DNA of 40,196 nucleotides, from contig CAMEJG010000016.1 in assembly GCA_945919465.1 (NCBI GenBank), forward strand, positions 1 through 40,196, written 5' to 3'. The notes under the pieces are model-generated. The model made no database searches. It saw nothing but the letters and a program-made list of their open reading frames with translations, and was not told where the DNA came from. This document shows, one piece after another, positions 1-40,196 of the stretch. Numbering within the stretch: the stretch's first letter is position 1; each line of letters opens with the position of its first letter. Position numbers and translations under genes: made by a program. The stretch is from an uncultured Anaeroplasma sp. (lineage in GTDB: Bacteria > Bacillota_I > Bacilli_A > Acholeplasmatales > Anaeroplasmataceae).

Positions 1-238
1 GTAAGGGCTGAAGTATGGTGATTTCTATAGTTTACTATACTTTTTGTTACGGTATTTCTGCAATAAATATAGCAGTAGTAGTATATATAGCATATATATA
101 TAAATTTAAATCGTTAAATTATTATTAATCGTTAAACTACTACATACTATATATATACATATATAAGAGAATCATAATGCTACATATAAGATGAGGGCAT
201 CTGATAATGTAATTTCTTTAATTATTTTTTTCATCGAT

Positions 239-397
239 TTACTCCAACACACTAATTATAGATTTATATTTTTTAATGAGCTTTTTCTTAAATGATATAA
301 GTTCATCTTTTGTTATAAATTTATCTTCAAGTAATTTATATAGAAGAAGACATGCAAATCTATATTTTATTTCACCTTCAATTTGCTTATGAAGTAT
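239..397 (-). pseudogene. Small recombinase-associated (SHOCT-like) protein, start codon lost or non-standard
   Basis: The minus strand carries a good ribosome site (AAGGAGG, 411-405) seven bases before an ATA codon at 397-395, then 52 open codons to TAA. The peptide has a charged N-terminus (KQIEGEIKYRFACLLLYKLL) and a C-terminal half reading LEDKFITKDELISFKKKLIKKY. That pattern, a short helix, then 'ITKDEL' and a basic helix ending in KKY, resembles the 50-60 residue SHOCT-like proteins that often precede serine recombinase genes in Bacillota; this is recognition from memory. No ATG, GTG or TTG lies between the ribosome site and ATA, so either ATA is used or ATG mutated. A 20-codon frame begins 5 bases beyond its stop (234-172), which fits a truncated recombinase gene and a decayed mobile element. 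Confidence 0.4.
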
Positions 398-522
398 AAT
401 AAAACCTCCTTAAAGCTGTGTCTATCTATCACTCTAAAGAGGTTTAAAGTTAAGTTGTATTTAAAATGATAAGTTACTATTTTTTCTGTAATTAAAACTA
501 TTTTAACCCAATTAAAAAAATA

Positions 523-582
523 AAAATATCGTCAAGAAAACTTACCAAAAGTATCGATATTTTAGCCTTAATATGGTATACT
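523..582 (+). promoter_or_regulatory. Inverted repeat and -10 box before the AlbA_2 gene
   Basis: AAAATATCG (523-531) and CGATATTTT (555-563) form a perfect 9-base inverted repeat with a 23-base centre. A TATACT box at 577-582 lies just downstream, and the proposed TTG start is at 611. No convincing -35 box is present; the right arm of the repeat covers that place. This arrangement would suit an operator or activator site. Low-complexity AT sequence makes chance repeats likely. Confidence 0.35.
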
Positions 583-610
583 ATTGGTATCTTTGGAAGG
601 TGGCGTTAAA

Positions 611-1990
611 TTGAAAATAGATAATGTAATTATCGAAGCTTCTTTAACTGAATTTAAAGTTGACTTGGAAACTGAAAAACCAGCACATTGGCTTAAAACT
701 TTAGTTGCATTTGCTAATTCAAATGGTGGTTCGATGTATTTTGGAGTTAATGATAATGCTGAATTAATTGGTTTGAAAAATGCTCAAGATATTGCAGAAA
801 AGATTACAGACTTTATTGATAAAAGAATAACACCTTCACTGCCTTATGAATTAATTCCTTATTCTAAAGATAAATTAGATTATATTGAAATCAAAGTATC
901 AAAAGGTAATGCCACACCATATTATTATTTTCATGAAAAGACAAGAGAAGTATATGTAAGAAAAGGTAGTTCAACTGTACTTGCTACTAATCAAGAAATA
1001 GTAAATTTAGTTCTTAGAGGTGCTAATCTTACATATGATAGAGTAGTGACTAATATAAAGCAAACAGAAAAGTCATTTACTGTATTTGAAGCAACTTGGT
1101 ATGATAGAACACATACAAAATTTACTAAAGAAGATTATATCTCTTTAGGCCTTTCTAATGACGAAGGATTTTTAACTAATGCAGGTGTTTTAATAGCAGA
1201 TCAAAATACATATTTGCATAATAGATTATTTTGTACTAGATGGAACGGATTAACTAAAACTGGTTTAGATGAAGCAAGAGACGATAGAGAAATTGAAGGA
1301 AGTATTGTTAATCAGTTAATAAGAGCTTTAGATTTCTTTGAAGCGAACACTCATAAAAGATGGCATAAAGAATCAACAGGAAGAGTTGAAGAACCTGATT
1401 ATGATATATTAGCCATTCAAGAGGCACTAGTTAATGCGATAATTCATCGTGATTATACAGAACTTGGTAGTGAAGTTTGTCTTGATATTTATGATGATAG
1501 GATTGAAATATCATCTCCGGGTATTGCTTATGATAATCAAAACATACCAAAGAATGTTGATTTTATAGTTAAATCAAAAAGAAGAAATCCAATCTTAGCT
1601 GATGTATTTTCAAGAATGCATTATATGGATAGAAGAGGATCTGGCTTAAAGAAAATAACTGATGAAACCGGAAGATTATTTAACGATGAAGGTTACCATG
1701 TTGAATACTACAATAACAATGGTTTTTTTATGGTAACAATTTACAATGCAAATTATGGTAAAAACGGTAACGTTACTGAAAATGTTACCAATGTTACTAA
1801 AAACTTGACCAATCTTGAAAACCAAGTTCTTGAATTAATTAAACAAGGAATTAATACCACTAAAGATTTAGTTGTTAAGACCGGAAAAACGAAAATGAGT
1901 ATTTCAAGAACTACGGCAAGTCTCCAACAAAAACACTTAATTTTAAGAGTTGGATCAAACAGAATTGGACACTGGGAAGTAAAAGATTAA
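611..1990 (+). CDS. AlbA_2 (Schlafen-type) domain and HATPase_c_4 protein, putative transcriptional regulator
   Basis: A 459-residue protein of the 'ATP-binding protein / putative transcriptional regulator' family. Residues about 8-120 match the AlbA_2 domain (EFKVDLE near the start, then LVAFANSNGGSMYFGV). Residues about 270-360 carry the HATPase_c_4 signature EALVNAIIHRDY, followed by YDDRIEISSPG and RRGSGLKKI. A low-complexity linker rich in NVT (about 386-402) leads to a C-terminal winged helix (NTTKDLVVKTGKTKMSISRT). The frame is open from TTG at 584, but TTG at 611 has GGAAGG at the right distance and fits the family start. It sits alone between a decayed recombinase companion and a hairpin-rich gap, so it may be mobile-element cargo. 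Members are often linked to regulation or defence, but the target is unknown. Confidence 0.8.
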   Translation: MKIDNVIIEASLTEFKVDLETEKPAHWLKTLVAFANSNGGSMYFGVNDNAELIGLKNAQDIAEKITDFIDKRITPSLPYELIPYSKDKLDYIEIKVSKGNATPYYYFHEKTREVYVRKGSSTVLATNQEIVNLVLRGANLTYDRVVTNIKQTEKSFTVFEATWYDRTHTKFTKEDYISLGLSNDEGFLTNAGVLIADQNTYLHNRLFCTRWNGLTKTGLDEARDDREIEGSIVNQLIRALDFFEANTHKRWHKESTGRVEEPDYDILAIQEALVNAIIHRDYTELGSEVCLDIYDDRIEISSPGIAYDNQNIPKNVDFIVKSKRRNPILADVFSRMHYMDRRGSGLKKITDETGRLFNDEGYHVEYYNNNGFFMVTIYNANYGKNGNVTENVTNVTKNLTNLENQVLELIKQGINTTKDLVVKTGKTKMSISRTTASLQQKHLILRVGSNRIGHWEVKD

Positions 1991-1998
1991 TAAAATGT

Positions 1999-2034
1999 AA
2001 GCATCTATCCAAAATATGGTAGATGCTTTAAATA
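1999..2034 (+). terminator. Terminator after the AlbA_2 gene
   Basis: AAGCATCTA (1999-2007) pairs with TAGATGCTT (2020-2028) around a 12-base loop and is followed by TTTAAATAT. The stem lies directly after the stop codon at 1990. The U-tract is weak. Confidence 0.6.
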
Positions 2035-2433
2035 TATTGTCACATCTGTCACGCTAGTCACGTGTCACTAAGTGTATATACCAATAAATAATGGTTAGAG
2101 GATGCACTTTCGTCTATAGAGAGTGCATTGTATTAATAATACTTACCTTACACATAAGTAAGTGCAAGAATCTAGATTTAATCTAGATTTTTTTTAATTA
2201 GAAATAGGAAAAGAAATCTTAATAATATACTTAATATTATTGACTTAGAATATTCAAGAATCTAGTTTATAGGTATTATAATGATATTGAAAATTATTGA
2301 AAGATTAAAATGATATAGTATATTGTTTTTCATTCGATTGTAAAGTAATTCATAAAAACCTTTATCATTTATTTTTAGCAATAAATATTAAAAAATTATT
2401 ATATTATAGTTAATATTAAATTAATAAATTTGT
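2035..2433. other. Intergenic stretch with tandem GTCAC motifs and hairpins, no gene seen
   Basis: Four GTCAC motifs start at 2039, 2048, 2057 and 2064. Three hairpins follow: ATGCACT/AGTGCAT (2102-2108 with 2122-2128), ACTTAC/GTAAGT (2141-2146 with 2158-2163) and AATCTAGAT/ATCTAGATT (2169-2177 with 2181-2189), the last with a T-run. A related copy of CAAGAATCTAGATT (2165-2178) recurs with one change at 2255-2268. From 2200 to 2433 the sequence is AT-rich with no open frame of note. Confidence 0.5.
2169..2195 (+). terminator. Rho-independent terminator-like hairpin far from any stop codon
   Basis: AATCTAGAT and ATCTAGATT form a perfect 9-base stem with a 3-base loop, running into seven or more T residues. 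It lies about 180 bases after the AlbA_2 stop and behind that gene's own terminator, so it may end a separate short transcript. Confidence 0.55.
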
Positions 2434-2461
2434 TGTAAAATGGCATCTAAAATATTATAAT
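2434..2461 (+). promoter_or_regulatory. Promoter of the redox unit
   Basis: TTGTAA (2434-2439) and TATAAT (2456-2461) are separated by 16 bases. The start codon of the membrane protein is 57 bases downstream. Confidence 0.45.
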
Positions 2462-2518
2462 AGCAATATATCTTATAGATATAAATTGGGTTTGATTTGG
2501 ATGAAAGGAGTGATAAAT

Positions 2519-3304
2519 GTGAAGAATAAAGAGAAGCTTACTCGAAATTTGATTTGGGGTATTATTTCAGTTCAAACTATATTAACAGGTATTTTCTTTA
2601 TTATTCAAGTACTTCGTATTTATTTCGGTGCTAATCCTCTTGAGCAAGTATTTACAAGAGAAAAAGTTGGTGCTCATTTATTAGAAATTATTGTATTAAT
2701 AATTTTATGGATTGTTGTAGTTGTTGGAGGAATAATTTGTTCATTTATATTTAAACTCGAAGATAAAAATATTTCTAAGCATAGTAATATTTTTAAATTA
2801 AATAATATGATTAATTTATTAAATATTGATAATATTAATCCTAATGAATTGGAATTAATTAATAAGGAAAAGAAAAAAAGAAAAATTGCTTGGTTTATTG
2901 TTTCTATTATTTCTTTAGTATGTGCATTAATGGCATTCTTATATTTATTTAATCCTAATCATTTTTTAACCTCAGGAATTCCTAATGAACAAGTTATTAA
3001 TATGGTAGCTAATGTATTTCCTTGGGTTGGAGTTTCATTTATTAGTGCAATTGTTGCTGTAATATTTGAAGAAATTAGTGCTAAAAAGTCTATAGAGGAT
3101 GTAAAAGTATTATTAAAAAAATATAAAAAGCCTTTTGAATATAAAGAGGAAACTCGTAAGGAAAAGCTTAGTTTATTAGCTATTAGAAGTGTTGTTGTTT
3201 TAGCAGCAATAATATTAATTATTGTTGGAATTTTTAATGATGGACCTAGTGGAGTTTTCTATAAGGCTGCAAAAATATGTTCAGAGTGTATAGGGTTAGG
3301 TTAA
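2519..3304 (+). CDS. Multi-pass membrane protein with a CD1871A-type CxxC tail
   Basis: A 261-residue integral membrane protein with about five hydrophobic segments (roughly 10-32, 48-72, 123-145, 162-184 and 218-238). The C-terminus reads FYKAAKICSECIGLG, with Cys254 and Cys257. This ending resembles the short 'CD1871A family CXXC motif-containing' proteins of Clostridia, normally about 40-50 residues with one membrane span, here apparently fused to a larger membrane domain that I do not recognise. GTG at 2519 is chosen because AAAGGAG lies 8 bases before it; the frame is open from TTG at 2486 without a ribosome site. The next gene starts 4 bases after the stop, so the two are co-transcribed. 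The CxxC pair could pass electrons to or from the ferredoxin-thioredoxin partner. The family match is from memory. Confidence 0.7.
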   Translation: MKNKEKLTRNLIWGIISVQTILTGIFFIIQVLRIYFGANPLEQVFTREKVGAHLLEIIVLIILWIVVVVGGIICSFIFKLEDKNISKHSNIFKLNNMINLLNIDNINPNELELINKEKKKRKIAWFIVSIISLVCALMAFLYLFNPNHFLTSGIPNEQVINMVANVFPWVGVSFISAIVAVIFEEISAKKSIEDVKVLLKKYKKPFEYKEETRKEKLSLLAIRSVVVLAAIILIIVGIFNDGPSGVFYKAAKICSECIGLG

Positions 3305-3308
3305 AATT

Positions 3309-5285
3309 ATGGGAAAAATAAAGAATTTTTTTGCAAAAATTAAGCCTAGCAAGCGTAGGCTTATACAAGTATATGCAGCATTATTATATAATGCCAATTT
3401 AAAGGGCTTTATTACAGGAAATATTTCTACTGCAGAAACTAAAAGTGTATGTGTGCCTGGTATGAATTGTTATTCATGCCCAGGAGCTATTGGGGCTTGT
3501 CCTTTAGGTTCTTTACAAAATGCATTATCAGAAAGTAAAACTAAAGCTCCAACTTATGTATTAGGTATTATTTTATTACAATGTATTTTACTTGGCAGAT
3601 GGATATGTGGTTGGTTATGTCCAGGAGGATTTTTACAGGAATTACTATATAAAATTAAGACTCCTAAGCTTAAAAAGAATAGAATTACAAGAATTCTATC
3701 CTATTTTAAATATGTATTATTATTTGTACTCGTATTAATGGTACCGATAATGTTTGGTTGGGTATCGGGTAAAGCTATTCCAGGATTCTGTAAATATGTT
3801 TGTCCTATTGGTACTTTTGAAGGTGCAGTATTTTTATTAGCAAATGGTAATAATACTAATTATTTTGAAATGCTAGGACCTTTATTTACATGGAAGTTTG
3901 CACTATTAATAGGATTTATAGTAGCATCTATATTTATTTATAGAGTCTTCTGTAGATTTTTCTGTCCACTTGGTGCGATTTACGGTATTTTTAATAAAAT
4001 AGCAATTTTTGGTATTAAAGTTGATAAGACAAAATGTAATAGTTGTGGCAGCTGTGTTAGTCATTGTAAGATGGATATTAAATTTGTCGGTGATCATGAA
4101 TGCATTCAATGTGGTGAATGTATTGATGTATGTCATGCTAAAGCTATTGACTGGAAGGCTATTGGTAAGTTAATTAAAGAAGAAAAGCTTGAACTAGAAA
4201 AAACTACAATAAATAGTGATATCGTAGAAGATGCAAGCATTAATAATAATTTAGAAATATTAGAAACTAAAGAAGAAAAAAAGGAAAATAAGTTTATAGC
4301 TAAGCTTAAAACTATTAAGAAGAAAACGTGGGTTAATGCAATAACAACTATAGTATTATTAGGTAGTTTAATTTTTGCATTCTTATATTACAATATTGAT
4401 TGGAATCCAACTAATCAGATTAAAATAAATGATACATTAGAATCACTTACTATTGATTTATATAATGGTGAAAAATATTCAGTTACAGATAATAATGAAA
4501 AAGTAACAGTTATATATTTCTATAGGGAATATGATCAAAATGAAATTGATAAGCTATTAATTCAATTTGAAGATATTGAAAGAGTAAATGTTCTTGCATT
4601 AAGTAATTATTCTAATCGTGAGCTTAATAAGAATCATATTAATGATAATTCAAAAATAATTTACGGTTATGATACTAGTGATAGTGATGTTTTATTGAAA
4701 TTTACTCATGAATTAGAGTATCCATATTATGTATGGCTTGATACTGAAAATGTATTAAAATATACTGATTCAGCTGATTTAGAAAATCAAATATCTATTA
4801 TTGAAGCTACTATTTTAGGAAATGCAGTAGTAGGAAATAAAGTGGGAGATATATGTGTTTCTAAGACAATTAATACTTTTGATTTAGATGGAAATAAATC
4901 AACATTTAATATTACTAATCAAAAAGGAAAAATTACAATAATCAATTTCTGGGCAACATGGTGTGGACCATGTAAACAAGAATTACCTGATTTTGAAAGA
5001 ATACAATTAGAATATAAGGATTATGTAGACATTATTGCGATACATGAAGGAAAATCATATGATGAAGAAGATGTATATAATTGCATAGATGATAGCTTCT
5101 ATGATTTTACATTGATGTGGGGCTATGATGAATCTGGTGATGATTATTTTAAGGCTTTAGGTGGTGGTGATACTCTTCCTATGACAGTTATTGTTGATGA
5201 GAATGGTATTATCACATATAATTCTCCAAATTCAATGGAATATGAGGATTTAAAAGCTGAAATAGAAAAGATTATAAATAAATAA
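3309..5285 (+). CDS. NapH-like 4Fe-4S membrane protein fused to two TlpA-like domains
   Basis: A 658-residue membrane redox protein. Residues 1-285 match the NapH/NosR-type polyferredoxin: MNCYSCPGAIGACPLG (52-67), GRWICGWLCPGG (96-107), FCRFFCPLGA (214-223), then two ferredoxin motifs with Cys243/246/249/253 and Cys265/268/271/275. A charged linker and a further membrane span (about 342-361) lead to two extracytoplasmic domains. The second (about 508-655) is a TlpA/ResA-like thioredoxin with WCGPC at 551-555 and a cis-Pro region (TLPMTVIVD). The first (about 370-505) has the same layout but shows FYREYD where the CxxC should be, so it looks inactive. Electrons could flow from a cytoplasmic donor through the clusters to the outer thiols. 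The exact acceptor cannot be told. The ribosome site (AGGTTA) is weak, so translation is probably coupled to the gene upstream. Confidence 0.85.
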   Translation: MGKIKNFFAKIKPSKRRLIQVYAALLYNANLKGFITGNISTAETKSVCVPGMNCYSCPGAIGACPLGSLQNALSESKTKAPTYVLGIILLQCILLGRWICGWLCPGGFLQELLYKIKTPKLKKNRITRILSYFKYVLLFVLVLMVPIMFGWVSGKAIPGFCKYVCPIGTFEGAVFLLANGNNTNYFEMLGPLFTWKFALLIGFIVASIFIYRVFCRFFCPLGAIYGIFNKIAIFGIKVDKTKCNSCGSCVSHCKMDIKFVGDHECIQCGECIDVCHAKAIDWKAIGKLIKEEKLELEKTTINSDIVEDASINNNLEILETKEEKKENKFIAKLKTIKKKTWVNAITTIVLLGSLIFAFLYYNIDWNPTNQIKINDTLESLTIDLYNGEKYSVTDNNEKVTVIYFYREYDQNEIDKLLIQFEDIERVNVLALSNYSNRELNKNHINDNSKIIYGYDTSDSDVLLKFTHELEYPYYVWLDTENVLKYTDSADLENQISIIEATILGNAVVGNKVGDICVSKTINTFDLDGNKSTFNITNQKGKITIINFWATWCGPCKQELPDFERIQLEYKDYVDIIAIHEGKSYDEEDVYNCIDDSFYDFTLMWGYDESGDDYFKALGGGDTLPMTVIVDENGIITYNSPNSMEYEDLKAEIEKIINK

Positions 5286-5293
5286 TTATTGAT

Positions 5294-5326
5294 AAGAGTC
5301 TGTTAGCTTAACAGACTCTTAATTAT
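5294..5326 (+). terminator. Strong-stem terminator of the redox unit
   Basis: AAGAGTCTGTTA (5294-5305) and TAACAGACTCTT (5309-5320) form a perfect 12-base stem with a 3-base loop just after the stop codon. The following AATTATATTT is only partly T-rich. Confidence 0.7.
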
Positions 5327-5441
5327 ATTTATAAAATATAAAAAAAATCACAAATATTTAATTAAAATTTAATTATATAGTTGTTTAATGATATAAATTC
5401 AATTTTTACTATAAATAATTGAATGTTATTTTAAAAAAATA

Positions 5442-5470
5442 TTGAATTATAATTTGAACTATTGTAAAAT
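5442..5470 (+). promoter_or_regulatory. Promoter of the 255-residue lipoprotein gene
   Basis: TTGAAT (5442-5447) and TAAAAT (5465-5470) are separated by exactly 17 bases. The start codon is 32 bases downstream, after GGAGGG. Confidence 0.55.
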
Positions 5471-5502
5471 AGCAATGAATTTTTTTAAATGGAGGGATTG
5501 AT

Positions 5503-6270
5503 ATGAAAAGAAGAAATATTGTTTTATCATCATTAGCTATGGGTAGTATATTACTAATGGTTGCATGTAATAGTGGTGAGCCTACAAATACATCTTCATC
5601 TGTAGCTTCTCCAACAACTTCATTAACTACTAAACCTACTACAGAAACTACTACAACTACAGCTGCATCTAAAATGGATGTTACAGTAACTGTTGTTTAT
5701 CCAGATGGAACACCTTTAGTTGGCAAGAGAGTTCAATGGTGTACAACTGATGGTACTTGTGATCCAAATATGGTTGAAACTAATAGTGATGGTGTAGCAG
5801 TTACTACCTATGATTCATCAAAGAGTTATATTGCACATGTATTAGAATCTGATTTGCCAGAAGGATATTCCTATAATCCTAATGAAGTAATATTAACAAA
5901 GGATAATACTTCAGGCACTATTCATTTAGTAGAATTATCTACTACATCTTCAGGAACTGGAAAAAATGATGATCCATATGCAATTTCTGTAGGTAATTAT
6001 ATTGCAGAATATAAAAGAAAAGAAGGTTCAATATATTATTCATTTACTGCTACTGAGGCAGGAGAATATACTATCGAGTCATATTCATCATTAATTGGAG
6101 TTACTCTATCATATTATGGTAGTTCATTTGAAAATGAAATAGTAGAGGTTTCTACTGGTGGCTATGGAGATAATTTCAAATATAAATTTAATGTATCAGC
6201 AGATGAAACTGTTTACTTTAGTGTAGCAGCAAGTGGTACAAATTCATTCCTGTTTTCAATTTCTAAATAA
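5503..6270 (+). CDS. Surface lipoprotein with Ig-like and PPC-like domains
   Basis: A 255-residue lipoprotein. The signal peptide ends in LLMVAC, so Cys22 is the lipidation site. A Thr/Ser-rich tether follows (about 25-56). Residues 58-144 look like a carboxypeptidase-regulatory/SpaA-type beta-sandwich (VTVVYPDGTPLVGKRV, then LPEGYSYNPNEV) and contain a close Cys pair (WCTTDGTC). Residues about 152-255 resemble a bacterial pre-peptidase C-terminal (PPC) domain (DPYAISVGNY, IYYSFTATEAGEYTI). No catalytic motif is seen, so binding or adhesion is likelier than enzyme activity. It has its own promoter and a downstream hairpin, so it is probably transcribed alone. GGAGGG precedes the ATG. Confidence 0.75.
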   Translation: MKRRNIVLSSLAMGSILLMVACNSGEPTNTSSSVASPTTSLTTKPTTETTTTTAASKMDVTVTVVYPDGTPLVGKRVQWCTTDGTCDPNMVETNSDGVAVTTYDSSKSYIAHVLESDLPEGYSYNPNEVILTKDNTSGTIHLVELSTTSSGTGKNDDPYAISVGNYIAEYKRKEGSIYYSFTATEAGEYTIESYSSLIGVTLSYYGSSFENEIVEVSTGGYGDNFKYKFNVSADETVYFSVAASGTNSFLFSISK

Positions 6271-6279
6271 ATAAAATAG

Positions 6280-6310
6280 ATAGCCAAGATTAAGTTATTG
6301 GCTATTTATA
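6280..6310 (+). terminator. Weak terminator hairpin
   Basis: ATAGCCAA (6280-6287) and TTGGCTAT (6298-6305) form an 8-base stem after the lipoprotein stop codon, followed by TTATAATTTA. The U-tract is poor. Confidence 0.5.
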
Positions 6311-6383
6311 ATTTATAGTAAAGATAAAAAAAATATGAAATTCAAGAAAAAACAGTAAAATATTTCGATGTAAACCGTTTTTT

Positions 6384-6412
6384 TTGAAATAATATTTTGA
6401 AAAATATAGAAT
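6384..6412 (+). promoter_or_regulatory. Promoter of the protease and peptide-import operon
   Basis: TTGAAA (6384-6389) and TAGAAT (6407-6412) are separated by 17 bases, 60 bases before the first start codon of the cluster. No comparable promoter is seen between 6472 and 23776, apart from possible sites inside genes. Confidence 0.5.
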
Positions 6413-6471
6413 TTTATATTAATTTATGATAAAATTAAGAAGTTAATAATTATATGATAATGGAGGTAACA

Positions 6472-7692
6472 ATGAAACATAAGAAAATATTATTTAGTCT
6501 AATTTCTTCATTATTTATTACTCTGGCATTGACAAGCTGTAATAGCTCTTCAAACTCATTTGATGAAGCTAGATATGAAGGACAAACATTAGTTACATAT
6601 GTTTTAAACGGTGGAACATATTCTAATTCTAAGGTCGATGTAAAGTTTTATTACAATTTGCCTGAAGGTGCAACTTGTAAAGTTATAAATATAGATGATG
6701 TAAAAATGGATAAAAAAGTTGAACCTGCAGATAATTGTGATGTTGATGAGACTTATAAAGCAGATACTGAATCAAGCTATATCACATATTGGTATAAGGA
6801 TGAAGCATTAACTCAGCCATTTGATTTTAAACAAGATGTTTTAACAGCTGGTACAAATTTGACATTATATGCCAAATGGGAACCAAAGATTAAACATACA
6901 TATAATGTTGGATATATGAAGGATGGGGAATTTAAATCTTTATATATCTATGAGAATGTTAGCAAGGGTTTACCATTTAGTGATTATTTATATAAGGTTG
7001 AACCTGCAGCTAAAAAAGCTGGAATTACATTCCTTGAAAAATATTATAGTGATCCTGAATTGACTAATGAGGTTATTCCTTCTGATAAGGATAGCTTTGC
7101 TCATCCAGGTGGTGATGTTTCTACAGAAGTAAAAATTTATATTGATTATATAGATGGTGAATATAAATTAGTTAAAACCTATTCTGATTTAAATAAATAT
7201 GCATTTAATAATATTTATTTAATGAATGATATAGATTGTGAAGGAAAAACATTAACCTTTGGTAACTATCAAAAATCATTTATGGGTAATGGACATACTA
7301 TTTCTAATTTCGTAGTTGGATTTGATGAGAAGCTTAATGGTACAAATAATTATAATAATAAATATTATGATGAGACAGATACAACTAAAAAAACATTAGG
7401 AATTAGCTTATTTGGTCAATGTAATAATGCTGAAATAAAAGATGTTACATTTGATAATGTTACATATAGAATTAATGTTTCTAATAGTTTTTTCACATAT
7501 ATTGGTGTTAATCCATTAGCATTTGAGTTAAAAAAGACAAAAGTAAACAATGTTACAATAAATGGTAAATATGAATTTGTTAAATTGCCAAATGGTTTTG
7601 TAAATGAAAATTATTTTGCGAGTGACGAATTATATGTTGTTAAGGATGAACAATCATCATTAGAAAATGTTAATTGTAATATTGTAAAATAA
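6472..7692 (+). CDS. Lipoprotein with Listeria-Bacteroides (InlB B-type) repeats
   Basis: A 406-residue surface lipoprotein. The signal peptide ends in ITLALTSC with Cys23 lipidated. Residues about 35-145 carry an InlB B-repeat/Flg_new pattern (VTYVLNGGTY, then LTLYAKWEP), and a second, weaker unit follows (YNVGYMKDGEF, FLEKYYSDPEL). The C-terminal third (KTYSDLNKYAFNNIYLMNDI, HTISNFVVG, ISLFGQCNNAEIKDV) looks like GLUG or pectate-lyase-like surface repeats. Such proteins usually bind host or extracellular material. The frame is open from ATG at 6454, but ATG at 6472 has ATGGAGG at the proper distance and starts the signal peptide. The oligopeptide-binding gene begins 17 bases after its stop, so the two are likely one transcript. 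Confidence 0.75.
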   Translation: MKHKKILFSLISSLFITLALTSCNSSSNSFDEARYEGQTLVTYVLNGGTYSNSKVDVKFYYNLPEGATCKVINIDDVKMDKKVEPADNCDVDETYKADTESSYITYWYKDEALTQPFDFKQDVLTAGTNLTLYAKWEPKIKHTYNVGYMKDGEFKSLYIYENVSKGLPFSDYLYKVEPAAKKAGITFLEKYYSDPELTNEVIPSDKDSFAHPGGDVSTEVKIYIDYIDGEYKLVKTYSDLNKYAFNNIYLMNDIDCEGKTLTFGNYQKSFMGNGHTISNFVVGFDEKLNGTNNYNNKYYDETDTTKKTLGISLFGQCNNAEIKDVTFDNVTYRINVSNSFFTYIGVNPLAFELKKTKVNNVTINGKYEFVKLPNGFVNENYFASDELYVVKDEQSSLENVNCNIVK

Positions 7693-7709
7693 AAAATAGG
7701 AGGAAGATT

Positions 7710-10424
7710 ATGAAAAGTAAAAGTTTTAAACGTGTTTTATCCGTTGGTATGCTAGGAGCTCTAGCTTTATCAGTTGTAAGCTGTGGCGGAAGTGAGCCTA
7801 CAACTACACCATCTGGTATTGGTTCAACAACATCAGGTACAGGAAGCTCATTTAATCCTAAAAATGAAACAGAAGCATTAATTATGGCTTCTCAAGATGT
7901 AGATAAGGTATTTAACCCATTCTATTCATCAAGTGCTGCTGATGGTAGTGTTATCGGTATGACTCAAATTGGTATGCTTGGTAATGATTCAAAGGGTAAT
8001 GTTACAACTGCAAAGGATGGAGATGCAGTAGTTGTTTATGATTATGAATCAAAATATGATAAGGCTTCTGATACAACTACTTATAAGTTTGTATTAAGAA
8101 ATGATGTTAGATTTTCTAATAATACTCCACTTACAATGAAGGATGTATTATTCAATTTATATGTTTATCTAGATCCAGTATATGCAGGTTCTTCAACAAT
8201 TTATTCAACTGATATTGTTGGATTAAAGGCATATAGAACTCAACAAAGTACTGAAAATGAACAAGATAGCTATAGAGAGCAATTTGAAACAGTAGCATAT
8301 CAAAGAATTGCTAATCTAGTCCAAGCTGCTGATTATGTTAATGACGAGCATAAGGATGATAATGAGCCATTAACTATTGATTCATTTAGAGGATATCTAG
8401 AGGATTATGTTAAAGAAAATGGTGCAAACTATGCTGATGTAGTTGCTGATTATGATAAGGCGATTGAATTATTCAAAGAAGAAATAGATACAGACTGGAA
8501 TAACTCAAAAGATTCATGGCAAGATATGTCATTTATCGCGAAGAGAAAAGATGATTTCGGAAATAAGATTGAATATAAGAGTGATCCAAAAGATACTACT
8601 ACTCCAGATGATAAGAGATTCAAAACTGATGTTGAGGTTTTCTTATATATGGAAGGATTTATTAAGTGGAATGCTAAGGATGAAGTTTTAGAAGCTAAAA
8701 CTGCGTATGACTATAGAGAATATAGAGAATTAACTGAACAAGAAGCTAAGGATTTAGTTATTAATGCTACAATTCCTTCAAGTATTTCAGCAGTTGTTCA
8801 ATGGTATCAAACATCTAATACTTTATATGAATATATAGTAAATGACGCTATGGAAAAGGCAACTTCAGGAGCAGGTCAATTACAATATTCAAATATTTCA
8901 GGTATTAAATTTGCTAATAGAACTGAGGCTGTAACAGTAAATGGTGTTACTTATCCAGCAATGGATAATAATTATGAAGCAGATGGTACTGTTAAGGATG
9001 GCTATAATGAGGTATTATCTATTACAATTAATAAGGTAGACCCTAAGGCTATTTGGAACTTCGCATTTACAGTAGCTCCAATGTACTATTATTCAAATCA
9101 AGAAGAAATTGAAAAATTCGATTATGAATCTCATTTTGGTGTAACTTATTCTTCACAAACATTCCAACAAAATGTAATTAAGGATAAGGATAAGATCGGT
9201 GTTCCAGTTGGTGCTGGTGCTTATCAAGCAGTAAATAAAGATGGTTCTAAAGATAATGTTACTGCTGGTGGTTTCTTCGATGGTACAACAATTTATTATA
9301 CAAGAAATGATTATTTCATTGATCCTGTGACAAAGACTTATGCAACAATAAAGAATATTAGATTTAGAATTGTTCCTACTACAGGTTTAACAAATGCATT
9401 ATATACAAAAGAAGTTGATTATTGTGAGCCAAATGCTAAGCCTGAAACTAGTGCTGAATTAGCAACAAAAAGAAGCGAAGGAATTGGTAAACAAGAGGTA
9501 AAAACTTCAGGTTATGGTTATATTGGTGTAAATGCCGGTAAGGTTGAAAAGCTTACTGTTCGTCAAGCAATTATGCATTCAATTGATACTCAAGAAGTAG
9601 TAAATTATTATGGTACTTCAGCTGAGGCAATTTATCGTTCAATGTCTAAAGAAAACTGGGCATATCCTACTGGTTGTTCATCATATTATCCATATATTGG
9701 TGGTAAAATTCCATCTGATTTAGATGCAGTTAGTCCTAATTATAAGTATTATGTAACTGAGGTTTTAGGTAAAACTTCAGGTGAAGAATTAACTGAAGAT
9801 GAACAAAAAGCATTCATTGATTATTTAATTGGTGATTTAGGTGGTGTAGCTAAGGATTCATATGGTAATTATGATGGTTTAGTTTATACATTTACAATTG
9901 CTGGTGCATCAGAAGATCACCCTGCATTCGCAGCTATGTCACATGCAGCAGAATTCTTAAATAATATCGGTATGCAAATTACTGTTTCAAAGGATAGTAA
10001 TGCATTAACTAAATTAACTACAGGTGCTCTAGATGTTTGGGCAGCTGCATGGGGTTCTACAATTGACCCAGATATGTATCAAGTTTATCATAAAGAATCA
10101 AAAGCTAACTCAATTAAAAACTGGGGTTATCCAGAAATTTTAAGAAATAAGAGTAAATATCCTGAAGAAAATGATATTATCGATGAATTATCAGATTTAA
10201 TTGAAGCTGGTCGTGAAACAGAAAATCAAGAAATGCGTAAGAATATTTATTCTCAAGCATTAGATTTAGTTATGGAGCTTGCTGTAGAATTACCTACATA
10301 TCAAAGAACAGATTTATTTGCTTATAATATTAATAAGATACAAGAAAGTACTTTAAATCTAACTGATTTAACTTCTTACAAGGGATTAACAAGCAGCCTT
10401 TGGACTGTATCTTTAACAAAGTAA
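7710..10424 (+). CDS. oppA: Oversized oligopeptide-binding lipoprotein (SBP family 5)
   Basis: A 904-residue extracytoplasmic binding protein of ABC transporter family 5 (OppA/DppA type). The signal peptide ends in LSVVSC, with Cys25 lipidated and a Gly/Ser/Thr-rich tether after it. Family landmarks include NPFYSSSAADG, YKFVLRNDVRFSNNTPLTMKDV, then after a long gap the lobe containing VGAGAYQAV, YTRNDYF, LTVRQAIMHSIDTQEVVNYY, and a C-terminal part with ALDVWAAAWGSTIDPDMYQVY. Usual members have about 530-600 residues; most of the excess lies in roughly residues 150-390, rich in Asp and Lys. OppB, OppC, OppD and OppF follow. The ribosome site is AGGAGG. A hairpin after the gene may let it be made in excess over the permeases. 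Substrate is inferred to be peptides. Confidence 0.9.
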   Translation: MKSKSFKRVLSVGMLGALALSVVSCGGSEPTTTPSGIGSTTSGTGSSFNPKNETEALIMASQDVDKVFNPFYSSSAADGSVIGMTQIGMLGNDSKGNVTTAKDGDAVVVYDYESKYDKASDTTTYKFVLRNDVRFSNNTPLTMKDVLFNLYVYLDPVYAGSSTIYSTDIVGLKAYRTQQSTENEQDSYREQFETVAYQRIANLVQAADYVNDEHKDDNEPLTIDSFRGYLEDYVKENGANYADVVADYDKAIELFKEEIDTDWNNSKDSWQDMSFIAKRKDDFGNKIEYKSDPKDTTTPDDKRFKTDVEVFLYMEGFIKWNAKDEVLEAKTAYDYREYRELTEQEAKDLVINATIPSSISAVVQWYQTSNTLYEYIVNDAMEKATSGAGQLQYSNISGIKFANRTEAVTVNGVTYPAMDNNYEADGTVKDGYNEVLSITINKVDPKAIWNFAFTVAPMYYYSNQEEIEKFDYESHFGVTYSSQTFQQNVIKDKDKIGVPVGAGAYQAVNKDGSKDNVTAGGFFDGTTIYYTRNDYFIDPVTKTYATIKNIRFRIVPTTGLTNALYTKEVDYCEPNAKPETSAELATKRSEGIGKQEVKTSGYGYIGVNAGKVEKLTVRQAIMHSIDTQEVVNYYGTSAEAIYRSMSKENWAYPTGCSSYYPYIGGKIPSDLDAVSPNYKYYVTEVLGKTSGEELTEDEQKAFIDYLIGDLGGVAKDSYGNYDGLVYTFTIAGASEDHPAFAAMSHAAEFLNNIGMQITVSKDSNALTKLTTGALDVWAAAWGSTIDPDMYQVYHKESKANSIKNWGYPEILRNKSKYPEENDIIDELSDLIEAGRETENQEMRKNIYSQALDLVMELAVELPTYQRTDLFAYNINKIQESTLNLTDLTSYKGLTSSLWTVSLTK

Positions 10425-10431
10425 TATATTG

Positions 10432-10463
10432 AAAATGGCTATATCAATGTAGCCATTTTTAAT
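10432..10463 (+). terminator. Intercistronic hairpin between the binding protein and OppB genes
   Basis: AAAATGGCTA (10432-10441) and TAGCCATTTT (10450-10459) form a perfect 10-base stem with an 8-base loop, followed by TTTTTAAT counting the last arm bases. The OppB gene starts 17 bases later with its own AAGGAG. It may be a leaky terminator or a 3' stabiliser. Confidence 0.6.
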
Positions 10464-10480
10464 AACAAAGGAGTGGACAT

Positions 10481-11971
10481 ATGTTTAAATATATAGCAAA
10501 AAGACTAGGTATATCAATAATAGTTTTATTTGGTGTTTCAGTCATTTTATATTCATTAGTTCGTATGATGCCAGTTGACTATATAACACAAAAATTTCAA
10601 TCACAATTGAGCCAAGGTACTATGACAATGGATGATATTGATAACTATAAAAAATTATATGGTTTATATAATCCAGAGGCTGAAATTAGATTTGAAATAA
10701 CTGATGAGTCAAATACTGAAGAGGTAAGAAATTTTGGTGTATTTGCAACTGATGTTAGAATTGATGATTATAATAAATATTCTCTAACACCTGAGACATA
10801 TTTAGATTTAATATGTCCATCTAGTAGTGGAGATAGCAAAACAAAAAATTATTCTAGTAGTTTTGATGGTGTAACTAAATATAAATTAGATTTAATTTCA
10901 TCTAATAATGATGGAATAATTGATTATACTTATAAATTGTTTGAGGTTACTTTTGAAATTAAGGAAGAAGAAAAAACTGATGATACTGGTGAAAAATATA
11001 TTGTAGAAATTAAAAAAGAAATTGATACATTAATTGATACAGGTACTTTTAATGCAGCTATAAATTCTTTAACTAATTCTCCTGAGGTAACATTTACAAG
11101 TTCAAAAGGTTTAAAATTAAAAACTTTAACTTCATATTATACTTTTAATTTTTTCCAAAGGTTTGGAAATATCTTAGGTGGCTATTTTAGTTGGCTAGGA
11201 AAATTAATGACAGGTGATTTAGGTACTTCATGGAAATATGAAAGACCTGTTGCTGAAGTTATTTCAGATTATATGTGGATTTCATTTGCAATCGCAATTG
11301 TAGCTACTATTTTACAATTCTTAATTGCAATTCCGCTTGGAATCACAAGTTCAACTCATCAATATTCTGCAAGAGATTATATTGTTACTATATTAACAAT
11401 GATTGGTATTTCATTACCAACATATTTCTTCGCAGCAATATTAATTAAGGTATTTGCTGTTAATTTAGGTTGGTTCCCAACATCTGGTTTAAATTCTTCA
11501 AAATTCTTTGACACAAGTACCTTTGTTGGTTGGTTAGATTATTTTGGTGATACTGTTCACCATTTAGTATTACCAATTTTCTGTAGTGTTATTCTATCTT
11601 TAGGTGGATTAATGCGTTATACAAGAACCAATATGCTAGAAGTATTAAGTGCTGATTACATTCGTACTGCTCGTGCTAAGGGTTTATCTGAAAAGAGAGT
11701 TATTTATAAACATGCGTTTAGAAATACTATGATTCCTTTAGTAACATTACTAGCTGGTACAATTCCATCATTATTTGGTGGTATGATGATTACAGAGCAA
11801 GTATTTGGTATTCCTGGTATTGGTAATAAGGCCTACAATGCGTTAATGGCTGGAGATATTCCATTTGTAATGGGATATAATATGTTCCTTGCAATACTTT
11901 CAGTATTAGGAACATTATTATCAGACTTAATGTATTCTGTAGTTGACCCACGTGTAAAAATTGGAAAGTAG
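10481..11971 (+). CDS. oppB: Oligopeptide ABC transporter permease OppB with large inserted domain
   Basis: A 496-residue inner-membrane permease. The N-terminus (FKYIAKRLGISIIVLFGVSV, then RMMPVDYI) is the usual OppB/DppB first helix. The transmembrane core resumes near residue 225 (FFQRFGNILGGYFSWLGKLM, LMTGDLGTSW) and carries the EAA loop SADYIRTARAKGLSEKRVIY around 393-412, then TEQVFGIPGIGNKAY. Between them, residues about 40-222 form an extra extracytoplasmic domain; ordinary OppB has only a short loop there and about 306-320 residues in total. The gene follows the binding protein and overlaps nothing; OppC starts within 10 bases. It pairs with OppC to form the peptide channel. The insert suggests a dedicated docking surface for the enlarged binding protein. 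Confidence 0.92.
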   Translation: MFKYIAKRLGISIIVLFGVSVILYSLVRMMPVDYITQKFQSQLSQGTMTMDDIDNYKKLYGLYNPEAEIRFEITDESNTEEVRNFGVFATDVRIDDYNKYSLTPETYLDLICPSSSGDSKTKNYSSSFDGVTKYKLDLISSNNDGIIDYTYKLFEVTFEIKEEEKTDDTGEKYIVEIKKEIDTLIDTGTFNAAINSLTNSPEVTFTSSKGLKLKTLTSYYTFNFFQRFGNILGGYFSWLGKLMTGDLGTSWKYERPVAEVISDYMWISFAIAIVATILQFLIAIPLGITSSTHQYSARDYIVTILTMIGISLPTYFFAAILIKVFAVNLGWFPTSGLNSSKFFDTSTFVGWLDYFGDTVHHLVLPIFCSVILSLGGLMRYTRTNMLEVLSADYIRTARAKGLSEKRVIYKHAFRNTMIPLVTLLAGTIPSLFGGMMITEQVFGIPGIGNKAYNALMAGDIPFVMGYNMFLAILSVLGTLLSDLMYSVVDPRVKIGK

Positions 11972-11980
11972 GTGAATCTA

Positions 11981-13078
11981 GTGGAAGATAATAAAAATGA
12001 ATTAGAAAATGTAAATTCAGAAATTGAAAATATTGAAGAATCTACAAAAGAAGTAGAAGAAAAAACACTAGATTATGCTCAAGCTGAATTAAAGGCTGAA
12101 AGTCAAGCTGAAACATTCAAACAAATGGGTCCGTTACGTATGATTTTACGTAGATTCTTCCGTTCAAGATTATCTGTTGTTGGTCTTGTAATGGTTATTT
12201 TCTTATTTGCTTTTAGCTTTTTAGGCCCTGTTATTTACCCTGTTTGGGGTGAAACTGGATATGATAATACGCCTAATACTGAATGGATTACTGAAACTAT
12301 TGTTAATGAGGATGGTATAGAAATTACTCAGGTAGTAGAAATTACTTACACATTAAATAAATATGCTAATCCCTCTATAAATCATTTACTTGGTACTGAT
12401 GATCAAGCATATGATGTGTTTACAAGATTAATGTATGGTGGTAGAATTTCACTTACAATTGGTTTTATTGTTGTTATTCTTGAAACAATTATTGGTATAA
12501 TTTTAGGAGGCTTAGCTGGATTCTTTGGTGGCTGGGTTGATAATGTTATAATGCGTATAGTTGATATTTTTAACTGTATTCCTACATTACCTATTTTATT
12601 AATTTGTTCAGCAGTTATCGATTCTTGGAAGCTTGATGCTGATACAAGAATTTATGTATTAATGGTAATAATAACCTTGTTTGGATGGGCTGGTACTGCA
12701 AGAATTGTTCGTGGTCAAATTTTATATTTACGTGAACAAGAATATATTACTGCAACAGAAGTTATGGGTCTTCCAACTTGGAGAAGAATATTTAAGCATT
12801 TAATCCCTAATGTTATGCCTCAATTAATTGTTTCAATGACATTAGGATTAGGTGGAGTTATTTTATATGAATCAACACTTTCATATTTAGGCTTAGGTGT
12901 ACAGGTTCCTAAGGCGGCATGGGGTTCAATGATAGCATTAGCTAATGACCCAGTTGTATTAAATTATCATGTTAATATTTGGCTACCTGCTGGTGTTATG
13001 ATTGTTATCGCTGTGTTAGGATTTAATTTTATAGGAGATGGTCTTAGAGATGCAATGGATCCTAAGGCTAAGAAGTAA
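11981..13078 (+). CDS. oppC: Oligopeptide ABC transporter permease OppC
   Basis: A 365-residue permease partner of OppB. An acidic cytoplasmic N-terminus (about 1-55) precedes the OppC motif MILRRFFRSRLSVVGLVMVI. The lumenal part HLLGTDDQAYDVFTRLMYGG is typical of the family, and the EAA loop EYITATEVMGLPTWRRIFKH lies near residues 253-272. The first extracytoplasmic loop has about 50 extra residues (about 84-135). GTG at 11981 has AGGTGA five bases before it; GTG at 11972 is also possible, directly after the OppB stop. The end matches the family (LGFNFIGDGLRDAMDPK). The gene for the ATPase OppD starts 12 bases later. Confidence 0.92.
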   Translation: MEDNKNELENVNSEIENIEESTKEVEEKTLDYAQAELKAESQAETFKQMGPLRMILRRFFRSRLSVVGLVMVIFLFAFSFLGPVIYPVWGETGYDNTPNTEWITETIVNEDGIEITQVVEITYTLNKYANPSINHLLGTDDQAYDVFTRLMYGGRISLTIGFIVVILETIIGIILGGLAGFFGGWVDNVIMRIVDIFNCIPTLPILLICSAVIDSWKLDADTRIYVLMVIITLFGWAGTARIVRGQILYLREQEYITATEVMGLPTWRRIFKHLIPNVMPQLIVSMTLGLGGVILYESTLSYLGLGVQVPKAAWGSMIALANDPVVLNYHVNIWLPAGVMIVIAVLGFNFIGDGLRDAMDPKAKK

Positions 13079-13089
13079 GAGGTATTGGT

Positions 13090-14268
13090 ATGGCAGAAGA
13101 AAAGAAGAAAACAAATTACCTTTCCTCAAGTGAAAGTAAGAAAATATTAAGATATAATCTTAAACAAATGAAATATTATGAGAAAGAAAAAAGAAGGAAA
13201 AAAGATCCTTCTGAATATCTAACTCATATGAAGGATGATGCTAATTTAATTGAAATTGATGGACTTGAAACCTGCTTCTTTACAGATAATGGTACTGTTA
13301 AGTCAGTAAACAACGTTTCATTTGAAATTCCAAAAAATAAAATTGTTGGAGTCGTTGGTGAATCAGGATGTGGAAAAAGTGTTACAAGCTTATCAATTAT
13401 GCAATTAGTTCAAGCTCCACAAGGACAAATTACTGGTGGAGAAATTAGATTCAATTCATCAAAGCTTGGTGTTGATGAGAATGGACATAAGCTAGCTTAT
13501 AATATTGCAAAGATGCCTACTCAAGAATTATATAATATTCGTGGTAGTGAAATTACAATGATTTTTCAGGAACCAATGACAAGCTTAAATCCAGTTTTTA
13601 CAATTGGTAATCAGCTTGATGAGGTATCCTTTATTCATACTCCTGGTATATCTAAGGAGGATGCAAAAGCTCATAGTATTGATATGCTAAATCAGGTAGG
13701 TATTTCAATGCCTGAGCGTGTATATAATTCATATCCACATGAGTTATCAGGTGGTATGAGACAACGTGTTATGATAGCTATGGCATTAGCAGGTGATCCA
13801 AAATTGATTATTGCTGATGAGCCTACTACTGCATTAGATGTTACTATTCAAGCTCAAATTCTTGAATTATTAAAGAAGATTCAAAAGGAAAATGGTTGTT
13901 CAATTATGTTGATTACCCATGACCTAGGTGTTATAGCAGAGATGGCTGATGAGGTTGTAGTTATGTATGCTGGTAGAGTGATTGAACGCGGTACTGTTCG
14001 CGAAATATTTAATAATCCACTTCATCCATATACAATAGGTTTACAAAAGAGTAAACCATTGATTACTTCAAATTCTCAAGAGCCTCTATATTCAATTCCA
14101 GGTTCAGTTCCTAGCCCAATTAATCTTCCTGATACATGCTTCTTTAAGGGAAGATGTAATAGATGTATAAATAAATGTGAAGGAAAGTATCCTGGTTTTG
14201 TAAAGGTAACTGATACGCATTCTGTTGCATGTTATTTATATGAAGAAAAAAAGGAGGAAAATGAATAA
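13090..14268 (+). CDS. oppD: Oligopeptide ABC transporter ATPase OppD
   Basis: A 392-residue cytoplasmic ATPase. Walker A is GESGCGKS (90-97), the Q-loop lies at IFQEP (158-162), the signature is LSGGMRQRV (219-227), Walker B is LIIADE (239-244) and the H-loop is His277. The oligo_HPY tail contains PLHPYTIGL and a Cys cluster in a C-x5-C-x2-C-x3-C pattern (Cys350, 356, 359, 363), with Cys381 further on. Some OppD/DppD proteins are reported to hold an iron-sulphur cluster at this place, so the Cys set may do the same. A highly charged N-terminal extension of about 50 residues precedes the ATPase fold and is not usual. The stop overlaps the OppF start by one base. Confidence 0.95.
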   Translation: MAEEKKKTNYLSSSESKKILRYNLKQMKYYEKEKRRKKDPSEYLTHMKDDANLIEIDGLETCFFTDNGTVKSVNNVSFEIPKNKIVGVVGESGCGKSVTSLSIMQLVQAPQGQITGGEIRFNSSKLGVDENGHKLAYNIAKMPTQELYNIRGSEITMIFQEPMTSLNPVFTIGNQLDEVSFIHTPGISKEDAKAHSIDMLNQVGISMPERVYNSYPHELSGGMRQRVMIAMALAGDPKLIIADEPTTALDVTIQAQILELLKKIQKENGCSIMLITHDLGVIAEMADEVVVMYAGRVIERGTVREIFNNPLHPYTIGLQKSKPLITSNSQEPLYSIPGSVPSPINLPDTCFFKGRCNRCINKCEGKYPGFVKVTDTHSVACYLYEEKKEENE

Positions 14269-15344
14269 TGGAAAACGAAAAAGTATTAAATTCTTCTGAA
14301 GAATATACACCAAATCCAAAATATATTCTTGAGGTAAAGAATTTAAACAAGTATTTCCCTTTAAATCCTAATTTCTTCGGAAAACCTCAATCTATTTTAA
14401 AGGCTGTAAATAATGTTTCCTTTGGTGTTGAAAAAGGTAAAACAATCGGAATCGTTGGTGAATCTGGTTGTGGTAAAACAACATTAGGAAGAACTATTTT
14501 AAAGCTTTATGAATCAGATGGTGGAAATATTTGGTTTGAAGGACAAAATATTACTACATTAAAAAGAAAAGAAATGAATAAGCTTCGTGTAGATATGCAA
14601 TTAGTATTCCAAGATCCTTATTCAAGCTTACCTCCTCGTATGACTGTTGGAGAAATTATAAGTGAAGCTGTTAAGGTTCATAAAATTGTTCCAAAAGAAG
14701 AAATACAAGCACATGTACTTAAGATTATGGAGCAATGTGGTTTACAAACTACTTATTATGATAGATATCCACATGAATTCTCAGGTGGACAGCGTCAAAG
14801 AATTTGTATCGCAAGAGCTCTTGCGGTAAATCCAAAGCTTGTTATTTGTGATGAGCCAGTTAGTGCCCTTGACGTTTCAATTCAAGCTCAAATCATTAAT
14901 CTATTAAAGCAACTTCAAAATGAAATGGATTTAACTTATGTGTTCATTTCACATGACCTTTCAGTTGTTAAATATATTACTGATAACATTTTAGTAATGT
15001 ATTTAGGAAATATGATGGAGTATGGAGATACAGATGAAATATTTGATAATCCACTTCATCCATATACTAAAGCATTATTCTCAGCAGTTCCAGTACCAAA
15101 CCCAGATCATGAAATGAATAGAATTATTCTTAATGGGGATATTCCTTCACCTGCTAACCCTCCAAAGGGTTGTAAATTCCATACTCGTTGTAGGGAATGT
15201 ATGGGTGTATGTAAGATACTAGAGCCTGTTTATAAGGAAGTATCAGAAAATCACTTTGTTGCTTGTCATTTATATAATGAAGAAGTAATGAATGATAAAG
15301 AAAAATATGAGAATATTGTTAAGGATTTAGAGAATTATAATTAA
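14268..15344 (+). CDS. oppF: Oligopeptide ABC transporter ATPase OppF
   Basis: A 358-residue ATPase that pairs with OppD. Walker A is GESGCGKT (64-71), the Q-loop VFQDPYSSLPPRM (113-125), the signature FSGGQRQRI (171-179) and Walker B LVICDE (191-196). The C-terminal oligo_HPY part has HPYTKALFSAVP and GCKFHTRCRECMGVC, the same C-x5-C-x2-C-x3-C spacing as OppD. Its ATG overlaps the OppD stop (TAATG), and AAGGAGG lies 12 bases upstream inside OppD, so translation is coupled. Only 16 bases separate its stop from the next small gene, with no terminator, which keeps the protease gene in the same operon. Confidence 0.95.
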   Translation: MENEKVLNSSEEYTPNPKYILEVKNLNKYFPLNPNFFGKPQSILKAVNNVSFGVEKGKTIGIVGESGCGKTTLGRTILKLYESDGGNIWFEGQNITTLKRKEMNKLRVDMQLVFQDPYSSLPPRMTVGEIISEAVKVHKIVPKEEIQAHVLKIMEQCGLQTTYYDRYPHEFSGGQRQRICIARALAVNPKLVICDEPVSALDVSIQAQIINLLKQLQNEMDLTYVFISHDLSVVKYITDNILVMYLGNMMEYGDTDEIFDNPLHPYTKALFSAVPVPNPDHEMNRIILNGDIPSPANPPKGCKFHTRCRECMGVCKILEPVYKEVSENHFVACHLYNEEVMNDKEKYENIVKDLENYN

Positions 15345-15360
15345 TTCTTTGTAATAATTA

Positions 15361-15600
15361 ATGAAAAAGGAAAAAAAGAAAAAACAAAAATTTATAGATG
15401 ATGGAAGAACCATCTATAATATGGATGTTGATGGGATGCCTCATAGAAGAAAGAAAGAGGATCCAAATGGAGTATATTTAACAAAAAAAGAAAGAAAAGC
15501 AGCAATCATTGCTGCTATACTTCATTTTATGCCAATCTTATTTGGAGTTATTCTTTGCTTTACAATAGTAATGGTGCTCCTATATTTTTGGTTAAAATGA
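15361..15600 (+). CDS. Small basic membrane protein between OppF and the protease
   Basis: A 79-residue protein I do not recognise. The first 52 residues are strongly charged and begin with a Lys-rich stretch; GMPHRRKKEDPNG and LTKKERKAA stand out. The last 27 residues are hydrophobic (AIIAAILHFMPILFGVILCF and on), enough for one long or two short membrane passes. The basic N-terminus should lie in the cytoplasm. It ends with TGA, and the protease start lies 17 bases further on. No clear ribosome site precedes the ATG, so it may be translated by coupling to OppF. Its place suggests a role with the transporter or in protease export, but that is inference. The conserved-looking composition and intact frame argue for a real gene. 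Confidence 0.6.
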   Translation: MKKEKKKKQKFIDDGRTIYNMDVDGMPHRRKKEDPNGVYLTKKERKAAIIAAILHFMPILFGVILCFTIVMVLLYFWLK

Positions 15601-15617
15601 TGAGAGGAGAGATGAAA

Positions 15618-18600
15618 ATGAAAAAGATAAAAAAATTTGCAATTGTAACTCTTTCATTAGCTGCTATAGCAACTGCTGTAAGCTGTAATAATAATGAACT
15701 AGAAAATACAAGTTCAAGCAATTTAAGCTCTTCTTATGAAGAGGTTGAAACATCTAAAGATTCATTAAGAATTTTTAATACAAATCAAACCTTAACTCAA
15801 GAAGCAAGAGCTGATCTTATTAAAAAAGAATATTTATTAGAAAATAATGGATATAAGGATTCTGATAAGGTTGGAATTATTGTTACATTAAAGAATCAAT
15901 CATTATTAGATAGATATAATGATAATGGCTATAGTAAAGATTATGATACAGTATCTGATTATGTAGAAAGCTATTATGGTCAACGCCAACAAAAGAAAAT
16001 AATTGATGAGCAATTTAACGCTATAAAGAATTTTCAAAGCTTAGGATATCTAAAGACAGTCGAGCATTCTTATTCAACAGTATTAAATGGTATTTCATTT
16101 GAAACTGAGTATGGTAATGTTTCTAAAATTGAAGAAAGTGATTTAGTTAGTAGAGTTGTATTAGTTGATTCATTTAATTTGCCAAAAACCACTGAATCTA
16201 CAACAAATACTGTAACAAATCTTGTTGATGTTTATGAAACAGGTATATTTAATTCAAGTACTGTTAAATATGATGGAGATGGTACTACAGTTGCAGTATT
16301 AGACTCTGGCTTTGATTGTACTCATGAGGTATTTAATGATCCTGCTATTTTAAATAGTATAGAAAAGCCAATTATTGATGTAAACTATATTAGTGAACGT
16401 TTATCACTTTTAAATGCAAATAATACTACAGCTAATTTAAAGCCTGAGGATTTATATTATAGTGTTAAGATTCCTTATGCTTATGATTATGCTGATAAGG
16501 ATTATGATGTTAATCCAGCTGACTCTGAGCATGGTACTCACGTTGCTGGTATTATAGGTGGTAGCTCTGAAACAATTACAGGTGTAGCTACTAAAACACA
16601 ATTAGTATTAATGAAGGTTTTCCCAGATATTTCTACTGGTGCAAGAACAAGTGATATCCTTGCAGCCCTAGAGGATGCAACTGTATTAGGTGTTGATGCA
16701 GTTAATATGTCATTAGGTTCTTCTTGTGGTTTCGATAGAGAATGTGATAATGACTTTGCTGATGACTATGAAGGTTCAGCAGATGGTAGTGTTATCAATA
16801 AGGTATATGATGGATTATCTGCTGCTGGTATTACTGTTGTAACTGCAGCAAGTAACGATTATTCATCAGGTTATGGTGGACCTAAGGGTAACCTTAATAA
16901 AGTAACTAACCCTGATTCAGGTACAGTTGGTTCTCCATCTACATATAAGGATAACTTATCTGTTGCATCAATTAGTGGTGTTAAGACTGGTTATTTCTTA
17001 GCTAATGACCAATATTCATTCTTCTTTAACCAATGTACATCTATTTCTGGAAAGGAAAATGATTTCGTTGAACAATTAATGCAACAACAACCAGATTTAT
17101 TTGCTGATGGAAAGTCAGTTCATGAATTTAAGTACATAATTGTGCCTGGTATTGGTGTTGAAGCTTCATATTCAGGTATTGGAAGCCAAGTTAAGGGTAA
17201 GATTGCTTTAGTAAAACGTGGTGAAAATACATTCGAAGAAAAAGTAAGACTTGCTAAGAAATATGGTGCTATCGCAATTATAATTTATAACAATGTTGAA
17301 GGTGAAATTTTTATGACAGTAAGTGCAGAAGGACATATTCCTGCTGCGTCTGTTTCAAAGGATGTTGGTGCTCAATTAGTTAGTATGGCTAATAAGGGCG
17401 TTGGTACAATTAAGATTTCCGATCAATTTGTTGCCGGACCATTTATGTCAAATTTCTCAAGCTGGGGTCCTACTCCATCTTTAGCATTAAAGCCTGAAAT
17501 TACAGCCCATGGTGGTGATATCCTATCATCTATTCCTGGTGGCGAATATGAAAGAATGAGTGGTACATCAATGGCATCACCTAACATGTGTGGTATTGTT
17601 GTATTAATTCGTCAATATGTTAAAGAAACCTTCCCTGATTTAACAACAAAAGAAATCGAGGAAATGACTAATTCATTATTAATGTCTACAGCAACTATTG
17701 CGTTAAATGAGGATGGGAATCCATATTCTCCTCGTAAGCAAGGTGCTGGTCTTGCAAGCTTAACAAAAGCTACTACTACAAGTGCATATATTGAGGTTGA
17801 AGGTTCTGTAAAGCCTAAATTAGAATTAGGTGATGATGTAAATAGAACTGGTGTTTATGATATGGAATTCATTATCAAGAATGTTTCTGATAAGGAATTA
17901 AAATATACAATGGATATCGAGGCTATGACTGAGTCAGTTTCATTAACAGATGAAACATTCGTATCTGAAAGATCATATATGCTAGATAAGAGTAATTTAG
18001 TTGTTAAGGTTGGTAATTCAGTTTTATCAGATAAAGTTGTTACTGTACCTGCAAACGGAAATACTAAGGTTACTGTGACATTAACATTATCTAGTGAAGA
18101 TAAGGCTTATATTACAAAGAGCTTCGCTTACGGAATGTATGTTGAGGGATTTGTTAAGGCTATAGCAAATTCTGAAACTGAAGTATCATTAAATGTTCCA
18201 TTCCTTGCTTTCTTTGGGGATTGGACTGAAGCTCCAATTTTTGATAAGACTTTCTTCGAAGTAGAAACTGAGGCACATAATAACGCAATTGATGCTGATG
18301 ATAAGATTGCAGCCGATTATTATGCAACTCGTCCATTTGGAAATTATTATTACAATTATTTATTACCGTTAGGTACATATTTATATAGTATGGATGAATC
18401 TCAATATGAAGCAATTCCTGGAAGTGAAGAACATATTGCAATGACATCTAAATTTGGAGGAATTAATGGTATTTCTTCAGTTTATGCTGGATGCTTCCGT
18501 AACTGTAAGGAAATGCGTTTTACAATTACTGATACAGTTACTGGTGAAGTAATATTTAGTGAAATTGATTATAACGCAAGAAAATCTTTTGGTAATGGTG

Positions 18601-21600
18601 GTTCAGCTGTTCCTTATTATAACTTCTTAAAGTTAAGATGCGAGGATTTAGGATTAGTTAATAATAGAAAATATACATTTAGTATGCTTGGTATTTTAGA
18701 TTATTCACATGAAGGTGAAGAAGAGGATGAAATTGGTGGTCAAAAGACAAATGTTCGTAATACATTTAGCTTTGATTTCACAATGGATGATGAAGCACCA
18801 ATCGTAAAATCAGCAAGCTATTATAAGAAATATGATAAGACATTAAAGGATTATCGTTATTATTTAAAGGTTACTGTATATGATAATCATTATGTTCAAG
18901 CAGTAACTCCAGTAGGTTTCTCTGGTAGCAATGACTATACATTAATGTCAAATTATTCTATTCCAGTTTATGGAGATTTTGCTTCTGAAACTGAACTTGA
19001 ATTTGAAGTGACTGATTATTTAAAGAATTTGCCTGCTGATTATAAGATTAATAATGCAATTGCATTAAGTATTGATGATTATGCATTAAATTCAAATATC
19101 TTCTTAATTGAATTACCTGGTACTACAGATGAGTTTGAATTTACTGAGGATGGTACTGATACTACTACATTAAAGTCATTAAGCTTAACTGTTGGTGAGG
19201 CATATGATTTAACTCAATTAATGTATTCTTCAGTATCAAGTGATAAAGAATATTTCAAGTATTTAACATGGAGTTCTTCTGATTCAAATATTGTTGAGGT
19301 TCATGAAGGTGCTGTATTAGCTCATAAGACTGGTAGAGCAGTAATTACTGCATATGATAAGATAACTAACAAATCTGCCTCTATTACAATTCAAGTAAAG
19401 CAGCCAACTACAACAAATTTAAATTCTATTGTATATCGTAAATATGAGGGTGAAGATAAACTAGAAAGTATTAAATTTGATTATTTTGATACAATCTTTG
19501 CTTATCCTATTGCTGCACAATCTAGTGCGATAGGAGAAACTGGAGATAGAATGTATACAACTAATAAATCATTTATTGAATTCTATCCAGGAGAAAAGGT
19601 AAAGCTTCATGCTAATATTCAACCATGGTATGTGGCTGATAATTATGATTTTACATATTCATCTCAAAATGACAATATTGCATCAGTTGATCAAGATGGT
19701 GTAGTTACTGCTAAAAAGGAAGGTACAGTTATCATTACCTTATCAAGCCCATCATCTACACAACAAGCAAGAATTACTGTTGTTGTAAAAAATGAATTTG
19801 TAGTTGAAAATAGAATGCTTGTTGCCTATAAGGGCTTAGGTGGAGATGTTGTAATTCCTGATGATCAAGGTATTTATTATATTGGCGAATATGCATTCTG
19901 TTTATATGATACTGATATTGAGGTTGAAAACCCAGATAATGATGATGACTTTAATAAGACACCTCATTCTAATACAACTATTAAGTCAGTAACAATACCA
20001 GAAGGTGTCCAAGATATTCAAAAATATGCATTCTATAATTGTGTGGCTCTTGAAAAGGTTATTTTACCTTCAACAATTAGATATATTCGTGAATATGCAT
20101 TCGCAAATAATACAAGCTTAGTTGAAATTAATTTAGATGATGAAGTTGAGGTTATTAGTCATTATTGCTTCTACAATTGTACTTCATTAAATCAAGATTT
20201 CAAATTAAATAAATGTTATACAATTGGAAATAGTGCCTTTGAGGGTTGTAGTTCTCTTGAAAGTATTAATTTATCTAAATTAAGAAATTCTGGTACAAAT
20301 GCATTTAAGAATTGTACAAATCTTAAAAATGTAACATTTAACAAAGATGGATTAACAAAGTTAAATGAAGGAATTTTTGAAAATACTGCATTAGTTGATG
20401 TAGTATTAAATGTAACTCAAATCCCTTCAAGATCATTCTATAATTGTGACTCTTTAAAAACAATAACAATTAACGGTAAGGTTGTAGCAATTGGAAATAG
20501 TGCATTTGCTGAAAATGATTTATTAGAAACAGTTACAATTAATGCATCTGTTGAATATTTAAATTCATATGCATTTGCAAATTGTGCTAAATTAACAACA
20601 GTCACATTACCTAACAGTGCAGTTAAGGTTGAAGAATCCATATTTAGTGGTTCTACATCATTAGAAACAGTAAATATTCAAGCTAAAACATATTTTACTA
20701 CACTAGGTTCTGCATTATTATTAAATACTAAGGTTTCAAGCTTTACAGTTGATTCTGCAAATGAAAATTATTCTTCAAATAATGGTTTATTATTAAGCAA
20801 GGATGGAAAAACTGTATATTTAGCAGCTCCAAACAATACATATGGTGATTATACATTACCAGAAGATGTAACTTCAATTGCCGAGGCTGCATTCTCTGGA
20901 ATTAGTAATTTAACATCATTAACATTTACACATGATGTTACATTAGCTAATAAAGCATTTGCTAATTGTCCAAATCTTGCATCAGTAACATTAACTAATG
21001 TTGATGAATTACCAAGCTATGCATTCTATGGTTGTAGCAATTTAGTTTCATTAACTAATTTAGATTCTGTTAAAGTAATTGGTGATTATGCATTTGCTGA
21101 AACAGGATTAACTACAGTTTCAGTAGGAGCTAATACAACAATTGGTAAATATGCATTTGCATCCTCAAAGCTTACAAGTGCTACATTAGGTGAAAATGCT
21201 ACAATTGGTGATTATGCATTTACTAAATGTAATCAATTAAAGACTGTTACATTAGGTGAAAACACTACAGTTAATAATCATGCTTTCTTCTTAGCTACTT
21301 CATTAGCTACTATAAATTCAGCTAATATTGTTGGAAATGTTGGCGATTATGCCTTTGCATTTACTGCATTAACTTCTATTGATTTAGCAAATGCTTCAAA
21401 ATTAGGAAGCTATTCATTCTTTGAAGCATCATCCCTTGCTACTGTTACATTGGGTGATAATGTAAATGAGATTGGAGATTATGCATTCGCGAATAAAAAA
21501 TCAGGTTCATTAACAGCTATAAATTTACCTTCAAGCCTATTAAAGATCGGTGAGGGTGCATTTATGGCTCAATCAAAGCTAACTACTATTACTTTACCTT

Positions 21601-23147
21601 CTTCAATTAAGGAAGTAAAAGCTAATACATTTATGAATGCTTCTCTTTTAACAACAGTTGAAGGAAATATTGAAGTTGTTTCTGATTATGCATTTGGAAA
21701 CTGTACATCTTTATCTAATATTGATTTATCAAATGTTAAAACTATTGGATCTTTTGCATTTGCTAAGGCATCAAAGCTTCAATCAGTTTCTTTATCTAAG
21801 GTAGTTAAAATTGGAGAATATGCATTCTATTCTTCAGGTGTTTCTGGTGAAGTAGTAGCACCTGCTTTAGAGGTTTTAAATAGTTATGCATTTGCAAATT
21901 CTAGTTTATCTTCATTAACTGCATTAAAACTAAAATCAATTGGTCAATATGTATTTAATGGTACAAGCATAAAGAAATTTACATTAGCTTCAACACTAGA
22001 ATTAGTATCTGATTTAGCATTTAATGGTGCTAATTATCTTGAAGAATTTAATTATGATAATAATGGTACTTTAGCTACAACTGGTAGTGTAAATAACTAT
22101 TTATTACTAAATGATGGTGTTTTATATACAACACTAACAAATACTAAACTTAATTTATCAGCTGTTCCTGCAGCAAAGAAAATTTCTAATTTAGTTGTTT
22201 TAGATGGAACTGCATCAATTTCTGAATCTGCTGGTAACTCTAATGTAAACATTAAGTCAGTTGTTTTACCTGATTCAATGAAGACTGTTGGTGCTTTTGC
22301 ATTCTACAAGTGTTCAAATTTAGCATCAGTTGAATTCAAATCAGTTATCGCTCCAAGCCTAGAGTGTTATAAGAGAAGTGATATTGAAAATAAAATCACA
22401 ATTAATTCTCCAGGCTATGATAAATTACACGCATTTATTGGTATGTATGGATTAGAGATTTATTATGCGAACTTTGTTGATTTAATAGGTACATTTAAGC
22501 CTATTTCAATGATACTTCCAAGCAATGAAGATATTGAAGGCTACGATTCTATTCAATATGAGGTATTCTTTGGCACAGTGGAAAATGCTCAAAGAAGTAA
22601 TTATGTAGCAATGAATAAAACATCTGTAACTTATTTAGAATCAATGGATAGAATTATGAATATTAATATTGTTTCATTACAAGATGAAACATTAATTAAT
22701 ACAGCATCTACTGCTTATGTTAATTTAACTGATGATTTAACTAAATATGGTTATACAGAAGCTCAATTAACTCAAATGTCAACTAAACTTGCTGCAGTTA
22801 GTAAATCATTAAGAGAATTAAAATATAAGACAGCATCAGCTGAGGTAAAAAATCTTCAAAAAGAATTAGATGAACTTGATACTGTATTCACATTATCTCG
22901 TTTAACTGAATTAACTATTTTGGCTAATAAGATTAATAATTTAAAACCTGCTGAAAAGACAATTCTTGATTTAACTAACCTAAATACATTAAAGGTTTCA
23001 TATCAAGAATATCTAGATTCATTAGCTCCAACTATTGAAGGAGTTGATGAAGTAGTTTCCGGTTCATTTAATTATCTTGGTGTTGCAGTAGTAGCATTAA
23101 CAACACTTACTGCTTTAGCTGCTTTAGCTTTAGTAAAGAAGTTTTAA
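15618..23147 (+). CDS. Giant subtilisin-like (S8) lipoprotein with PA, Ig-like and BspA-type LRR domains
   Basis: A 2509-residue surface protease. The signal peptide ends in ATAVSC (Cys23 lipidated). A pro-region (about 50-190) precedes the S8 catalytic domain with Asp229 (AVLDSGFD), His305 (EHGTHVAG), oxyanion Asn413 (AASND) and Ser651 (GTSMASP), all present. A PA domain is inserted before the Ser (about 500-605, VKGKIALVKRGENTF), as in lactocepin and C5a peptidases, and Fn3-like domains follow. Two Big_2-type Ig domains lie near 1180-1260 and 1305-1390. About 30 BspA-type leucine-rich repeats (YAFANC-like) occupy about 1395-2240, then a helical stretch. The last 24 residues are hydrophobic and end in VKKF, with no LPxTG. 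ATG at 15618 is favoured over 15612 because GAGAGGAG lies 8 bases before it. It likely cuts host or dietary protein and feeds peptides to the Opp system. Confidence 0.92.
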   Translation: MKKIKKFAIVTLSLAAIATAVSCNNNELENTSSSNLSSSYEEVETSKDSLRIFNTNQTLTQEARADLIKKEYLLENNGYKDSDKVGIIVTLKNQSLLDRYNDNGYSKDYDTVSDYVESYYGQRQQKKIIDEQFNAIKNFQSLGYLKTVEHSYSTVLNGISFETEYGNVSKIEESDLVSRVVLVDSFNLPKTTESTTNTVTNLVDVYETGIFNSSTVKYDGDGTTVAVLDSGFDCTHEVFNDPAILNSIEKPIIDVNYISERLSLLNANNTTANLKPEDLYYSVKIPYAYDYADKDYDVNPADSEHGTHVAGIIGGSSETITGVATKTQLVLMKVFPDISTGARTSDILAALEDATVLGVDAVNMSLGSSCGFDRECDNDFADDYEGSADGSVINKVYDGLSAAGITVVTAASNDYSSGYGGPKGNLNKVTNPDSGTVGSPSTYKDNLSVASISGVKTGYFLANDQYSFFFNQCTSISGKENDFVEQLMQQQPDLFADGKSVHEFKYIIVPGIGVEASYSGIGSQVKGKIALVKRGENTFEEKVRLAKKYGAIAIIIYNNVEGEIFMTVSAEGHIPAASVSKDVGAQLVSMANKGVGTIKISDQFVAGPFMSNFSSWGPTPSLALKPEITAHGGDILSSIPGGEYERMSGTSMASPNMCGIVVLIRQYVKETFPDLTTKEIEEMTNSLLMSTATIALNEDGNPYSPRKQGAGLASLTKATTTSAYIEVEGSVKPKLELGDDVNRTGVYDMEFIIKNVSDKELKYTMDIEAMTESVSLTDETFVSERSYMLDKSNLVVKVGNSVLSDKVVTVPANGNTKVTVTLTLSSEDKAYITKSFAYGMYVEGFVKAIANSETEVSLNVPFLAFFGDWTEAPIFDKTFFEVETEAHNNAIDADDKIAADYYATRPFGNYYYNYLLPLGTYLYSMDESQYEAIPGSEEHIAMTSKFGGINGISSVYAGCFRNCKEMRFTITDTVTGEVIFSEIDYNARKSFGNGGSAVPYYNFLKLRCEDLGLVNNRKYTFSMLGILDYSHEGEEEDEIGGQKTNVRNTFSFDFTMDDEAPIVKSASYYKKYDKTLKDYRYYLKVTVYDNHYVQAVTPVGFSGSNDYTLMSNYSIPVYGDFASETELEFEVTDYLKNLPADYKINNAIALSIDDYALNSNIFLIELPGTTDEFEFTEDGTDTTTLKSLSLTVGEAYDLTQLMYSSVSSDKEYFKYLTWSSSDSNIVEVHEGAVLAHKTGRAVITAYDKITNKSASITIQVKQPTTTNLNSIVYRKYEGEDKLESIKFDYFDTIFAYPIAAQSSAIGETGDRMYTTNKSFIEFYPGEKVKLHANIQPWYVADNYDFTYSSQNDNIASVDQDGVVTAKKEGTVIITLSSPSSTQQARITVVVKNEFVVENRMLVAYKGLGGDVVIPDDQGIYYIGEYAFCLYDTDIEVENPDNDDDFNKTPHSNTTIKSVTIPEGVQDIQKYAFYNCVALEKVILPSTIRYIREYAFANNTSLVEINLDDEVEVISHYCFYNCTSLNQDFKLNKCYTIGNSAFEGCSSLESINLSKLRNSGTNAFKNCTNLKNVTFNKDGLTKLNEGIFENTALVDVVLNVTQIPSRSFYNCDSLKTITINGKVVAIGNSAFAENDLLETVTINASVEYLNSYAFANCAKLTTVTLPNSAVKVEESIFSGSTSLETVNIQAKTYFTTLGSALLLNTKVSSFTVDSANENYSSNNGLLLSKDGKTVYLAAPNNTYGDYTLPEDVTSIAEAAFSGISNLTSLTFTHDVTLANKAFANCPNLASVTLTNVDELPSYAFYGCSNLVSLTNLDSVKVIGDYAFAETGLTTVSVGANTTIGKYAFASSKLTSATLGENATIGDYAFTKCNQLKTVTLGENTTVNNHAFFLATSLATINSANIVGNVGDYAFAFTALTSIDLANASKLGSYSFFEASSLATVTLGDNVNEIGDYAFANKKSGSLTAINLPSSLLKIGEGAFMAQSKLTTITLPSSIKEVKANTFMNASLLTTVEGNIEVVSDYAFGNCTSLSNIDLSNVKTIGSFAFAKASKLQSVSLSKVVKIGEYAFYSSGVSGEVVAPALEVLNSYAFANSSLSSLTALKLKSIGQYVFNGTSIKKFTLASTLELVSDLAFNGANYLEEFNYDNNGTLATTGSVNNYLLLNDGVLYTTLTNTKLNLSAVPAAKKISNLVVLDGTASISESAGNSNVNIKSVVLPDSMKTVGAFAFYKCSNLASVEFKSVIAPSLECYKRSDIENKITINSPGYDKLHAFIGMYGLEIYYANFVDLIGTFKPISMILPSNEDIEGYDSIQYEVFFGTVENAQRSNYVAMNKTSVTYLESMDRIMNINIVSLQDETLINTASTAYVNLTDDLTKYGYTEAQLTQMSTKLAAVSKSLRELKYKTASAEVKNLQKELDELDTVFTLSRLTELTILANKINNLKPAEKTILDLTNLNTLKVSYQEYLDSLAPTIEGVDEVVSGSFNYLGVAVVALTTLTALAALALVKKF
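19840..22345 (+). repeat. DNA coding for about 30 degenerate BspA-type leucine-rich repeats
   Basis: Within the protease gene, units of roughly 66-75 bases recur, each with a core such as TATGCATTTGC (Tyr-Ala-Phe-Ala). Units differ enough at DNA level that they are not a simple tandem array, but short identical cores recur many times, which could support slippage or recombination. The protein pattern is LRR_5/BspA. Confidence 0.85.
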
Positions 23148-23164
23148 TTAGGAGGTCTAAAGAA

Positions 23165-23776
23165 ATGAAAATGAAAAAATATTTAGCATTAGCATTATTT
23201 GGTCTTGTTGCTTTAACCTCTTGTGGTGGCGAAGAACCTACTGATACTAATTCTTCTACAACCACTCAAACAGTTACTACACCTGATACAATTTCTACAG
23301 TTTCTGATTTTTCAAATGCTATTAAAAATGGGTTAAAAGATGTATTTACAGTAACTACAAATGCTGTTATGAAAGATGGAGAAACAATTGTATATAAGAA
23401 TGACACTAAGATTACAATAACTAATTCTGAGACTTTATCTGGTTCCTCAGTAGTAGATAGATATTCATTAAATCAAAACTTTAAACTTGAAAAGAAGACT
23501 AAAACTACATATTTTGAGAATTTAGATTCAAATAATTTATTTGGATATAATTTAGATGATTCTTATTTTGTAACCAAAACAGTTGATGAAAATTCCTTAA
23601 TTGGAACTATAAAGCCAGAATCAGCTCAAGCCTTCTTTAATAGTACATCAGTAGATGTTTCAGAGCCTATAAGTGTAAGTTTTGTTTTAAATAATAAGAA
23701 ACTATATTCAATTACTATTAATTATAAGTCTCTTGACAAAGATGTATCAGTTTCTTCTTTATATACATATAAATAA
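23165..23776 (+). CDS. Small lipoprotein of unknown function, last gene of the operon
   Basis: A 203-residue lipoprotein. The signal peptide ends in LVALTSC, with Cys20 lipidated, then a Thr/Ser-rich tether (about 25-45). The rest has alternating short strands (TVTTNAVMKDGETIVYKNDT, TKTTYFENLDSN, KLYSITINYKSLDKDVSVSS), like LppX/LolA-like or DUF-type lipoproteins that form a half-barrel; this is only a guess from pattern. AGGAGG lies 9 bases before the ATG at 23165, and the gene starts 17 bases after the protease stop. A very strong terminator follows. It may be an accessory or folding partner of the protease. Confidence 0.7.
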   Translation: MKMKKYLALALFGLVALTSCGGEEPTDTNSSTTTQTVTTPDTISTVSDFSNAIKNGLKDVFTVTTNAVMKDGETIVYKNDTKITITNSETLSGSSVVDRYSLNQNFKLEKKTKTTYFENLDSNNLFGYNLDDSYFVTKTVDENSLIGTIKPESAQAFFNSTSVDVSEPISVSFVLNNKKLYSITINYKSLDKDVSVSSLYTYK

Positions 23777-23804
23777 GAAGAAATAATTACATGATATTTA
23801 TGAA

Positions 23805-23849
23805 AGAATATGAAAATCAATTTAATCTGATTTTCATATTCTTTTTTTT
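23805..23849 (+). terminator. Very strong terminator at the end of the protease operon
   Basis: AGAATATGAAAATCA (23805-23819) and TGATTTTCATATTCT (23828-23842) form a perfect 15-base stem with an 8-base loop, followed by an eight-base T-run. Confidence 0.9.
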
Positions 23850-23896
23850 GTTTTATTGTGTTAAAATTATTTCATATTAGTTATTTGGAGGTTTAT

Positions 23897-24955
23897 ATGA
23901 AAATAATTCATACCGCTGATCTTCATATAGATTCGCCACTATCTTTAGATTTAAATCCAGCATTTCAAAAGGATAGAAAAAGAGAACTTTTATATAATTT
24001 TGAAAGACTAATAAATTATGCAAATGATAATGGTGTTCACATTATATTAATATCTGGAGATTTATTTGATGACAATAAAATTTCACTAAAATCACAATCA
24101 TATGTTTTAGGCTTAATTGAGTCTAATTCTAATATAGATTTTTATTATACTGCTGGTAATCATGAAGAGGAGGCTTACCTTTCCTCGCTTGAAAAATATC
24201 CTAACAATTTAAAAATATTTACTAATACGTGGTCAACCTTTAGCTATGAGGAATTTGATATAACTGGAATTAATTACAATGAGGTTAGTAAAAAATATTT
24301 ATATGATTCTTTATCTTTAAAAAAGGATAAAATTAATATTGTAATTATGCATGGAGCTTTAACAGGAGAAAATAAAATAGATATTTCAAAGCTTAAGGAT
24401 AAAAATATAGATTATTTAGCACTAGGACATACTCATCAATATCAATGTAAACCACTAGATTCAAGAGGTGTTTATGTTTATCCTGGTTGTCTTGAAGGTT
24501 TGAATTTTAATGAAACTGGGGTAAAGGGTTTTTCATTAATTGAAATTAATGATTATGAACTTAAATCCTCTTTTATGCCTTATTCAATTCGAACAATTCA
24601 TGATATCAAAATCGATATTTCTAAATGTGATTCATGGAATGATATTGAAATATTGACATTAGATACAATTAAAGATATCCCAAATCAAGATATTGTTCAG
24701 GTTAGATTAGTTGGTAGCTATTCTTTAGAGATAAATAAAAACTTAGAATCTTTAGAAGAAAAAATAGCTTTATTATTTTATTTTTCAAGATTAATTGATG
24801 ATTCAAAATTTACAATAAATATGAAAAAATATGTTAACGATGTTTCTCTTAAGGGAGAATTTATTAGAAATGTAATGAATTCAAATTTATCACAAGAGGA
24901 AAAAGTAAAAGTAATAGAATATGGAATTAAAGCTTTAATAAAGGAGGCAAAATAA
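23897..24955 (+). CDS. yhaO: YhaO-like metallophosphoesterase (SbcD-type DNA repair nuclease)
   Basis: A 352-residue calcineurin-like phosphoesterase. The metal-binding motifs are all present in order: HTADLHIDSP (5-14), ISGDLFDD, TAGNHEE, VIMHGAL and LALGHTHQY. This is the YhaO/SbcD pattern, a nuclease subunit that acts with an SMC-like ATPase on DNA ends. The start at 23897 follows TTGGAGG; the frame is open from TTG at 23858 but that has no ribosome site. The YhaN-like partner starts 2 bases after the stop codon, so the two form one unit. The C-terminal part (about 230-352) is less conserved and would bind the ATPase. Confidence 0.9.
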   Translation: MKIIHTADLHIDSPLSLDLNPAFQKDRKRELLYNFERLINYANDNGVHIILISGDLFDDNKISLKSQSYVLGLIESNSNIDFYYTAGNHEEEAYLSSLEKYPNNLKIFTNTWSTFSYEEFDITGINYNEVSKKYLYDSLSLKKDKINIVIMHGALTGENKIDISKLKDKNIDYLALGHTHQYQCKPLDSRGVYVYPGCLEGLNFNETGVKGFSLIEINDYELKSSFMPYSIRTIHDIKIDISKCDSWNDIEILTLDTIKDIPNQDIVQVRLVGSYSLEINKNLESLEEKIALLFYFSRLIDDSKFTINMKKYVNDVSLKGEFIRNVMNSNLSQEEKVKVIEYGIKALIKEAK

Positions 24956-24956
24956 T

Positions 24957-27242
24957 ATGAAAATATTAAGTCTCTACATTGAAAGCTTTGGTAAAATAAA
25001 AGATTATTCCTATGATTTTTCAAATAATTTAAATTCATTTTATCAAGAAAACGGTTGGGGAAAAACTACATTAACAGTATTTATTAAATCTATGCTTTAT
25101 GGTTTAAATAATGAAGATAGAATAAAATATACTCCATGGAAAAGCCTATCAAGTTTTGGAGGATTATTAATAATTGAGGCTAAAAATAAAAAATACCGAA
25201 TCGAAAGACAATTTAATCCTAAAAACATAGATTTAGATTCTTTTCATATCTATGATATAGATTTAGGAAAAGAACTTAAAAATATTGATTCTAATGTTGG
25301 AGAAAAGTTTTTGAATTTAAATTCAACTTCTTTTGAAAGAAGTGTATTTATTCCAGAAGAGAAGATTGATGGTGGCTTCGGAAGTGATATTGAGGCTAAG
25401 CTTGCCAATTTGATTGGAGGTACTAATGATTCTGAAAGCTTCGATAAAGCTTGTGAGATTCTTAGTAATAGAATGAATCAAATTAAACTAAATAATAAAA
25501 AAGGCATTATCTGTGATAAGAAAAAGAAAATGGCTGCAATTGAAAGTGAAATTGATGATTGTATTGCCAAGGTTGCAGGTATAAGTTTAATTCAAGAGGA
25601 TTTAGAAATTAAGAATAAAGAACTAATTAAGCTTAATGAAAAGAAAAGGACAATTAGTAAGCAAATCATTAATTATTCAAAATCACAGGATATGCAAGCT
25701 AAATATGCTGTTTTAAAGAAATATGAGGATGATGTTAAGGCTACTAAGGAAAAACTAAATTCAAATAATGAAATATTTAATGGTAATTCTTTGACTCAAG
25801 AGGATTTATTGAGTGTTAAGAATCAATATAAAAAATTAACTAGCTTAAAGACAGCAGCTGAATTTGAAAAAGAAAAAAACATTAATGTTTATGAAAGACT
25901 ACAACAATTAGAAGAAACTCTTTCTAAATATGACCTTCCTACATCTATAGATATTGCAAATATCAGTAAAAAAATTGAAAAATTAAATAATATCAAAGGT
26001 GTATTATCTGCCCATGAGGAAGAGCCTGTTCATCATAAGCCTGTATTAGGAATATCATTTACAATTATAAGCTCTATTATCTTATTAATTGGTGTTGGAT
26101 TATTTGTATATTCATTCTTTAGTTCTTATAAGGATAATTTTTTATTGTCAGGAATTTGCGTAATGGTAGCTGCCACTTTAGGTTATGTATTATCTATTGC
26201 ATTTTTCTTAATAAATGCTAATAAAAATCAACCTAAATATAATGATAAGGTTAAATCATATGATTATGAGCTTCGTTCAACAGAAGAAGAAATTAGAACC
26301 TTTTTCTTTAAGTATCATTTATATTCAAATGATTATACAAATAACCTATTTATTGTAAGAAGCAATGTTCAAAAATATACTGAATTAAAGGCTGAGTATG
26401 ATTTAATCGATCATGAAGGTGGTAATAGAGAAAAGAAAATAGAAGAATTAACTAAAGAAATTAATTTATTCTTAGCAAAATTTAAAACTACTGCATTAAC
26501 AATAGAAGAAAGAATTGGAGAATTAAATACTCATTTAAGAAATAAGATTGATATAGAAAATAATTTAAATTTAAAAATAAATTATATTAATAAATATATT
26601 ATTGAAAATAAATTAAATGATACTAATAAATTTGAAGCAGTTGATATTAATCAATTAAATAGCGAAATAGAAAGAATTGATAATGAAATTGCAATTATTA
26701 ATGAAGAAAAAACTAAGGATGCAAATGAAATTATCGAATTCGAGGTTGATGTTGAAAAGCTTGACGAATTAAAATGTAATTATGAGGAGTTAAAGAAGGA
26801 AGTAGATGCTTTAGAGAATGAATATAGAATTCTTGAATTAAGTATCAAATATTTAACAAATTCTCAAAATGCTTTATTAAAGAGATATGTCCAGCCAATG
26901 AAGGATAGTGTCAATAAATATGTTAATCAAATATTTAAGAATATTGATTATAATATTGATACTAGCTTCAAATTTCAATTCTCTACTGAGGATGGTTTAA
27001 AGGATTTAACTAATTTTTCTCGTGGTCTTCAATCTATTATTTCTATATGTATGAGATTTGCACTTATTGATTGTTTATATCCTAATGAAAAGCCATTTAT
27101 TATTCTAGACGATCCATTCGTAAGTTTTGATGATGAAAAGCTTAGATTAGGTAAAAAAATAATTAAAGATATTTCCAGCAAGTATCAGATAATATATTTC
27201 ACTTGTCATAAATCAAGACAGATTTTAATGGACAAAAACTAA
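24957..27242 (+). CDS. yhaN: YhaN-like SMC/SbcC-type ATPase
   Basis: A 761-residue ATPase partner of YhaO. The N-terminus holds Walker A as ENGWGKTT (31-38) and FIKSMLYGL. Coiled coils occupy about 180-340 and 430-650. In the middle (about 363-422) are two hydrophobic segments (ISFTIISSIILLIGVGLFVY and ISGICVMVAATL-like), as in Bacillus YhaN, instead of the zinc hook of true SbcC. The ABC-type signature region FSRGLQSIISICMRFAL lies near 688 and Walker B, FIILDDPFVSFDDE, near 714. AAGGAGG precedes the ATG. Together with YhaO it probably processes DNA ends, possibly at the membrane. No terminator follows directly. Confidence 0.88.
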   Translation: MKILSLYIESFGKIKDYSYDFSNNLNSFYQENGWGKTTLTVFIKSMLYGLNNEDRIKYTPWKSLSSFGGLLIIEAKNKKYRIERQFNPKNIDLDSFHIYDIDLGKELKNIDSNVGEKFLNLNSTSFERSVFIPEEKIDGGFGSDIEAKLANLIGGTNDSESFDKACEILSNRMNQIKLNNKKGIICDKKKKMAAIESEIDDCIAKVAGISLIQEDLEIKNKELIKLNEKKRTISKQIINYSKSQDMQAKYAVLKKYEDDVKATKEKLNSNNEIFNGNSLTQEDLLSVKNQYKKLTSLKTAAEFEKEKNINVYERLQQLEETLSKYDLPTSIDIANISKKIEKLNNIKGVLSAHEEEPVHHKPVLGISFTIISSIILLIGVGLFVYSFFSSYKDNFLLSGICVMVAATLGYVLSIAFFLINANKNQPKYNDKVKSYDYELRSTEEEIRTFFFKYHLYSNDYTNNLFIVRSNVQKYTELKAEYDLIDHEGGNREKKIEELTKEINLFLAKFKTTALTIEERIGELNTHLRNKIDIENNLNLKINYINKYIIENKLNDTNKFEAVDINQLNSEIERIDNEIAIINEEKTKDANEIIEFEVDVEKLDELKCNYEELKKEVDALENEYRILELSIKYLTNSQNALLKRYVQPMKDSVNKYVNQIFKNIDYNIDTSFKFQFSTEDGLKDLTNFSRGLQSIISICMRFALIDCLYPNEKPFIILDDPFVSFDDEKLRLGKKIIKDISSKYQIIYFTCHKSRQILMDKN

Positions 27243-27270
27243 CATTTTGTTCCTCAATTAAATATTTATA

Positions 27271-27299
27271 TTTAAATAATATATCTTCAATGATATAAT
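27271..27299 (+). promoter_or_regulatory. Promoter of the 157-residue membrane protein gene
   Basis: TTTAAA (27271-27276) and an extended -10 TGATATAAT (TATAAT at 27294-27299) are 17 bases apart, 20 bases before the ATG. Confidence 0.5.
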
Positions 27300-27319
27300 A
27301 TTTCTAGGAGGTAAAATTT

Positions 27320-27793
27320 ATGAAAAAATATTTATCATTAGCATTAGCTGCATTTTCTTTCATTTTAACTGCATGTATCTTTTTGACAATGATGGGTTCT
27401 GCAGTTGATGGAACAATTTTTAACAAGACTTCAAGTATTGCATCTTGTTATGATTTAATTAGTAATGGTGGAGCATTATATATTGTTGCATTAATATTAT
27501 TAATTTTATCATTAGTAGCTATTGCCTTAGTAATTGGAGTAGAAGTATTAAGAAAGGATTTAAGTTGTAAGAAATATATTTATTATTTAGCAGCTGGTTT
27601 ATTAGTTGTTACAGCAGTATTCTTCTTCTTAGCTGTTCCTTGCTTCAATTCATTAACAGAAATTGAAGGAGTTCAATTAGGATCTTATGCTAATCCATCA
27701 TTAAGTGCTGGTGCAGTATTAAGTGCAGTATTTGCTCTTATTTCAGCTGTAGTAATGGGAATCACTCCATTTGTAGAAGCAAAATTTAATTAA
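27320..27793 (+). CDS. Small four-helix membrane protein of unknown function
   Basis: A 157-residue protein with four hydrophobic segments (about 5-26, 52-75, 87-107 and 126-149). The first segment resembles a signal peptide (LALAAFSFILTAC), but the residues after Cys19 remain hydrophobic, so lipidation is doubtful. Small residues dominate (ISNGGALYIVALILL, ALSAVFALISAVVMG-like). I do not recognise a family. Ribosome site AGGAGG, own promoter and own terminator make it a single-gene unit. Confidence 0.65.
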   Translation: MKKYLSLALAAFSFILTACIFLTMMGSAVDGTIFNKTSSIASCYDLISNGGALYIVALILLILSLVAIALVIGVEVLRKDLSCKKYIYYLAAGLLVVTAVFFFLAVPCFNSLTEIEGVQLGSYANPSLSAGAVLSAVFALISAVVMGITPFVEAKFN

Positions 27794-27802
27794 TTAGAGC
27801 TT

Positions 27803-27837
27803 GAGTATATCATAAGTTTGATATACTCTTTTTTTTT
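27803..27837 (+). terminator. Strong terminator
   Basis: GAGTATATCA (27803-27812) and TGATATACTC (27819-27828) form a perfect 10-base stem with a 6-base loop, followed by nine or ten T residues. Confidence 0.88.
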
Positions 27838-27865
27838 GTATGAAATTTTATATTTTATTTATACT
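27836..27865 (+). promoter_or_regulatory. Possible promoter overlapping the terminator T-run
   Basis: TTGTAT (27836-27841) and TATACT (27860-27865) are 18 bases apart, 22 bases before the ATG of the 56-residue gene. Confidence 0.4.
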
Positions 27866-27887
27866 AATATTGAGAGGATGTAATAAA

Positions 27888-28058
27888 ATGAAATATAAAA
27901 TGAAAAGAATAATTAAGGATGATTCTAAGCCTATTGAAGAAATGGGTGAGAAAATAATAAAGCCTGAGAAAATAATTAAAGCTTCAATAGATACTGAGGT
28001 ATCTAATGAAATATGGATATATGATGAAAGAGATACTAATTTGTATAATCAGAATTAA
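27888..28058 (+). CDS. Small highly charged protein of unknown function
   Basis: A 56-residue soluble peptide, Lys- and Glu-rich, with the repeated phrase KIIKPEKIIKAS and a Tyr-rich end. No family is recognised. ATG at 27888 has GAGAGGA about 8-15 bases upstream; the frame is open from ATG at 27840, but that would add a hydrophobic leader (MKFYILFILILRGCNK) starting inside the terminator T-run and having no ribosome site. Flanked by a promoter on each side, so probably transcribed on its own. Confidence 0.5.
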   Translation: MKYKMKRIIKDDSKPIEEMGEKIIKPEKIIKASIDTEVSNEIWIYDERDTNLYNQN

Positions 28059-28065
28059 TTTTTTC

Positions 28066-28094
28066 TTTCACTATGTCAATATTTGTTGTATAAT
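28066..28094 (+). promoter_or_regulatory. Promoter of the M16 peptidase gene
   Basis: TTTCAC (28066-28071) and TATAAT (28089-28094) are 17 bases apart. The -10 is perfect, the -35 weak. AAGGAGG and the ATG follow within 24 bases. Confidence 0.45.
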
Positions 28095-28117
28095 AATCCT
28101 AATTGAAGGAGGAAATT

Positions 28118-31003
28118 ATGACAAATTATACATTAATTAAAGAAGAATACATAGATCAAATCCAATCAAAGGTTAGTATCTATTCACATAACAAAACAAA
28201 AGCTAGAGTATGTACAATTGAAAATGATGATAGAAATAAGGTGTTTTCAATTGCTTTTAGAACAGCACCGATTAATTCTACAGGATTAACTCATATTCTT
28301 GAGCATTCTGTTTTATGTGGCTCTAAAAAATATCCAGTTAAAGATCCCTTTGTTGAATTGGTTAAAAGTTCATTAAATACTTTTTTAAATGCTTTTACTT
28401 TTCCAGATAAAACAATGTATCCTTGTGCTAGTCAAAATGATAAGGATTTTAAAAATATTATGAGTGTTTACATGGATGCAGTATTTTACCCTCGTATTCA
28501 TGATTTTGAAGAAATCTTTTTACAAGAGGGTTGGAGATATGATATTAAGGATCCTAATGATGATATAAAAATAAATGGTGTTGTTTATAATGAAATGAAG
28601 GGTGCATTTTCTGACCCACAACAAGTATTATATAGAATGATTATGCATTCTTTATTCCCAGATACTCCATACGGATTTGAATCAGGAGGAGATCCTAAAT
28701 ATATTCCAGATTTATCATATGAGCAATTCAAAAAATTCCATAGAGATTTTTATCATCCATCAAATTCCTTTATTTTTGTATATGGAGATTGCGATATGAA
28801 GGAAAGACTTGAATGGATGGATAAAGAATATTTATCTCATTTTGAATATAATCCATTTGATACAAGAATTCCTTACCAAAATACCTTTGATAAGCCTCAT
28901 TATGTCTTAGATTATTATCAGGTTGATGAAGCATCATCCTTAGATGATAAATCATTTATATCTTATAATATAGCTTTACCAGATAGTAAAAATATGAAGC
29001 TTATGTTAGCTTTAGGTATTTTAACTACAGTAATACTAGATAATCCAGGTGCCCCTTTAAAACAAGCAATTTTAGATAATGAAATTGGTGATTCAGTTGA
29101 TTCGATGTTTGATGATGGTTTAATTCAACCTATATTTTCAGTAATTGTTTCAAATGCTAAAAAGGATTCAATTAATAAGTTAATAGAGCTTGTAGAATCT
29201 GAACTAAGAAAATATGCTAATGAAGGATTAGATCATGAGGCATTATTGTCATTAATAAATTACCAAGAATTTAAATCAAGAGAAGGATTATTTGGTAGAT
29301 ATCCAAAAGGATTATCTATTGAAATGACAATGTTAAATTCATGGTTATATGATGAAGATGATGCATGGAGTAAGGTTAATGATTTACCATATTATGATGA
29401 ATTGAGACGTTCTGTTGATGAAGGGTATTTTGAACAAATTATTAAAGATTATTTATTAAATACAAATCATAAAGCCTATATTACTTTAGCTCCTTCTTAT
29501 GATGCAAATAAAAAAGAAGAGGAAGCTTTAAAAAATAAATTGAAGGAATTTAAGAAATCACTATCAAGTGATGAATTAGATTCTCTTATTAAGAAAAATG
29601 AAAGATTAAATGAATATCAAAATTCTTTAGAAACTAAAGAAGCATTAGATACTTTACCTAAGCTTGAACTTGAAGATTTACCACTTGAACCTGAAAAATT
29701 AAATCTAGAGATATTTGATAATAAATATAAATCTTTAGTTTCAGAATATTATACTAATGGTATTTGTTATATTAAATATTTCTTTAATATAGATCATATT
29801 GGAAAAGAAGATGCCCAATATTTGGCTTTAGCCTCAACCCTATTATCATTAATGTCTACTAAAAATAGAGATTATAAGAATTTGAATAATGAAATTCAAA
29901 ATAATACTGGTGCGGTATCATTTTTAACTACTCCTTATCATGATAAAAATAATGAATCAAGATTCCAATTTGTATGCTATTTTTCAGCATTAGGAAATAA
30001 GCTTAATGATGCTAATGAATTAGTTTCTGATATTTTATTTAATACTATTTTTGCCGATTATAAGAGATTAAAGGAATTAATTAATGAGCAAGCAGTAAAT
30101 TTGGAAATGGGTGTATCAGGTAAGGGACATGTTGTAGCCTTAACTCGTGCTTTAGCTGGTGTAGATGAGGGTAATTATTTAGCAGATTTGACATCTGGAA
30201 TAGGATATTTAGATTTTATTAAAGATTTAGCTAATAATTTTGATTCAAAGAAAGAAGAAATAGTAGCTAAACTAAATGATTCTATTAAGAAAATATTATC
30301 TAAGGAAAGATTTACATTGGGGTTTGTTGGACAAAGAGATTTCTATGAAGCTAATCTAAATGTTTTTGATAAATTTTATAGTTCATTAAGTGATAATATT
30401 GTTAATTTAGAAGAAAGCTACACTCCATTTAGGGTTAGTGAAGGAATTGTTGCTCCATATAATGTAAATTATGTATCTAGAGCAGGCAAAACTGATATTC
30501 CTTTTAATGGGGCTAATTTTGTTTTAAATAATGCCTTGGGTATGGATTATTTATGGAATGAAGTTAGAGTTCATGGTGGTGCCTATGGCTGTATGGTTAG
30601 AGCTACTAGATATGGTACAATTGGATTTACTTCATATCGTGATCCTGAGGTTAAAAAAACAAATGAGACCTATGAAAAGGTAATTGATTATATTAAAAAT
30701 TTCAATTTTAATGATGAAGAATTATTGAAATTCAAAATTGGTGCGATTGGTTCATTAGATAGTGTATTACACCCATCTAATAAGGGATTCCAAGCTCAAT
30801 CATTATACTTCCAAGGAATTACATATTTAGATGAATGTAAATATCGTAAGGAACTTATTTCAGCTACTAATGATGATATAAAAGCTTTAAGTAAAAATTA
30901 CCAAGAAATGTTATCATATAATAATATTTGTGTTATTGGTAATAAGGATAAAATAGAGGTATTTAAGGATAGTTTAGATAATATAAGACCATTAGTCAAA
31001 TAA
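28118..31003 (+). CDS. M16C zinc peptidase, presequence-protease/insulinase type
   Basis: A 961-residue peptidase with the inverted zinc motif HILEH (His59, Glu62 catalytic, His63) and a third ligand Glu159 in VVYNEMKGAFSDP. This is the M16C (PreP/Cym1-like) layout, where one chain forms the whole clam-shell chamber and degrades peptides of about 10-70 residues. The C-terminal half keeps the Arg/Tyr region (VRVHGGAYGCMVRATRYG-like) that binds the substrate. No signal peptide is present, so it acts in the cytoplasm. Length fits the family. ATG at 28118 is chosen because AAGGAGG lies 6 bases upstream; the open frame extends 15 bases further. It could finish digestion of peptides brought in by the Opp system encoded nearby. 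A two-way terminator separates it from ilvE. Confidence 0.92.
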   Translation: MTNYTLIKEEYIDQIQSKVSIYSHNKTKARVCTIENDDRNKVFSIAFRTAPINSTGLTHILEHSVLCGSKKYPVKDPFVELVKSSLNTFLNAFTFPDKTMYPCASQNDKDFKNIMSVYMDAVFYPRIHDFEEIFLQEGWRYDIKDPNDDIKINGVVYNEMKGAFSDPQQVLYRMIMHSLFPDTPYGFESGGDPKYIPDLSYEQFKKFHRDFYHPSNSFIFVYGDCDMKERLEWMDKEYLSHFEYNPFDTRIPYQNTFDKPHYVLDYYQVDEASSLDDKSFISYNIALPDSKNMKLMLALGILTTVILDNPGAPLKQAILDNEIGDSVDSMFDDGLIQPIFSVIVSNAKKDSINKLIELVESELRKYANEGLDHEALLSLINYQEFKSREGLFGRYPKGLSIEMTMLNSWLYDEDDAWSKVNDLPYYDELRRSVDEGYFEQIIKDYLLNTNHKAYITLAPSYDANKKEEEALKNKLKEFKKSLSSDELDSLIKKNERLNEYQNSLETKEALDTLPKLELEDLPLEPEKLNLEIFDNKYKSLVSEYYTNGICYIKYFFNIDHIGKEDAQYLALASTLLSLMSTKNRDYKNLNNEIQNNTGAVSFLTTPYHDKNNESRFQFVCYFSALGNKLNDANELVSDILFNTIFADYKRLKELINEQAVNLEMGVSGKGHVVALTRALAGVDEGNYLADLTSGIGYLDFIKDLANNFDSKKEEIVAKLNDSIKKILSKERFTLGFVGQRDFYEANLNVFDKFYSSLSDNIVNLEESYTPFRVSEGIVAPYNVNYVSRAGKTDIPFNGANFVLNNALGMDYLWNEVRVHGGAYGCMVRATRYGTIGFTSYRDPEVKKTNETYEKVIDYIKNFNFNDEELLKFKIGAIGSLDSVLHPSNKGFQAQSLYFQGITYLDECKYRKELISATNDDIKALSKNYQEMLSYNNICVIGNKDKIEVFKDSLDNIRPLVK

Positions 31004-31008
31004 AAAAT

Positions 31009-31038
31009 TGGGATGATTATTCATCCCATTTTTATTTT
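31009..31038. terminator. Bidirectional terminator between the M16 peptidase and ilvE
   Basis: TGGGATGA (31009-31016) and TCATCCCA (31021-31028) form a perfect 8-base stem with a 4-base loop. T-runs lie on the right (TTTTTATTTT) and, read on the minus strand, on the left (from AAAAAA at 31002-31007). Confidence 0.85.
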
Positions 31039-32096
31039 ACCTCATAGGTCCAATTGAATTTATCTTCAATTATTCCATTTTGAATTTGAGTTAAGGTGTC
31101 ATATAGCATTTGAGAAATATTACCAATAGAATCACTATGAAAAAATACTTCATCTTTATATGCTAGAGTACCAATAGGAGAAATTACAGCTGCAGTACCA
31201 GTGCCGAAAGCTTCTGTAAGCTTATGAGCTTTTGAAGCTTCAATTAATTCATCTATAGATAGATGTCTTTCTTCTACAGTATATCCCTTGCGTTTCAATA
31301 GTGTAATAATAGAATCTCTTGTAACGCCTGGTAATACAGAACCTTCAAGTGGTGCTGTTATAATTTTACCATCAATAACGAACATAGCATTCATTGTGCC
31401 TACCTCTTCAACATATTTGTGATGAACTCCATCAAGCCATAAAACTTGAGAATACCCCTTCTTTTCAGCCTCAATTTGAGCTAAAATAGATGCAGCATAA
31501 TTGCCACCACATTTTGCGAATCCTGTACCACCCTTAACCGCTCTTACAAGTTCATCTTCAACATATATTTTTACTGGTTTTAAGCCTTCCTTATAATAGC
31601 TTCCAACTGGTGATAAAATTACCATAAATTTATAATGGTCTGCATCGTGTACTCCTAGTTTAGGTTGATACGCAAACATAAATGGTCTAATATATAAAGA
31701 AGTATTAGGTAGAGTAGGAATCCAATCAGAATCAAGCTTTACTAAATCATTAATTGCTTGAATGAAATCCTCTATTGGTACTTCTGGCATATATAATCTT
31801 TTGTTAGAATTTTGAAATCTTTTAGCATTCATATCAGGACGGAATAATAATATTCTATTATCCTTAGTTTTATATGCCTTTAATCCTTCAAAAGTTTCTT
31901 GAGCGTAATGTAATACTAATGCGGCAGGATCAAATGAAATTGGAGCATATGGAATAATTTTTGCATCAACAAAGCCCTTATCTCTATACCAATCCATCAT
32001 AAACATATGATCAGTATAATACTTTCCAAAGCCTAAATTATTCATATCAGGCTTTTCTTTTTTATTTACTGCATATTCATATTTAATATCAAGCAT
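31032..32096 (-). CDS. ilvE: Branched-chain amino acid aminotransferase
   Basis: A 354-residue fold-type IV PLP enzyme that interconverts Leu, Ile and Val with their 2-oxo acids. Typical blocks are LGFGKYYTDHMFMMDW, QETFEGLKAYKT, YIRPFMFAYQPKLGV, FAKCGGNYAAS with the probable PLP lysine Lys195, SQVLWLDGVHHKYVEEVGTM, and LPGVTRDSIITLL. The length and blocks fit the longer BCAT group also found in eukaryotes. AAAGGAGAG precedes the ATG on the minus strand. The leader is only about 30 bases, with no T-box or leader peptide visible. The gene is transcribed alone. Confidence 0.95.
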   Translation of the reverse strand: MLDIKYEYAVNKKEKPDMNNLGFGKYYTDHMFMMDWYRDKGFVDAKIIPYAPISFDPAALVLHYAQETFEGLKAYKTKDNRILLFRPDMNAKRFQNSNKRLYMPEVPIEDFIQAINDLVKLDSDWIPTLPNTSLYIRPFMFAYQPKLGVHDADHYKFMVILSPVGSYYKEGLKPVKIYVEDELVRAVKGGTGFAKCGGNYAASILAQIEAEKKGYSQVLWLDGVHHKYVEEVGTMNAMFVIDGKIITAPLEGSVLPGVTRDSIITLLKRKGYTVEERHLSIDELIEASKAHKLTEAFGTGTAAVISPIGTLAYKDEVFFHSDSIGNISQMLYDTLTQIQNGIIEDKFNWTYEVK

Positions 32097-32128
32097 TTTA
32101 ATCTCTCCTTTTAAAAAAATATGTTACT

Positions 32129-32157
32129 ATTATACTCAAAAATTAATACTAATAAAA
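32129..32157 (-). promoter_or_regulatory. Promoter of ilvE
   Basis: On the minus strand, TATAAT (32134-32129) has a weak -35, TTTTAT (32157-32152), 17 bases upstream. The ilvE start is 32 bases downstream. Confidence 0.45.
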
Positions 32158-32165
32158 TAAAGTAT

Positions 32166-32194
32166 TTGTATTTTTTCATATTTTTTTTTATAAT
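32166..32194 (+). promoter_or_regulatory. Promoter of the 89-residue membrane protein gene
   Basis: TTGTAT (32166-32171) and TATAAT (32189-32194) are 17 bases apart, divergent from the ilvE promoter. Confidence 0.5.
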
Positions 32195-32212
32195 ATCCTC
32201 GTGAGGTATAAT

Positions 32213-32482
32213 ATGGATAATTTTTTTTATAATATATTAGCAATCATTGCTGGAATAGAAATGATAATATGTATGATTATAAATATTAAAATCGACAAAA
32301 AAATCTATACAATAACTTCAATAATAATAGGAGTGATTTTGTTATTAACAGGAGCCTTTGGTTTTATTGTTCCAAAAAATTTAAGTTTTATTACAATTAT
32401 TATATTATTAGTACTTGCAATAATATTTGTTATTCTAACCTTAACTTTAGGTAAAAAAACAAGAATTAAAAAGAAAAAATAA
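32213..32482 (+). CDS. Small three-helix membrane protein of unknown function
   Basis: An 89-residue protein with three hydrophobic segments (about 2-25, 32-53 and 57-80) and a basic tail ending in KKTRIKKKK. No family is recognised. GTGAGGT lies 5 bases before the ATG at 32213, and a good promoter precedes it. Its last 36 bases overlap the end of the convergent YlbJ-like gene, and the minus strand there is also open, so one of the two ends may be shorter in life; I see no terminator for either. Confidence 0.55.
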   Translation: MDNFFYNILAIIAGIEMIICMIINIKIDKKIYTITSIIIGVILLLTGAFGFIVPKNLSFITIIILLVLAIIFVILTLTLGKKTRIKKKK

Positions 32483-33304
32483 TACAATAAATATCATAAT
32501 AATCAATTTATTTTTAATTAATCTAATAATTGAAATATCATCATCAATAGATAATATTTGAAATATTACTGATAATCCAGTAAATATTAATGATGATATT
32601 ACAATTATTTTTTTTATTTCTAAATCTAAATTAATATTATTTACTTCATTTAATCCTATTAATATTTCAATATAAGAATTTAATGTTTTTATAGGTATTA
32701 ACATTAATAAATATCTAAAGAAAATACACATTCCTAAAATTGAAAATATAGCCTTAAATGCAGAATATATTCCATCCTTAATAATTAATATTGCTTTATT
32801 TTTTATTGGACTAAATTTATATTCACTATTTATTTTATTTATAATTCTAAAATAAATAATAGATAATAAAATATATATTATTAGATATAATATACTAATA
32901 TTAAATTTATTTAAGATGAATATACTATAAGATATTGATAACATAGAAAATGAATAGATAATATTATAGCCTTCATTTTTACTAATTTGATTATTTTTTA
33001 TTGCATTAATTATTAGTATTGTAGAAGAGGGAGCCCCTATTAGAATAGACGATATTATTAATCCTAAAGATATAGGGGATGATATATTAAATAACCTTTT
33101 AAATAAAGGATATATTTTAATTAATAACAATTGATAATAATAATTATTATTAATTAAATATAATAGGAAAATACTTGGAAATAAAATTGGATAAATTGTA
33201 GAAAAAAAAGTAATAGAGGTATTTATTATAATTTCTTTAGATAAATCTTGATTGATTAAGGTAAAAATAAATATTATTAAGTATAAAATTATCATTATAA
33301 TCAC
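32447..33304 (-). CDS. YlbJ-like membrane protein (nucleoside-recognition/Gate domain)
   Basis: A 285-residue, very hydrophobic protein with about seven to eight membrane segments and extreme Ile/Asn content. The block STIYPILFPSIFLLYLI, then LFKRLFNISSPISLGLIISS, ILIGAPSSTILIINAIK and ISKNEGYNIIYSFSMLSIS recalls YlbJ of Bacillus, which has PLFNVPG, GYPIGAKLT and an Arg/Lys-Glu-Gly block in the same order. YlbJ itself has about 400 residues, so this copy is short. In Bacillus YlbJ is linked to sporulation; no other sporulation gene is visible here. Start is GTG at 33304 (or ATG nine bases later), with no clear ribosome site. Confidence 0.6.
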   Translation of the reverse strand: MIIMIILYLIIFIFTLINQDLSKEIIINTSITFFSTIYPILFPSIFLLYLINNNYYYQLLLIKIYPLFKRLFNISSPISLGLIISSILIGAPSSTILIINAIKNNQISKNEGYNIIYSFSMLSISYSIFILNKFNISILYLIIYILLSIIYFRIINKINSEYKFSPIKNKAILIIKDGIYSAFKAIFSILGMCIFFRYLLMLIPIKTLNSYIEILIGLNEVNNINLDLEIKKIIVISSLIFTGLSVIFQILSIDDDISIIRLIKNKLIIMIFIVLFFLFNSCFFT

Positions 33305-33390
33305 ATTAATATTTATTCATTATATTTATTATTTATACTTTCATTTGAATAATTAATTTAAATAAGCATAAGGTTATAATGGTGATTTAA

Positions 33391-34791
33391 ATGCTAATTT
33401 TAGCTAAATTATATTCTTCATTAAATATTTATCAACAATCTCATTATAATATAAAAGATTATTTAAAATACTATTCTAATAACATTATATTTTATTTCTT
33501 AATTCCTTTATTAATCTCATTATTATATTTTATTAATCATTATTTATTTATTGTTTTAGATTTATATTCGTTATTATTTTTTATTTTTAAGGTTAAATTA
33601 AAATTTACTAAGAGAGTATTAAAAATTATTATACTATCATTTTTATTATTTCCTATATTATTGATACCATATTGTTTATTTATCTTTATCTTTTTTGAAT
33701 TTTTATTAATACCTATTTATCTAATTGAATATTATTTTATAGAATATCCAAGAGTCAAAAAGACAATTACTAAAGCTAAAAATAAATTAAATAATTATTA
33801 TGGTACTATTATTGGAGTTGTAGGTAGTGCTGGTAAAACAACTACTAAAAATTTTATAGCTGATATTTTTCATTCAATTAAAACCCCTAAAAGCTATAAT
33901 ACTTTATTAGGTATTTCAAATTATATAAATGATACTTATTTATACACAGATAATGTTGTTATTGAAATGGGAATATCTAAAATTAATGATATGGATTCTT
34001 TAGTAGAGCTTGTAAAACCAAAGGTAGTATTTTTAACTAATATTTTACCTATGCATATAGATGGATTAAAAAATATAGATGTAATTTATCAAGAAAAGCT
34101 AAAAGCTTTTAAATATGCAAATGTTAGTGTTTGTAATTTTGAATCTGAATATATAAGAAATAATTTTTCTAATCCAACTATTTCTTATGGCTTTAATCAT
34201 GGAGATTATAGAGCTAAAAATATAAATAATAATAATTTTGATTTATTTTATAAAAATAATTATGTTACTACAATATATTCTAATTGTAATAGTAAATTAG
34301 AAATATTAGATTTGTTAGGAGTGTTAGCTTATTATCATTATTTAGGTAAAGATTTTAATAATATCAAACTAGAATTATTAAATTTATTCCATGAAAAAAA
34401 TAGACTAGAAATTAAAGGAAATAATAAACATATTATTTTAGATGATTCCTATAATTCAAATATTTTAGGCTTTAAGGAGGCATTAAAGAAAAATAGTATT
34501 AATGGAAGAAGAATACTAATTACTCCAGGAATAGTAGAATTAGGAATTTATAATAAAGAAATTAATAAGGAATTAGCATTATACATAGCAGGATATATAG
34601 ATGATGCCATAATTGTAGCTAATAAAAGATTATATTTAGAATTAAAAAAATATCAAATTAATGTATATAATGTCATAAGCTTTAAGGAGGGCTATAAATT
34701 ATATAAAAAAATAATGTCAAATTATGAAAAAACTTCATTATTAATTGAAAATGATTTGCCTGATATTTATAGGAGGAGATTATTTATATGA
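33391..34791 (+). CDS. murF: MurF-like Mur ligase with N-terminal membrane domain
   Basis: A 466-residue protein. Residues about 30-117 form three or so membrane segments not found in classic MurF. The ligase core follows: P-loop GVVGSAGKTT (142-151), NTLLGISNYI, the metal-binding region VVIEMGISKINDM, LTNILPMHIDGL, and the MurF signature DDSYNSN (351-357), then ITPGIVELG. MurF joins D-Ala-D-Ala to the UDP-MurNAc-tripeptide. The four-base overlap with a D-Ala-D-Ala ligase gene supports this. The membrane domain would hold the enzyme near MraY. A -10 box (TATAAT, 33375-33380) lies only 10 bases before the ATG, so the leader would be very short, with GGTGA as a weak ribosome site. Confidence 0.85.
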   Translation: MLILAKLYSSLNIYQQSHYNIKDYLKYYSNNIIFYFLIPLLISLLYFINHYLFIVLDLYSLLFFIFKVKLKFTKRVLKIIILSFLLFPILLIPYCLFIFIFFEFLLIPIYLIEYYFIEYPRVKKTITKAKNKLNNYYGTIIGVVGSAGKTTTKNFIADIFHSIKTPKSYNTLLGISNYINDTYLYTDNVVIEMGISKINDMDSLVELVKPKVVFLTNILPMHIDGLKNIDVIYQEKLKAFKYANVSVCNFESEYIRNNFSNPTISYGFNHGDYRAKNINNNNFDLFYKNNYVTTIYSNCNSKLEILDLLGVLAYYHYLGKDFNNIKLELLNLFHEKNRLEIKGNNKHIILDDSYNSNILGFKEALKKNSINGRRILITPGIVELGIYNKEINKELALYIAGYIDDAIIVANKRLYLELKKYQINVYNVISFKEGYKLYKKIMSNYEKTSLLIENDLPDIYRRRLFI

Positions 34792-35771
34792 ATTTAGGTA
34801 TTTTATTTGGTGGTAATTCATTAGAACATGATATTTCAATAATATCTGCATTTCAGCTTAAGAATAAGCTTAGTAAAGTATTTAATGTTGTAATGATTTA
34901 TTGTGATTTTGAAGCTAATATTTATAATGTAAGTAAAAATAAGCTTGATGATTTTAAAAAGGATAAAAATAAATTTAAAAAAACTAGATTTGTTAATGGT
35001 GGAATAAAAAATAAAAAAATAGATTTAATGGTTTTAATAGGTCATGGAGAAAATAGTGAGGATGGAGTATTTGCAGGATTGATGAGGTTTTATAATATTT
35101 GTTTTTTAGGTAGTGATATTTTTGCATCTAGCTTATCTATTGATAAATGGAATTCTTATTTATTTTTAAGAGAAGAAATACCATTTATTAATAAGATTAG
35201 TTATAATAAGAATGATTATATTAATAAAAAAGAAATCCCATTTATGCCTGCAATAATTAAGCCGAGATTTGGAGGATCCTCTATTGGTATAGAAATTTGT
35301 AATACAAAAGAAGAACTAGATAAATTACTTATTAAAGAATTGAATGATTATAATGAATTAATAATAGAACCATTTATGAATAATATTGAAGAATACACTC
35401 AAGCTGTATCCCATAATTATATTTCAAAAATAGAAGTAATAAAAAAGAAGGCGTATTATAGTTTTGAATCTAAATATACTAATGATAATAAATTTATATT
35501 AAAAGACTATATTGTTGATTCTAAATTGAATGAACTATCAAAAAAAATTTATAAATTAATTAATGCGAGTGGAATTATTAGAATTGATTATTTTAAAATA
35601 AATGATAGATATTTTGTAAATGAAATTAATACTTTGCCAGGGGCACTTGCTTCATATTTATTTGATAATTTTGATGATGTTATTTTAGATGAAATGAAAT
35701 ATTCATTTAACAATAAAGTCATTAAATATAATTCATTAAAATTTCTTAAAAATTCAAATATTCAAAAATAA
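34788..35771 (+). CDS. ddl: D-alanine--D-alanine ligase
   Basis: A 327-residue ATP-grasp ligase. The N-terminal motif GGNSLEHDIS (8-17) includes the substrate Glu13. The ATP-grasp parts are IIKPRFGGSSIGIE (156-169), the omega loop ESKYTND with Lys229-Tyr230, RIDYF (265-269) and VNEINTLPG (277-285). Tyr230 sits where D-lactate-type ligases usually have Phe, so D-Ala-D-Ala is the likely product, not D-Ala-D-Lac; this rests on memory of the loop alignment. The ATG overlaps the MurF stop (ATGA), and AGGAGGAG lies inside the MurF gene. The pair makes and attaches the dipeptide of the cell wall. Confidence 0.93.
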   Translation: MNLGILFGGNSLEHDISIISAFQLKNKLSKVFNVVMIYCDFEANIYNVSKNKLDDFKKDKNKFKKTRFVNGGIKNKKIDLMVLIGHGENSEDGVFAGLMRFYNICFLGSDIFASSLSIDKWNSYLFLREEIPFINKISYNKNDYINKKEIPFMPAIIKPRFGGSSIGIEICNTKEELDKLLIKELNDYNELIIEPFMNNIEEYTQAVSHNYISKIEVIKKKAYYSFESKYTNDNKFILKDYIVDSKLNELSKKIYKLINASGIIRIDYFKINDRYFVNEINTLPGALASYLFDNFDDVILDEMKYSFNNKVIKYNSLKFLKNSNIQK

Positions 35772-35773
35772 TA

Positions 35774-35802
35774 TAGACAATAAAATTAAATAATAGTATA
35801 AT
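35774..35802 (+). promoter_or_regulatory. Promoter of the RDD protein gene
   Basis: TAGACA (35774-35779) and TATAAT (35797-35802) are 17 bases apart, starting 2 bases after the Ddl stop. AAAGGGG and the ATG at 35825 follow. Confidence 0.55.
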
Positions 35803-35824
35803 TTTTAGCAAAAGGGGTGTTATT

Positions 35825-36544
35825 ATGATGAATACTGGTTATAAAACAGTAACAAATGGTAAAAGATTTTTAGTTTTCTTTTTAGATTTTTTCTTTTTAG
35901 GATTATTAACTTCAATAATAGTTATGGTTATTGAAATGATATTTATCGGTTCTGTTGAAGGCTATATTAGCTATAATGATGCATCAATTAGACTTCAAGA
36001 AGCATTTTATAATTACTTATTGTCTGATGTGGATAATGTAGAGGCATTTTTAGCTGAATATGAAGCAGTTATGCCTTCACTAATGTTATATGTTACTACA
36101 AATTTTATTACTACAGTTGTACTATTTATATTATATTTTATCGTGATACCAATGCTTAATCCAAAATGTCAGACTCTTGGAAGACTCATTTGTAAGGTTA
36201 GAATTGTTTCTACTAATACAAAAGATCTTTCTAAAGGAAGAATTGTAGGACGTGAGTCAATGAGCTTTTTATGTTATCAATTAATACCAATTGTAGGATT
36301 AATAAGTGGTATTATGGCATTATCTAATCAAGAATCACTAGTTGATAAGGCTAGTAAAACTAGAATGGTTAATGATGAGGTAATTGATGATACTTTTGAT
36401 GATGTTGAATTTAAAGATGAAAAAAATTGGTCTGAAATAATAAATGCAAAATTTGATGATGTTACTGATTCAACTAATAATGAAGAAGTGAAAGAAGAAA
36501 ATAATACTGGTTCTGAATCAGAGGACGAATATAAATTTCTATAG
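35825..36544 (+). CDS. RDD family membrane protein
   Basis: A 239-residue membrane protein. The RDD landmarks are KRFLVFFLDFFFLGLL (about 13-28, with Arg and Asp), QTLGRLICKVRIV in the middle, and SLVDKASKTRMV closing the domain at about 170-181. Three membrane segments are expected (about 16-42, 86-112 and 150-167). The last 58 residues are an acidic, probably unstructured tail (DDTFDDVEFKDE, EEVKEENN). The function of RDD proteins is mostly unknown; some move ions or osmolytes. ATG at 35825 or 35828 both fit AAAGGGG. The next gene begins within 7 bases of the stop, so the two are coupled. Confidence 0.8.
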   Translation: MMNTGYKTVTNGKRFLVFFLDFFFLGLLTSIIVMVIEMIFIGSVEGYISYNDASIRLQEAFYNYLLSDVDNVEAFLAEYEAVMPSLMLYVTTNFITTVVLFILYFIVIPMLNPKCQTLGRLICKVRIVSTNTKDLSKGRIVGRESMSFLCYQLIPIVGLISGIMALSNQESLVDKASKTRMVNDEVIDDTFDDVEFKDEKNWSEIINAKFDDVTDSTNNEEVKEENNTGSESEDEYKFL

Positions 36545-36550
36545 GTGTTT

Positions 36551-37105
36551 ATGAGAGCGTTAGTTCTTTATATTAAGGATTTATCTATTAAAAATGAACT
36601 ATTTAATATTTTATATTCCTTAATTGGCAATCATTCAAAGCATATTGAAAATAAAGGAATGGATATCTTTTATCATAATTATGATAATGATGATGAAATA
36701 AGAAGTCTATTTTATTCTTTATCAACAGAATTTATGATTTCTATAAAAGGATATTATAGTAGAAATTTAGATATAGAAAGATTAAATGAAGAGATAAATT
36801 TAATTACTCCTTTACTTAATAATGCTGAATTTGATATATATAATATAAAAACTATTATTCCATATTTTAAGGATAATAATGATAAAAAGAAGCTTTTAAA
36901 TTATATTATTTCAAATAGTGGAATTTCTAAAGAATTTATAAAAGAATTTGCTGAATGTGATTTAAATGTTAGTCTCGCAAGTAAAAGGATGTTTGTTCAT
37001 CGTAATACTATGATATATAAATTAGATAAATTTTATGAAATTTCTAGTTTTGATTTAAGACATTTTGTTGATACTTATTTATTATATTCTTTAATAGTAT
37101 ATTAA
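36551..37105 (+). CDS. PucR/CdaR-type helix-turn-helix regulator, short form
   Basis: A 184-residue protein. The C-terminal 60 residues match the HTH_30 domain of PucR/CdaR regulators: FAECDLNVSLASKRMFVHRN, then TMIYKLDKFYEISSFDLRHF. The first 115 residues look like a shortened middle domain (ALVLYIKDLSIKNEL, TEFMISIKGYYS); full CdaR proteins have 350-400 residues and a ligand domain that is missing here. The start is ATG at 36551 or GTG at 36545, the latter touching the RDD stop. The next gene downstream is the sugar-transport ATPase, and a perfect palindrome lies between them, so this may be its regulator. A terminator-like hairpin separates the two. Confidence 0.75.
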   Translation: MRALVLYIKDLSIKNELFNILYSLIGNHSKHIENKGMDIFYHNYDNDDEIRSLFYSLSTEFMISIKGYYSRNLDIERLNEEINLITPLLNNAEFDIYNIKTIIPYFKDNNDKKKLLNYIISNSGISKEFIKEFAECDLNVSLASKRMFVHRNTMIYKLDKFYEISSFDLRHFVDTYLLYSLIVY

Positions 37106-37141
37106 GCTTTATCACTCATTTGATGAAGCTTTTTATTTTTT
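37104..37141 (+). terminator. Terminator after the PucR-like gene
   Basis: AAGCTTTATCA (37104-37114) pairs with TGATGAAGCTT (37121-37131) with one G-U pair and a 6-base loop, followed by TTTATTTTTT. Confidence 0.8.
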
Positions 37142-37184
37142 GTGCAATTTGCACATAGAATACGCTTTCAAATAGTTATATAAT
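37141..37184 (+). promoter_or_regulatory. Palindrome, cre-like site and -10 box before the sugar ATPase gene
   Basis: TGTGCAATTTGCACA (37141-37155) is a perfect palindrome with a single central base. It is followed at once by AGAATACGCTTTCA (37157-37170), which fits 12 of 14 positions of the catabolite-repression (cre) consensus TGWAANCGNTNWCA. TATAAT (37179-37184) lies 30 bases before the ATG at 37214. The -35 region is poor and covered by these sites. The arrangement would suit control by CcpA and by a second dimeric regulator. Confidence 0.5.
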
Positions 37185-37213
37185 AGCATTAGAAAGTATG
37201 GAGGTAATATTTT

Positions 37214-38362
37214 ATGGCAACTTTAGATTTAAATCATATTAATAAAATTTATCCTAATGGTGTACAAGCAGTATTCGATTTCAACCTACATATTGATAAT
37301 GAAGAATTCATTATTTTCGTAGGTCCATCTGGTTGTGGTAAATCTACAACATTAAGAATGATTGCTGGTCTTGAGGATATTTCAAGTGGTGATTTCTTCA
37401 TTAATGATGTAAGAATGAATGATGTTTCACCTAAGGATCGTGGTATTGCGATGGTATTCCAAAGCTATGCATTATATCCACATATGACTGTTTATGACAA
37501 TATGGCATTTGGTCTTCAATTACGTCGTGTCCCTAGAGAGGAAATTGCTCAAAGAGTTATGAAGGCTGCAAAAATATTAGGACTTGAGCCTTTTATTAGA
37601 CGTTATCCACGTCAATTATCAGGTGGTCAATGCCAACGTGTTGCGTTAGGACGTGCTATCGTTCGTAATGCAGATGTATTCTTACTAGATGAACCACTAT
37701 CTAACCTAGATGCTAAATTACGTGTAACAATGCGTGGTGAGTTAACTAAGCTTCATAAGCAATTAGGCTGTACAACTATTTATGTAACACATGACCAAAT
37801 TGAGGCTATGACAATGGCTGATAGAATTGTTGTTATGCGTGATGGTAGAATTCAACAAGTTGGTACTCCAAGAGAGATTTATGATGCACCATCAAATGTA
37901 TTCGTAGGAGGCTTCATTGGTACACCTCCAATGAACTTCATTCATGGTACATTAAAGGATAATGGTACATTTGTATCTTCTAAGGGTAATTATACTATTC
38001 GTATTCCTGAAGGAAAACTTAGATATGCTCGTGAATTAGGATATGAAAATAGAGAGGTTATTTTTGGTATCCGTCCAGAGGATGTATATGATGAGCAAAA
38101 TCCAACAATGATGCAAACATATCCAGGTGCAATTGTTGATATTACTGTTGAAATATCAGAACTACTTGGTGCTGAAACTAACATTTATACTTCAATTGAT
38201 GGTGACCCTATTATTGCATCAGTTCCATCTCGTGATGATTTAGCTCCAGGACAACCATTAAAGCTAGTTATAGATATGAATCATTGCCATTTATTTGATG
38301 CAGATACTGAAGAAATTATTAATGAGAATAGTAAGCCAGTATCTCATGATATAGATTTATAA
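37214..38362 (+). CDS. msmX: MsmX/UgpC-type ABC transporter ATPase for carbohydrate import
   Basis: A 382-residue ATPase of the CUT1 sugar importer class. Walker A is GPSGCGKST (37-45), the Q-loop VFQSYALYPHMTV (81-93), the signature LSGGQ (135-139) followed by CQRVALGRAI, Walker B VFLLDEP (155-161) and the H-loop His193. The C-terminal TOBE/MalK-type regulatory domain fills about 235-375 (FGIRPEDVYD, ELLGAETNIY, NHCHLFDADTEE). Cys140 stands where nearly all homologues have Arg. No permease or binding protein gene is adjacent, which is typical for MsmX, an ATPase shared by several sugar importers. The gene has its own control region and terminator, and codons look less AT-biased than in the neighbours, fitting high expression. 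Confidence 0.93.
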   Translation: MATLDLNHINKIYPNGVQAVFDFNLHIDNEEFIIFVGPSGCGKSTTLRMIAGLEDISSGDFFINDVRMNDVSPKDRGIAMVFQSYALYPHMTVYDNMAFGLQLRRVPREEIAQRVMKAAKILGLEPFIRRYPRQLSGGQCQRVALGRAIVRNADVFLLDEPLSNLDAKLRVTMRGELTKLHKQLGCTTIYVTHDQIEAMTMADRIVVMRDGRIQQVGTPREIYDAPSNVFVGGFIGTPPMNFIHGTLKDNGTFVSSKGNYTIRIPEGKLRYARELGYENREVIFGIRPEDVYDEQNPTMMQTYPGAIVDITVEISELLGAETNIYTSIDGDPIIASVPSRDDLAPGQPLKLVIDMNHCHLFDADTEEIINENSKPVSHDIDL

Positions 38363-38368
38363 TAAACT

Positions 38369-38400
38369 CATCTCTAGCATAATTCTAGAGATGTTTTTTT
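38369..38400 (+). terminator. Strong terminator after the sugar ATPase gene
   Basis: CATCTCTAG (38369-38377) and CTAGAGATG (38385-38393) form a perfect 9-base stem with a 7-base loop, followed by seven T residues. Confidence 0.88.
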
Positions 38401-38431
38401 GAGACTTGTTTTTTTAATGATGAAAATTTAG

Positions 38432-38460
38432 TTTACATTTTTAATTCATTATTATATAAT
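38432..38460 (+). promoter_or_regulatory. Strong promoter of the 83-residue gene
   Basis: TTTACA (38432-38437) and TATAAT (38455-38460) are exactly 17 bases apart; AGAAGGAGG and the ATG at 38484 follow. Confidence 0.65.
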
Positions 38461-38483
38461 TTTAGAAGAAGGAGGAATAGTCT

Positions 38484-38735
38484 ATGCTTAAATATGTTTT
38501 TGATACACAACTATTAATTGCTGGAGAAAATCTATCTGAGGATGATATTATCGATTATATTACTGAAAATATTGAAGGAGATTGTTTATTAGCTGTAGGA
38601 GATGAAGATTTAATTAAAATTCACTTTCATACAAATACACCATGGAAGGTTTTAGAATATGCTTCTACATTAGGAGAAATTCACGATATTGTTGTAGAAA
38701 ACATGGACCGTCAAGAACGAGGCTTAAAGGGATAA
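38484..38735 (+). CDS. Stand-alone DAK-phosphatase-like domain (annotated elsewhere as 'kinase to dihydroxyacetone kinase')
   Basis: An 83-residue protein. Its sequence YVFDTQLLIAGENLSEDDII, then CLLAVGDEDLIKIHFHTNTP and WKVLEYASTLGEIHDIVVEN follows the C-terminal domain of YloV/FakA-type DAK2 proteins, which reads with the same VGDxDLVKVHxHTNxP core. FakA has about 550 residues and an N-terminal kinase domain that is absent here. Small proteins of this form occur in other Bacillota under the name 'kinase to dihydroxyacetone kinase'. A strong promoter, AGAAGGAGG and a terminator show that it is a full, independent gene, not a fragment. It may bind fatty acid kinase partners or a small ligand; the role is unknown. 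Confidence 0.75.
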   Translation: MLKYVFDTQLLIAGENLSEDDIIDYITENIEGDCLLAVGDEDLIKIHFHTNTPWKVLEYASTLGEIHDIVVENMDRQERGLKG

Positions 38736-38744
38736 AATATATAT

Positions 38745-38773
38745 GCTATGCAATATGCATAGCTTTTTCTTTA
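38745..38773 (+). terminator. Terminator after the DAK-like gene
   Basis: GCTATGCA (38745-38752) and TGCATAGC (38756-38763) form a perfect 8-base stem with a 3-base loop, then TTTTTCTTT. Confidence 0.82.
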
Positions 38774-38786
38774 AACTATATATAAA

Positions 38787-38815
38787 TTGACAAGAAAACG
38801 TTTTTTTGCTATAAT
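38787..38815 (+). promoter_or_regulatory. Consensus promoter of the GGDEF gene with a cre-like spacer
   Basis: TTGACA (38787-38792) and TATAAT (38810-38815) both match the consensus perfectly and are 17 bases apart. The spacer contains AGAAAACGTTTTTT (38793-38806), which fits 11 of 14 cre positions, so a repressor bound there could block the promoter. Confidence 0.75.
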
Positions 38816-38842
38816 TACCACATAAGGAAGGTGAGTAATCAT

Positions 38843-39901
38843 ATGAAAAATATAAATGAATTAAAATATTTTAAAAATTGTTATTCTGATCATATAATTG
38901 ATTATCTTACTGGTACTTTAAATAAAGAAAATTTATTCTATTATATTCAAAATTTGGTTGATAATAAAAAAGAATTTTCATTATTTTTTATTGATGTTGA
39001 TGAGTTTAAAAAAATAAATGATCTAAAGGGTCATTCTTATGGAGATTTTATGCTAAAAAGCATAATTGATGTTATATCAACTGCTATAGAGGATAAAGCA
39101 ATCATTGGTCGTTTTGGTGGCGATGAGTTTATGGTTGTGGCTGAGAGTCTAACTGGGTATGATGATACATGGAATTTTGCAAGAAATATTTGTATGGCTG
39201 TAAGAAAATTTTCTAAGGAAGAGGCTTTAAAAAATGGTGGTTTATTTTGTTCAATTACAGTTGGAGTAGTAAGATTCCCAATTGATGCATCAAATATAAA
39301 TGATCTTATTAAGATTGCTGATAAAGCTTTATATAGAGGGAAAAAGAAGGGTAGAGATTGCTTCGTCATCTATAATCCAATTCTTCATGGACAAATAAAT
39401 ACTGATACTCAATATCAAATAGATTTAATATCAATTGTTCAATATTGTTATCATGAATTTACCACATATACTGATTCTTTAGAAAATGCTTTAGATAGAG
39501 TTGAATTATTTTTATCTAATAATTTTATGATTGATTCTTTGATAATTAATGATATAATAAATTCGAAATACTATTATCATATTGATGATCTTAATAATTC
39601 TATTAATAAGGATAATTCCATTAAAATTAATAATAGTATTTATGATAATATATTTGTTGGTTCTGAAAATATTATCACAATTAATTCTAGAGAGTATATT
39701 AAGGAAAAGCATCCAATTCTTTTTGAATTATTAGTGAAAACAGATATAAGAGGACTAATGCTTATTAAGCTTAATTATACTGATGGAAGTCCCTTTTATA
39801 TACATATTAATTCTCAACGTGCAAGAATTTGGTCTCGTGATGAGCAATTAATATTTTTATCAGTATTTCAAATTTATAGTTTAGTAAAAAATATTAAATA
39901 G
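38843..39901 (+). CDS. GGDEF-GAF protein, probable diguanylate cyclase
   Basis: A 352-residue soluble protein. The GGDEF domain fills about 17-180: DYLTGTLNKENL, LFFIDVDEFKKIND with metal ligand Asp51, and RFGGDEF with the catalytic loop at 92-96, then KALYRGKKKGRDCF. It should join two GTP into cyclic di-GMP. The inhibitory I-site (RxxD nine bases of protein before the loop) is absent; Glu83 and Ala86 stand there. The C-terminal part (about 200-350, ending GLMLIKLNYTDGS, SRDEQLIFLSVFQIYSLVKN) looks like a GAF sensor, an unusual order since sensors are mostly N-terminal. ATG at 38843 has GGAAGGTGAG upstream; GTG at 38831 is open but lies inside that site. No membrane segment is present. Confidence 0.88.
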   Translation: MKNINELKYFKNCYSDHIIDYLTGTLNKENLFYYIQNLVDNKKEFSLFFIDVDEFKKINDLKGHSYGDFMLKSIIDVISTAIEDKAIIGRFGGDEFMVVAESLTGYDDTWNFARNICMAVRKFSKEEALKNGGLFCSITVGVVRFPIDASNINDLIKIADKALYRGKKKGRDCFVIYNPILHGQINTDTQYQIDLISIVQYCYHEFTTYTDSLENALDRVELFLSNNFMIDSLIINDIINSKYYYHIDDLNNSINKDNSIKINNSIYDNIFVGSENIITINSREYIKEKHPILFELLVKTDIRGLMLIKLNYTDGSPFYIHINSQRARIWSRDEQLIFLSVFQIYSLVKNIK

Positions 39902-39920
39902 TATATTTAGATATACTATT
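39897..39920 (+). terminator. Hairpin between the GGDEF gene and the tRNA
   Basis: AATAGTATAT (39897-39906) and ATATACTATT (39911-39920) form a perfect 10-base stem with a 4-base loop overlapping the GGDEF stop codon. No T-run follows, so it may serve tRNA 5' processing or mRNA stability as well as termination. Confidence 0.4.
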
Positions 39921-39924
39921 ATTT

Positions 39925-39998
39925 GCTCTCTTAGTACATCGGTAGTACGTGGCCATGGTAAGGCTAAAAGGCAAGTTCGATTCTTGCAGTGAGCACCA
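39925..39998 (+). tRNA. tRNA-Thr (GGU anticodon), divergent
   Basis: A 74-base cloverleaf with encoded CCA. Acceptor GCTCTCT pairs with AGTGAGC except for a T-T mismatch at the fifth pair; D-stem GTAC/GTAC with a 7-base loop containing GG; anticodon stem TGGCC/GGCTA with loop ATGGTAA, so the anticodon is GGT (reads ACC and ACT); four-base variable region; T-arm GCAAG-TTCGATT-CTTGC; discriminator A. The threonine call rests on the anticodon, supported by G1-C72, C2-G71 and discriminator A. A terminator follows. The mismatch and the T at position 15 make it less regular than a normal housekeeping tRNA. Confidence 0.85.
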
Positions 39999-40011
39999 TA
40001 TAGAAAAAATG

Positions 40012-40040
40012 ACTTTGATATTATAAATCAAAGTTTTTTT
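40012..40040 (+). terminator. Terminator after the tRNA
   Basis: ACTTTGAT (40012-40019) and ATCAAAGT (40027-40034) form a perfect 8-base stem with a 7-base loop, followed by a T-run to 40040. Confidence 0.8.
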
Positions 40041-40196
40041 ATATAAATAAGTTATTTATTCTTATACAAATATAAAATTTTTAATGATAGAAATCTTGAT
40101 GATCTGATATTATTTAGAAAAAGATACCGAAATATTATTAACATAATTATAGAACAGCACTTTATTTCAGGGCATAATTATCAAATTATTTAAGGA

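Follow-up and report, generated by a model that had tools for sequence, protein, structure and literature searches.

A giant S8 cell-envelope proteinase in an uncultured Anaeroplasma sp. with a lipobox at its N-terminus and a predicted transmembrane tail at its C-terminus

How is a giant surface protease held on the cell when its gene specifies a possible anchor at each end? The question is raised by the window analysed here, a stretch of 40,196 nucleotides from an uncultured Anaeroplasma sp. of the gut, in which oppABCDF lie directly upstream of the gene for a protease with a lipobox and a hydrophobic tail (Table 1). An earlier note on this DNA took the protein to be anchored at both ends, and proposed either that it spans from membrane to membrane as a loop of about 2400 residues or that its tail is a sorting or cleavage signal of a new type. 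It also suggested that one anchor could be cut, releasing the other end.

Table 1. Features of the protease locus, in window coordinates.
Feature	Position	Strand	Basis
Lipoprotein upstream of opp	6454..7692	+	relatives by protease/opp in L043, L046, L047, L048, L051, L057
oppA-oppB-oppC-oppD-oppF, oligopeptide importer genes	7710..15344	+	translations; Opp4A-type match for OppA
Giant S8 cell-envelope proteinase, 2,509 aa	15618..23147	+	ORF and domain search
Lipoprotein signal peptide, lipobox AVS-Cys23	15618..15686	+	sequence; conserved in orthologs
I9-type propeptide domain (predicted), aa 84-183	15867..16166	+	AlphaFold2 fold order; PrtP alignment
Predicted autocleavage junction K190/T191	16185..16190	+	aligned with PrtP T187/D188
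Peptidase S8 catalytic domain	16275..17750	+	Pfam PF00082, 3.3e-40, 138.6 bits
PA domain, inserted in protease domain	17163..17378	+	PF02225, 2.4e-16, over cut-off
Fn3-like domain (fn3_5)	17841..18206	+	PF06280, 9.9e-10, over cut-off
Bacterial Ig-like domain (Big_2), better of two	19590..19781	+	PF02368
BspA-type leucine-rich repeats (LRR_5)	19968..22352	+	PF13306, 2.2e-135, 445 bits
Helical stalk domain, aa 2334-2469	22617..23024	+	AlphaFold2 helices, most blocks pLDDT 76-93
Predicted C-terminal transmembrane tail, aa 2489-2506, and KKF	23082..23144	+	hydropathy; AlphaFold2
Small lipoprotein directly downstream of protease	23165..23776	+	relatives in L037, L038

The protease frame is open from a TTG at 15555 to 23147, and the start is likely the ATG at 15618, six bases past AGAGGAGAG. 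The catalytic triad is intact (Asp229 at 16302, His305 at 16530, and Ser651 at 17568) within an S8 fold that holds the PA insert and is followed by the Fn3-like domain, the latter being typical of cell-envelope proteinases. When the N-terminal region was used in a profile search against the PDB, the best matches were streptococcal C5a peptidases and cell-envelope proteinases. Judged by its sequence, the protein is a cell-envelope proteinase, kin to lactocepin and C5a peptidase, and it is predicted to be proteolytically active and to mature itself. It is the sole S8 protease found in its own genome, and its LRR_5 repeats are those of a BspA-type leucine-rich repeat protein. S8 cell-envelope proteinases typically, if not universally, have an LPXTG wall anchor. 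The window protease has no such motif at its C-terminus, and sortase is absent from this genome.

Orthologs, all of about 2,500 residues, are found in 12 of 100 related genomes, this one counted. The N-terminus of the window protease is MKKIKKFAIVTLSLAAIATAVSC, in which Cys23 lies within AVSC, an acceptable lipobox and not the strongest, with A instead of L at position -3. The lipobox pointed out in the earlier note is well founded: each of the 11 other orthologs has the cysteine, and the lipobox is present wherever the N-terminus is available. The frame in L040 starts at the lipobox cysteine, at a contig end, and its signal peptide is out of view. The lipoprotein signal peptidase LspA is encoded in 11 of the 12 carrier genomes, including this one (PF01252 at G000:C22, E 3.8e-31). 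The gene and its genome thus combine the hallmarks of a bacterial lipoprotein, a conserved lipobox cysteine after a signal peptide and a lipoprotein signal peptidase, and lipidation of Cys23 is predicted.

The C-terminus is VAVVALTTLTALAALALV followed by KKF, that is, a hydrophobic run of 18 residues and a short end. It had been described as hydrophobic, ending in KKF and without LPxTG, and this holds: the best 18-residue Kyte-Doolittle mean is 2.47, against a maximum of 1.29 over 42 windows of 110 residues from the interior of the same protease. The pairing of this tail with a lipobox is not a matter of chance. A clear hydrophobic run (1.71-2.89) is present in 11 of the 12 orthologs, while the tails are 10-45% identical and have diverged more than most of the protein. 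They share no motif, yet they keep their hydrophobicity and mostly a basic end, which argues for a membrane anchor and not a recognition motif. Most plausibly, the tail is an ordinary membrane anchor of the stop-transfer type. The ortholog of G035 has a marginal tail (1.57); here (L045, 12640-12765) the run contains acidic residues (D/E) and there is no basic end, so that the helix anchor has possibly been lost. A frameshift was rejected in this case, as the other frames hold stops and there is no frameshift sign. In the AlphaFold2 model of the C-terminal part, the helical bundle gives way to an unstructured stretch, after which the tail forms a helix of its own. This helix is thereby set apart from the bundle, but with a tail pLDDT under 50 the model argues only weakly against the possibility, named in the earlier note, that the tail is part of a folded domain.

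Searches for a sorting system around this tail were negative. Sortase is found in one of the 12 carriers (G034) and exosortase (PF09721) in none, and the window protease has neither the motif and sortase of an LPXTG substrate nor the exosortase that goes with PEP-CTERM. An NCBIfam search with the tail gave no GlyGly-CTERM/rhombosortase match, and the lipo-invert tail NF058595 was not among the matches of the C-terminal 115 amino acids and had no match over cut-off across this genome. Its invert_tail matches below cut-off in the genome were discarded, being mostly signal-peptide-like and having counterparts in all control genomes. A literature search on lipo-invert tails found nothing. In a lipoprotein survey of 485,893 bases, about 23% of this genome, 32 frames fit a lipobox pattern, and about 27 of these do not have several membrane segments. 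Among them the window protease is the only one in which a lipobox is paired with a single hydrophobic tail at the C-terminus. The earlier note had proposed collecting the C-termini of large lipoproteins in the lineage; no shared tail motif emerged, whether from the 12 orthologs or from the about 27 lipobox candidates in the surveyed 486 kb. A similarity search with the tail in this genome matched only the tail itself, and the genome's other giant LRR proteins have no such tail. Contigs C17 and C69 each start within a giant LRR frame (1856 and 1853 amino acids; L009:1-5600 and L011:1-5600); the two frames are very similar and are probably paralogs or the mark of an assembly break within a repeat family.

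Peptidoglycan genes have been reported in 40-60% of Anaeroplasmataceae genomes, and sortase loss has been placed at an ancestral node of Acholeplasmatales (PMC10868615). Penicillin-binding proteins with a transpeptidase domain are present in this genome and in none of the four carriers of genus g4. No wall is therefore expected in genus g4, where the protease is kept nonetheless, and the wall seems to have been lost within the family. The window itself encodes MurF-like and D-Ala-D-Ala ligase-like proteins in tandem (33391-35771), and its segment 32001-34000 has 17% GC while most of the window has 25-34%.

The chain between Cys23 and the catalytic domain includes a segment that resembles the propeptide of lactococcal PrtP. 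In the AlphaFold2 model it has the order beta-alpha-beta-beta-alpha-beta with a block pLDDT of about 76-90, and the fold comparison was made by secondary-structure order and alignment only. The N-terminal model is otherwise poor (mean pLDDT 63, with the catalytic region largely low). Pfam I9 passes its cut-off in the relatives L054 and L059 and has no match on the window protease, which counts against the explanation favoured below. An AvrE_T3Es match on the propeptide was dismissed as chance (16 bits against a cut-off of 24). Structured propeptides of PrtP homologs have the same strand/helix order and are removed autocatalytically, and I9-type propeptides are normally removed for subtilase activation (PMC10535647). 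In the PrtP alignment the junction precedes a linker of variable length, and D188 is the reported mature N-terminus of lactococcal PrtP (PMC7783315). A cut at the corresponding site would give a lipidated piece of ~167 residues and a mature enzyme of ~252 kDa. Because the propeptide would separate the lipid from the catalytic domain, cleavage would leave the mature enzyme dependent on its tail. The doubly anchored form is thus most likely a zymogen, and the lipidated end is probably removed along with the pro-segment. A precedent is dentilisin, whose acylated propeptide is shed upon activation and is not retained by mature dentilisin PrtP (PMC8167434).

The proposals of the earlier note fare differently against this background. 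Anchoring at both ends stands for the precursor, for which both signals are encoded and conserved, while the mature enzyme would sit on the C-terminal helix and not form the loop. That one anchor could be cut gains support from the placement of the propeptide and from the PrtP site aligned at K190/T191. Lactococcal PrtP needs PrtM. No PrsA/PrtM-type rotamase (PF00639) is found in any carrier, a further point against the explanation favoured below.

A genome scan for further relatives yielded proteins from Clostridia and Bacilli MAGs. Nine of them, all from Clostridia (L050-L055, L057, L058, and L068), have the same giant architecture and a C-terminal transmembrane segment without LPxTG, and most are encoded beside opp, but they have an ordinary signal peptide where the window protease has a lipobox. 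In L051, L054, L055, and L057 the tail helix is followed by 36-79 residues. L048 and L049 have both lipobox and tail, the latter with 41 residues past the helix, and the more distant L059 has a lipobox and no hydrophobic tail. In a tree of the S8 domain the proteins with lipid and transmembrane segment group into a single clade (support 0.997), which is nested within those with signal peptide and transmembrane segment. The tail therefore appears to be the older anchor and the lipobox a later addition.

Of 24 loci, 18 have opp genes next to the protease, 11 of them on its upstream side and seven on its downstream side, and several of the remaining loci end at contig ends. This linkage points to peptide feeding as a role, and peptides released by the protease probably supply the neighbouring importer. 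OppB of the window (10481-11971) carries about 150-165 extra residues between residue 62 and about 212-228, an insertion that is absent from OppB of most relatives (330-335 amino acids) and seems to be present in L068. A small lipoprotein occupies the corresponding position in L039, L042, L043, L044, and L045, and the lipoprotein upstream of opp is a possible partner of the protease. Further upstream (3309-5285) lies a membrane polyferredoxin to which a thioredoxin-like domain with CGPC is fused; in L050 and L068 a relative of it is encoded close to the protease.

Taken together, these features suggest the following course of events, which as a whole we regard as fairly probable. The protease would be exported through Sec and receive its lipid at Cys23. 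Its last ~20 residues would act as a stop-transfer helix, with the N-terminal side outside and the basic end in the cytoplasm, so that the precursor would have an anchor at each end. The I9-type propeptide would fold the S8 domain, after which the enzyme would cut near K190/T191. The lipid would remain on the ~167-residue propeptide, while the ~252 kDa mature protease would stay attached through its C-terminal helix on the helical stalk, and the LRR region would act as a spacer or as an arm that binds substrate. The released peptides would be taken up by OppABCDF. The high conservation of the lipobox counts against this scheme, given that the lipid would leave with the propeptide, as do the sortase of G034, the weak G035 tail without a basic end, and the low confidence of the N-terminal and tail models.

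That conservation of both signals across the clade is what would be expected if both anchors persisted and the mature enzyme were a permanent loop of ~2,400 residues on one membrane, held by lipid and helix; lipoproteins with extra membrane-spanning segments do exist, such as CtaC and QoxA (PMC13068155). A propeptide of a type that is normally removed (PMC10535647) would nevertheless lie between lipid and catalytic domain, and we consider the permanent loop unlikely. Alternatively, the lipid might do the anchoring, with a tail that is either dispensable or folded as part of the stalk, as L059 and the weakened G035 tail would allow. Hydrophobicity is, however, kept in 11 of the 12 orthologs despite sequence divergence, the nine Clostridia relatives have the tail and no lipobox, and the low-confidence model parts tail and bundle by an unstructured linker, all of which makes this reading decidedly improbable.

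Least probable of all, and very much so, is a processed sorting signal, with a hypothetical transpeptidase that cuts the tail and transfers the protein to another anchor. A hydrophobic segment with a short basic end does resemble the end of an LPXTG or PEP-CTERM tail, and L048 has IPNTG some residues ahead of the hydrophobic run. The new sorting signal of the earlier note nonetheless finds no support, in view of the missing ortholog motif, the lack of sortase in 11 and of exosortase in all 12 carriers, the relatives with long cytoplasmic tails, the absence of such a tail from the other sampled lipoproteins of the genome, and the retention of the protease in carriers without PBPs. Within the favoured course, from zymogen to helix-anchored protease, the lipid might by design serve the propeptide, which after cleavage would stay in the membrane as chaperone or inhibitor of the tail-anchored protease. 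This reading is rather doubtful; if true, one chain would give two membrane proteins, replacing wall attachment in a sortase-less lineage.

The protease is of a known kind, and the variant lies in its anchoring, which is new. Among its closest known counterparts is lactococcal PrtP (lactocepin) with Opp, a surface protease and an oligopeptide importer. PrtP is 28% identical over 92% of the query and has the S8 domain, PA insert, and Fn3-like domain, as well as an I9-type propeptide that aligns across the cleavage junction. However, PrtP has a signal peptidase I leader, an LPXTG wall anchor, and a need for PrtM, while the window protease has a lipobox, a transmembrane tail, and LRRs, and no PF00639 foldase was found in the carriers. 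The best NCBIfam match (aa 61-883) is the streptococcal C5a peptidase / SGO_0316 family (NF040553), at 257.4 bits against a cut-off of 1400, which places the protein outside a family that is LPXTG-anchored by definition; the window protease differs from that family in its LRRs and membrane tail. CtaC and QoxA likewise combine lipid and transmembrane anchoring in one protein (PMC13068155); for the window protease there would be a specific reason for this combination, the lipid leaving with the propeptide. As for acylated subtilases, those described in 2021 were dentilisin and SphB1 only (PMC8167434), and the present proteins extend the predicted members to a clade of Bacillota. They also provide a case for how a wall-type surface protease may be kept on the cell in a sortase-less lineage, including carriers without penicillin-binding transpeptidases. 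Treponema denticola dentilisin PrtP is similar in being an acylated subtilisin-like protease with a released acylated propeptide, but it is much smaller and part of an outer-membrane complex with PrcA and PrcB, and no C-terminal helix anchor is reported for it in the passages of PMC8167434 consulted.
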